From the NCBI GenBank assembly GCA_914767715.1, contig OU612067.1, positions 7,936,001 to 8,000,000 of the forward strand: 64,000 nt of DNA, in the 5' to 3' direction. This DNA is from Membranipora membranacea (lineage: Eukaryota; Bryozoa; Gymnolaemata; Cheilostomatida; Membraniporidae). A program made the position numbers and the translations under genes. Under the pieces are notes generated by a model. That model was not told where the DNA came from. It made no database searches and saw only the letters and a program-made list of their open reading frames with translations. This document shows, in pieces, positions 1 to 64,000 of this stretch; positions within the stretch are counted from its first letter, which is position 1, and the number at the start of each line of letters is the position of its first letter.

Positions 1-1382
1 TAAAAAGATTTATTCAATCACAGTACCATATTAGTGTTGTTATGTTACTTTCCTGTGTACAGCATGAGTTTTTTTTGGAGGCAGTAACAAAAAAAGTTAC
101 AGAAAATATTACAGCTTTTTGGAGGGGTATTTTTTGTTGGTGGGAAGTAATGGTCTTTAAAAGATATCAATAAGGGCAACATACACAGTCCAAGGAAGTC
201 GAGCTAGCATAATTAACCGAACAACATTTTTACAAGATAGAAAAGCCATAAAGAATTCAGAGAATGATGAATTTTCAGTGCCAGGAATCAGTATGACTAT
301 TAGAATAGTTATCATTCAGGGCTTCATCTACGAGAGCCAAGATAAAAATTATTCTTAAAACTGATTTTTCACAATTTGATTTATATACTGATTCGATGAT
401 CTGCCCATGCACGATTGTATTGTTATTGATTATTCTTGTTTTCAAGCTTTTCCTGTCAATCAATATTGAACTTCCAAAACATATCCGAAATACAATCATC
501 TCATGCGTAATTTTTTTCTGCCTGTCACATGATTGTTAATAAGCACATTTGAAGCTTTGGCAGTGTGGTATACCTTCCTTATTCAGCCGTCGTAATTAAA
601 TAACAACACCTGGTGAACAGAAGTGCAAAATATTGTCATGAGCAGCGCTGGGACATTTGCTGGTTAACCATTCTTTAGAAACTGTAGCCATTGAATATTG
701 ACATTGACTGATTCAAAAAGATAGTGTTATTGATTACATCCTATCAAATCCCATAACATATCAAATCGGTAATACTTGAAGTCTTATATCTGAAATTAAA
801 CATCCTTTATTTGTGCTTCATGCTGTAATTTAAGCAAGAATTGTTAATGTAACGCTGAAACAACTATGGGACTGTTAATCATTTGCTTGATAATATATAT
901 ATACTTTTATTGGCATCCGTAGTCATCTTATTGCAAATGTTTTTAACTCAGTGCCAAAAGAAAATTGAAACACCAAAAGAAACAGCTTTTTTGTTGCTCT
1001 TTTGTGCAGGATGGCTAATGTGACCCCAACATAGGTGGTATTTTTGGTCATTTGATTCTTCTTGCATATCATAGTCTTCAAGTTGGCTATCATAATTGTT
1101 CTTGGTCATTACACGGTCAGTTGGCTACACAATTTTCTCAATAGGTAGCAAATTTGCAGAAACAGCGATATATTTGATTGCTCCACCCCCTCCCAATTGG
1201 TCTGATCAGAACATCACACTTACATACTAGAGTGGAGAGTCAGGGAAGTGTTCAAATTATACCAGAAAGTATGATGAAATTTACTGCTACTTATCGCAGT
1301 AGAAATTCAGACCGCGTCAAATGTTTACTGGCACTTTTCCTTCACATATCTCACACCACATCTTGAGCTTATTCACCTCATT
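1..1382. other. Intergenic, nothing recognised
   Basis: AT-rich sequence with only short open frames. I see no gene, RNA or repeat that I can support before the foldback element. Confidence 0.6.
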
Positions 1383-1600
1383 CTGGAACGCGATTCATAA
1401 GTTCAGTTATGAGATCCTCCACCAGATGCATGAGGGCTTCATGGTAATTTCTTGCTGCCACTAGAATAGGGTGAGACGAGATAGATTTCGCCTCACCCCT
1501 ACTCTAGTGGCAGCCAGAAATTACCATGAAGCCCTCATTCATCTGGTGGAGGATCTCATAACTGAACTTATGTTAGTCAACATCTTGAATCGCGTTCCAG
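1383..1600. mobile_element. Foldback element with arms of about 95-110 bp
   Basis: Bases 1383-1475 and 1491-1600 are near-perfect reverse complements. Both outer ends are CTGGAACGCGATTCA or its complement, and the arms share long stretches such as AGTTCAGTTATGAGATCCTC. The spacer is about 15 bp. The right arm has an extra segment of about 12 bp near 1573-1584. The structure is typical of a foldback or hairpin MITE. Confidence 0.7.
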
Positions 1601-1694
1601 ATCGAGGTGAAGGTGAGCATTGATCTACAAGAAAATGTCCTTGGTTGAGAAAAATTTTCATCATATCAAGTTGTTCTTGAGATGCTGCGCCATT

Positions 1695-1707
1695 GGGGGG
1701 GGGGGGG
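1695..1707. repeat. Poly-G run of 13
   Basis: Thirteen consecutive G residues on the plus strand in an otherwise AT-rich stretch. It is a likely site of length variation and sequencing error. Confidence 0.8.
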
Positions 1708-1869
1708 ATGATTGACCAGATATGTCTTTCTTCAATAACAATTCTAAGTATTTAGGGTTTTAGTGAGTCTTTGATCAGTTTTACCAATTCTGTGCCACCT
1801 TCATATGCTACTTAGTTTAAAGTTGTCATCTCATACATATCGATCACTAGAAGGAGTTCAAACCTATGA

Positions 1870-2965
1870 TCGTCAGTCACTGTTCCCTGTATGAACCATT
1901 TCTGTTTGTCCTTTCGATGATGTATAATTGAGGGGTGTATTTCCCTGCACATCAATCATCTGAAGCAGGGTAAATCAATAATCTTCACTGAACTTAGCCA
2001 TTTTGGTGTGCCCGAAGTCGTTAGGGTGTGTAGGGTTGTCAACAGTCGATATATTGTGGTCTCTAGCAATGCGTACCACAAGTCAGTATTGATAGTTATG
2101 AATTTAGCCGTGTCTGTGCAGCCGGTGTACGGTGTCACCATTAGAATTGTTGAATCATGTCTGGTACAATGAAACTGCATAAGGTGATACCAAAAATCAG
2201 AGCTCTCAGACTCACTTATTTTATTCATAGTTTCATTGGTAACATCAGATGCTAAACACGCAATTAGTGAAATACCACTACAAATCTCTGAACTGAGCAG
2301 ATCATACCACTGTTCAAGACTAACAGAGCCCTGAATAAGTTCAAGGACCTCTATACTACTTCTCACAACAGTATATATCAGCGTCAAACAAGCATCAGAG
2401 TCGGAAGAGCCTGCCAGAGTCAGAAAACCCTGTCATCAACATCAGGAATCACTGTTCAGCCCTCACAGAGTTGTTTAAGAGTGTCATCAGCTGCTTATTA
2501 CCTCAATAAAGTGCTACATTTGAAACTGTGAGACCCATTACATCTTGCATCTGTTAAAGCTTGAACTTCTGTTCAGGGTTCGTTTTTTTCATCATAACCT
2601 TCACGAGATCATAGTTTCCCTCAATGCATACAACATGAAGTATTGGTCTGGCCCGTTGATTGTGATCTGTATTAACCAATAGCATTCTGTTATGTTCACA
2701 CAGATTAAAATCACCCTGAACTGTTTATCTGACACCTGTATATACTCCTTATGGATCGCTCTATTATTATCCTGGCTATCTGTTCGGATGTCTGAGCTGC
2801 ATCCATCTCACTATATGCTTACCTTTCAACATGATAGTCCTGGATTTCTATCTGGTGACAGAAAAGTGAGCTTTTTATCTACGCGGAATAGGATTGCGTT
2901 CGATGTTTCCTTCTGAAACCGCCATTACAGCAGATGTACATGTCGGTGATGCTATATGTCTTTTT
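1870..2965 (-). pseudogene. Decayed ankyrin-repeat gene fragment
   Basis: Minus-strand translations show ankyrin-like pieces in several frames interrupted by stops. Near 2945 is TSAVMAVSEGNIE; near 2650 is RPILHVVCIEGNYDLVKVMM; near 2530 is GLTVSNVALY-GNKQLMTLLN with stops before and inside; near 1940 is DVQGNTPLNYTSSKGQTEM. Each resembles the ankyrin consensus (TPLH-A---G----V--LL) with lost residues. The 143-codon open stretch at 1956-2387 lies in a different frame from most of these pieces and is not itself ankyrin-like. I read this as a degenerate remnant, not an active gene. Confidence 0.5.
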
Positions 2966-4066
2966 TAAATAAACCTTGTCGAAAGGCTGGCTGTCTATTG
3001 TAGAATAGGAGCAAGTTGATCAGGATATCACTGCTGAATCTTTCACTGCATTTATGCCAGACCTACTCAATACAGCAAAATCTTAAACGGTATATATCAA
3101 CTGCAAATTAAATTTTATTTGACATTTCTCACAATTTTTATCATTAGCTGACAGGTTCAGCCAACAGCTATTAGGAAAACTTTTAATTTACTGCCAGTTT
3201 TGTTAATACAAAGGCATGGAAATTCATATTGTTCTGGGTTCACATAATTTTACAAGCAAAGAATAGCATCACATCCCATGGAGGGTCGAACGACAGACAC
3301 ATCATTTCTTAGATCAGGTTCACCCTGGTCGCGACTCTCCCACTCTATTCACAATTTAGTTAGTGACTCATTCACACATAGCCGATGTTTTCTTCAGCAG
3401 GAGTGCTAGTGATTAAAAGATAGTTTTAAGATCTATTAAAGCGTCCAATCAAAAGGTTCAGAAATTTATTCGACGAAAAGGGAGACCAAAACAGCATAGA
3501 TGAGACATTACATCAAAAATATAAATGGCCATTTCAAGTATTTGCAAAGAAAAGGATAAAAGCAAGTACTCTAGGGTTCCAAATATCATAGACAACTGAC
3601 AAAATAGTGTTCCCAATAGAAAACAGCTGTTGTACTGATATTGACTGATTCAGAGGTTGTCCAGTTGGTAAAAACGTGACAAATATAAAACAATAGGAAT
3701 TAATCAAAGAGATAGCATAGTTCCTCTTTGTATGATGCACTGAGAACCAAATTTTGCATTTACAATGCACACACATGCATTAAACTAATAGAAAACTAAT
3801 ATAAACAGTCAGTAGAGGGCCACAAGTCAGCAAATTGGCCTCCTCTGCAATTTTTGTCAAAAACTATACAAGCATATCTTAGTTTAGCAGTAAAAATGAC
3901 ATGAAAAAACACATAATTATAAAAAACAGAATCGAAAGAACATGTATAGGTAAAATTAGAGCATCTCGTACGCGCTTACTGTACAAAAAGTCTAACTTTA
4001 ACTAACCACAGGTGAAAATAACAGAAACCATGTTAAAGCCTTGCATACCCTGATACAACAATAGGT
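2966..4066. other. Filamin 3' UTR and downstream intergenic
   Basis: This stretch holds the 3' UTR below the TAA at 4067 and candidate AATAAA signals at 3465-3470 and 3114-3119 (minus strand). No coding signal is seen. Confidence 0.5.
3465..3470 (-). terminator. Possible filamin polyadenylation signal
   Basis: The plus strand reads TTTATT, so the minus strand has AATAAA about 600 nt downstream of the filamin stop codon. It is the first canonical hexamer I see below the stop; another lies at 3114-3119. Distance is plausible for a 3' UTR, but I cannot exclude a closer non-canonical signal. Confidence 0.35.
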
Positions 4067-4909
4067 TTAGATGACATTGACTATGAATGGACTTCCAGGG
4101 ATGTTTTGTGCTCCATACTTCACGACCAGTAGATATTTTCCCTTAGTTTTGACGTTGTATGAGCAGTTATAGACATTGCGGTTATGGTGCTTCACCACCA
4201 TCTCATCTACGGGTGGTGAGCCTGGGGGCCCGGCCATACAGCATGTCAACATGTTCTGACCTACAATGATAAAATTTAAGTTTGGAATTACCAGAAAGAT
4301 TTTTCTATATTGCTTTTCTGTGTATTGGATCTGGCATAATAATGATGAAGCTTGAAACAATCAGAAATATCCGTAGACTTAATAATATTGTTATTATTAT
4401 TAACACAACTGGGTTGACAAAGACAACTTCTTGGGAGTTGTTTGCTCACACAATGTCAGAACACTACTCCCTTAGCTCCAAGCGAATATGTTATAGATTA
4501 TGAAAGGGTGAGTGGTGCTAAAAAAATTTCACAAGTATCTATAGATGATCATGAACGGATCTTGTTGGTTATATACAGTTGATCAAACCTACCTAAGTAT
4601 AACTTATAGAGATTAACAAACATTTATAGTGAGAAAAAAGAGTATAGAGATAAAAATATTACAAAAATAAAGAATTGACAGATTACGGTGTACAAAGGGT
4701 TGACTCATTTCACCTACCTGCTTGTGCAGTATCCACTTGGAACTGTGCAGTTCTACCAGTGAAAGCTTTGTTAAGTCCGAGACCCTTAGAGGTAACCTTT
4801 GTGGCGTCGGAGTTATACTTAGGAAGCATTTTACCATCGTCCTCAGTTTTCCTCTTAGTCTCTACGACACAATGAGCGTGCTCTCTGGAGGAGCTTGGCT
4901 TACCAGAAC
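4067..4909 (-). CDS. FLN: Filamin exons 56-57: hinge 2 and C-terminal dimerisation repeat
   Basis: The exons are 4718-4909 and 4067-4260. Exon 56 encodes hinge 2, about 32 residues ([20 protein letters not shown] and acidic/Lys flanks). It then opens the last repeat ([25 protein letters not shown]), which matches the vertebrate repeat 24 signature SKV--KGLGL-KA. Exon 57 encodes [32 protein letters not shown] and [11 protein letters not shown], then TAA at 4067-4069. In filamins this last repeat self-associates to make the V-shaped dimer. The protein ends two residues after the last strand, as in vertebrates. Confidence 0.96.
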
Positions 4910-7900
4910 CTGAAATATCAACGAACTGTGTCAGTCACATTGATTCTCATAATGATGATAATCACTCAATAATGTAAATCAGTGTACTGAATGATATGAT
5001 TGTTGAATCTTCTATAATTTTGTTTGAGTATTCTTTTAGAATATTATTGTTTATGGAATCTTCTAGATTATGTGGCACTTACGTCAGTCTTTGTAAGATC
5101 GTTATTTGGAACAGAGTTCTATGATTTTGTTATGAGACCATAACTGCAGTTTGCAGCCTTAAAAACAACAATCCAATTAAATATAGCCTACCTGTGATTT
5201 TAGCCTTAAATGGACTGCCAGCGATGTGATAGTTTCCTCCGTACTTGACAGCGATCAGATAGTTTCCTGGTGCTGATGGTGTGTAGCTGAACTGATAACC
5301 CTCGCTTACCTAAATACCAAAATATAACATTGTAAAATCAGAAAGCATTATTATTACCAATTAATGATCAAATCGATGCAATTATTAAAATCAAATTGTT
5401 TGGCTAAAGTGAGAGTTATCTTTTCACTGACAGATGAGGGAAACTTAACAGAATTGATAGATATACTAAATTCAGATGAGTGAAGTTGAAAAAAGTGACG
5501 ACTGTGATCTGTGTTAGCAGTATATTACGAGTTTTCTGTCAGCAGTTGCAGAGGGGGCCTATTAGGTGTGTATAGAGCAGCAGTAGAGGAGGGGCTACAT
5601 TAGGAGAGTTGGGGTTTGTTCTAGCAGTAGTCAGGAGAGGGGTATATTAGGAGTGTTGGGTCTTCTTACCTCAGAGGCATGAATTTCAGCTTTAGAAGGT
5701 CCATCTATAGTTACAGCTAAAGTGGAGGCTGCCAATGTGCTCACAGTGTTCACAGTGAAGTGATTCTGGCCACCTGTATGAGGCAAAAAATGAAAGTTAA
5801 CACAAATGAGAGTGGTCATGGCTTACTAGTATTGGGCACCATGAAAAAAGGCATCATTAGGTAGTCATCTCCCGAATATTTAGAAAACTTAAAACCTAAA
5901 TAATGGGAGCTAGATAAACCAGTAGATATATCTTTATCCCTGGACACAGCTTCCCAAGTAAAGTATGTAAATATTGGTAGCGGCAGCGAGCTCAGCAAGC
6001 TCAGCAAGCTCAGCAAGCTCTGCAAGACAACAGCAAATCATCAAATAGAGCAGATCGGTGAGATTTATCTGACAGTGTTTGATGGCTGAGGTAGTTCTAA
6101 CAAAACGCACCAAGCCTTGTGCATGGGCTGCTGCGATCCTCATAACTGGGCCAATTAACATTCCTACGTGTATCAGAGCACGAGACAACGAGGGTAGTCT
6201 GACATTTACATGTAAGTGTTGGCGGTTTGGGCTAATAACAGATTCAACCTTCTCCTTCCAAACACCCACATAGGGGCGGATACATACACGGCACACCCCC
6301 TAGCCCCTTGACACTACCTAATACAGTGAATGAACAAATTTTGAAGACTACACAGCACAAGGGAATTTCAATGTCAAAATATCTTAGATATTAAAGATTT
6401 GTTATCTGAATGGTATAAACTAGCGCAACAACAACACTGAAAACTTCAACAGCCGCGGTACACTATTTTAGTAAGGTCAAGTGATCCATGAAACTTAATT
6501 AGGGCTCAAATTTAGATCCACCCCTCCCACATGTCTAATTCCATGTTCTCGTAAAGTGGAAAAGAATATCTTTCACTGTTGTTACAACCAACACTTGCTT
6601 AATGATCATTTTTATTATTAGATAAAACAGCACTTGCAGCTGATTAAAGTTGTTACCTGTCAATGTTACACATGTTTCGGCAGCGGATTACTAATGAAAT
6701 GAACAAATTATGAAAATGTTACAACCTCGCTCTGACAAGTGAGCGATAACGTCTGTGGTATACATTTTAGATGCTACGATAGAATGTTTATAATTTCAAT
6801 CAGCCCATCAAATTATTTTTACCTTGTAACAAAGTCAATAAAAGTTCACTGAGGTCTAAAGATAACATTTTTGTAACAAAGGGAGTGCACCGAAAATACA
6901 TCAGTAGATTAATTTTAGACATGATCTTCGTTTTTGGATTATGATTCAGATATGTCTAACAGTTGTTCTGTATGAACTTCTTTCTATGACTAAAAGGTCA
7001 GAGATGAAGATCTAATCAACCTCATAGTTTTAGGAAGATAATTTCCAGAATTATTTCCGTTGTCAAAACTTCATAGCAACACTGTTATCCAAAAACTATA
7101 CTCGCAAATGTAACTGTATGCGCACTCAGGTGAAACTATAGTTTGATGCTTTTCACAATATCTTTTGCTATGCTCCTCCATTATTGAGAGCGTAGAAAGC
7201 AGGTAAAGATATTATGTGCCTAAAAATAAAACAAATTTACCTGCGATTGGCTATTTAATGTTCTCACCTGTAGCTCCCTTAGCGAGGCCTTCTCCAGTGG
7301 CGATAACGAGTCCGGGGTCAGGGTCGGCGTCTCCGACGATTACTCTGAATGGACTTCCCTTGATGTGTGTGTCGTTCAGTGTAACGTGTATGTAGTGTAC
7401 TCCGTTCTCACGAGGGATAAACCTTACAGCATAGTGACCTGCATACGGAAAACAGAAAAATGAGTTATTTCCTGGAACTAAGGCATAGTACGAAAGCAAC
7501 AATTGTCGCAATTTATGTAAAAAAGTGAATAATAAAATGCCATAGTTCTATCTAATAGTGGAAATTGAATTCAAAATGTTTATTTGATGCTGAACTTGTG
7601 AATAGAATCCATTGCCGTTAATGTGCACTGTCCAGGCCGTTAATGTGCACTGTCCAGTCTCAATCGTGTTCGGAACTAGACTATGAGGTTAATAATAGTT
7701 ACTGCTCCTAAATAAACGCAAGCAAAGAGTGAGTTCTAAATAAAAGTATTAAATGTTCTGAGCTAGGCATGCTACGTAAGGAATCTCACAGCGACTTCCA
7801 AAGGTACCTAAAAGATTGTCACCACAAAACTACAGAGTCAATTAGGCAGCAGAAGAGTAGAATATATTGAAATATTAAATTAAATTCCTAAAATTTTAAA

Positions 7901-10900
7901 GACTTGTTTCCCTTATTGTCTTAGCGTGCGGATTGAACAGCTCACTGAGGGAACATCTACAGTCAGTCTCAGAGATAACTTCTGACCTCCACTGAGGAAT
8001 TACGCTCAGCTGGGTACTGGATTACAAAAGTATTAAGGCCCATAAAGCAAGTACCCATATCCTGAAAGATGGATATTTTCATTGGAATTTGAAAATTTTT
8101 TTTTGGAAAATACTGAATGATTATCCAAATATAAAATGTGGCTGATATTCAAAAGTGAACATTAAACTATTATTGGCCATGATGATCATTGCAGTTCCGG
8201 ATCTGTTACATTTTACATGATCATTGAGGCTTCCGTAAAAGTATGCTGTAAACAAAAGTTTAGGAATGTTTGTCTTGATAAATATTCCTATCTTTGAGGG
8301 TAATGAATACTTCCATATTCAAAGGAATGAATATTTTCATCTTCATATGTAACAAATATTTTAATCAATCCCATAGCTTTCACTCATTGGTTTTATAAAT
8401 GTGTATAATGTTAATAAGGTAGAGACTCACTGTTGGTATCGTCGATAGGTGCTATGATGGCCTCATCTTCAGCACCAGATGGCGCTACTACCTTAGCTCC
8501 GAGTACGCCCTTAGCTCCGTTATACACGGCTGTGAAGGATACTGGCTTTCCAATCTGAAGTTTAAAATACCAACAGACAAATTTAGATTAGATGACTGAA
8601 ACGATCTCAGACAACTTAAGTGAAGGGAAATGAATGAATGCTTGAACCCCTCTAATCATTGTTATTAAAAGGAGCAGATGTTGGTCACTTCAAGAACACA
8701 ACAGGGTAGTCAAACGATATTTTCTGATGCGAAATACCAGACATCATTTCGTGCGAAGAGAAAGAAATGTTCTTCAATATAATATATAATTCTTATGTCT
8801 CTCAAAGATACTTACATCGAGTCCTTTGAGTTTGAGCTGTTGGAGGGCGACCTTTCTGGCGTCACCAGAACAGGGATGAACGGGTACTCTGAAGGGTGAG
8901 TCAGGGATGTGCTCATCATTGAACTTGATGTTCACAGTATACTCTCCTGTTAAATAATAGAAATAGATATGTGGAACTGTATATTGCTATATTATATTTA
9001 TTTTTTTATGACATCGTTATTTTCACATTCGACATTTCTGAGTGTTTGCATTGCAGGTCTTTGAAAATGAGTATCCCACAATGCAATTGTCTGCTATTTT
9101 AACAGAAATTAGGTCAATAATTAAACATTATGAGTTCTTGACATAAATCATAAACTCAATGAGTTCTGATACATTGGCATCTTGTTAGCTTCCTGTATTC
9201 AGGCTCAATGAGTAGGTTTGGTGGTGTACTGGCGTTCACTGAAAGGGAGATTTTGATTGTAATATGGATGCAGGAACACAAAAACTCTGATTGACAGTTT
9301 ATTGAGCTGCTGGTCTCAACTTACCTGGCTGTTCAGCCTTAAAGGAAGCTACAGACATTCCCTCAGCTCTCTCATCAAAGTGGATAGCAGCCTTAGAAGG
9401 CCCCTCAATAGAAATGGTAAGACCTCCTGCACCGGCCTCATGGGTGTAGATCTCAAACTCATTAGCGTGTCCGACCTCTGCTTTCTCAAGGCCTACAACA
9501 AGAGTTAAAGAAAAAGTTAGGACGATAAAAACGTTTCCATGCAGCTAACTCTTTGATTTTAATTTTAAACCTAATTTTAATATACTTGATTGTTGTGCAC
9601 ATCTAAATAAGAGATTGGATATGAAACTGGTCACAACAAATGTCAAAAATTAGAATACTACAGATTTTTATGCAATATAAGGACAAGACAAATTTAAAAT
9701 AGTTGGACCAGTGGGTATTCTATATTTTCAGACTGTTGATGTCAAATCAAGGATTCACTATGTTGTGAATCCTTGATTTGACAAAAGTGCTAGACACTGC
9801 TGAATCTCCTCAAATTTAAAACACTGACTCAGGTCCTATATTTGTCAATTGAAATTCACAAAAGATTTTATGACTTATATCGGTTGATCGAAGAAATTCA
9901 GCAGTGTCAGCAGTCAGCGCTCTTTTTCTTACCATTACTTAACAGTTGGCAAAATGCCAGACAATATTCCTGCCGTCAGCTCGGACACACGACCATCAAA
10001 GGTCAGAACTATGACAACTTCATGCAGAGATCAAAGTGAATTAAGCATCTCAAACTATTTAACTTAGAATCATATAAACCCAAAACAGAACAGAGAAATT
10101 TTCTGCTATAGAGCAAGATTCCGAAATCTTAGAGAATTTTTTTTTTAATCCGGCAGGATATTTACTACAATCTTAGGCTCATCCGTCCATGATACAAATC
10201 ATGTCTGAGTCTAGACCAACTTTTTTTCCGGATTGCTAGGAGAGTAGGCCTTAACTTGACACCCTCGGGGAGAGCTTCAAAACTGCTTACTCATGATTCT
10301 CAATCTACTGAGAAATTTGTTCCATAATACACATAAGTCAAGACAAACCTAAAATCTATTCAACCGAATTTGACATCTAAAAATATGTTATAGAAAATAA
10401 TATCTTTGCCTCTACTAATTTGTACGAGAGCAGACAGTTGTAAATGTGGTATATAAATAGCATACTAGCAACAGATAATAACAACCCTATAAAAACAATG
10501 GCCATAATCATAACTTAATAAATACAAGCTAATGAAGAGAAGCTAATGAACCAATTGTTTTAGACTCAACATAACAAATTCCATCATTCCTAACGTAAAA
10601 ATGAACTAGCAACACAATCTTTCCCCCTCACCATGAGCCGCTGATACTATCCACTCCTGAGTGGCACATATCCTAATTCCCTTACATTGGGGACTTTAAG
10701 TTATTTATTGCTATAGTTTGTGCTCTTTTTTGGATGATTGTCCACTCCAAAACGCCTTCATTTTCAACGCCACAATGTTCTAATCATTGTTCACTATATA
10801 ACCAGTCATAGTGTTTTGACAATTATGACCAACTTCCCTGTCACAACCTGTTCTTTGTCACTTCCTGCAGGTTCCATACCAAGGCACCCACCACTTGGGT

Positions 10901-13900
10901 GTCACTAACTACCAGGGGCGTATACCTAATTATAACAATCCGGGGATCAGGGGGTTAAAAATGATGGGGTATATAATGCCTGTATCTGACTTCATTGACT
11001 GTAAGTACATTACCAAGTCCGTTGGCGTGCACTTTGTGGGCGCCGCCTTCAACAATCGGTCCAACGGTAAACTGGAAGGGACTTCCTGGGATATGAAGGC
11101 CCTTGTGTTTGACACATATGGTATGGACACCCATTTCTTTGGGCACAAACTTGATAGTATAATGATCCTCTGAGCGATCGACAATGTCGCAGAGTTCTGT
11201 GGCACCGGCTGGAGATGTTACGGAGGCGACCATCTCCATCGGATCAGAACCTACAAGAAAAAAAAGGATCAACTTAATAAATGGTTACATCACAAGATGT
11301 GTAATTGGGAAACATACATATAAATCGACTCGGATCAACATTTTAAACAACATCTGGATCAAACATTAAATCGCAAGTCAGTGATGTAAGTATTGGCAGG
11401 TTTTCATGATACAAGTTTGATATACAATATTTAATTGAATCTGGTTATTAAACACCTTCGGAATCCTTATTGAAAATAGATGTTTGTATAAGGATTTTTT
11501 AACTTCTCTATCGATATGCATATCCCCTTGTCGATTTTTGACCAGGAGTTGAGTGCTCAATGGCATTTGTACCTTTGGTCACACAACTCCACAATTTAAT
11601 AATTCGGTTACGTCACGCAGCCTATCTGCGAGGGTACTAACCTGGAACTTTGAGAGCGAGTTCACAAACGCTGCCGACATGTGTAGTCTCCACAGTTTTT
11701 ACTGTACGGGTGCAAACAGACTCTTCTTTGTTAGACTGTACACCGCCGATCTTACAGTTAAATGGACTACCTGTAAATATCAAATATGAACAATGGGATT
11801 GAAGCTTTTAGTCGAAACAGAGTCCATAAAACATTAAATATGAACAATGGGATTAAAGCTTCAAAATTAGAAATGATGATGTAAGAGATAAGGCATGACC
11901 ATAGACTAAATATCCTGCCTACGGGCATGATACGCTTTAATGTGCTTATTCCTTTCAAATTCAAATTCAATCAAATTCAAATTCAAATTCTTACTTAAAG
12001 TCCCTCGACCGGTATATAAGGGCCAGTCAATGTAAAGCGATCACCCAGCCATATCAAATTCAAATGGGGTTAGCAGCATTCAAATTCCTCCTGCTTTTTC
12101 GGAATTAAGAGGAGAAGCAGTGAATTATTTTTAATGGGAATCAGACAAGCTGATGCGGAATTGTGTGATACACATGCCCAATAAATTTTCATTCCAATAA
12201 TGGCATTGGAAAGTGGTGAAAATATGACTAATGTCATACGACATTGCCCAGTTCCGATGATTTCAAATCATCCGCTTCAAAATATACGAGCTCTTATTGG
12301 TCAATTTTGACGTTATGATTTATGGTTTTAGAGGTTGCCTAGATACCGTTGTCAAGATTGAAATTGACCGTTGTAATTAAACCCTATAATCCCAAGTGTG
12401 ATGAGCCAACACAACAATAGCTATATCATAGCTTCTATTCAACTTTATTTATGGGTGTCTGCGAATCACAATTTCTTACATAACACACTTGACCACTTGA
12501 GAACGCAACGTGGACTGGCTGTTAGAGGCGGAGACCAAGGCCATTCTCCGCCTCTAATTACATTGATCAGCCAATGGTCTTGCCTGTCACTTCACATGAT
12601 TAATCCCCGTGCACCCCCTTCGATTCCTACCTCTTTAACACAGTTCACATCTATTTTTAGCACACAGCTTTTTCAGAACAGGAGGTGCTGGTAAAGGTCT
12701 CGACTATTAATAGATAATGACTGAGCATCGACAATAAGATTCATACTTAGAGGCCATACCCCATTATGTTAAATTCTTAAATTTGCTAATTTGATGCCAT
12801 ACAACTAGGGTGCAAAAGTACCCTAATTTTTTTCTCATTCATAAAATGCACCTTTAGTTTAATGTACTTTGCATAATTTTCCTTTGCAAATAACAAACAA
12901 CATAATTGTGCACAAACATCTTGGTTATAATACTGCTGCAAAAATACATTGCAGGTGTCATTCTGAGGGGTTGATACTTGTTATTCTGCTCGTCGATTTT
13001 GCACATCTTACAAATAGTGTTTATGTAACTTTGTAATCTGTCTCAACCGGATAGGCACTCATCAATTTACCAGCACACCCATCTAGTTTCGTCTAGAGCT
13101 AGCAGCCTATACTTTAATTTGTTTAAGCCACAGCACTGTTGCAGAATGTTATATGCAGGGATCATCGGTGTATTGACGAGGTCTGCGCTTTTATAATGGA
13201 CGCAACTTTCAGCTATAGGAATAGTGCCTATGATAACTTTCCCATACTCAAGTGAACATATATCAGAATATTAATTTGTGTTCACTGAATTTTCGCTGGT
13301 ATCGCCATACTCTGAAGGCAAAAGATTGATACCGAAAACTTTAAATAAAAGGACTCCTTCAAAGTACAAGTAAACTTTTTGGCGCGGCCGAGGAACTTTT
13401 CAAGGGTAATTCACTTCCTATCATCATGACCTACTTTTCCCTCAGACTTCCCCTCCATAATAATTTCCTGATGACAGTACTGTTGTATATATATAATCTC
13501 CAAACAACAAGCAATCCCACAATGATTATTGGCAAAAATACAATATTCTGACAAGTTCATTGAGATATAATCTAAAAAGTTAGATGTAAGTGATCAACAA
13601 CTACATATTTTTCTCTGCAATATAGTCGGTGACTGACCTTGAAGCATGCATGCAAACATACATGTTAACATGCATGATACATGTATTATAGCTTAACAGG
13701 GGTCATCCCTGCATGTATATTTTTGCAAATATTGCCTGGCAGGAAATTGATCCATATTTCATTATTCTTTCAATGCTTTAAGGTAGAAATTTCATCCTTA
13801 TTTAAACAAATCTCAGACTATACCCTAATTCAAGATGTCAGAAATCAGTGCCTCTTTATCTAGGCATGAGATCTATTGGCAAATTTGGATTCAAGCACGG

Positions 13901-16900
13901 TCCAGTCTGTTCCTCAGCTCCTTGCTTCAGTATTTTAATTTTTCTATTTTTCAAATTTTAATAAGAAATTCTTATCCCTTCTGGCTTGGTTACCATGGCT
14001 CAAACCAGGCTTTATTTTTTGAAACTTGTAATGCATTTTGTTTTAATTTTTTATCAATTTTGTACGCACGCAAAATATGTTTAAAATTTTAATCTGAGCT
14101 GGGTATTCAATGGCCACTAAAAATCCTGCTGGATGAGTTACGCTAGGAGGTTCATACTGTTGCATTGTGGGATATAATTGACAACTGAAGAAACTGCTCC
14201 TGTGCCACATTAAGATACAGTCTGCTGTAGAAACGTACTGATACCGGAAATAACAACCCAAGCAACATCCATGTTTCTTACACAGTATCACAGGGTATCG
14301 AGACTATAAATGGATGTGAGTTATTTTTGAAGAAGCTTTTGGATGAGTTATGTTATGTGGTACATACAGTTGCATTGTGGGATATTATTGAGAACTGAAT
14401 AAGCTGTAGGAGATATATCTTACCTGGTACATGTTCGTCAGCAAACTTGATAGCGATGACATAAGTGCCTGGCTGTGTGGGTTTGTATGATACACCACAT
14501 GAGCCATCTGGCCTGTCCTTACAATCGATATCAGCCTTACTCGGCCCCTCGATAGACAGACTTAAGCCTCCGTAACCTGCAGTAAAGAGACATAGCAGTT
14601 AGTATATATGATGACGGGTAATGTGAATACTGTAGCTCGTGGCCAGGGGCATGGATAAACTGATAATAAAGTATGAATAAATTCATTTGATTTTTTTTAT
14701 CAGAAAAATTTTATTTTGTCCCCATATTATGAGTGAGATAGGCCAATAAAATGGTTGTCAATAAATATTTAAATATTTCTGATACTGATATAAGTATTTT
14801 ATGATAAGAATTTTTAGTGTTTTAAAATTCTTTGGATTTTCTTTATCAAGACTTCATATTGATTGAATTTCAAGAATACTCATGAGGGATATGCAAAACA
14901 TTTTGGATAATATTTTTGTATAAGTCACAGTTAGGAGGTGGTAAGTGGTCGGCGCCACTTTGAATTTTCTTGAAAATGTATCAGTAGTTTAATGGTGGAG
15001 AAAATGATGGATTGTTTTATGTTTGGGTTCCATGCTCCTGTACGGGGTACAGAATTCACTCAATGACCAGAAGTTTAATAAAACTGAGGCTAAAAAACAG
15101 CCAAGGCTAACAAATGTCAAAATGCTAGAGGTCCTAGTCCTCCTCGGTTATCTTTTGTAAAGGGTGGATATATTAAATCCATACTGATGGCATATTTCCC
15201 TACAAGGTTGTAGAATACCTTTGAATTTGCTGTAATATCTAACTGAGCATCATAAATGGAAATTATATTTAGTAAGTATTATAAGTTAAGACTTCTTTTC
15301 TTATCTTTTTTACAATATAATCGGATAGTCGAATAAATATTAGTTTAGGCTACTATATCATGTCTAGGTTATGTCCATAAGGTGCTTTAATAAGTACAGT
15401 CTTATAATGTGAAATTATTATCACCACTTTTTTATGCAGGATGCTATTTGCGGAGGCGCCTGCATGCGGACAAAACAGCGCAGCCGAATCAAAACCTATT
15501 TTGAGATGAGGTATGCAATCATCTCCTTCCGAGAAAATACTTCGGTCATTGACCATAGGGAAGGTAGTTTTATTAATAGATTGGATGCCTAAATTATGAC
15601 AGAAATGATGATGGCTATACAATGCAAAATAATTATGATTGCCGAGAAAGCCGTAAAACCACAGGTATAGATCTTGTTTTTCGCAGCTAAATACAGTAAA
15701 ATACGGAATGTATAGCAGTTACTTTACGGCTTGTTTTTCAAAACCAAATTCCAGATTTTATCTACGCAGCTCAACACCTTTGCCATTTTTATGATGTAGG
15801 AACAAAAACAGGATACTAGATGCAATGGTATTATTTTTTCCCGTAAACCTCTGAACAGATTTCTGCTCCGAGATACGCCTAAGGCACAAAATTTAATCTC
15901 ACAAGTTGAAATTAATAAATTTTCTGGCACTTACGTTCAAAACTCCAGCTAGTACCACCTTTAGACACAGGTCCAGAGCCTGCAGCCCGATTAAAAGATA
16001 CAGCTTTATGCTCCACAGGCATAGTGATCTCAAATTAATTCAAACGATCTCTTTGTGCTATGTTCAAATTTATCAGCAAGCTTTGCTTCCGACTATCCTA
16101 CGACCGACGCTGTTACTGCCGAAACCAGAGTAAATGTCAAGTCTTGAAAGCATTAGTAGCTGCCTATCTGCTCGGTAAGGCTGCATGTAATCACTGATTG
16201 GTTTCAGAGTATAAACTCTCAAAGCGTAACCCCTTGCCAAAATCAAATTTGTTCAGATGGCAAACTGGTTTCAATTACGCTTAGTTTGAGCCTAATGGTA
16301 AATAAAGAAACAAAAAATTCCACTTGGTTAGGCGTTGTAATATATAGGGGTAAAGTACATGAGGCAGTATTTATACTGGTTTTAATTTAGCTGATCTTAT
16401 AGTCAGCAAACAACTGTGAGAGCTGTAAGGGGGCATAACGAGAGGCTAAGGGGATAAAAGTGTGGCAAGCGTCCAAAGTTTCGAGTGAGTTTTAATATGC
16501 TGTTCACAGAATTTCAGGGAAGACTCTTGGATATTAATTACTTACACTTAATTAATGAATATCTCCATCACATATTTACTCTGCATGTGTATAACGATAT
16601 ATTGTACTGAAATATTGGTGGAAACAATTAGGATTCTGGTAATAAATATTACCTGTTTCATGAGTGGTGTTCTCAAAACTAGCAACAAAATCCCAAAATC
16701 ATAAATGGTTATACAAATATTTCGCTGCTGAGCTGAGTAGGCCGTTGCCTATGATGTGGCTATGAGTAGGCAGTTCTTTGAGATTTGGCTGTGAATTCCT
16801 ACATTATCTGGACTAATCCCATCATTAAACAGTATCGCGAGACAGCATAAAGTGTTAAACCTGAGGAACTTTTAAAAATGTGTAAGAATTTTCTCAGGAC

Positions 16901-19900
16901 ACTTCAGGTCACTTAGACCTGTTGTCAAAACACGGCATTGCACAATTTGTTTCACACAATGTCACTAAGCATCTAAGATTCCACTAGAACGTAAAATCGA
17001 TGGATTGGAATTTTAATTTTTCATTTTTTTTATAGGATTACGGATATTTGGGTCCCAGATGTCTAGATCACCTTCAAATTAAGCCACTTATCCAGTCAGC
17101 ACTAAATTAACTCCGTAGATATCCCTAATAACAACCGCATCTCCAAAAAATAATACACAAACAAATTGTAACCAGGCAAAAATAGCCATTTCACAATTAT
17201 CATCATGGAATAATTAAATTATGTAGATTGTAATATATATAACAGTCTTATAAGAGGAATTAGATATAAATTATAAAATTAGCAAAGTACCTACTTGAAT
17301 AAAGAGTAGACATTCTGAGTTGTTTAGTATATAAACGTAAATTATTTACAGCTACAAGTGTAAACTGGCACCTCTCCGATCTGCGAACCTTATGCTTGAG
17401 CTCAACAGATTTATAGGTCCAGAACAATATAAAAGTAGTTAAAAGCTCTAAACACCTGCCAGGGTATCTCAAAATCGACACAATGTATCTATATTCTTAT
17501 GAGCTGGGCAGGGCAGGGCAGCAGAATATAAACGTAATTTACAAATTATGAGGTGCCACATTACGTAATTTCTAATAAATCAAACTGCATTAATGTAAGA
17601 TAAATAATAGCAGTTGGTGTTTTAGATTATGAAATAATAATAATAACGATAAGGTTTGCAACTAAAGCGCAAATTACCTACATGAATATGTACTCATGGT
17701 GATATTGTTTAGTCTGCAATCGATTTATTCTCCGTTGTCCGAAGTTGGATAACCCTTAGTGTCTTTAGGTATGATATAAAAAATCCCTCTGGAAATGCGT
17801 GAGCTAGTCAGCAAAAGTCAGCGATTATCTGATGTTTGTGTGTAAGAGCTGCCTTGTTAACTGTTGAATGACCGGAACAGCACTAAACATTTGTTGGCGT
17901 CTCTGATACAAAACCACAGCAGGTCCCACTGAGCCTCAACTATAACTATACCACTTAATTATCATTTAATAACTCCAATGTTACCTTTGGCTCATCACTG
18001 TTTTATAGAGCAATATTCATAATTTGACTATTACAATATAATGGGGGTATCTAAAGACTTCTGCAGTGCCTAAGTCTACAGGCACAGCGGCAGCGACGCA
18101 CTGAGGGTCTGGTAAATACATTATAAATACATGATTCACTATATATCAATATACCTATCTGATACCTCGCTGCCTCATTAATACACAGCCTATATGATCC
18201 GCGCAAAGCTACAGAAGTGCAATTATATCATCAAATCAGGCTTTGTTGCTTCCTTTGATAGTGTGCCTATAACATGCGCCGCAGCCGTTTGTTGCAGGAA
18301 AACTCCTGCAACAATTTAATGACTGTTAAATTCATTATGTTGGATGTGAGATGCTTTATTGAAGGATTTAAAGTAAATAGCAGGTTCACTTGCATATTGT
18401 TATTACTAAAGCAGAAGAAAAGTCGTAATTGGGGCCTGTGTGTGCCATTTAATTTGTAACACTCCATTAACCTATTTACCTACGAGCAAATTCTGTCCAT
18501 TTCGGCGGAAATACTGCAAAGCTTTTCTCAATGTTGCAGAAATCATTCGACACTTCTGTAAGGAGATTTTGAAAGAAGCTGGAAGAGGTAGCTGGAAGAG
18601 GTAGGCCCTACCACCCTCCAAATGATAGTCATATTAATCATTTTTACAGCCTTAGAAATTATGGAACGCGTGAGAACGCCTCTTAAACCCATCATCAATA
18701 TTCGATAAAATAATGGTTAATGGCTCTCGACACATTTTGATAATTACCTGTGGCCTTATCAGCCAGTTTTTACTACTGGATGTTGTGCTCATCATCAGAA
18801 AACAATAGCCTTCTTTGGTGCCCACATGCTGCCAGCGCTAATGAAACAATAGTGGGCCCTGCCAATTTCCAATGCATCGACCGAACAGTCTACTACCCTA
18901 ACAGTCTACTACCCTAACAGTGCAATCACATTCAAAGCTCCTTGACCGAATTGGCCTAGACCAAGGGGTTTGACGCCTACACTTATCTTGCATAGTGACC
19001 AAAATACTTTTGGCAGGTCAGTTAATGCGTACTGTTGGTCAGTGCTAACACAAACCACCTCACCTGTTATAATTCTACTTACCGGTGCTCTGAGCTACAA
19101 TTAAACTGATTATCGGGCACAAAAACGACCATGCAACAGCTTGGATATTTGCTATATATGTTAAAGGACAAAAAGAAATCACTGGCACAAGTGTTATTAT
19201 GGCACAAAGTTTGACACATGGAGAGACACAACTGCAATTTTTGGCCCTTGACATACATTATGCTAATAGTTATCCTCTCTTCAAGTATGGGTATGCAACT
19301 CAGTACATATTCAGCATTGATCAATTGCCAAAGTGGAATCAGCGTAAATATTTTTTTTGCAGTCATCAGGGTTGAGGGAATGGGGGCATTACAAACTACA
19401 AAACTGATAGTGGGAACGCTCTCATATACCAATGAAGAAGGTCAATCATCGGTGTTCTTAAATTCAGGGATAAGTAGAGTATCAATCTGTATAACAATTG
19501 GGTAGTTAGTTGAACATTGAGCAAAGCAGTTAAATCAGCATGCAGTATGCGCACATGATAATGAGTTACTTCCTGGATAATTAGCTGAGCTCTTAATGAG
19601 CAGCACAAAAGAAACTTCAGTCAGGTGCTGTGAATCCTCATCTGATAATCTGTCATATACTTTTAGAGAACCTCCCTTTTTAAAATTATACACAACCTCA
19701 TTTAAGAAAAGTCTATAAGAATAAATTTTACCTGCGTCACGTGTATCAACAATAAACTGGTTGAGTTGGTTAGTCTGTCCTCTATATAATCCTTCTCCGT
19801 ATACTCGCACTTTGCTGGCGTCTCCCACCTCATTTCTGGTTACGTCAATCTTAAATGGTGAGCCTGGGATATGAGCTCGGTCCTTGTAGACGTTAACTAG

Positions 19901-22900
19901 ATGTGTCCCTGTCTCATGTGGGGTGAAGGATATACCTGTTAAACAGAATCATTTAGAGTAATTATCTTACTACAACAACCTGCTGATCAGATTGCACCTA
20001 TCCATGCCTTAAACGTTTGACAGGCCTATCATTTGAGAGCACCTGCCAAACATCTCAGTCCAGCGACTTCTTTCTTCAAAGAATACCACAAATGCTTTAT
20101 TCAAACAAAAGTGGAGACAACCTTATTATTGTACTTGAAAGCAGCATCATGTTACAAAACTTACCGAGATGTCCGTTAGGTAGTTTCTTTAGTGTACAAG
20201 GTTCGGCTCTGCCGGAGGGTGTGGTGATGTCAGCAGTTAATGTGCTGATGTCATACTCCTTCACAGATAGAGAGAACTCACTAGCTGTACCCATCGAGAA
20301 CTGAGATCGCTCATGGCTCTCACCTAAATATCAATTCAAGTTATAGTCACGGGCATTACACATTCATAAACTAATATTGACTGCATTAATTGCCAAAATT
20401 TAAAATTGACTTCCTCTTTTTAACCTAACATTCCATCTATAGTTGACCTTTAAAACAAAAACAACAGTGACACTGCACCTCAATGTGACATTTTGTGATT
20501 GACAATTTAAGTAATAAGAAAGACAATAGCGCGAACATATCGATAAGTCAAGCGCTTATGAAAGAAAATATAACCTGAGCATGTACATAAATACACAAGG
20601 GTGGATAACTTCTAAAGATCAGCATAGCTCAATTCATCACGCAAGGAAATTTCATGCGAATATCAAGCTAAACTCCCTATTTGTATTTGATAGTAAGTGG
20701 TTGAACGCACATAGTGTGTGTTAGTCATAGATATATAACTTTAGCTGGTGTCATTATAAACCACGTTATTGTTACCCTAGAGGAGTAAGTATTAGCTACA
20801 GTTTAGTTTGGCTAGTTTGATAGTGGCTTAATATTAGCTACCACCAATTTTCACTAGCTATGGTGGGAGTGTAGAAATAATAATTGTTTGTTAGCAAGAA
20901 ATTTCAACTCTTCTGACTTGCACAAGAAGACAAACTTTTCCTCTGGCGATTACTTTACTCCTCTAGTGTACTGAGAATCAAAGATCTGGGCAAACTAGAA
21001 TCTTACCATTGATGTGAACTTTGAATGGACTGCCCACCACATGCTGCCCATCAAACTTGATAAGAACCTCATAATCGCCTTCTATAGGGCAGACGTACTT
21101 AACTCGACAGAGGCCCTTCTTATTATCGTCTGTATCTATATTTACCTTACTCGGTCCCTCTACTGCTAACGATAAACCACCTGGGCAAAACATACATGCA
21201 GTGAGTGACATGCAACATGCTATGTATATATAGTTCAGTTTGTTTTGTTTGTTTGTTTTGTGACCAGGAGGCAGTGCCAATTTGAAAGCTGAGAATTTTT
21301 TTAAGTGTCAAAGTTTAATGCCTAGGGTGACTGTGAATTGAAAGTGGTTTCAGATGCTCAAATCTATCACTTGAAGTAGACATAAATCACACATCAAACA
21401 TAAAAGCACTTGCAAACTCCATGCAACACAACACATATGAAAGAAAAGCGGAGTACATGCCAGCCTTTTTCAAACCTGGCCTTGGCTGCACTTTAACGAG
21501 GAACGGCGATCCGGGGATGTCATGGCCGTTGACCTTGACAGAAGCTCGATACTCGCCGGCGATTCGAGGGACAAATGTGACAGTACAAGTACCGTCATGA
21601 TTGTCAACGCAGCTTATCTCGGCCTTAGAGGGGCCTTCGACAGCCAAACTCAAACCTCCTGTGGTTAATACCGGACAGATTAACAAGGGTTTGTTATATA
21701 ACATGAGGATCGGGAAGTGTTTACAACCAACATTGGAAATATGATGGAGTCACTTTTGTATTGCATATGGCGTGGAAGTTCTAGGGAGTTATGCAATTAT
21801 ATTGATGAATCACAGTGGGAATTTGATGATTACATAAAATGGTGGAGCTGGTGGATAGTTGGAAGATTTGATTGGAAATAAAAGTTAGAACATAAGACAA
21901 GAGAAGTTACCATAAATAGTAAACTCATCTGTATAAATGTCATTATACAATAGTATTTTCAATGCTTTTTGAGTAACAGAGATTAAAGACAAGACCTCAA
22001 CACCGTGTGACATTTCCTTCCTCTTTAGCATTGAGTTCAATCGTAAACAGTTAAATTGAAAAATCTCAACTCAAACAAGGTGTGCCAACAGAAGATAAAA
22101 TACTAGAGAGGTTTAGATATGTATGATATTTGATCAAGTGTGATCCACTTAGGTCGAATCTCAGATTGCTTCCCTTCTATTTGAAAGCTGCAACTTTTTG
22201 CCAGCCATCCAATGGGGCACAACTCCAAATGCAGGCAAATCAGAGTTAACTTGATATACTTCAATTGAGACTGTGACACTTACCAGCTCCAGCATTCTTA
22301 GTATCGATAGTGAAGGAGCACGGCTCTCCAGCTGTACCATAACTCAGTCCTGGTCCATAAGCAGCCACTACACCGCTGTCTACTGCGTCCACATAAAACT
22401 GATATGGGCTTCCTATAAAACATTTTATAGTTTGATGCACAATTTAGATCATTTACATTTACACCCACTAGACACTATTGCTAGTTTTAAAGGAGGGAAC
22501 AATGCTCTTCTGAGCCAATGTATATAAATCATTCTGCCTGTGATTTCCTTTGAAAATAGAGGCACGTTAATGAATGTGAGCTCTTCTTGAATTCCAAAAA
22601 GGGCTTTGACTTGAGATACATATGGATCTAAAATCTAAATCATCACTTATTTGATTTGGAATGAGCCTTGCTTTTAATTGAGGATAATCTGATAACTCGA
22701 AATTCAAACATAACCTAACTTGTTAATGCCACTGATACAGCAGAATTGTTGGTCAATAATGGAAAGTATAGAACGGTTCTGGGAATGCATTAGTATTAAG
22801 GGGGAGATAATTTCAAGGATAAATAGCAGTGTCATAAAAATGCGACACTGATGACAAGAAAAATAAATCAGTGTGAGTTCTTTCAAACAGAGAAATTAAA

Positions 22901-25900
22901 GTGATCAATTATCATTTTGGCACTGAAATGCACTGTTCAGAAGCTTATTTCAAGTAAATTGCGACGGACGATCTCTCTATATTATTGAGATTGCTTCTTC
23001 CCTACTGGCTGTCACATACAACCACACGCCAACAGTAGAGGGACTTTTAAAGTAGGGTGAATGATTGCATTGAAGAAAGAAGGGGATTCTACAAACTACT
23101 GTAAAGCCAGAAATAAAGCTTCCAAATTGACCTTAACCAACAGACAGGTGACTTTTCTGGTTTGGCGTTCGTTGCAGGTTATACAGTACAAGTAAAGAGT
23201 GATGGGGAGACATAGACTGGGCTTTTATTTCTGGATTTACAGTACCTGTGTCTTCAAACCACAATCTAGAGTGGTATGTACCAACTACATGGTATTCAGA
23301 GATACCACCTAGTGGAAATATTACACCACGTTAAGTGAGACATATAAAACAGCTTTCTGCTTAGTTCACCACATGCAACATTACATTTATTATAACATGG
23401 AAGAGTTGAGAGCTTATGATCACGTTTCAATTTCCTAACCATTGTGTTGGCTCTGATTGGTTATGTGAAGTGAAACGACCAATCAGCACCGAGCTGTATG
23501 CATGCACAAATAAGGTGAAGAGAATTTACCTTCGATAGGTTTGTTGTTATACGCCACATGTAGATTATGTAGACCAGTCTCCTGAGGCTGGTATTTTATG
23601 GTCACACTTCCATCACCATTGTCCACTATATCAGGTAGGTGGGTTCTTCCTGATGGAGCAATCACCTTAGCTGTTAAGAAAACCAATAACATATTCAATG
23701 GCTATAGCACACAAATCTTGTGTGAATAAACTAAGTTTTTGATTGTGTACTAAATGATATTTCTTGTCGAACAGACATTATTCAAATAATTAATTGAGCA
23801 AAAGGAACAAAAGGTCAATTTTTTTCAAAATCACTACTTATAACCCTGATAACATTTGGTCTGTGATATGACCACTTTTAAATGGTTGGTATGTAATGAA
23901 GTGAGAGTTTCCTGTTCATTGTGTTGAGTTTATAACACTAACTGCTCACAAACAAACCTGAAGTGTAGTTGAACACAGGTCCAGTAGGTATAACGAAATC
24001 CACAGGGTGGAACATATTGGCAGGTGCTGCTGTTCTGGTGGTCTTATATGAGTCCACTCTGTCTGTGTAATCAGCCTACAGAAGAAAGAAAAAACAACAA
24101 GAGTCAATGACGACAAATCTAAACATTATTTTCACATGCATTCATATGCGATAGGCTTCCATGGTGGCGGTTGAAATAGACATCTATATCATTGAGCTTG
24201 CATGCTTTGAGAAGATAAAAACAGAGGATCTATTTGGCCCATGCAACCATAACCAAAGGGAGAAATCAGATAATTATGTCTGACATTTTTGTAGCCTTCA
24301 AACTTAATTGAAGCCAGACTGAGAGAGCTTTGTTTCCGATATACCTTTTTGATAAGCTAGCCCATGAAGAAGCATGCATCATGGGATTGGTTAAGCATTA
24401 TTTGCTAGTCATTTTTTTAGAAGCAAGCCTGGAAGTGATTCCCTCAATTTGTTATTACCGTCACCTTTTAATAACATTGATGAAAATTATTAAGTTTTAC
24501 CCGATAGAATTCACAATGCTAAAATTAGTAGGATTAAGCACTTTAGAGAAAGGCAGGCTATGTAGACATTGATACAGACCACAGAAAGAAATTAAGTTCA
24601 AGAGAAATACATTCATTCTCATATAACATTCCCAAAATGAGACATAAATAAGTACCCCTTCCCTTTCAGAGAAGTTGAAAAGCTAATGTGCTATATGTAA
24701 AGGACGAGCTGCAAGACAGAGTCTAGCCTGAAAAAAAGCCTGTGCAACAACAAGAAGCAGAAACAAGAATGAGCGAAGGCAGCAGAGGCAGCGATGGTTT
24801 AGTAATTACATCTCTTTGTGCTGATGACGTGTTGGTGATTTTGTAGGTCCTTCGTGTCTCGGTGACCACAGTTCGGCTCTGGGTATCCGTCTGCATATAA
24901 AATATGTACCATTTGATCAAAATATGGTGAAAGTATTGCCTTAAACTAAAGTATATCGCGACTTGGTCAGCAAGAATGAGACGTTGCCATTGGATGACGA
25001 TCATTTGGCAGAAAGTAAACCTATAAACAGGGTTCTGGGATTTGAGCTGCAAAGAGATGTTTTAAGGAAGTGAAGACATGGACAGAACAGTGTTTAATAG
25101 GACAGACTTGGAAGGTGGACAATTCATGCAATTGTATATTTGTAACTTTATAGATATAAATAAACAACGACATGACATGAGATAGGACAAATGCTGTTTG
25201 CCATTACCACAGTCATGCTTGTGCTAAAAAGACAGCGAGATTCAAGAATATCTTGCAGCCCATGAAGAAAGCATGCCCCGCATTATGGATCTTGTCTTTC
25301 AGTTCAATTCATTGACAAGTCAGTGACATCTTGCAAACAGAATTTTCATTGGTTTTAGCTGTCAGCCAACGCCAGTTTAGCATAATATGAATGTAAACTC
25401 TTCTGGTGTTGCTACCCATCATCACAACAGTCACAGATTCGCAAAACTTGCACCTAACTAACATTTATAGCCCTCAGCAGATGGTCCCATTTCACAATCA
25501 AATGGTTCCATTCTAGCAGCAATCAATACTGATGTATCACAAGTTGTATTGACCATACTCAACATGCTATCACATCTTCTAACAAAAGTAGATCTATCCT
25601 AGCTAGCCGAGCCATGCTAGTAGAAAACTGCCTACCTCCTGTTGGTTATAAGGCTGCTGCTGATAGGGCTGTTGTTGCGGCTGCTGCTGACTTGTATATG
25701 AAGTAACAGTGGTATGAGTCTGCTGCTGACTCTGTGGTGACATGGGAGACCGTGCCTATTGTTATGTGAATGACACAAGAGAAATGAGTACTCAGAGTCA
25801 AATACAACAGAAGTGATTGAGAAATCCATCCAGCTTAATACTAACCATGCAGTTTTTCAAGACGGTATCGTGTTGACGTTTGCCATCAGGGATCCAACTA

Positions 25901-28900
25901 AACCCACTAAAACAATTCCTGACACATCTGAAAGTCTTTTCACTCACTCCCTCCCTCCAAACTTCAATATTTTCTTCAAACTGTTTGTCCTGATACAACA
26001 ACAATCATAACCCAAGCATAAGAATTGACAAACACCAACAAGTCGGGAAAATGGCCTGGTAAAACATTTGAAATATATACATATATACATGAAACAATCG
26101 AAGTAGCATCCAAACGACAACATAAAATGAATAGAGTTGAGTATGTGCAGACAAATCAAAAAGAATTTGGTGATTTATTAGTAGACGATGAGAGACATGA
26201 TACAGTACGATTGTTTGCTATTGACAGGACATAGTTAGACTTCAGTGATGACTGAATACAGAAGATCACAGTAGTCAGGCCATGCTAGTTTGGAGCATGG
26301 CTGCCTACCTCTGGCTGACGATAAGGTTGCTGTTGTGGTAGACGACTTGAATATGAAGTTGTGGTGGTGCTGGTTTGCGGCCGCCTCTGTGGTGACATTT
26401 GAGTCCTTGGCTATTGTTACAGAAGGGACACATATAACAATCAATATATTATATAAAAAATAATGCACAACAATATCGGATATGGAGCCAAGTGGCTGCC
26501 AGTGTTCAATCTTGGCAATGATTCAGCAAGCAGCAACACAGAATTTTCACTCTCCATTAAGCAATAAACCTAACCGCTCTTCCTGGCAAACGACAGTCAG
26601 TGGAGTCAGGTACCATCAAGATCATAAAACCAATCGACAACTCGAACACATCCGCAGTCCTTCCGAAAATAGATAAGAAACTATTCAAACTCTTCAAAGA
26701 CAGAAATTGACACATCAAAGTAAAAAACCTGTGACATTCTGTGCCCTCAGACCTTGATGCAGCTGTGAACCCAATAATAACAATATTCAGAGAAAATTCT
26801 TCGAATGAAGGCTGACTAAGCTACAGATAGAGTGGGTTAGAGCTAGAATGTATGCACACATATCAAACATTGTTTGATGATTAGTTGACAAAACAATCTA
26901 GTGTAAGTTTGATACTGATACCCAAAAACAACATTGCTGAGGTGAAGACAGGAGGAGGTCAGAGAATAGGTCTGGGATCTCTCAACGACCCCTTTAAAGG
27001 ATCATGAGGTCTTGACGTACAATACAAAATGCAAACATTAGACGCTTGCACTTTTACCTCTGAGTCATCTATGAACTCTGAACCATATGGCTGGTTTCTA
27101 CTGTCTGATATAACTGTGGCTTGCATCGAGCCTCTTGGAGTCCTGGAGTGGTCTGAAACAACTGTAGCTTGGATCGAACCTCTTGGAGTCCTGGACTGGT
27201 TTTGAGTGACCATCATCAAGGGAGCCTAAATTAACATGAGAAACCATGAGATGTGGTTATGAATACTCGTCTTAAGAAAACTCCGTTGACATAGATATGT
27301 CACGTAGACATAACCTGAAAGGATCTCATAATATGAGATTGTCACCAATCCTCTTTCCTCTGTTGTAAAACATGCTTCGCGTTAGGATTATATCAGGGTG
27401 CGATATTTGGACAGATGCTGACAGTTCTGTTGGGATAATACAAGGCTCTAACCATCAAAATATTTTTTAGGTTAGAAAGACCCTGGCACATATGGCGTGT
27501 CATACTTATACAGGCATTTGCTTGGGACAAAGATATGCATCATGTCCAACGAGAAGTGCTTCCATCTACAACATACAACTGTAATTTGCGCATTCACCAA
27601 ACATCACAACATTATTACCTCCGTGTCTAAGCTTGGCCTCTTCATGAGACTTTCCAGATAACCAGCCGGGTAAGGTCCCTGAATGGAGCCTCTAGATTGC
27701 CGTGTAGGCTGTTTACTGGCAGTCACCAACCTTTCCTCCTAAATTATCAGTGATATTGTAGTAAGTTTGTTGGAGCCATCAAACAGGAAAATAAATCTTT
27801 TTTGTGGAACATCACAAAATCATCAGTCAACTCGTTGAAATGATAAAACTCATCTCAGCGCAATGTGTGTTGGTAATCTTGATATTTACCTCCAAGTCAA
27901 CATCCGCTCTAAATCTAGGATCTTTGGGGTACTGACTGCTATCAGTTGAGAAGTCAGCTTGAATCAATCCCTTATCTCTAGGATATTGGGAGCTATCGGT
28001 AGAAACATCTCCCTGAACCGATTTTCTGGGCTGATTTCTCGAAGCATACTGTTCTTCCTGTTATGCGAAATTGGGATACATTCAGTTGCAGCAATAAGCT
28101 GTTTTACTCATTGGTCAGGTATACTGGACATGCTATACATTCATCTTTTCGTGGATTTCAAACAGGACACAGATCTCCGAGACACAAACACCATCCAAAT
28201 ATTTTGTCATCATCATCGGCGATCGGATGTACAAGCTGGTAAATATGATGCTGAGTTAATTAACTTGGGACAAGACGGAATTAGAGTGTGAGACAGAACT
28301 GGTGTAAGTGTGCTTTCCTCAAGCAATAGTTAAAACACTGTCAATCATACCCAAAACCTGACGAATAAATCAAACTATGTCTAGGACTTTCCATTCAGTA
28401 CCATCAAATATTTAACAAAGAAGATATCCATATATGCGCACCAATAGGCCAACTCGTTATGAGATAATCAGGTAAGGACTCTCATGTTCTGGGAGACAAG
28501 AAATGGGACACAGAATGTGGCTGTAGGAGAAACATGCTCATGACTTGAGAAATCAGAGGCAGAACATAAAACTAGAGAAGATAACAAGGCCATAAACAAT
28601 ATAATTGTTATGCATGATGTTGGGTGCGGATTCCAGACTTCAAGTGCGCCAAACTTAAGATGTGCTTATCCATATTCCTCATGCTGTCGACATATACCTC
28701 ATACTGGCTCGAAGCTGGTTGGCCGTGACTTTCATCAGTATATTGACTGATGCTAGTTGGGATTTTGGTTCCAGGAACCTGTCCCTGCCCCGCACTTGGT
28801 GAATTCCTCAACAACTGGTTTTCCTAATCAAGAAAATTCCGACTACATCATAACAATTGACGTTCCACAATTGACAAGAAAACAACTAAGACATAGGGAA

Positions 28901-31900
28901 AGGATGTGACATCATACAAATTTTAGTTTCAATATATTTTGTGCTTGTATATTAGTTTCAGGGTCTCATATCATTGTGTATCAACGTGGGTTTACCTCAA
29001 CGTTGACATTAGCCCTGAGTCGAGGATCTTGATTGGGATAGCGACTGCTATCAGTTGAAACATCAGCGTGGATGGAGGGTCTAGGCTGATCTTTCTTGAC
29101 CGCTGATTCCTGGATCACAAAGATGGAAAGTCTTTTCATCCTTGTAGCGTTGATTAAAATGTTAAGTTCAAAACATGAGAGACTCATTCAGCTCGTTCAC
29201 ATTTCACAAGTCTTGACAACCTAGGAGTCGTTTGCAGAGCACTCTATGGAAATATTAACTGACAAAGATACTGAAAGGCTTAACTACGAAAAACTTGATC
29301 AACCATCAAAACAGTTGTCCATCATGGATGCTGTTGTCATCAACAGAAGAGTTAGTAAGTAGACTGAGAACATAAGACAGAGTGATCAGTAGAACATATC
29401 GCATGCCAGACCGACTTAGTTTACCTCTAGATTGACATTGGCCCTCAGCTTACGATCCTGGGGGTACAGACTACTGTCTGTTGATACAGTAGCTTGAGGT
29501 ACCAGACCAAGTGATTGCCTTGGCTGATCATAAGGTCTTGAAGATATCTAGTGAAGAGGTATATATATGAGAAACGATGTAAGTTCAACCCCGATGTTAA
29601 AATCCAAGAAATTTCTGAGAACCGCATTTGATAAAAGCAAAGTGTCATTGTAATAGCGTTCAACCAGATTCACTAGTTTCAGGAAAGCAAATCATGTTTT
29701 CACAATAACATCGTTTTTCCTGAAGATTTTGAGACCGCAATGGACAAAGAAATATTACTTGATAACGCAAAGCTTCAATAATCGGAAGAAAGATGACTTT
29801 GTAATGTGCGACATAACGTTGTCATGCATGAGCGGATAATTACCTCTGAATCACCATAGGGGTGCTGTGATGAGTACTGGTTTGATGATACAGTGCTCTG
29901 TATATGAGGCTGTATGGGCGAGCCTATTGGCTGATTACCATAGGGTTGCTGACCATAAGGTTGTTGGCCCATGGGTTGCTGACCCATTGGTTGCTGCCCC
30001 ATTGGTTGCTGCCCCATTGGTTGCTGCCCCATTGGTTGCTGCCCTTTTGGTACTGCCTATGTATTCCAGGCAACAAATAAAATTAACAAATATGTGTGGG
30101 TGAAAATATAAAACGTATAAAGCGGGTAGACTATAATAAAGTGCAAAAGCAGTGGGGGAATCTACAGAAAATCAAGGTGATAAACTAGACATCTAATTAC
30201 GGGTATGTTGAGGTGCAAACTATACTAGGGTGAAAGTATAGGGAATTGGTAACACATTGTGGTCTGTTGTCAGATGGTGAAATTAAGATTCATCGTCAGT
30301 CCTCTGCTAACTTCTAAAATGAATGTTGAAGGGCAATATGGGATAAAAGTTTCTTTATTTAAGTGAAACAACTGCTGGGTGAATGGCCATGCTATCGTGA
30401 AGTGAACACCAACTCACCTCAACTATAAACTGTCCCCCTGGGATCTCCACTCCGCCAAACTTGATGTTCATATCATAGTTTCCTGTAATAAAAATGAATC
30501 ATGTGACATCAAGCAGGGCAAGAAGTCTTTACATCTAGAGGTGCTATCCACCCATGCATCTGCAAATGACGGCTGGCAAATTAAAAGCCATATGAAGGTT
30601 GATGAACAGAGATGGATTAAGATTTTTTAATGTTGCTGGTACTTCTGGGAAAGTCGGTTTTGCAATGACGCTTTTGGGCTTTTTTCACAACCTGGACTAA
30701 GCAAAAGTCTAGGTTGTGTTAAATTTACCCTCCAGATGTGTTAAAATGTTAAATTTACCCTCCAGATTGGGTTGACTCCAGAGACTTACCGGGGTGTCTG
30801 GGAGTGTAGTAGATTGACACTGTGCCGTCATTATTATCTTCTATCTCGATTTCAGTAGGCTGACCATTAGGTGATTTCATGCGTGCGGTCACATTTCCTG
30901 GGCCAGCCAGTGATTTATCTACATTGATGACACATTCCTCGTCCACCACAACGCGCTTCTTAGCATCTTTAAATAAATTCAGATAAATATTGTCTCATTT
31001 CTGGTAAACAAGAGGAAACGTTGCTGTATTGGTTCTAACTCAAAGATTACCAAATCATAGGAACTTGCACCCTTACAATCACCAGAGCAGAATAAGAAAT
31101 TTCCTTCTTCATTACCCAATGTGACATTCATAAATGGGAGTGTCATAGCCTATTCATTTTCCGCATGTGAATCGGGTTTGCTGAATAAAGGTTAGCCGCA
31201 CAAAATAAGTATGTTGCCAAGCCCTAAATAAATCTGTTGCTGATCCTAAAAGACATACGTTGCCAAGTCCGAATGATATTTCAGAAAACTTACCGTTGAT
31301 GTGGCAGTTGTTGGCGTTGCCTGAGGGTCTGGTATGAACAGCGAAGGGAGAGCCGGGTACGGGGTTACCCCCGTATTTGACCTTGGGTTGATATACTCCG
31401 CATTCATCAGGAGTGTAAGACACTGTCACTGTCGCGTCACGGTTATCAGTTATGTTTGGTCTGAGGAAAGTACCATCAGGTGCCTACAAAAATAAAACAG
31501 CATGTAGAAATTCAGAGTAATGTCAAATGTGCAAAGCAACCAAATGGTATGCAAAAATAGGCTATAGTGGCATAAAGAAGTATGGGGTAGAAATACAGTG
31601 TAAGCTGGATAATTCAAACATTATAATTCAAAATTCCTGTTAATTCAGACAAGGAAAATTGGTCCCTTCAACCAGATCTCAGTGGATTTTTATGTCACAT
31701 AATTCAAACTCTGCTTAAATAGAACAAATTTTTGTGGTCCCCAGAGGTTTGAATTAAGTGAACCGCACTGTAACAAGAAGTTACAACACAATGAAATACA
31801 TTAAACATTATTTTTTAGTATATCAATTTTATATACTAAATAGTAACGCATTTTCACCAAGTTTTTATCATCCCATGCTCTTTTATCTGGTCGGTAGGGA

Positions 31901-34900
31901 ACAAACTTCAAATTATACTAAGATTTTAAGAGTTAGTGGTGGCAAAATACTAAGTATTCTGTACCTGTACAGCAATATCTAGGTCAGCGTCTCCGGCATC
32001 AGAAGTATCTACTAGGAAAGCTGTAGGTAGAGATGCTGGTATACCATTCTCTACACCTGGTCCTGATACAAGGACCTTAGAAGCATCAAATACTGGTAAT
32101 ATCTTCTGCTTCACAGGGCTGTAAACAGTGAATCAATATGTCTCAAGGCTATCATATCCCAGTTAGATGCGTTGAAAAAGTAAACTTCAACAATGGCGTT
32201 TTCATGCAATTTTGAGTAGCTTACTTGAATCATGACACCAGATAAAGTGTATGCAATATCATGCTACTGTTTGAGCTCACTGCTTAATCCGAACTAAACA
32301 TCATTGAGTGGACAGGTTTGAATCCCCGGAAACTTCAGCTGCCACTAAAGGAAGTTATATATTCAAGTTGCCTTTACGTATTCATTATTTGTATACTTCC
32401 AAGCCAACCTCTATAAATTAATAAATAGCGATCTGGCATCAAATATGTATGTACAGAGTTTCTGTTCTCTGTTACACTTACCTGCCAGGTATAGGCTGGT
32501 TAGCATATTTGACATCAATATTACAAAGACCCTCCTCTGCTGGATAGTAAGTACACTGATAAACTCCAGGCTGTACCTCATGTGTTTCTGCGGGGCGCTT
32601 ATGTCCACGCCCGTCATCGTATGTTACCTAATAATATCACAGACTAGAAGTTGATGTCGGAAATTTAAAACAAAGACTTACATGCAACAGGTAGTTTGAG
32701 CCTTTCAGAAATACATGGCTGCATAGAAAAATACTGTTCAGGAGTCATTCTCTATTTTGTTAAGGGTAGATAACTAGCTGCATTGATCTGGCAAGTCATA
32801 TGATCGCTTATACACAAACGAATCCAAATAAAGTATTAAGAAGTGAATAGTTTTGTTGGAAAAAATGCTTACATCAAGAGGAGCTTTTCCAGCCTGAGTA
32901 CAGTCCACAGTGAACGTTGCAGGTAAAGTAGCTCTTACACCTTCTGGATTCAATCCTGGGCCGTACATACGACACTTAGATGGGTCTACCTTGTCTTCAA
33001 TAGGTACTTTGAAGGGTGATCCTGAAAGATAGAAATTAATATTATAAAATGTTGGAGAAATGTCCTTAAAATCTACATTATTGTCAAGGTAGCTAGAAGT
33101 GTGTAGGCTCTCTAAGAAGAAAATCTATTTTGACTTTCTGGCTTTCCTTGTGTGGCTTTAAAGATTTTCCCCAAAACAATTCGCTGTATAAGGTTGTGAG
33201 TAGACAATATCCATTCTTTTTTAGTAGAACAGCTGAAATGACTACTTTTTCAAGTCGGAATGGTATCACCAATAACACATACACAATGATACAGTGATAT
33301 ACTTTGCAAACCCTCACCAGGTATATTCTTATCAGCAAACTTGACAGATATATCATAGTCTCCCTCCTTAGTGGGGAGATAATCCACAGTACAAGTACCG
33401 TCATGATTATCCTTACATGTCACCTCAGCCTTACTTGGGCCTGTAGGGAAGAACGTAGTCATGGTAACCATTTAAACATGTTTTTTTTTAAACTTTATAT
33501 ATGCAACTAAGTCATTAAATACATGTTCGAACGGTGCCCAAAAAGATTAAAAATAAAGAATATCAGATCAAATATAGAAAGTATCCGGCACTGCATGTTT
33601 AAAAGATTCTGGTTGGACAATTCTTGAATGTGATTTAGAACTTGTCAACATTGCTGGCAACAGTCAGTACTTCAGGGAAGATGTTTTCATCAATGATAGT
33701 ACTTGATTAGTGCAAATTAGTAGTATCGATATTTTGTCGACTCTTACCCTCAACGGCCAGAGACAGACTGCCCTGTCCGGCACCTTTAGTCTCTATGGTG
33801 AACTGTTGAGGTTGGTTAGTGTGACCTCCCTCCAGTCCGGGACCATAAGCCTTCACTCTGCTAGGGTCATTACCAGGTGATACATTCACCCCAAAGGGAC
33901 TCTGAGGTATGGGTAAATTCTCATAAGTAACGTCTATCTTACATGGTCCTGGAATAGTGACAGCATACCAGTTTAAAATACTGAATACGAGTAAGATGGT
34001 ACTTTAGAGTTTAGCAGCATCTTTACAAATCAGACTACTGCAGGAAAAGTGAATCAATGATTAAAATCCTGAACACAGATATTTGTGCAAGTGCAGTGTG
34101 CTCAGATTCTCAGAGCAATATCATGATTTCGTTCTCATTTGGAAGAGCTTTCTGTGTACGTAACGAAAAAATTGTGGAAAAAAAAAAAACCATATCAAAA
34201 CTGCATTCTGGGTAATCTCTAACATACCTGCTGCATTAGGAGCGTAGGAGACAGAGTAAGTACCATCTCCGTTAGGTGTGACAGCTGTGTCATACTTATT
34301 ACCAGAGGGATCACTGAGTATCGCTCTCACTTTACCAGCACATGTCGGGGTGATGGACCGAGCGTCAACTGTGAAGTCAGTGGTAGAATCCAAGAAAACT
34401 CCTATAGTGAGATAGAAACAATATGATTAGGATATCACAAAATAATTAGTTTGATAGTTTTAAGTTGTTAAGCCATGCAGGAGAGGGAGGTAAGTAACCA
34501 AAAAATCACATTTAGGGATTAAGTTTCAAGATTAGGTAAATGAGTACTGGTACTGTTGGTGGTGATGTTATAGTTTTGGGGTGATTGACATAAAGACAAT
34601 GTAAAAAAAAAGACATTCTAGATCAACAAGGATCATGCTGTAATAGCCTGGATGATATTAGCATGCCACGGTGACATTGATTAAAAGAAAGAAAAATAAT
34701 AACAAATCATCAATGATGGAAAGAACCAGTACTGACAAACACTTTAATATAGCTGACACCTGAATGATTCACTCTGATAACTCTGAAGTTACGACCACGG
34801 CATTGGTCATGTTCAGTGAGAATAATGCAGGCGAGAAGAACACTTGTTCATGCACACGCTAGAAAGACATTGCAGTTATCCTGTTGGTAAGTCATACAGA

Positions 34901-37900
34901 CATGATTCATGCAGTGTCACACCCGTCAGTCCAGCGTGCAGTGACTCGTTACATCAGCATGCAGTATCTCACATATCACACCAGGACAGGACTGAGTCGT
35001 ACCATGAGGTTCAAGTCCTGGACCGTAAGCAGTTACACCGCTTACATCGATCACCACACCTGGCTGTATCTTAGCCACATATGGTACACCAGGTATCGGC
35101 TCGTTACAGTAGAAGATATTGATGTTATAGTCTCCCGCCTCTGTAGGGTAGTAAGTCACCTGGCATGTACCATCACCCTTATCTCTAGCTTCCATCTTAG
35201 CTTCGATCGGTCCCTCGATAGTTAGACCGAGGGCTCCTGGTCCGGCCTCTCGTGTATCGATTGTGAACTCAGCAGGTTTAGTTGTGATTCCTCTATATAG
35301 ACCATCTCCGTAGGCCTTGACCTTCCCAGCATTAGCTCCAGGTGGTGGGGCTTGTTGAGGAGCCTGGTTTGTTGCCCTGGTCTTCGGTGCAACCTTAGGA
35401 GCCTCAATTGGTTTCTCCTGCACTGGCGCGTAGGCGTTAGTACTGAATGGGCTGTTGGGTATTTCTACACCTCCACAGATAACATTCACCTGATGAGGCC
35501 CCTCTTCTCGTGGTATGAAGGTAACATTATGACCTTGTGGTGTTTCCTCAACCATTGGTAAAACAGTACGACCGCTTGGTGATCTGACATTGACAGATAC
35601 AGGTGCTTTGCCTGCTGCATGGTTGTCAACTTGAAACTCAGTAGGGATGTTCAGAGGGATATCTGGTTAGGGAAGGTATTAATGAGAAGAATGTGAGAAA
35701 CTCAAATCAAAACAAAATGGTGGAGATTGCGCCATCGGATAAACTTATCTAGGGGGTCAAACTTTGGTTAGCGTAGCGTAGGTCAGTTCTAGAGAAAAAG
35801 AAATGGGTAGTGGAATGGGAATCTTCTGGAATATTGTATTAAAAAAAGAATTACAATTATGTCATTCAGTAGAGGATGGTGGGAAGAGTGATGGGACCAC
35901 ATAAAAAAACTGCAAAAGGAACAACTCAACTTTGATTCAAGGCCTCAATGATAGCACGCTCTTAATTGATAATTGGAACTTAGACAGTTGAGCAGATATA
36001 GTGTGGTACTTACTTGGTTCCAGACCATTAACCCTAATTTTGCTGACATCAATGTTTGGTTCTATGTTGACCTTGTAAGGACTAGTTGGGATCTCCTGAT
36101 CAGCAAACAGAACGTTAGCAGTGTACCATCCCACAGACTTGGGCTCATACTCAATCCTGTAAACATGAATAAAACGAAATTAATCTCAAGGAGAATGGAA
36201 GATTAAGATTTGTCTGGTGGCAATAACAATGACACATGAAACAGCACTGTTGTATCACCTGAATAACTTGCCTTCTTTTAAAAATCTTAGAACAGCCGGG
36301 TAAACATGAACTGCTAGCAGCCACCATCAAACTCAGCAAGATCACGCAGTGATTATAATTAGACATAAAACGGAATATTTTTATTGACACGTCTTAAATG
36401 CATATGCTTCTAATGCTTCCAAACTTAGCAATAACAACCAGTATATGACAATAAGCTGTGATAATAGGCTGACCTGAACAAGCCTTCTCCATTATCAGCA
36501 GCGTTAACAGGTACATCCAGTCCTCTCTCATCACATAGTGAGATAGCCACATCCCCAGGGCCAGCCTCAGAGCAATCAACAAAGAAGTGAGTGGGCTGGA
36601 ACGTCTTAACAGGACCCTCAATACCAGGTCCGTATACCTTAACATTCTCAGGCTTGCTAGGCTCCTCAACATACACCTGATGAGAGGAAAACACATTGCA
36701 TAGCTAAACTATTGAATAACATACACAGCTTTCTCATCAGGGAGTTTGTGAATATTTTGAGTACTATTTTTATCCAGAGCACATGTGATCCATTTTGTTT
36801 TCACAAGGTAATATCCCATCTGATGATAATAAACTAAACTAATCTAAACAATAAGAGTTGTCTGCTAAATAAAAACAGGGGACATAACTATTGATATTAT
36901 CATATAATACCTTACCCTGTATGGGCTGTTAGGAGTGTTTACACCACCATATGATATGATGATTGTGTGTTTGATGGCCTTTTTAGGTAGATACTGACAG
37001 CTGAATGTACCATCTCTGTTATCTCGAACCTGGATATCAACCTGGCGTCCTGAAAATATTAATCACATAGCATTGAACAGCACCCATTTTTATACATACA
37101 TACATATCATACATAGCAGGGCAACAGTGTGCTATCCATAGAGAAAACAATGTGTTATTCAACAAAACCTGATATCGGTTCAGGTAAACGGTGGATATTA
37201 TGATTGTGACTATACACCAAGAACGATCAAGCCAAACTGGCCAATCCAGAACTATCAGATTCACTATTATGGTTGGGATGGGGTTGGGCTCTGTTAATTT
37301 CTTACCTTCTACATCTTCACAGTAGACCTTGAGAGGGGCGAGTCCAGCAGCTCTTGTATCCACAGTAAACTGTGCCCACTTATTCATTACATTACCAGTA
37401 GCCTCCAGACCAGGTCCAAAAGCTGTGACCTACAAGTGTAGATGAAACAAAACATGTCAAGGGATGGATTCCCTTGATTTCATCCAATTGTATCAATATT
37501 TTGGTTATAGATAATTGGCCAGCAGTAGAGGCACTACTGGTAAACTATTGAATAAATACAGCATTTATAATTATCACTGATGACTTGCTAGGTAAACATC
37601 AGTTTAACGACAACAAGGGCAAACTAAAAACTATAAACTTTGTCTGCAAGTTGACCTCAAACAGTGACATCGCTTCTTTTCCACTTTCATTGACGACCAA
37701 GTATTTGAAGAGAAAATCCTTGCGTTGGCGAAAGCTTGAAGTGAAAATCATTCTGAGTAAACATCAAACATCTTACTCACACTACAGATGACAGATGAAA
37801 ATATCTATTTCAGAATAATCACCTGTGCAGGGTTGAATTCTCTTGTAGCTGGCCCTATCTGAGCCATGAAAGGTGACTGAGGTATATCCTCGTTATCACA

Positions 37901-40900
37901 CAGTACATGTACAGCATACTCTCCTGGTACTGTGGGCAGATAACTCACATCAGCTGATCCGTCTCCCTTATCTGTACAGTCTATCTTAGCCTGAGACGGT
38001 CCTGTAATCAACAATCATACAAATCATCAGTATATTATTGTTGTTCATTTCTTACTTAAATTTTTTAAGATTTTCTGAATTACGGTGAAACAGAAAACTG
38101 CCAAGTTTTTCATTTCAAAATTTTTATGCTGACAAAATCTATAGAGTTATCAGGCCTGTAAACACAGCTCTTCGATCTCTACAGCATAAAGCATAAATGA
38201 ATAGACACTTAGAGATGGATGATGGTAAAGATTACAAGAAGAAACAAAAAATCCAGGAGTTATCTGCTCTCTTAGCATGAGGGGGTAACTCATTATCACC
38301 ATGATTAATCTATGTATAAGACACCACTACAAAAAATAACTGAATCTCAATGAGTAAGTTAGAGTCATATAGATGTGGAACGTGAGATTTGAACAAACCT
38401 TCAATAGCGAATCCTAGAGCACCAGTTTCACCATTAGTCTCGACGACAAAGTCTGCAGGTTTATTAGCTATACCACCTTCTAGTCCTGGTCCGTAAGCTC
38501 TGATGTTACTGTCCTTGTGTGGACCAACATTAACCTGCAATCACATCAAATACAATATATAGTATGCAGCCCTAAGAATGCAAAATGGATCATTCTTACC
38601 CACTATATACATATACACTCTCCTTGGACAAATTGTTTAAAATTATTGCTGGTTACATATATTATAATCATCAATCTTATATATATCTTTAGTTGTAAAT
38701 AATCATCATTAGTCAAGATAAGTTAAGTAACTGGATTATGGCGTTAGGAAAGTCTGATGAGCACAATAGAATACGATGTGACCGTGACAAGAGCTTACCT
38801 TAAATGGACTCTTTTGTACATGTCCGCCACCATATTGAAGGTTAATAGTGTATATACCAGGCTGCTTGGGGATGTAAGCTGTCTCAAATGTATCAGGACT
38901 ATCAGGCTTGAAGCTCAGTGGTTCTTCGCGCCCTATAAATATCAATGTTAAATTGCCATCATAAAATGTGTTAAAACATTTTGAGGCTTTGGAAAATAAT
39001 ACTTCAGTGACCAAGACATGAACCGTGACCCATATTGTGTCCCTAGCTTTCAAGGTTTCTCTTTTCACTCGTCAACCATAGTATGTAAGTGAAAGCTCAT
39101 CCAACACTTTTATCTGTTTTGTACATCATACATACTGTTAACTATAAACAATTTAGAAGAAATCTACAGCTAACATCTTTTTAATGCCTTCTGTAAGTGT
39201 TATTGGAGTTCCAATCGACTAGGCCCTGCTCACAAAGTAAGTGATTTCAATACCATAATGTTTGGATATAGTAGCACACTTAAGATGTTGCAAAACCAAG
39301 CCGCCAGTAGTGAAAGGTCAACAGCATAACTCCAATTAGGAAAACTGCGCATCCACTTGAGTGAAAATGTTAATCATCCCGATTTAAGGTGAACAAACCA
39401 TGCATCAATGTAAAATAAATCTGGGATTTCATCACAAAAACACATTTCCTACTCAACTAAGAGCATCTATCCCATCTGGATTGCAAAATTTAACATTATT
39501 GATAGCATATCCAGACTACAACGTCTACTCAATGCCTGATGTACCTTTACTCAAACCAAGGAATTAGAGTTACTCCTTGCGCCAACACTATACTCTAAAT
39601 GTAAAACACTACACACTATTCTAAGTAAGCCAAGTCATTATCTATTTATGTACCTGCCATACAAACAAACACGGTTCTGAACCAAAAATGAGTTTCGAAT
39701 AACTAAGAGTTTTCTTACCACTGCCTGGTTTTCCTTCCTCCTCTAAAAGTATTTGGGAGAATTTTACGAGCGAGAAATATTGTACATAATAATAATAAAA
39801 CAGGGAAATATTGTCGATAATTTCAGCTTAGAAAATATATCTCAGTTAATATATTACTTGTCCCTTCTTACCTGGCATCAAGAAAGGATCACAGGCTCAA
39901 AGCCATAGCTGTTAATGTGCTTTTTCCCAACAAAAGAGAGAAACACCGGTACATTTAACATTTTCTCATATATGAGGTCATGAGTTGTTCCTGATTGCCT
40001 ACCTGGACCAACTAGGCTGCCAGTCACCTGTCCCTCTCCAGCTCCTTCAGTGTGTACTTTGATGTCAGCAAGATCCCCAACACGTACTCCTCGGGGCTGT
40101 ATACCACGTCCCGTAGCATAACACTTCTTGGGATCTACCGCTACAAAAGACGGAATTGTCAATGATAGACAGAGCAACAACATAACATTGTCATCACAGC
40201 TTGGCAGATTTCGTATATGGCAGTACAAATAGGATGCTTCTGGCAAATCAACCAGATGATAAGCATAATCATATTTGATGTTGCTGAGAACGAGTCTCTG
40301 CATGAAATTCAAGATATTCTTAGCTGTTAAGAAGGGGTCCCAACCTTCAGCGTTAATTAATTTAAGTTTGCTTAAGTTGTTCTACTGTAAAAATATTTAA
40401 CACTTACGAGCTCCGACATTGACAGGATATGGACTGGCAGGTATCTCTTTACCAGCGAAGAATATATGTATAGTATATCTGCCCTTCTCTCGAGGTAAAT
40501 ACTCTACATAGTAAGTAGTCTCAGTAGATCGAGCTATACGAGGCTTAGTGGTGTCCCTCTGACCTTGTGGGTCTATGATTATTATCTCAACATTACCTGT
40601 ACCGGCACCTAGAATAAAAAAATGTATGACATTATCAAAAATCCCACAATGCAATGTAAAGGATGTCCAAGCCCAAAGGTAAATATTGTTTTGTTACCAA
40701 ATCTTCCCCATTTGTTATGAACTATCAGCTCAAAGATTCATGAAATGTTCAATGTCGGTGTGGTTGGATTAAATTTTGTGAGAAATTTGTTGTGCCATAA
40801 AATGAACAATGGTGAGTGCCTGAACACATAGCCCAATAGTCATTTTAATAACCATCCAAAGTATCTCTGTCAGCAAGATAAAGATGCCTGATAAGCCCAT

Positions 40901-43900
40901 CGAAATTCCACTGCTACTACACTACTTCGGTTTTTTCTATTGATTTATTGCTGAGTTTTATCAAAATTTATCTCGTGAACATGAGAACAGTATCTACAGA
41001 GAAATTCGTGCTCAATAAATTATGTCTGTTTGATCTTAAATTGCTTTCTTGAACAGCATTTGGTGGTATTGACAGGGATTAATGGTGGCGATTATCACAG
41101 TGCGAGGGGATAGTCAGAGATGAAGTCAGGTGCTGGATACAGTAGATAGGTAGAGTAAACTGGATCTATTTGAGTAATTCGTGGAAACCAACATACTAAA
41201 ATTCAGCACCTTCATCAGCTAGATTGATCGTTGTTTGATTGGTTATTTTGCTTAAATGCTTTGTAAATGTAACATATCAAGGATTACAGCATAGGTAGGT
41301 AGGTATTATCAACATAGTTTGTGTGTGTATATTCATGAGTATTATGTATAGGTGCCTAGTGTGCACAGGAGAGGATAGCAAGGTTTCGACATCACATGTG
41401 GAGCGTAGGTGAACATTGAGTTAGGTAAGAGTGATGAAACATTACCTGCAATCTGCATCAAGCCCCTTAAAGCAGCTAAATAAATTAATAAAACTTGAAT
41501 AATCTTCCGACAGCAATAGCATGCCTGATAACCCATTCATAGTTATTCAAACCCCAGCATTAGGGGGCCTGCTCCTTTGTTTTTACAGCTAGCATAATTA
41601 ATTATACCCTGTAAGCTAATTACAATAATCATAACCAGTCCATTAATGAAGCATCATGTATATACCATCCTAGTCTATACGGCTACACAGGAAGTTGGTA
41701 TGATCATCGCTCAGCAATGTCATAATTAAGTAAAGCCTACACACAGGTGAGACAGTGTGGTCATCTCTCAAAATCGCTGACTCAATAGACAGATAACCAT
41801 CAGCATGTAAGGTCATAAGGTCATTATCAGAGGTCAATATCCACAATAGTCTCTCAGTTATAATTATCACTTGCCAACTTTGTAAAGAATACCCTGCCAA
41901 TTTTTCAAGTTTGGCTTCAAACAGTCTATTGACCATATAAGATGAACGGATGCAGATCAGACTATACGCTAGATCCTCTTGCTCAGATGAGGAATGGCAA
42001 TCATTCTCACATTCTCTTTCATTGCATGACGTCATAGAAAAAGCGGTAATACAATCTTAGCAAGGGTTCCCATTCTAAGATTCATCAACAACATAATTAC
42101 AGAAAATAAGTGGTAATAAAGATTCACTTACCCTCAGTGTAGACCTCGAAGAAGGTCTTCTTGCCAGCCTGTAGACCGTTAGGCTCGAGACCTGGTCCTG
42201 CAGCGGTCACCTTAGACGGGTCGCCTGGTGCGCCCTCCACATTTACTTTGAATGGTGATTTAGGAATCTCCTGACCCGAAAATTGTATCATCACCTGCAA
42301 ATCAATCATTGATTTATGTGTTACAGAATCACGTTTCCATAGATCATCACTGTTTGGTATCATTTTATTGTTTATTGTGTTACTGCACCATATTTAAAAA
42401 ATCAACTGTGTTTTTAGACTTGCATGGAGCGCTATCGATATCGTATATAGGTACATTATAAATAATACATAGAGGGACTTACTGTATATTCTCCCTCCAT
42501 AGATGGTATGTACTGACATGAGTAAGTCAGGTTTCTGTCATTGTTGAAAACCATCTCACACTACAAAAATTAGACATGGTGTAATCATATTACAACAATG
42601 TAGACGATACAAATATCTCTAAAATAGTCCACATAGCCAGGACTTTATTTGAAGATTTAACTTTTAAGACATGAATGTGCAAGAACAAGAAGTGGCCATA
42701 ATAGATTATTATCGACTAGCACAATTTGTCAAAAGTTCAAGGTTCAATAGCTTACCAATTCAGCTTTACCATTAGGGTTAAAAAGTCCCACAGCGAGTGG
42801 GCCGGAGCCGGCATTGACTGTTTGTACAGAGAATTGAGCTTTAACACCGACACGCACACCACGCGCATCCAAACCTGTCAACAGATCACACAGAAAATGC
42901 TTCACGATGCAGTTAGTAAAATAGAAACCATGCGACAAGACTGGAGATTATAATAGAGTAAAAAGATTTGATTCGAATAGAAACAAGCTGTTTTTAAGCA
43001 ATGTATCAGCTAAAGTACGCTTTTTTAGAATTTCTGTTTGCCTTAGAGTGAAAATTGATTATTGTATCAATCATTTCAACATGCCAAAAGAATTGTTTAG
43101 CAGGACGATTCAAAAGCGTGTTAGTGTTGGAAAGTCCATTTAGTAAACACATATCACTCATAGCTATATGCGTTATTATTAGTATATATATTGAATAATT
43201 GTAACACATTCTCAATCTCAGTAGTTGTTACACCCTTGTAAGTACCAGAATGTAACAACAGGAAGCAGCCAGCATCAAAATGCAATTATGCAGCAAGAAT
43301 AAACAACAACAAAATTTACATAAAAAATCCACATCACACAACGTCGCTGACTTACTCTCTCAGGTTGACCTCTGGGGTTCTTAACCAGAACCAGAGGTTC
43401 ACCTTTACCGGCAGCAAAGGTCTCTATTTTGAAGTTAGCTGGTCGCCCGATGCAATTACCTCGGGGCTCCAGACCTGTGTTATTGAGTTGATATAAGGAT
43501 AGTTATTTGTGCCAAATACATGGAACGGGTCCAGAGCGAACTATTTTCATGCGGTTGGCTTTGCTTTGCAGGCCTTAACAGCATGAATTAAAGGCATTTT
43601 CTCTAACAGGGCACTTAAAATGGTGCCAATCATTTTGGCTTGAGATAAGGAATCATGAAAACTAAAAATATGAGGTAGTCAATTCCTATGGAGGAGCTGA
43701 GAGTGGATGAGTGGAGGGAGGATAGATTACCTGGCCCATAAGCTCTAACTCTAGCAGCGTTAGATTTTGGTTTTACAGGAGCGTCAGGGTCGAGTTTAGC
43801 GTTAGGGAACTGAGATAGATAAGTCATCATAGACTGCTCATCAACCCTTGGATTAACCATCTCATCTGGCTTTATCAGCTGTGTAAAATAAAAAGTCAAA

Positions 43901-46900
43901 TATTGATTCAAACAAGTTAGGAGTATTGGGGCTTGCAAGAATTTATATAAACACCCATCAACAGGTAAAACTGTGAAACAGCCTGGTATGGAAGACTTTA
44001 TATTACATGAATAATGAGTGTATGTTGTTCTAATTGATACTGAGTGATGAACTAGCGAACATTACTCTTTAGCTCTCTAGGTTGATTATACCAAACTAAT
44101 CCACCAAGCATCGGAGATTAATTGATTTCAGATAAGTTCATTGTATCTTTGTTTAACTGGAGGTATACATATAAATGTTGCAAGTTTTACTGTAGCATAC
44201 CTGAGGTACATCCAGCCATTTCTCAGCTAGATCCATGGCCTCTGTGGCATTTCTCTTAGCCTGCTGAGGATCCCAGTCAGTCCAGTCAGGGCACAGACCT
44301 GATAAACGTTAACAAAAATTTATTGAAAAAAACATAATAAAGAAAATACATTCTGAAATTGCCTTACTACAGGTAATAAAAACTGACTTCACTCAGAGGC
44401 ACAGAAACCAATTTTAGTGTACAAAATCTGTAGATCAGGAATAAATGGGGGAACTTTGACTACTTGTTTGATGAGCAGCTATTGTGTATGATCACCAATT
44501 GGAATAGGCATGTGGCTATGACCTTTTCCATATCAAACATTTGCCTGTGGATAGAGACAAAAACAGCTTGCAGTGGCAACACTATCTTACCTGGACCGAC
44601 AGCGTCCACGAGAGCTCCGATGGCTTTACCATCGTTCCAGTCAGTGGTGAAGTTCTTGATGGGCAGTTCTGGTACCTTATTCTGTACCCACAGAAGCAGT
44701 CTCTGCTTAGGGGTTGGCCCCTCTCTAGCGCCTGAATATAAATCATTCCCAGGTTTTACATGGCTGTCAAACTCCTTAATTTGCAGGAGTAATCAGCAAA
44801 CGGTCATCATGATAGATAGACATCGGAAGTAGCACACACTGTGATGGTACACAGTACATGGCACATGGTACATGGTACACGTAACCTTCCTTCATTCAGT
44901 TTTCCAATTCATATATCACTCTTTGTAGGTATCAGTTAAACTGAACTATTATTACGACTTTTTTGTATAATTATGGGATGGTCATGACCAAAACTTAGTG
45001 ATGCTGTAGAGCATCAATAAATAAATAAATGCAACAAAGTAAAAACTGTTTTACTTAATTCCTAGCAATTCGATTTTTCTGAAATTCAAGAATACTGCAT
45101 TGTGGGATATATAATGACTTACCTGAGTAATCATCCTCCCCTTCCCACAGAGGCATAGATATAGAGTAATGTAGAATCAATGTCCATATCAGACCCAAGA
45201 TTAACTTAATTCTGCTGTCTATGATATCTGTACTGTCTGTTAATAAATAAGAATTATGATTAGCGAGCAGTGCCAAAAAAAAGGTGGTTCTTTTAGGTTC
45301 AGCTGCATAGGTGTCTGAAGAGTTGAGTTTGATGAGATCACTAGCGAATAGCAAATGCACACACAGCAAAAGTTTGTATCCATAAGTTTTCCATCCCTGC
45401 GCTAACCTCTAATTTTGAAAAATAAATGTATCTGCCAAAGAGGAATAATTCTGGCCATGTGGTGTCTAAAAATAAGATTTTTGAGAGATTCTTACCAATA
45501 TTGACGAGTTTGATTCCTTCTTCATCTTCTAGAAATCTCAGAGTATTTGTGACATTCTCTAGTTTCTGAGAGCGAAAGTTTGGTCTTCGGTTGACACGAC
45601 GGAATTTTTTGCCAGAGAGGCATTCGATCAGAGCGATAAGGTTCAGACCATCAGAGAGGTCATACTCGATGTCAGATACCACCTAGAAAATTGAGGTTAT
45701 AAACATGAGGCAATGAGATAATTTCTATAAGATAGGATAAGATAAGCTCTATAACGTCAAAAGCAAAAGTAATGATGACTACTGAAAGTGCATAAATACT
45801 CTACTATATTTTTACTGTTACCCTTTGAATTACAAAGTTATTAGTACGGGAAGTGGTCAACATTTTTTTAAATGATATGATGGAAGGATTAATAGCGCTG
45901 ATCTTCAATTGATTGAGTGCATGATATTTGATTATCACAGAATTTGATATGATGGATTGATTGATTGTATTTCCAACAGTGTTTACAACTGAAGTTGTTT
46001 TGTTATCATATATAACTGGGACCATACAAAATGTACTAATACAACATTATAAAAACAGACCAAACAATTCTGAGATAATCAGTGTATGGTCCACTTGATT
46101 CAGACTCTTTAATTCAGCACTGCTGCTATTCAGACACTGCATACTAATGCCACTAAACTCGAGTTTCATTATTCCTGAGACGTTCGAATTGAGTGGAGCA
46201 AACTGTGTGAGTAAAAACTGCATCATGCGACACTGTAAACACATCCCCCTCCCATATTCCCAACAAAACTAGCCCACAAACCTTCTGAGCGGGTTTGAGA
46301 TGCTCGTTACACCATCTGGAGAAGGTGTTCTTCTGTATCATCTTCCATGGTGCGTCCGCAGCTAGCTCTCGCTCTGCGGCTAACTCCTCCTCATCAGAGT
46401 ACCACTCCTCTCCCTCGTAATCATAATCATCCTCATACATGGCTCCTCCTCCGTGCTCCTCGGACTCGCCGTTACGCCTGCGCTCCTCCTGCTGCTTGAA
46501 AGGCCAGCGATTCCTGGTGAGAGGGAAAAGACATATTATGGTTCTAGTTCACAACAGGAAAAGACTCACAAGGAGCTTATTTCGAACAAGTTTATGTTGA
46601 CTGAAGGTGCCATTCAAAGGGCGGACAAAACTGTGATCACCCAATGGCTCTTGTTTGGCCATTTGAGAACTCAGTCGTAATGTATCGGTAACATATGACC
46701 ATATTAATTCTTCCGAATTTGGACTAAGAGGAGGTAAACACATAGTCTCTTTCCTTGTAGTACACTGTTTAGCAGATAAAATTACTGGTTCATAAAAACA
46801 AAGGCTCTCAGACCACTGGGGCTCAGCATATATATATTATATACATCAATCTGCTACTGGCAAAAAACGTAATTCCGATGCCTAATTAATTGCATGAAAA

Positions 46901-49900
46901 CAGGTACATGAGTTAGCAATGCACTCGGCGTGCCCCAAGTCAAAATAATGCTCCACAAATTAGGCAACAGCATAAAACAGGCACGAGCATAATCCAATAA
47001 GGCTGAACTAGATATCCTAGGCCAGAAACAAGAATGAAATAACGATATACCCATTGGTAATGGTACAAAACACTACCTTAATCCAGACAGTTGACGCGGC
47101 ATTTACGCAGAAAAAACCTCTTCCAATTCAGATAAAACACCTCTTAGTTTATACTGGTAAATCCACAAGCTTTCTATTATCCAGGCTGAATTATTATCAC
47201 TGCCAACTGGTGACAGGCTCGAGGTAAAGTGACAGCAAAGCGAGATGACATGAAGTCAAAGTGCCCCTTGTTCATATTCATTCTCATTAGCGCTATGACT
47301 GATTTACTGAGTCACAGAGTACTTTCACCAACCGACTCTCACCAAATTATAGGAATCACAGTCAGAAGCGGAACAGTGTCAATTATTATGCGCATAACAA
47401 TATCCTAGTCTCCTGTCTTTGTGGGGTGAGGGATTATCCTGTGAAAGTTTGGAGCTTGTATGACACAGGCTATTAACTACTGATCAATTATGGATTCATA
47501 TCAATCAGACAGTCTGCAGGAAATGAGCGCAGTGAGATGAGATCCCACATGATGGAAACAATCAGACAAATATACCCTATAGGAGTAAAATAGCCACAGG
47601 AAGAAGGTTGTGCATTTTGCACAGGCTCAAAATTGAGAAATTTATGGCTTGCTAATGATTACACAACCTCATTACATTTTGTGAACATCTACCAGTAGCT
47701 CCTGACACTTTGGGCTAGCCACTATTAACTCACCCCAAAACTAGCCAAACTAAATTGAAGCTGATGTTTACTCCTCTAAGGTAGATAGACTTTTACTAGA
47801 CAATAAATAATTGAACGGAGGTGTAACATCTGTGATTGAACCTCGCTCTTCAACAAAAACACCGGCTTTCCAAATTTCAGCAAGGTCATTCAAACTGCCC
47901 CAAATTTTTAATATCACAAATTTGCGCAAAAGGTATGAAGTCACACACTTATGTGAGGGGATAAGATATAGCTCAAGCTATGCTTTTTTTAATGTGGGTC
48001 GTGGGGATTTGCATCGAAAAACAGTCCCACCATCATCGACAGTCTGCCAATTTTAATGCAGACCCAAAACCGTTGTGCTTCGCCGCACTGTAAGAGGAGG
48101 CGAATAATGAGCTTGTACGAGGGAATTCCAGAATAGTCGCACAGATCTTTTCCAACGAGTCAAAAATTAATCAATGTAGGCGATGAATTTCAAATTATTG
48201 GACCTCCGAACACCAATGCAACAGAAAACAAGAACAATGGGACAGGTTCACAACTGATGACTGGAATTAAGGGGTACTAAGGAATCAAACACTGTAAATA
48301 ATGAAGAACTGCATAGAGTAGTGAGCATGTGCACACAGGATCAAATAAATGTGATAGACATGACATAGTGGGGGGACCTAAATGTCAATCATCATCACTT
48401 CAATCTTCATATTTCTTATGTCTTCCCGTCCCCTGAGGCAAATAACAACTCTCATACTCAAAAAGCAAATGCGAAATAATACAACATCCTGTTCTTCGGG
48501 GTTGTGAATATTCATTCCGATGACAAACCGATGTAACTTACTTCGAAATCTGTCTCAAGGTTTAATAATCCACTTAGTGACCGGTAGTTTAATCCTCCAG
48601 TAAATAAAAGTACACTGTTTCCTAAAAGTCAGCGTAATCCAGTGCGGCAGCGAATATCCGATACAACACCGCTGCTAACTAGTATACGACGGGGTAGGTA
48701 GCTATTAATTCTCGCTTACCTGCACGGCTAAACGTATACTCTACCTATATCTAACCCTTATTATTATTTAGATAGCATATGAAAGGTCCGAACGATGATC
48801 AACAGCATAAAGTTAGATTCAAGGCACATTTAAGTTTATTATTCGCAGCAGTGAAGCAATACAGAACTATAGGATGTAGAAAAAGCAATTAGCTAATTGC
48901 CTTCCAAATTTGGGCACCGGTTGAAACAAGATAGCTGTTGGTTATTTGGTACATTTTCTATTTATCTGTCTAATCGCTGACAGCAGTGAGCGGCAGCACC
49001 CTATTGTGACCTTTAACCCTCATTAATCTCACAGATCTTACTGCCTACAACCTTTTGATAATGAGATCGAGGAGCAATTATAGAGCATACCAGAACACTG
49101 TTAAATTAATGAGCTTGCAACACAAATACAGTTTTACTCATCAGATAAGACAAGAAAAACATTAGCAGATAAAGGTTAAGATGATCAGGTCTTTAACAAA
49201 GCAAATAAGGCACTCACATCCTTTGCTGATGTTAATGGTGACAGAAGCCCAATGACTCAGCAAGCAACGTCACACTGTTACAGTTATATCAGGAGGCAAT
49301 CTTAGATCAGCTATTGAAATCACGACAGCTATCTAACTATAGTAACAAACTGATCTTACAACTCAGAATCACAATTTGGCAATAGTAAACATTATGCTAG
49401 TGAGATAGTTGCACTATAATTTTCACTTTAGATTAACACTGGCTAAGAAAGTGCTGAACAAAAACTTCTACTAATAGGCTTTAGTAATAAAGCTACTGTT
49501 CAATGAGATGTGATGTTAGTTGCAGGAATCTGAAAATTGAGGCATTGTGACAATTTGATTTAACATCTTAAGAGTTGCCTTCCCTAAATCAAACATGTAT
49601 AAAATAGGTCTTACAAAATTGCAAATAATCCTGATTTACCGAAAGAACTAGTTTCTATATAATTCCAACTATAAGCGTCAGAGTTGTTAGCATACAGCCA
49701 TGAGACAAAGACAATAATTGCAGTAGTCGCAAATGGTCGTATACAACTACAAGAATATCTAGAATGAATTTAATTGTAAATGTTACTTGCTTACGAATAA
49801 TGTGAAGTCAAGGACTGAACATCATCCCACAGGTAGAAGTACATAGTGCGCACAACTTTGTTGTACAATTAGAGACAACCCTTCGTAATAAAATGATCTT

Positions 49901-50075
49901 TTGAGAGTATTGTAGAGTTGCAGTAGAATTTTCTATTTTTGAAAGAAGTTTTTTTAGAGAACGAACAGTGAGAGACGTAAATGACCAACCTGAGTTCATC
50001 GGTGATGGCGGACATAGCTTTATGGTCTCCATCGCCCACAGATGTAGCCCGAGTTTTACGCTTAGTTTCAGCCAT
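4067..50075 (-). CDS. FLN: Filamin (actin cross-linking protein), whole gene
   Basis: Filamin cross-links F-actin into networks and tethers membrane receptors and signalling proteins to the cortex. The spliced minus-strand product has, in order: an N-terminal extension, two calponin-homology domains, 13 Ig-like filamin repeats, an expanded hinge 1, eight repeats, hinge 2 and a C-terminal dimerisation repeat (22 repeats; vertebrate filamins have 24). I traced 57 coding exons by plus-strand AC...CT flanks (GT-AG on the minus strand). They sum to 8811 nt, about 2936 residues, with all phases matching. The start is the ATG at 50075 (A at -3, G at +4); the stop is TAA at 4067-4069. Each repeat carries the family signatures YGPGL, F-VDT--AG, GPSKA, DG-C-V-Y-P and GSPF. 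Exon coordinates are given in the regional entries. The gene has two pairs of alternative exons, one microexon and a cassette array. Family assignment is certain; a few splice ends could shift by some bases. Confidence 0.95.
5192..14576 (-). CDS. FLN: Filamin exons 47-55: repeats 17 (end) to 21 (vertebrate 19-23)
   Basis: The exons are 14424-14576, 11642-11770, 11014-11250, 9325-9492, 8816-8946, 8431-8554, 7268-7438, 5670-5773 and 5192-5309. Exon 47 completes the repeat-19 equivalent ([18 protein letters not shown]). Next come the repeat-20 equivalent ([21 protein letters not shown]), the repeat-21 equivalent ([45 protein letters not shown]), the repeat-22 equivalent ([23 protein letters not shown]) and the repeat-23 equivalent ([39 protein letters not shown]). 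The repeat-21 equivalent is the main integrin beta-tail site in vertebrate filamins, masked by repeat 20. The very close match suggests the mechanosensing module is conserved. Confidence 0.95.
5960..6030. repeat. 9-bp tandem repeat in a filamin intron
   Basis: Around 5985-6025 the plus strand repeats AGCTCAGCA about four times. It lies in the intron between exons 54 and 53 (5774-7267), which is otherwise unremarkable. Confidence 0.7.
7614..7657. repeat. 22-bp tandem duplication
   Basis: Two perfect adjacent copies of a 22-bp unit beginning GCCGTTAATGTGCACTGTCC lie in the intron between filamin exons 53 and 52. Confidence 0.85.
9741..9782. repeat. Perfect 18-bp inverted repeat
   Basis: GTCAAATCAAGGATTCAC at 9741-9758 is exactly complemented at 9765-9782, with a 6-nt loop. 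It lies in the 1.5-kb intron between exons 50 and 49, where I see no other feature apart from short open frames. Confidence 0.9.
11948..11990. repeat. CAAATT simple repeat
   Basis: Short imperfect tandem copies of TTCAAA and TTCAAATCAAA follow each other in the intron between filamin exons 48 and 47. Confidence 0.75.
12522..12557. repeat. 13-bp GC-rich inverted repeat
   Basis: TTAGAGGCGGAGA at 12522-12534 pairs with 12545-12557 across a 10-nt loop. It lies in the 2.65-kb intron between exons 48 and 47, which otherwise shows only AT-rich sequence plus the direct repeats at 14131-14402. Confidence 0.85.
14131..14402. repeat. Direct repeat of about 62 bp, 210 bp apart
   Basis: Copies at 14131-14192 and 14341-14402 share GGATGAGTTA, GTTGCATTGTGGGATAT and GA(C/G)AACTGAA(G/T)AA with scattered mismatches. 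Both contain the 13-mer TGCATTGTGGGAT that recurs elsewhere in the window. The second copy ends about 20 nt from the donor of filamin exon 47. Confidence 0.75.
14577..19731. other. Long filamin intron (5.2 kb), no gene recognised
   Basis: The largest filamin intron. It contains small direct repeats (for example a 13-bp AGCTGGAAGAGGT pair near 18580-18605 and a 16-bp pair near 18893-18925) and a 10-bp perfect hairpin at 18290-18313 (TGTTGCAGGA, loop AAAC). Open frames on both strands look random. Confidence 0.6.
19732..24075 (-). CDS. FLN: Filamin exons 41-46: repeats 14-17 (vertebrate 16-19)
   Basis: The exons are 23958-24075, 23530-23670, 22284-22412, then 21476-21658 or 21007-21180, then 20165-20323 and 19732-19935. 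Repeat 14 opens HPVDFVIP and has the APSGR and YQPQETG motifs of vertebrate repeat 16. Repeat 15 has [15 protein letters not shown] followed by [12 protein letters not shown], as in repeat 17. Repeat 16 ([16 protein letters not shown]) matches repeat 18, and repeat 17 ([18 protein letters not shown]) matches repeat 19. In vertebrates this tract forms the compact, force-sensitive rod 2 and binds receptors such as GPIb-alpha through repeat 17. Confidence 0.95.
20774..20970. mobile_element. MITE-like element, copy 1
   Basis: The terminal inverted repeats are CCCTAGAGGAGTAA on the left and TTACTCCTCTAGTG on the right, flanked by TA. Length is about 195 bp, in the intron between exons 45 and 44b. 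An internal segment (GTTTAGTTTGGCTAGTTT) recurs in reverse orientation near 47740, marking a second copy. Confidence 0.65.
21007..21180 (-). CDS. FLN: Filamin exon 44b: alternative second half of repeat 15
   Basis: This 174-nt exon has the same phases as 44a. It encodes 57 residues that also begin [11 protein letters not shown] but then diverge ([35 protein letters not shown]). The acceptor is GCCCAG/GT and the donor is CAATG/GTAAGA. The intron between 44a and 44b contains no first-half exon (no YGPG or F-VDT coding), so including both would give an Ig domain with two second halves. Either one alone completes a repeat and joins exon 45 in frame. Mutually exclusive use is inferred from structure rather than enforced by frame. 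Confidence 0.86.
21476..21658 (-). CDS. FLN: Filamin exon 44a: alternative second half of repeat 15
   Basis: This 183-nt exon has phase 1 in and phase 1 out. It encodes 60 residues beginning [16 protein letters not shown] and including [18 protein letters not shown] and [14 protein letters not shown]. It is the closer match to the second half of vertebrate repeat 17 (the AEI-C-DN-DGTC-V signature). The acceptor is ACCACAG/GA; the donor CCAG/GTTTGA is weaker than most in this gene. The next exon, 295 nt further on, encodes the same half-repeat again. Confidence 0.88.
23098..23245. mobile_element. MITE-like element with 23-bp terminal repeats
   Basis: TACTGTAAAGCCAGAAATAA at the left end is mirrored by TTATTTCTGGATTTACAGTA at the right end. 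TA forms both outer ends, consistent with a TA target duplication. Length is about 147 bp, in the intron between filamin exons 43 and 42. No coding capacity. Confidence 0.65.
24810..30056 (-). CDS. FLN: Filamin exons 31-40: expanded hinge 1, modular cassette array
   Basis: Ten consecutive exons lie between repeats 13 and 14: 29844-30056, 29425-29547, 28996-29109, 28698-28823, 27890-28057, 27619-27738, 27058-27225, 26309-26410, 25636-25755 and 24810-24890. Their lengths are 213, 123, 114, 126, 168, 120, 168, 102, 120 and 81 nt. All are multiples of three and all start and end on codon boundaries; the first nine end in GAG. They encode about 445 residues of low-complexity sequence rich in Gln, Ser, Pro, Thr and Arg, with no Ig fold. 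Motifs recur across exons: STDSS-YP, L/FRA-V-(L/V)E, SRTPRGS(I/M)QATV, MSPQ and QQPY. Vertebrate hinge 1 is about 30 residues at this site. Any exon can be skipped without a frameshift. Function is inferred: an adjustable flexible hinge. Confidence 0.88.
25636..26410 (-). CDS. FLN: Filamin exons 38-39: duplicated Gln-rich hinge exons
   Basis: The exons are 26309-26410 (34 residues) and 25636-25755 (40 residues), both phase 0/0. They align along their whole length. The first runs [29 protein letters not shown]. The second runs [29 protein letters not shown] and NQQE. Both are flanked by similar intron ends (TGCCTACCTC on the left, CTATTGTTA on the right, plus strand), so the duplication included splice sites. 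This pair is direct evidence that the hinge grew by tandem exon duplication. Confidence 0.85.
29844..30056 (-). CDS. FLN: Filamin exon 31: MGQQP coding minisatellite
   Basis: This is the first hinge-1 exon, 71 residues long. It carries five near-perfect copies of the pentapeptide MGQQP, followed by YGQQP, then YGNQP and IGSPI, then a Ser/Gln/His tail ending GDSE. At DNA level the unit is 15 bp (plus strand TTGGTTGCTGCCCCA), with at least three copies identical or nearly so around 29985-30045. This is a coding minisatellite and is likely to vary in copy number between individuals. The divergent copies toward the C-terminal side suggest older units there and recent expansion at the N-terminal side. 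Confidence 0.85.
30418..34401 (-). CDS. FLN: Filamin exons 22-30: repeats 9-13, end of rod 1
   Basis: The exons are 34228-34401, 33748-33948, 33318-33440, 32873-33021, 32482-32627, 31965-32118, 31294-31483, 30790-30966 and 30418-30482. Repeat 9 is atypical at its start ([13 protein letters not shown]). Repeats 10-12 show [17 protein letters not shown] and SGPGVENG openings. Repeat 13 lacks YGPG but has [14 protein letters not shown] and [20 protein letters not shown], which corresponds to vertebrate repeat 15, the one before hinge 1. It ends GGQFIVE, with Gly-Gly replacing the usual Ser-Pro, and the final GAG codon abuts the donor. This same GAG/GT ending recurs in the hinge exons that follow. 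Confidence 0.93.
31596..31770. mobile_element. pogo/Tc-like MITE candidate
   Basis: The element begins CAGTG and ends CACTG, flanked by TA on both sides. The subterminal AATTCAAA is mirrored by TTTGAATT. AATTCAAA-type motifs recur inside. About 175 bp, in the intron between exons 28 and 27. The CAGTG termini with TA duplication suggest a non-autonomous Tc1/mariner-superfamily (pogo-like) element. Confidence 0.6.
35003..38001 (-). CDS. FLN: Filamin exons 16-21: repeats 4-8 with an extra Pro/Ala linker
   Basis: The exons are 37823-38001, 37306-37429, 36916-37049, 36474-36676, 36014-36156 and the unusually long 35003-35662 (660 nt). They encode the rest of repeat 4, repeats 5 and 6, repeat 7 (ends [13 protein letters not shown]), and repeat 8 ([20 protein letters not shown] to [11 protein letters not shown]), and start repeat 9 ([12 protein letters not shown]). 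Between repeats 7 and 8 lies a linker of roughly 30 residues rich in Pro, Ala, Lys and Gln ([20 protein letters not shown]). I recall no equivalent linker in vertebrate filamin rod 1. It may act as an additional flexible joint. Confidence 0.92.
38399..42560 (-). CDS. FLN: Filamin exons 9-15: repeats 1 (second half) to 4 (start)
   Basis: The exons are 42483-42560, 42132-42294, 40408-40608, 40003-40140, optional 39719-39742, 38799-38932 and 38399-38534. They complete repeat 1 ([12 protein letters not shown]), encode repeat 2 ([17 protein letters not shown] to [12 protein letters not shown]) and repeat 3 ([17 protein letters not shown] to KSPFKVNVG), and open repeat 4 ([18 protein letters not shown]). 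The order and details match vertebrate filamin repeats 1-4, including the unusual [13 protein letters not shown] motif of repeat 3. Intron 11/10 (42131 back to 40609) contains open frames without filamin similarity and is intronic. Confidence 0.93.
39719..39742 (-). CDS. FLN: Filamin exon 13: 24-nt optional microexon in repeat 3
   Basis: Exon 12 ends GGT CCA G and exon 14 begins GG CGC GAA, so they can join directly as ...VGPGREEPL. Between them lies a 24-nt segment with acceptor CTTTTAG/AG and donor CAGTG/GTAAGA. Spliced in, it adds eight residues (EEEGKPGS) and keeps frame: [17 protein letters not shown]. The insertion falls in a loop of the Ig fold, between the end of the first half and the start of the second. 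Both forms are therefore structurally possible. The splice sites support it; usage cannot be seen from DNA alone. Confidence 0.65.
42756..42874 (-). CDS. FLN: Filamin exon 8b: alternative first half of repeat 1
   Basis: This 119-nt exon has identical phases to 8a and encodes 39 residues beginning [18 protein letters not shown] and ending NPNGKAEL. The acceptor is TTGACAG/GT and the donor is AATTG/GTAAGC, both good. Its residues differ from 8a at most positions but keep the fold landmarks: Gly-Leu start, F-V-T strand, AG-G turn and NP-G. It continues in frame into the second-half exon at 42483-42560. Choice of 8b instead of 8a would change the surface of the repeat next to the actin-binding domain. 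Confidence 0.88.
43356..43474 (-). CDS. FLN: Filamin exon 8a: alternative first half of repeat 1
   Basis: This 119-nt exon (phase 1 in, phase 0 out) encodes 39 residues beginning [18 protein letters not shown] and ending NPRGQPER, strands A to C of a filamin repeat. The acceptor is ACACAG/GT and the donor is AGAGA/GTAAGT. The exon that follows it in transcription order, 42756-42874, encodes the same half-repeat with the same length and phases, not the second half. Splicing 8a to 8b would shift the frame, whereas 8a to 42483-42560 is in frame and completes repeat 1. I therefore read 8a and 8b as mutually exclusive. Confidence 0.88.
43731..44731 (-). CDS. FLN: Filamin exons 5-7: CH2 and entry to repeat 1
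   Basis: The exons are 44591-44731, 44201-44298 and 43731-43878. They encode CH2: [40 protein letters not shown], and the closing [18 protein letters not shown]. The last is the hallmark end of the filamin, alpha-actinin and spectrin type tandem CH domain. Exon 7 continues through a short linker (PDAPVKPK) into the first strand of repeat 1 (RVRAYGPG) and ends one base into a Gly codon. That phase is exactly what both of the following alternative exons require. Confidence 0.95.
45123..45682 (-). CDS. FLN: Filamin exons 3-4: CH1 of the actin-binding domain
   Basis: The exons are 45496-45682 and 45123-45236. They encode the rest of the first calponin-homology domain: [19 protein letters not shown], then [13 protein letters not shown] and [13 protein letters not shown]. 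These match the vertebrate filamin CH1 almost residue for residue, including the DLSDG, LENV and IWTLI actin-binding-site segments. The final part [12 protein letters not shown] is the CH1-CH2 linker, with an acidic stretch where vertebrate filamins also have one. CH1 supplies most of the F-actin contact in filamins. Confidence 0.95.
46282..46513 (-). CDS. FLN: Filamin exon 2: acidic leader and start of CH1
   Basis: The acceptor is strong (pyrimidine-rich, CACCAG/GAATCG). The exon encodes a basic Gln/Glu/Arg stretch, a Gly-rich turn, then an acidic tyrosine-rich block ([18 protein letters not shown]), then the conserved opening of CH1 ([18 protein letters not shown]). An in-frame ATG at 46438-46440 sits just before the acidic block and could serve as an alternative start if a promoter lies in intron 1. 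The exon ends at a codon boundary after AQK. The acidic block is not part of the CH fold; its role is unknown. Confidence 0.85.
46514..49989. other. Filamin intron 1, no exon recognised
   Basis: 3.5 kb between the first two coding exons. It holds the second MITE copy. First introns often carry regulatory sequence or alternative promoters, and an internal ATG in exon 2 would suit one, but I see no promoter motif that I can defend. Confidence 0.5.
47574..47783. mobile_element. MITE-like element, copy 2
   Basis: The ends are ACCCTATAGGAGTAAA and TTTACTCCTCTAAGGT, matching the terminal repeats of the element at 20774-20970. The segment AAACTAGCCAAACTAAA near 47740 is the reverse complement of the internal stretch of copy 1. 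It lies in filamin intron 1 in inverted orientation relative to copy 1. The middle has diverged. Confidence 0.6.
49990..50075 (-). CDS. FLN: Filamin exon 1: start codon and N-terminal extension
   Basis: This exon encodes 28 residues beginning [16 protein letters not shown] and ends two bases into a codon before the donor CTCAG/GTTGGT. The next exon (46282-46513) supplies the missing base, and the joined frame reads [17 protein letters not shown] without a stop. The ATG has a good Kozak context and is preceded, one base upstream, by the stop of a short upstream ORF. Vertebrate filamins have a much shorter leader before the CH domains. The long intron (3.5 kb) to exon 2 is typical of a first coding intron. 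I infer this exon from frame and splice agreement only; a transcript would confirm it. Confidence 0.75.
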
Positions 50076-50076
50076 A

Positions 50077-50103
50077 TTAGTTGGCAAGACGGATGACGGC
50101 CAT
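50077..50103 (-). CDS. Upstream ORF of filamin, eight codons
   Basis: On the minus strand an ATG at 50101-50103 opens MAVIRLAN and stops with TAA at 50077-50079. One base separates this stop from the filamin start codon at 50073-50075. If the 5' UTR extends this far, ribosomes would meet this start first and terminate right next to the main ATG, a geometry that can favour reinitiation or dampen translation. Whether the transcript includes it is unknown. Confidence 0.4.
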   Translation of the reverse strand: MAVIRLAN

Positions 50104-51572
50104 GATTACTATATTTACTTACAACAATTACTTTATAGTCAAGAAGAGAGATTGGCAGAGAGAGCACCTCTATGACTTTATCTCTTTGACATATTTAAAA
50201 GTTGTGATTAGGTATGACATGAGCTACATGTTCTTACTTGTATCTGTAGTTTGTCTTGACTCAATCATGTATGTCAAGAGCAGCGAGACCCAGTTAATCC
50301 CTACTTTTTGAGTGCAATACTATAGTTGCAAGTACTATGCTAACTCTACCAAAAAAGCACTTCACCTCAAAACACACCGAGCAAATATTGAAAATACTTG
50401 GTTATTTGAGCAGTGATTATTATTGACTCAGCAGAGCATTACAAAGTCACCTCTGTTGACCAGCCGATATTTTGTTACGAGGCATTTAAGATAGGTAAAT
50501 GAATAAATCCATGTCAAGTACGTGCTAATACATACTACTACATTTGATATACCTACAGTAGTAGGCTGCCAATATCATGTTTACAAGCGACATCTAAGTC
50601 AGGTTGGTGGGTCATCACCACACAATAATATTATGGCCCTACAATATGGAATATGGACAGCCAAACTAGCTGCTACCAGTTGGAAACAGTCTGGTGGTTA
50701 CTGGTTGGCTCAGGGTAATATCATTCATAATGCAACTCAGACGAGAATTTAGTCTTGGCACATACTTAATTAACAAGAGCATGAATAAGTTCACCTGACC
50801 TTACCTGACCATAAACATATAAATAAGATTTATCGCTTGTTTATGATCATAAATTATCGATCATAAACCGACATAATTGTGCAGTATGTGCAGTCGTGAA
50901 CGCCGATACATGTTGTATCATTACAAGAGAAAGTTATTTGTATGTAGGAGTTGCGCTTTCTCCAAAATAAGGTGAGAGCATAACTTCCTTTTGCTGACAC
51001 CCAGTCCATAACAGTAAAGAAATCAGGACTTTTGGAGGTGAGATTTTGAATAAACAATTTGTATTTTAACTCTTAGGAAAATGGAAAAAGGCATCCCAGT
51101 GTATGGCACACCTTGAATATAATTCTCATGACAATAATCATAATAAGAAAACAATTCTTTGTTCTGCAAAATATCATAAAGGCGCTCACACATGTATATT
51201 CAATAATTCAATAATTCATCCTCATAATAGTTGTGCTTCAAACCAGCAGCGCTTTGTTCTCACAGTTCTACTACTACTATTACTACAAATACTGCTTTTA
51301 AATACTAAGAATCATCGCTAAATTACTGGAAAGGTTGAATGAAGGCCATCACAGAGAAAGACAAAATTTCTCCTCCATATTTGAACTGAGCAAGCTCATA
51401 TTATATTCGGAAGTCTCGCAGTGACCACAAAAATTTAAAAAGTTCGCCCACGCATTAGAAAATAAAGACATTTCATCATAAAAAGGAACGAAGAACAGCA
51501 AAAATTGGAAATCAATGAATGAGAAAAATAGATATACGCTGGTATAAACTAAATAACATCACAATATAACTT
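50104..51572. other. Intergenic between CCDC177-like gene and filamin
   Basis: About 1.5 kb separate the end of the CCDC177-like gene from the filamin start; the filamin promoter should be here unless a distant first exon exists. No clear TATA or initiator can be assigned, and open frames look random. Confidence 0.5.
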
Positions 51573-51623
51573 ACCGGTTTTGACGTCCGTCTGAGGATCA
51601 CCATACCACTCGATTACTATCCC
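51573..51623 (-). promoter_or_regulatory. Strong splice donor in the 3' UTR of the CCDC177-like gene
   Basis: On the minus strand, 49 nt after the TAG stop, the sequence reads AACCG/GTAAGT, a consensus donor. It could splice a 3' UTR intron, or be the donor of a non-coding first exon of filamin, whose start codon is 1.5 kb downstream. No partner acceptor is certain; TATAG/TAATC just before the filamin upstream ORF is one candidate. Confidence 0.35.
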
Positions 51624-54600
51624 CTAAGTCAGCTTAAACTGTGACTGATTACGGCCGGCTGAGAGACTTCTGCCATGCCGCCCTGACCTTTGACCTGTAG
51701 TGACCCAGTTATTAAGCTCCGCCCTGAGGACCTTCTTATTGAATGTCTCTCTGAAGTCTGCTGGCTGATTGGAGGTTGAGCGATAGCCAGACGAGGAAGA
51801 CTTGCTTGTTCTCACCTTCAAAGAAAGATGATCTCACATTGTGCAGTCTGTTTGGACCACTGGTTACTACCAAGAACGAACCTAATTCTAGTACTTAATA
51901 TATTAGTACTGGTACTTAATATACTAGTACATTATGCCTATCGAACAAACCAAGGCAACTACCATCTACTACACTGAATAAATTCTCCTTCTTCACATGG
52001 TAATTTTACCAGTTATTAATACATCGGGGGTAACACTGCACAACTGCCATGTAAACGGCTGTAGGTTTGCAAGTCATTACATATACATAAGATGAGAGAT
52101 CAGAGTTAAGTACTTTACATTTCTTACTTGGTGTGTAGTTGGGGCAGTTGGTTGAGGTTTCTTCTTTCCCGATTTCAAAATTCTACAAAACACAAATTGG
52201 CAATTGCAACCATCAACAGAAGAGCTACTATCACATAGATAAGATAAGAGTGACGGAAACAATCTCCAATCAGTCTTGCATCAGTTAGATGACAAGTGAG
52301 GCGATATGAATAACAAAAATCAAGAAGTTTCTGATAGTGAAATCTGTCATGAGGCATGATATGAGACACTTTTCTTATTCACCTCTTGTTAGCTCTGTTT
52401 TGTCTTCTCTCTCGGTCTAATCTTTCTTTCTCTATCCTGGCAGCCCTTAATTCTTCAGTTTTCAATTTAGTTTCAATCAGTCTCTGATTCAGCTGCAATA
52501 ATGAAGAGTTACTAGTGGATATGTGACGACTTGACAACTTGATTACAGAAGTGTCAGTATAATGAAGACGCTCAGACACAAGAAGCTAGGTCTTGATTAA
52601 TTTGTATTCTATCAATGGCAGTAATAAAACCATCTGGATATAGCATACGGATAGATGGATTACATTGCCATTTTTGTAAAATTTGCGGAGAAGGAATTAA
52701 AATTCCATCTATTGCAGGATATCAGGAGCATTCCGAGTCCTAAACAGATCCTACCGACATACCATTCATGCAACACAGTTTAGAAGGAATATTGATTAGT
52801 TTTGGAAATCACATTACCTTGGCTCTTCTGTCCTCCAGGTTTCTCTTCATCTCCTGGACACGGGTATCTATCAGATCTCTCCTCTTCCCTCTAACATTTC
52901 TCTTCTCACTCCTATTAACCAAGCAGTACAGAGCATAGGTGATATGTATTCAAACACCCGAACCACAAGAGATCAGGTAAATAAATTATAGATGAGAGAA
53001 GACTTTCATTTTTGACAGTAAACCGCTAGTGCCTAATATGATTGATATATATAATTGGATCAGGTTTACAGGAACTGATAGGGTACAGGTTTGGGAAGCC
53101 TTACACACATGTTGTTGAAACTTGCAGCCTGAAAAAGTAGTGTTGGATTAGAAGAGGTTAGATCATGTTGCATCAAGAGCTCTTATCAGTTTAAATTTGT
53201 CTGATTTATTTTTTATTATCTATGAATCAACATCCAAGTATAATTATGATTTGTGAATCAGAAAGTTGAACGGTAGATATTTCAGGACCAGCAGCCCTTA
53301 TGGGCATAAAATACAAAGCTCTGCTAAACAGACCTGTGTTTGCCAGTTGGTACCTCTGGTTTTATCTCCTCCTCAGACAGGCCGACATTCTCCAGCTCAT
53401 AGTCTCGCTCCAGATCACCATTACTGAGACGCTGACACAATCTCTCTATATCTCTGTCATCAGATCTAAAAGCGTAAATTATGCTGTAATGATAAAGTTA
53501 AAGAGTATTTCTGAATATGAACACCGTAACTGTTATTTAGGTGTCAGTGGTAAGGAGAAAATACTTTTGCATACATACAAAATGTTATTCTTTAGCCAGT
53601 AAGCCCTGATTAGACCACAGTCAATCTTTATAAAATCCAATACATAATGTGAGGTTGTGGTAAGGAGTAACTCTGACTAAGCCAGAATGCAGGCCACTTG
53701 CATTTCCTGCTTGACATAAACCAGATATCTTAATTTCAGTGAGAGTAATAACACTGTTAGCCTAACAAAACATCAGCTATCATTGCTCTCATATACTGAG
53801 GACTTCACTCTAAAGAATTTCCTAACACCTTCTTTCCAGGGAGTAGGGGAGATATAGTTGCTCACCTACACTGAAAAGGCAAAGGGACTAATCAGTAGGC
53901 TAGGAGCAACTGGAGCCCATGCAAATAAAGGTCAAACTTAATTTAGGCAAGGAGCTGGACCGAGACCATGAGATATATCATACACAAACCTTGAAGTGAC
54001 AACACTGGGTGTATCCCTCTCTTCTATCTTATTTAATTCTCTCCTCTCAGGTGAACTGTAGTTTGATCGAGAATGTTCTCTGATCTGTAAACAAAAAAAA
54101 GAATTGATTATAGAATAAGAGAGCCAACACAGTCCCACAAATGTAATGCATATTTATGCAATGCTCAGCAAAGTCTTTGTTCTCGACGGTCAGTCGCACA
54201 AATTCAATTATGGCCATAAATGACACAGTTTCACGTGATGTATCCGCTTTTCTCTTGAAAATTAAAACAATAAGTGTCTAAAGCTCACATTTTGTTGAGT
54301 TAGAATAGACTCATCTCTTCTCAGACTGGACCTGAGTCTGTCAAAATCTCCCCGACTGTTACTCCGACTTCCTCTACCGCCTTCATCTGAGTAATCTCTA
54401 TCAAATATATGATATGACTAAAGATAAGACGTAAGGATGATAATAGCACATAAGTACAAAATACAACCATTGTGGTGAAAAGTCACCTGATTAAGAGATA
54501 AGAACCATTTAGATTGCAAGCATGAGAAATAGAGACTTGACCAAGGTTGCAAAAATGTTGACCATATCATTTGGAGGCCCTGGAAGTTTACTTCCTACAC

Positions 54601-56987
54601 TTTAATATTCTGTGGCTTTTAATACGGAGTAGTATGTGTAAATTGGTTAAAAATTTACCAATTTGCAAATATCTTACACATGTACTTTTGTGTTCAAAAA
54701 CCATGACTTGAGTACCACTTACAGCGTGTTGCCTCTAGGGCTATCTCTGCTATCATGAGATCTATCATTGTGTCTACGAGGAGATGATCTGTCATACTGG
54801 GATCTGTGTGGAGGAGTTATATACACTCGCTCAGTGGCTGACTTACTCAAACTCCTTGCTAAGACTTCCTCCACATGGGTATATGTGTCCTGGTAGGAAT
54901 CAAAATAGGAATGATAAGTTGTCGACCAGTCACTTGGTGATGGATTTTTCACCAAGTTGGTGCTGTTAATGTATGCAGATAACGTTGGAAGACATATCTC
55001 TACTGCTACAGCGTAACAATCATGCTATATTTGTCTCTTGTGTGAACTAATTCACAGCTTCTGTTTTGGCGGACATAGCCTAAGTTCTCATCTACAGTCT
55101 TCGGTGAGAATACAGACAACATACTTGGTCATTTTGTGGTGAGATGTTTTCAGCATCCATCAAACTCCATTTTTCTCTGTTTTTTGCCAAAGCTTCGCTG
55201 AATGCTTTTCTTACTCTAGATGACTGTAATCTAGATTTTTGAGATTTCACTCTGGCTGCTTCTAACTCTAATACTGTAACAAAAACATAAGTATACCACA
55301 TAGCAGCAATACATTTGAACAAGGAGTACAGAATTGTAAGTTGTCTTCTCTCGGAGCTTAGAGGTCAAAGAGAAGACAACCTAGGTTTTTCGTTGTGAAA
55401 TTCATAGAATGTCCATTTCATCAGAGAGAATGGAAGGCTCCCTGATTTCATATACCATGTAAAAACTTGATAACAAGTCATGATTGTAGAAACCAGTTCC
55501 CATCCAAGTGTATCTGAATCAAGGTGCCAGCAAGGAGTTGGAAATGACTTCACATTTCACAAATTACATCAGTATTAACTATTAGTTCATATCTAACTCA
55601 TTGGTGCAGATATAACATAGTTTTTATGTGCAAACTACCAATTGGATCGGCCTCACATACCTGCTTGTTGGCGTGCTAGATCAGTTCTTCTCTCTCGCTT
55701 AAGTCTGTCAGGTAAATCTTCTAGGGGTGGATCTAGCTGAGGATAATCTCCCCTAAGATCATAGTCCATGACTCGAGTTCTATTAGAGCGAGAGTAATCA
55801 TCACATCGCTGTGTTCTTCTATAACTATCCACCCCTGATCGCAGGCGATCAACCTGTAAATATGAGTATATATAAATATATCTGCTATCTAGTTTGATGA
55901 TACTCTTACTAAGACAGAGCAAAACAATTGGGAAAATATTGAACATCAATTTGACACTACCAGCGAACACATATCATTCACAATCGCACTGCAAGTCACA
56001 CAGTGCAACATCCTACAAGTAGGCAACAAGAACATCGTGAGTAGAATTCTATGATGATTTACATCAATTGGTTTCACTGCTGGCAGCAATATAAAGGAAT
56101 TGATGGACAAACAGCCAAATATCTCACAACACTTACTTACAGTGATCGAAAAAAAAGGGGATGTAACAAAAATAGGAAGCTTCGCTTGATAACAAGAAAA
56201 ATAAATTGTTGGGTATGATTCGATGTCCGAAAAGGAATGGTAGTCAACATGAATGATTTTGAGACTCTTGCTTTGACCTTTCATTTGAGTTTCTAAGTTT
56301 CAGAACATGATTATAATGTCCTTTTTTGAATCAACTGTTTTGCATTCCAGTATACGACAATAAAACTGTACGTAAGGGAATACAGTAATCTGGGAAACAC
56401 TTCATTTTTTGAAAATCGTGTGCACAAAAGTATCAGTTTCAAGTCATGAAGAAGCAGATACACAGAAAAAATGTGTTTATATAATTGCAACTATTCTCAC
56501 GCTGCAACAGCAATATCATTTTCAACATTTATCTGAATTTCTACACTGGGGCAGTTCGAATAAAATACGAGCTTATAGAGCGGCTTTATTGCCGATAATG
56601 CGAATGATACAAGCGGTTATGCTATCAGTAACAACCGGAAAAAAAAGTGCTCAATTCGATGGGTTCTCAAGTCCATGTATACAGGACACTAATGTTAAGT
56701 CTATGAGCAAGCAGACATAGTCTGGTGCTTGCTACTAATGAACCAACGACGGAAGTTCATTGTTTCCACAAGTCATATGTCGAGATAGATGTGATGAATG
56801 CTCTGTACGATATGCGAACTGACGAGAGACTTAGTATTACCTCATTAATACTGGCCTCACGAACACTCTGCCTAAGCTTCTCCAGTTGATAATTATAGGC
56901 CAGTTCCTCGCATCTCATGTCCTCCTCAATTTCTCTCTGTCTTCGCTGTAGAGCTCGAGCTAGGATATCATCTGTCTCATCTGCTGC
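51624..56987 (-). CDS. CCDC177: CCDC177-like exons 10-20: basic coiled-coil C-terminal half
   Basis: The exons are 56841-56987, 55661-55853, 55125-55273, 54723-54889, 54289-54397, 53990-54084, 53334-53465, 52818-52911, 52383-52492, 52128-52182 and 51624-51815. Helical, charged segments include LARALQRRQREIEEDMRCEE, LPDRLKRERRTDLARQQAV, RVKSQKSRLQSSRVRKAFSE, MKRNLEDRRAKLNQRLIETK and ELRAARIEKERLDRERRQ. They are separated by Ser/Arg/Asp-rich linkers. The protein ends in a Ser-rich stretch, a FNKKVLRAELNNWV helix and a basic tail. The pattern is that of a cytoskeleton- or centrosome-associated coiled-coil protein; location is inferred, not shown. Confidence 0.75.
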
Positions 56988-59900
56988 CTAAGTTTAACAA
57001 AAAAGGACTGCTCTCAAGAACAATAAAACCTATTGTTGTAGTTGAAGACACAGCCAGATGAAGGTGAGATTACATGTATGTGGCATTCATTATCAAACAC
57101 AAAAGAGGAATGCTACAACATCCCACTTTCGGTCATTCAAGCCCTCAAACTCCTATTACTAGTTTTGACAAACAAAGATATACCTTTTGAAAACAAATAT
57201 CATTTGATCAAACCAAAGAAAAGGCAAATACCTTTGCCATATTTCTTGAACGAGTCCACCAACACTATGGTTATGACAATGAGGAAAAGTTAGCCAACGT
57301 ATCAGGAACATGATGATGATGATTAATTTAATGCAATCAAATGGCTCATAACTTAGAAAGATACACCATTCTAAGATATCTATGTGACCTCCGACCTGTC
57401 TATGCCTGCGTACTGCCGCTGTTGTATATTCATCATCAGAAGTATAGGCTCTGTGATGATTTCTAGGTCTGCTCATCTGATAGTAAGCCTCAGTTCTCAT
57501 GTACTCATCTCTGCTGTTGATGGGAGGCGGAGGAGGTGGCTGATTGTGTAAATCTGTGAGACTAAGGCTACGGCCCATACCACTCATAGGTCGGTCATAC
57601 CTGGATGAACTAGAAACATAAAAACAGCATACATTTGATTAGTGCTACGCAAATTGTAACCTCAAATTGATAGAACCATCAAGCGGTTTTGTTGAAAAAT
57701 GGTCACTAACTTATTCAACAACTCAATAAGCCGGTTGGCTAGGCTGTCTATGTCATGAATTTACAACTAACACGCTCATAATGAATCAAACGAGTTTCGA
57801 AACTGCACCAGCAATCCTTCAGTACATTTGCCTTGTCGCGGACTCAGTAAAAATTGTACCTCAGTTACAAACTCACATTTTTCGTAGGGCGCTAGTTTCT
57901 CTTTCCAGATTAGCGTAAGCAGATGTGGTCCTTTCCCTACAACATATAAAATTGCATCAATTGGAAGCAAACACTTCAGTTGTTGATTTTATGGAGAGCC
58001 TGAAAAGAGCTTGAGCAACTATAAAATGCTTAATCACAATTCGAATAGAAATACAATGTGTAGTTTGACCAACTTCAATCACCTACACAGCTGGTTTAGG
58101 TCGTTCTAGAGGAGTTGAGCTGCCAGAGGAATAAAGTTAGAGATACACTGGTGATTATTACAAAAGGGAGTTGGCAAAGCAAAATGTTAGCAATCTAAGC
58201 AAACAAGGTTGTCACATTTGATACTGGGCGATTTTGTTCAAATAAGCTTCAAATAAAGCTTTTGAATTGTCTCACAGCTGCAAAACTCGATTACCTTGAC
58301 TCAGGTCTCTCATATCTTGGACTGGTGGCATCAATCTCACTGATACCCACTATGGAATCATTCATTACGGCAGGTTTAGTAGTGGCTGACATGTCATATG
58401 GTGTAGATGTCCGATTTAATGTACTCTGTTTAGCCTGATCTACTGTATATGTGCGGCGCTGGTAGGGTAACGTACTCGTGTAATCCTGATCTAAAATCAC
58501 GAAAACAGTTGGAATGGCCTGACTTGACAGAGAGTAAACAATACAAATACAATCACAAAGTTAGTGAGGGGATTATAAGAAAAGCAATTTTGAAGATTTA
58601 TTTTGTATTGAAAATGAATACAACAAAAGAATTGAGAACCTTGATGAGCCCATAATGAATAGAAAATATTTGCAGGCCCGTGTGGAGAAACATAATGGAA
58701 CATTGACCTACCCAAAATGAAAACAGAAATGAATTACAAAATAATAAAGATATGAGGTCTTCCACACTCACCATGTTTGACAGGTAAGGATTGTGATATT
58801 CCGGACGTTCGCCCGATTCTACTGTTAACTGAATTGTCAGCTAGACCGAGCTTCTGCCTCATAAATTTACTTTTGTAGGATTGTGCAAGCGCTGATGTCT
58901 CTGATATCCCAACATCATCACCATCTGCTGAAGTGACCACTGGAAGAAGATTTTGAAAATAATTTCAAAATCCAAAACTTGGAATGTATTATCGAGATAC
59001 ATATTGACAATTATTATCTCAACGCTTATGCATATCCTAGGAATAGTAGTACCAGCAAGAAATTTTTGTGGCCTCTCAGACATATCTGTGCTGGATACAC
59101 CAAATCACTGAGGCCACGTTATAACCAAATTTCAATAACCTGCAGCCTGTGTAGGGTGCAAAGCTGCAAATTGATCGTGTCGTTTGTCGTGTCAAAATAA
59201 CATGAGGAAAAACCTAATTTAGGGATTTAGGCAACTTGTAAACTACTCACGCAAACTGCACTAAGCCTATTACGCAACAATTGAAAGTGTTCAGAATACC
59301 AGTTAGGAGTATAATTTGTTTTCAAGAAATCTTAGCAAGTGAGCCAAATATGCCTTAATGGCACTATTCATTTTAGTTTTTGCTCAAATGTTTGCCCTCA
59401 TACCTACAGCAATATATAGTTACAAAAAGAAGAAGAAAATATTGTTCTGAGTCCTCTTACCTATGGCGGGGTTGTTTTGAGCTTGTTGTCGGTGGTGAGA
59501 TGAAGATAGTCTTGAGAACGCCGATGATTTATCGTTACTATGTTTAGATAAATGTCTCTGAGAGAAGGGTGGGTACTTCCTCCACCCCTCCGGTCTGCCT
59601 GGCTGGGCTGTCGATGGGACTAAATGACTGTGTGAGAGACTTTCTCCAGGAGTGACCGTTCTAGATGAGATTCTGGTTGTGGGCGCTGAGGTCGAGTAAG
59701 GCTCTACGGTGCTGGAGGTATATGGTCTGGAAGTTTGTGATCTTGAATGCAAGGGTTGTGAGTAAGAACCTGAAAAGCGAGCATAAGTTAGATAAATAAA
59801 GGGTTCCAATTTTGTAACTGTTTATTGATATTATTATATCAGCTGCAAAACTGCAAGTAGTTGGCCATTTTCATTATTAATTTGATGACATGTGTAAACT

Positions 59901-62900
59901 GTACCAGGGCTTTGAAAGCCTTACAGAATGCCATTCATTATAAATATATGAGGGCTGTGCACCAAGATGATACGATAGAAAATGACATGGATGCCAAACG
60001 CAATTCAAGTATGAAGCCAATTAAATGTAATGCAACATTTGTGGTGACATAAAACTGCAGCAGCATCATGTAAGCTACAGGGGAATAAGGTTTATTGTTG
60101 GCAACTTGCTGCTATATGGTAACCAATGAACTGGACATGTCATATCATATTTATTATGATATTCTAGTACTTAGTATTGTATTATGATGAAAAAACGCCA
60201 ATTTGCCGCCTAGGATACTAGCGTTATTTGTGCACAGTAGTTTGTTTATGGGTTAAACTCAATTACAATAAACATAATAGCTTCAAAAAATTTAACAACA
60301 AAAGGGTGAAATTTATGAGCAGCTATTTGTAATGGGTTACAGCTAATCACTTTTCATTGTTAGTGACATTCTCAAGTGTTCGATCATTTTAGTGTGACTC
60401 AACAATAAAATGCTCAACAATGTCTGTCTGGTAATGATTTCTCATGAGTTTAATCCTTGTTTTGACTCAATAACCCTACTGCAATGTACACTAAGTGCAA
60501 TAGTCGTAACTAAAATGTTGTCAAGAGACATGAAAGCACTGAGCTAGACCAAGTTTTGTCCATTTGCCTGCATTTGGAGTTGCTCCCAATCCACTAGTCA
60601 CGCCACAGGCTTTTGCCTGTGGCGTGACTAGTGAAAGGGAGCAACTGGAATGCAGGCAATTGGATTATATATTAATCTAGCACTGAGCCCATATTTGTTT
60701 CATGCTAGGCAATGTGCAGGTAGCAATACAACATGAATATTTTACCTATGATCTGTTATGTGATTTAGAGAAGGCAAGTTTAAAAAGATTATTGCTCATG
60801 CAACATGAAACATAACCTAGGTCCTTTTTGAGTTAATCTCCAATATTTTAACATCATTCTAGCTAACTTTAAGCCAACGCTTCGAAAAGTTGTTTTCTAA
60901 CTTCAAATTACAGTCTTGCATGAAGAGCAGACTCTTGTGACTCCTAAGTTTTATGTAACATTTCAAAGGTTCAAAACCACAGAACAGGCACAACTAGCTG
61001 AAAGACTAAAATTTATCAATTATGCTGCGATGGTGAACCTGGCTTCTGCGACTTGGGTGTCACAAATATATTGCCAATGCTATCACTCTATACTTTATAC
61101 ACATAGTAATGAACGATAGCCTTGAAACGTGACTATGGAAAAAGTAATGAACAAGAAGTGCAAACACATACCTCCACAATCACACCATCATTATATTAAG
61201 TCACAGGAAGCTTACCTGTGTTGATGGAAGATGTAGTTTGTGGCATGTAATGGCTGACACCATTAGTAACAGGCAGCGGGTCTGACGGCACGTCTCCACT
61301 GTCGATCACAGCATTGAAGGGATCATCTTTGAATATGTTATCCCTGATCATTTTATCTCGGTAATCCCTGCATTCTCTCAGCTTTCCTAAAAGAATTGAA
61401 AGACATTGCATTACCGTAGTAGCATCTGCGTTACTGCAGAAACACTATGGTTTTGCATTATTCACTTAGAAGAGAATGAGATGGTTGTCAGGCACTTTCC
61501 CCTTATTCATCATTGAAACAAAGCCCATTATAGTCTGCACAGTCACTGTCATGTTGACAATTAGACATCTACGTGCCGCCAGACTTCAATTAGAAATTTC
61601 TAAATTCACCCTGAACATCCCGAGCGATGACATAGTCTTGAAATTAAAACAATGACTTGCACGATGGACCCCAACAGGTTTCGCTTTAGTGAAAAACTAA
61701 AAGATGCAACACATAGGCTGCTTGGTGAGCTTCATAAACACCTACAGCAGCTTTTACACCAGCCACTATTTGACAGGCCTGCAAGAATTAGAATGATTAT
61801 TAATAACTACAATTGAAGTTTAAAATATGGTTCGCATAAACTTCTGCTGACTCCCTCAGATATCTGCACGTGAGGCCAATATTTTGTCCTACTGCTTGGC
61901 CGCTGAAAATGTACATTCAGATTAAAAAAATCAACTTGTCATATCACACGCCACATCCCGAAGCATAGGCCTAGGCTGCAAAATATTAGTTGCCTTACAG
62001 GCTAGGCCACAACATCTGCGCAAGGTTGCTCTCTGTTTGCAGGCAGGACGGAGCACACCTGGGGACCAACCAAACCCCAGTAGTTGATGGACTGCAGTCG
62101 GATTCAAACTCATGACCCTCAACATTTGCATGCTAAAGGAACGGCGCTCTAACCGATTGAGCCACATCCTACTCTGAGAGCCCATAATGCATGATGTACC
62201 TACACCTACATACTTTGTCTGCTGTACCTACACCTACTTACTTTGTCTGCTGTACCTACACCTACTTACTTTGTCTATCCTTCTCATATTTGTTATACTC
62301 GATATAGGCATCCTGAAAACCGAGGCCTCTCAATCTCATCTCATCTTGGAATTCTGATAGTGGCTTGTAAACAATCTCTACAGGCTGCAACGATTAAACA
62401 TGTGTGAAGAAGAAGCAAGGTCCAACCATGCTTTGTTGGATATTACATGAGCACCCCCAGCAAAAAAAGGCAAACTATTAGTTAGTCAGCATTACGATCG
62501 CCATTAGCAATATGGTGTGAAATGGTCAAATTTACAAATCTCTTCTGTACCCTAGGCTTGTGGAAATTTAATTTTGAGCATTGTTTTATCAAAACGCTTG
62601 AGCTTAGTTGCTGTTTAATGAGTAAAAATAAATGTCTGATATGCACAGGCTTATGGATCTCCTCTATTTGTGTGTTCCCGTCAACAATCAGTTTAGATTG
62701 GTCCTTGTTATTACCAATTTATTGATTTAAATTCCGCTTAGGTTATGATCCTAAACTGAAAATTTGACCAAAATAAATATAAAAATCACACTTTCTTTTG
62801 CGGCAGTACCATGATCAGGGTTTGGTCTATCTGTCAGCAGTGTGGGCCTACCTTGATGTTGAGCATATCACACGACTCCAGAGAACGTGGGCTGGTGAGC

Positions 62901-62965
62901 ACATATTTGCTACCCGCAAACTCCTCCTCTTCAAAATTGTATAAATTTAATTCCAGATGATCCAT
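51624..62965 (-). CDS. CCDC177: CCDC177-like coiled-coil protein, whole gene
   Basis: Twenty coding exons join in frame to 2823 nt (940 residues), with start ATG at 62963-62965 and stop TAG at 51624-51626. An in-frame TAA lies just upstream of the ATG. The N-terminus (LELNLYNFEEEEF, SKYVLTSPRSLESC, IKPVEIVYKPLSEF) and the following Y-EY-KYEKDRQRKLRECR segment match my recollection of CCDC177 (DUF4659 family). The very C-terminus (FNKKVLRAELNNWV) also resembles the end of that protein. The middle is Ser/Thr/Pro/Arg-rich and disordered; the last 400 or so residues are a basic, broken coiled coil. I know of no established biochemical function for the family. Human CCDC177 is, as I recall, shorter (about 700 residues) and encoded in very few exons, so the 20-exon structure is notable. 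It lies head to tail with filamin. Confidence 0.75.
57396..59769 (-). CDS. CCDC177: CCDC177-like exons 4-9: Ser/Thr/Pro-rich middle region
   Basis: The exons are 59461-59769, 58772-58939, 58295-58490, 58087-58119 (33 nt), 57877-57936 (60 nt) and 57396-57609. The encoded sequence is low in hydrophobic residues and rich in Ser, Thr, Arg, Pro and Tyr. Examples are SRSQTSRPYTSSTVEPYSTS, GRSLSLTDLHNQ followed by six prolines, and RPRNHHRAYTSDDEY. The GRSLSLTDL motif resembles a similar SFSLGDL-type motif I recall in CCDC177. The small exons 7 and 8 were accepted because their phases (2 to 1, then 2 to 1) link exons 6 and 9 exactly. For exon 9 the donor CAG/GTCGGAG at 57396 is required by frame; one 7 nt further on would give an early stop. 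Confidence 0.75.
60565..60660. repeat. Near-perfect palindrome, 46-bp arms, TTTT loop
   Basis: The left arm 60565-60610 ends CACTAGTCACGCCACAGGC. The right arm 60615-60660 starts GCCTGTGGCGTGACTAGTG. The outer ends TTGCCTGCATT and AATGCAGGCAA also pair. Only a few mismatches occur in the middle. It lies in the 1.45-kb intron between exons 4 and 3 of the CCDC177-like gene. Confidence 0.85.
61216..62965 (-). CDS. CCDC177: CCDC177-like exons 1-3: conserved N-terminal domain
   Basis: The exons are 62852-62965, 62270-62384 and 61216-61386. Exon 1 encodes 38 residues (MDHLELNLYNF to DMLNIK) with the diagnostic YVLTSPRSLE motif. Exon 2 encodes PVEIVYKPLSEF, then RLRGLGFQDAYIEYNKYEKD. Exon 3 encodes RKLRECRDYRDKMIRDNIF and a Pro/Ser/Thr tail. 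This block is the best-conserved part of the protein and carries the family assignment. The donor of exon 2 lies inside a 28-bp tandem repeat that presents three near-identical donors (62195-62278). Confidence 0.75.
61930..62170 (-). mobile_element. tRNA-derived SINE candidate
   Basis: On the minus strand an A-box-like TGGCTCAATCGG (62153-62164) is followed 41 nt later by a B-box-like GAGTTTGAATCC (62100-62111), the spacing of a tRNA internal promoter. The T stem does not pair properly and no clean anticodon arm forms, so this is not a functional tRNA gene. A non-tRNA body follows to about 61930. It sits in the intron between exons 3 and 2 of the CCDC177-like gene. Confidence 0.5.
62195..62278. 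repeat. 28-bp tandem repeat duplicating a splice donor
   Basis: Three copies (62195-62222, 62223-62250, 62251-62278) of a 28-bp unit starting TGTACCTACACCTAC. The unit spans the end of CCDC177-like exon 2 and its donor. The minus strand therefore shows ACAAA/GTAAGT twice and ACAAA/GTATGT once. Confidence 0.85.
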
Positions 62966-63017
62966 TTTTTTTAGTATCCCTCTTATTGCAGCATTGTGTT
63001 GTATCTTTATTCTTTAC
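62966..63017 (-). other. 5' UTR portion of CCDC177-like exon 1
   Basis: A strong acceptor (CTCTTTTTCAG/GTAAAG on the minus strand) lies at 63018-63019, 52 nt upstream of the ATG. In-frame TAA precedes the ATG, so this stretch is non-coding. It implies at least one further non-coding exon to the right, which I could not place. Confidence 0.5.
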
Positions 63018-63661
63018 CTGAAAAAGAGCCGTTGTCGTTTATTATGTTTTGAATTGATTTTGTGTTTACTATGAGATGATCTACCGGTAACAAGGACTAC
63101 ATGACCCCAGGAACAGAGAAGAAGTAGTAAGATAAGTCCTCTTGCCTACCAACCAAATGAAGAGGAGTTTGGCAACTGTCTTACTTGTCAGTCAAAGACT
63201 CTGTGAATGATAATGTGGGATATGATCCTAGGACGAGAATATATTATGATTAAATAAATACTATGCTCAGGATCTTAACTCCTTGCTCAAAACTGCCCGC
63301 ACAATTATAAATGGCAACAGTCAATCGACTGACAACAATTTAATACGTGAGAAAAACATACAAAATACAACAAAATTTAGTTGTTTTATTCCAATAATAA
63401 TATATCGGGAGAATTATTAGGCATACCAGCTGTACTTGGACATGGTTTCAATTTTAAAGTGAGTCACTCTCTGCATAGTAAATAATTCACTTTTCAGATT
63501 ATTACAATCATCTTCCTTAAAGTTTTGAATCGAAAATTATTACCGAACCACAGTTAATAAAAAACAATAAATAATGTCAAACTTTGATAAAAATGTACTG
63601 ACAAACCAAGGAGTAACTACTTGCATCAAACTAACATAACTAAAACTAACTAACTAAACTT
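63018..63661. other. Upstream region of the CCDC177-like gene
   Basis: This interval should contain the promoter or a first intron of the CCDC177-like gene. A possible donor (TGGTTG/GTAGGC, minus strand) lies near 63149, but no first exon is secure. Confidence 0.4.
63385..63390 (-). terminator. Possible polyadenylation signal of the third gene
   Basis: TTTATT on the plus strand gives AATAAA on the minus strand, about 270 nt beyond the TGA of the candidate exon at 63662-63857. Together they would mark the end of a neighbouring gene just upstream of the CCDC177-like gene. Confidence 0.3.
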
Positions 63662-63857
63662 TCAACCATGTGCGCCGTCTATGTGTATGTTATTGACAGG
63701 GCAGCCAACTATTTTTTTTGAAAAAGAGTAGATTCTGTTGGAGATCTTAAATGGCTTGACGGTTATACAGGGTAGCAGACCCATGGCAAGCGGGGATGGT
63801 ACGGGAGGGGCATCAGGGCTTCCTGCTGCTGTGCTAGGTCTTGGGACGGGACGCTCC
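63662..63857 (-). CDS. Possible last exon of a third gene, unidentified
   Basis: On the minus strand an acceptor (ATTTTCAG/GG) opens a frame of 64 residues ending in TGA at 63662-63664. The encoded sequence starts ERPVPRPSTAAGSPDAPPVP, continues PCITVKPFKISNRIYSFSKK and ends NNIHIDGAHG. The stretch 63760-63857 is clearly more GC-rich than its surroundings, as coding exons are in this window, and an AATAAA follows about 270 nt downstream. I do not recognise the protein. It has no upstream exon I can join with confidence before the window ends, so it remains a candidate. Confidence 0.35.
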
Positions 63858-64000
63858 CTGAAAATTTGTTTACGGTGAGACTCTAAAATAAAGGGCTGTG
63901 GAGTTTACCTGAAGCCATAACAAAGAACAAAACATATAAGACAAGAGTGACATTTGGTTGTCATAGTTAATGATTATCACAGCTTGAATATATGGATGGA

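Follow-up and report, generated by a model that had tools for sequence, protein, structure and literature searches.

A ten-exon hinge 1 array in a bryozoan-like filamin gene and GCATG words in its introns

Filamin cross-links actin and helps to set the stiffness and reach of the network. In vertebrate filamins, hinge 1, a flexible, calpain-cleavable linker between repeats 15 and 16, is followed by nine repeats (16-24) and is encoded by a single exon (FLNB exon 30, FLNC exon 32) that is known to be skipped without changing the rest of the protein. RBFOX sites downstream of an exon usually enhance, but those downstream of human FLNB exon 30 repress. FLNB exon 30 is reported to be regulated by RBFOX1 and QKI, which bind in the intron beside it (PMC6103745); hinge 1 of FLNC and FLNB is removed in myogenesis, and FLNC exon 32 is missing from the main muscle form (PMC7216277).

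In the filamin of amphioxus (Branchiostoma), hinge 1 likewise consists of several optional segments in the NCBI annotations, with 12 combinations of 13 to 728 residues among 20 annotated proteins (three sources), and the filamin of the nemertean Lineus longissimus has a hinge either with a large low-complexity insert (X3, 422 residues) or without it (X7, 41 residues). The minus strand of the 64,000-nt window analyzed here carries a filamin gene with a hinge 1 of ten exons and 445 residues; this linker, too, lies between the equivalents of repeats 15 and 16 and could be skipped without changing the rest of the protein, although skipping is known for the single vertebrate exon and is predicted for the exons described here. 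The amphioxus and Lineus inserts occupy the same hinge point as this array but differ from it in sequence: one of the amphioxus segments is long and coiled-coil-like, and the Lineus insert starts E/Q/L/R-rich and looks unrelated to the cassettes. The original prediction, which attributed the choice of hinge cassettes to "this lineage", was accordingly too narrow.

The filamin core and the hinge 1 exons

In the phylogenetic tree, the gene joins the filamin of Watersipora subatra (Bryozoa) with support of 100/100; this protein, the closest of 212, is collinear with the gene along its length and 70% identical over 651 post-hinge residues, and by sequence the gene is that of a bryozoan-like filamin. 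An initial assignment to molluscs gave way to Bryozoa once the Watersipora protein entered the comparison. The core (44 assembled exons, hinge exons excluded) is open over 2210 codons and encodes an N-terminal actin-binding domain of two CH domains (PF00307, two stretches, E = 8e-40 and 9e-38 in two Pfam runs) and a long rod of filamin repeats (PF00630), with 11 stretches N-terminal and nine C-terminal to the hinge and a stop codon immediately after the last repeat. Because nine repeats follow, the vertebrate number, the hinge takes the position of vertebrate hinge 1. For the equivalent of repeat 17, the second after the hinge, the best single matched stretch was human filamin 2k7p (129 bits, query residues 1-99), which we take to span repeats 16-17; with the same query, 2j3s ranked above it only through the sum of three shorter stretches. 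PMC7216277 assigns 2K7P to R16. Judging by homology, the protein would dimerize via its last repeat and cross-link actin. An N-terminal extension upstream of 46440, part of an early gene model, was dismissed because only 35-37 residues precede the CH1 motif in ten related filamins; exons upstream of filamin matched no Pfam family above the cut-off.

Spliced alignment to Watersipora filamin, without splice-site scores, set 35 of the 43 core junctions; the alignment of 40138 to 38933 was not convincing, and none was obtained for two others. Of the remaining junctions, two were placed by eye and six carried over from earlier gene models, one of which used a donor model favoring G at +5, and the main tests were repeated on the 35 splice-score-free junctions as a control.

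Table 1. Features of the filamin gene in the window. GCATG positions are counted from the start (+) or end (-) of the intron.
Feature	Coordinates	Strand	Length (nt)	Details
First coding exon	46282..46440	-		holds the start codon and the first part of CH1; aligns with residues 1-56 of Watersipora filamin; CH domains by Pfam
Candidate cassette exon	35003..35662	-	660	symmetric, phase 1/1; two filamin repeats (Pfam Filamin, 2 stretches) and Pro-rich linker
Intron after 660-nt exon	34402..35002	-	601	six GCATG: +41, +91, +150, +337, +365, +525
R15 equivalent, last exon before hinge 1	30418..30482	-		phase 1 in, 0 out; GAG/GTGAGT; GCATG +26 in downstream intron; Pfam Filamin on R15
E1	29844..30056	-	213	71 aa; GQQPM microrepeats; GCATG +17 downstream
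E2	29425..29547	-	123	41 aa; STDSS-YP family; GCATG +19 downstream
E3	28996..29109	-	114	38 aa; STDSS-YP family
E4	28698..28823	-	126	42 aa; GCATG +14 downstream
E5	27890..28057	-	168	56 aa; STDSS-YP family, internal duplication
E6	27619..27738	-	120	40 aa
E7	27058..27225	-	168	56 aa; internal 48-bp tandem duplication
E8	26309..26410	-	102	34 aa; GCATG +24 downstream
E9	25636..25755	-	120	40 aa; E8 paralogue; GCATG +19 and +69 downstream
E10	24810..24890	-	81	27 aa; ends GAT/GTAATT
R16 equivalent, first exon after hinge 1	23958..24075	-		phase 0 in, 1 out; includes a minimal hinge of 24 residues; end resembles Watersipora hinge end
Exon A	21476..21658	-		second half of repeat 17 equivalent
A-to-B intron	21181..21475	-	295	five GCATG: +16, +52 after A; -40, -33, -19 before B
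Exon B	21007..21180	-		duplicate of exon A, second half of repeat 17; candidate mutually exclusive exon
Last coding exon	4070..4260	-		end of repeat 24 equivalent; stop TAA 4069-4067

The array itself (30056 to 24810; Table 1) consists of ten consecutive open exons bounded by AG and GT, in phase 0 at both ends, which together comprise 1335 nt or 445 codons and are flanked by the exons in which one filamin repeat ends and the next begins. Nine exons end in GAG/GT and E10 in GAT/GT. In gene, place, exon number, frame, donor ends and the length of about 445 residues, the original prediction proved exact. Direct splicing of R15 to R16 would yield an ordinary hinge and the open 2210-aa frame, and all ten exons can be skipped without frame loss. 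A simple filter found no further hidden cassettes in the hinge introns.

What is unusual is the run of eleven phase-0 introns at the hinge (29 of the 43 core junctions are phase 1), the signal in these introns described below, and the hinge length of 445 residues, compared to 23-57 in 27 of 28 related proteins among the matches listed; P0133 and P0127 (Trichoplax) were dropped from this count, the former because its anchors fell on the wrong repeat and the latter because they were weak, and the cnidarian, amphioxus and vertebrate rows stand outside it. The 445 residues, flanked by filamin repeats, have no Pfam match, as expected of the non-repeat linker of hinge 1, and may be disordered, judging by composition: the mean hydropathy of 0.358 is below the charge-hydropathy boundary of 0.414, and Q, S, P and T account for 48% of the residues.

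The duplicated cassettes are old and constrained at the protein level, with ps of 0.69-0.80 and pn of 0.20-0.29 in pairwise comparisons of E2, E3 and E5, and ps of 0.60 and pn of 0.24 for E8/E9. Similarity between duplicates fades within about ten bases beyond the exon ends, and blastn of 31000-20001 against itself (E 0.05) gave only exon-centered matches and one 38-bp intron match that lacks GCATG. The case for E6 and E7 as duplicates is weak (12 of 39 residues, ps 0.84, pn 0.46) and was abandoned. At E 0.001, E2-E7 had no match among 1158 candidate proteins (those of about 1420-4525 aa that share exact 5-residue words). The Watersipora isoform on the list, X2, which represents five clustered sequences, has a hinge of 33 residues, and neither result supports conservation of the array.

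Frame-neutrality had been offered as the reason to regard the exons as cassettes chosen by splicing. We rejected it as proof: 20 of the 42 internal core exons are symmetric, including nine consecutive ones shortly after the hinge, and tandem exon duplication forces symmetry, so that frame-neutrality alone is unremarkable. The 2^10 combinations that would keep the frame are a ceiling only. Support for the choice of cassettes itself comes from the constraint on the duplicates, the annotated isoforms of other animals and the intron signals.

GCATG words and splice donors

GCATG occurs 18 times in the 5007 nt of the 11 hinge introns, compared to 26 times in 24288 nt of 36 other filamin introns (Poisson P = 1.4e-5) or in 26010 nt of the wider set of 39 introns (P = 5e-6); depending on the introns included, the trimming and how overlaps are counted, the core introns contain 25 to 27 copies. 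A GCATG starting at +7 to +40 after the donor is present in 6 of the 11 hinge introns, beginning at +14 to +26, vs 1 of 39 core introns (Fisher P = 1.8e-4); the respective values are 5/10 vs 1/36 without the R15 donor (P = 1e-3) and 6/11 vs 1/34 against introns with splice-score-free junctions (P = 3.5e-4). GCATG ranks first among the 5-mers of this donor-proximal zone and third, after ATGTC and TGTCC, in the whole hinge introns. Shuffled hinge introns contain 0.41 donor-proximal copies on average, and none of 2000 dinucleotide shuffles reached six, whereas core introns match the shuffle expectation (25 vs 24.1 overall, 1 vs 1.1 donor-proximal). Thus, the RBFOX core word GCAUG exceeds the background near the candidate regulated exons, as it does in RBFOX-regulated exons. 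The full hexamer UGCAUG is weakly enriched (6 in hinge introns vs 12; P = 0.04, trimmed P = 0.07), and the donor-proximal six comprise four AGCAUG, one GGCAUG and one UGCAUG.

UCUU also is enriched in the hinge introns (P = 0.008, trimmed), and words of MBNL, NOVA and ESRP show no enrichment there. Unlike the intron that flanks FLNB exon 30, where QKI is bound besides RBFOX1 (PMC6103745), the hinge introns are not enriched in the QKI word ACUAAY (5 in 5007 nt, P = 0.13). The donors themselves differ from those of the core in that G at +5 is found in 2 of 10 cassette donors vs 37 of 43 core donors (Fisher P = 1.2e-4), or 30 of 35 in the splice-score-free set (P = 2e-4). Neither the U1 pairing energy of the cassette donors (P = 0.08) nor the acceptors (pyrimidine content, P = 0.18; base at -3, P = 0.08) are significantly weaker overall.

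Two further candidate alternative exons

The same word recurs in two introns outside the set that revealed it. The 660-nt exon upstream of the hinge is missing from the listed Watersipora isoform, X2, the sequence of which fits a direct splice from 36014 to 34401; the intron after this exon contains 6 GCATG in 601 nt vs 0.64 expected (P = 6e-5). The second site is in repeat 17, where the tandem exons A and B, in the same phase, share 28 of 56 residues (ps 0.81, pn 0.40) and fill the same half of the domain, as mutually exclusive pairs do. Either exon alone completes the repeat, and R16-R17 built with exon B scores as Filamin repeats in Pfam; A and B together leave a half repeat, with the frame kept. 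These two exons are candidates for mutually exclusive use. The A-to-B intron contains 5 GCATG in 295 nt vs 0.32 expected (P = 2e-5). In Watersipora X2, repeat 17 is slightly nearer to exon A than to exon B (scores 167 and 157).

In the two GCATG-rich introns, of the five at these sites, the word is the top 5-mer (P = 2e-7); the other three are poor in it: 0 in 351 nt before the 660-nt exon, 0 in 625 nt before A and 1 in 683 nt after B. The word is biased toward the sense strand in the hinge introns (18:7), the A-to-B intron (5:0) and the intron after the 660-nt exon (6:2). Exon A has a GCATG site downstream and exon B has a GCATG cluster upstream.

Alternative readings and a possible splicing program

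We consider it probable that hinge 1 has grown into a cassette array and that a GCAUG-binding factor of the RBFOX type governs the alternative splicing of at least some of its members. Were all ten exons constitutive, the locus would encode merely a long disordered hinge 1, with introns left over from exon duplication. The open exons, the usable splice sites and the constraint on the duplicates as protein fit this reading, the gene has many symmetric exons elsewhere and U1 pairing is not significantly weaker; however, the loss of G at +5, the donor-proximal GCATG and the variation of hinge-1 inserts among annotated isoforms of amphioxus and a nemertean argue against it, and it appears quite unlikely. 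The exons could also belong to a separate nested gene that is not joined to filamin repeats, a reading for which the lack of a Pfam match over 445 residues speaks. Given that the exons lie on the same strand, that their phases fit R15 and R16 exactly and that inserts occupy the same point of filamin in amphioxus and Lineus, this is hardly credible.

The GCATG excess could reflect base composition, duplication or dispersed repeats and have no role as a splicing signal. The paralogues E8 and E9 do share ACTAGCATGGC, and the enrichment extends to ATGTC and UCUU while being weak for the full hexamer. Against this explanation, which we regard as unlikely, stand the dinucleotide shuffles, the strand bias, the self-comparison with its single GCATG-free intron match, the five introns that remain when E8/E9 are counted once, and the two further introns with GCATG. 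Harder to weigh is a narrower form of the preferred explanation, not exclusive of it, in which only the exons followed by a donor-proximal GCATG (E1, E2, E4, E8 and E9) are optional, or in which the whole array is switched as one unit; few combinations would then arise. The confinement of the donor-proximal word to these exons and the R15 donor and the single large insert that distinguishes the Lineus pair favor this form, whereas the 12 amphioxus combinations and the donors of E3, E5, E6, E7 and E10, which also are without G at +5, speak for broader use; the balance is close, tilting slightly against restriction.

Under the preferred explanation, that of a GCAUG-regulated cassette array, hinge 1, once a linker of about 24-33 residues, would have reached 445 residues through the gain and tandem duplication of phase-0 exons. 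An RBFOX-type factor, the presumed reader of GCATG, may act just downstream of the cassette donors, in either regulatory direction, such that at least some cassettes would be alternatively spliced and cells would, therefore, produce filamins that differ in hinge length and in linear motifs. Mechanically, added cassettes might lengthen the cross-link and make it more compliant, or they might offer a site to proteins that bind the hinge and proteins that cleave it, and it is plausible that they tune the reach and compliance of filamin. More tentatively, and with some doubt, a single GCAUG-reading program could jointly switch three parts of bryozoan filamin, namely the two-repeat insert in rod 1, hinge 1 with its ten cassettes and the latter half of repeat 17. 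Because the same factor controls human FLNB hinge 1, control of hinge length by RBFOX may be a means of setting cross-linker mechanics that animals inherited from a common ancestor, or else a striking convergence.

If this explanation is correct, a ten-step hinge with its length chosen by splicing would supply a natural range of linker lengths within one protein, in which the relationship between hinge length and network mechanics could be tested directly. An RBFOX word common to the hinge 1 of the bryozoan-like filamin and of human FLNB would point to an old link between regulator and target or to repeated invention.

The filamin gene and its hinge 1

The 44-exon core model of the filamin gene, that is, its exons without those of the hinge, has a reading frame open through 2210 codons, in which Pfam identifies two CH domains and filamin repeats, 11 upstream and 9 downstream of the hinge. 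Spliced alignment to Watersipora filamin, with splice-site scores unused, picked 35 of the 43 core junctions; the remaining eight were taken from other gene-model steps. Two protein searches (best 120 of 1768 and best 120 of 2377 matches) yielded 212 distinct homologues, and among these the protein of Watersipora subatra (Bryozoa) is the closest (69.8% identity over 651 post-hinge residues, with none of the remaining 211 listed exceeding 61.9%). The two are grouped with support 100/100 in a 25-row tree and, judged by these sequence comparisons, the gene is bryozoan-like. Upstream on the same strand (47000-63900) lie open, low-complexity exon candidates, basic and coiled-coil-like, which probably represent another gene, not filamin; six pieces of them gave no Pfam family over the cut-off.

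Features of the filamin locus (window positions)
Feature	Position	Strand	Basis or content
Filamin gene	46440 to 4067	minus	Core model and Pfam
Hinge-1 exons E1-E10	30056 to 24810	minus	Phase 0 at both ends
660-nt symmetric exon	35662-35003	minus	Two filamin repeats with a Pro/Ala/Gln-rich linker between them
Exon A, second half of repeat 17	21658-21476	minus	Duplicate of B
Exon B, second half of repeat 17	21180-21007	minus	Duplicate of A, 28/56 residues identical

The original prediction of ten phase-0 exons between the equivalents of vertebrate repeats 15 and 16 (R15, R16) proved exact in coordinates, phase and count. Jointly these cassettes encode a Q-, S-, P- and T-rich stretch of 445 residues in which Pfam finds no family; splicing directly across all ten gives a 24-residue hinge, near the 33 residues of Watersipora. 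Among 28 related proteins drawn from the best listed matches of both searches (25 named lophotrochozoans and three unnamed, some being isoforms of a single species), hinge 1 comprises 23-57 residues in 27, the sole exception being Lineus X3 with 422. A hinge insert distinguishes Lineus X3 from X7, and hinge-1 segments are combined in 12 ways across 20 annotated Branchiostoma filamins from three sources, giving hinges between 13 and 728 residues long; in both genera the isoforms are those named in NCBI annotation. A long coiled-coil-like segment is present within hinge 1 in six of the 20 amphioxus proteins (P0018, P0020, P0021, P0027, P0033 and P0052; hinge 618-728 residues). In vertebrate FLNC, hinge 1 is reported to be removed by splicing during myogenesis (PMC7216277). 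The open-access literature searched yielded no report of invertebrate filamin hinge-1 cassette arrays or of bryozoan filamin splicing.

Origin of the cassettes

Two families, E2/E3/E5 and E8/E9, are recognizable among the cassettes, and E7 holds an internal duplication. Pairwise, E2, E3 and E5 have changed at 0.69-0.80 of synonymous sites and only 0.20-0.29 of replacement sites (0.60 and 0.24 for E8 and E9), and similarity becomes undetectable beyond about ten bases past the exon ends; hence the related cassettes look like old coding duplicates retained as protein. A protein search with E2-E7, in which 1158 candidates were scored, gave no match at E 0.001. Frame neutrality, which had been taken as ground for alternative splicing, is insufficient as an argument: 20 of the 42 internal core exons are likewise symmetric, with a run of nine beginning one exon past the hinge, and 29 of the 43 core junctions are in phase 1. 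Tandem duplication itself yields runs of symmetric exons.

Splice sites and intron words

G occupies donor position +5 in 2/10 cassettes versus 37/43 core junctions (30/35 for those chosen without splice-site scores); overall U1 pairing energy differs weakly (P 0.08). In human FLNB, hinge 1 is encoded by exon 30, and RBFOX1 and QKI are reported to bind and regulate this exon (PMC6103745); the words of both factors were counted in introns after this literature match, with four comparison words added. The RBFOX core word GCATG is 3.4 times as dense in the 11 hinge introns (R15 through E1-E10 to R16) as in 36 other filamin introns; the full hexamer TGCATG is weakly enriched (P 0.04; trimmed, 0.07), and enrichment of the QKI word ACTAAY over the same 36 introns is not significant. 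Within +7 to +40 of the donor, GCATG occurs in 6/11 hinge introns (after R15 at +26, E1 +17, E2 +19, E4 +14, E8 +24, E9 +19) versus 1/39 core introns, or 1/34 in the stricter set; it is the top 5-mer of this zone, matched by none of 2000 dinucleotide shuffles, and third in whole hinge introns. The introns after the paralogues E8 and E9 (26308-26280 and 25635-25610, minus strand) have little in common besides GTAGGCAG and ACTAGCATGGC; it looks as though nothing but the splice site and GCATG had been retained.

Five further introns were kept out of both sets because they adjoin exons already judged optional-looking, namely A/B and the 660-nt exon, the latter not in the listed Watersipora isoform. 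The A-to-B intron carries 5 GCATG in 295 nt and that after the 660-nt exon 6 in 601 nt, GCATG being the top 5-mer in the two; the other three have 0, 1 and 0.

A different word, ATGTC, is strongly enriched, ranking top in hinge introns and second both in pooled introns and in the A-to-B and post-660-nt-exon introns. It is sense-biased (26 sense versus 4 antisense, 13 introns) and overlaps GCATG in only two copies.

Exons A and B and the proposed splicing choice

Either A or B finishes repeat 17 behind the shared first half, and A plus B would leave a half repeat; they are candidate mutually exclusive exons (21658-21007). Compared with the second half of repeat 17 in the 212 listed homologues, B outscores A in none, and the Watersipora scores are close (A 167, B 157). 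In the intervening intron A is followed by GCATG at +16, and B is preceded by copies at -40, -33 and -19. An upstream RBFOX site usually represses an exon. A downstream site, by the usual rule, enhances it (PMC6103745), so that with the factor present both placements would favour A over B. The cleft that strands C and D form in filamin repeats is described as the binding place of many partners (PMC7216277); in our reading the swap would replace those strands in repeat 17.

It is quite probable that the hinge array is alternatively spliced at all, and a role of GCAUG/RBFOX in this splicing appears fairly likely. An RBFOX-type GCAUG-binding factor would select among the cassettes and could act in either direction, since downstream sites usually enhance whereas those at FLNB exon 30 are reported to repress (PMC6103745). 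Such selection would produce filamins of differing hinge length, and this choice may alter the reach and stiffness of filamin.
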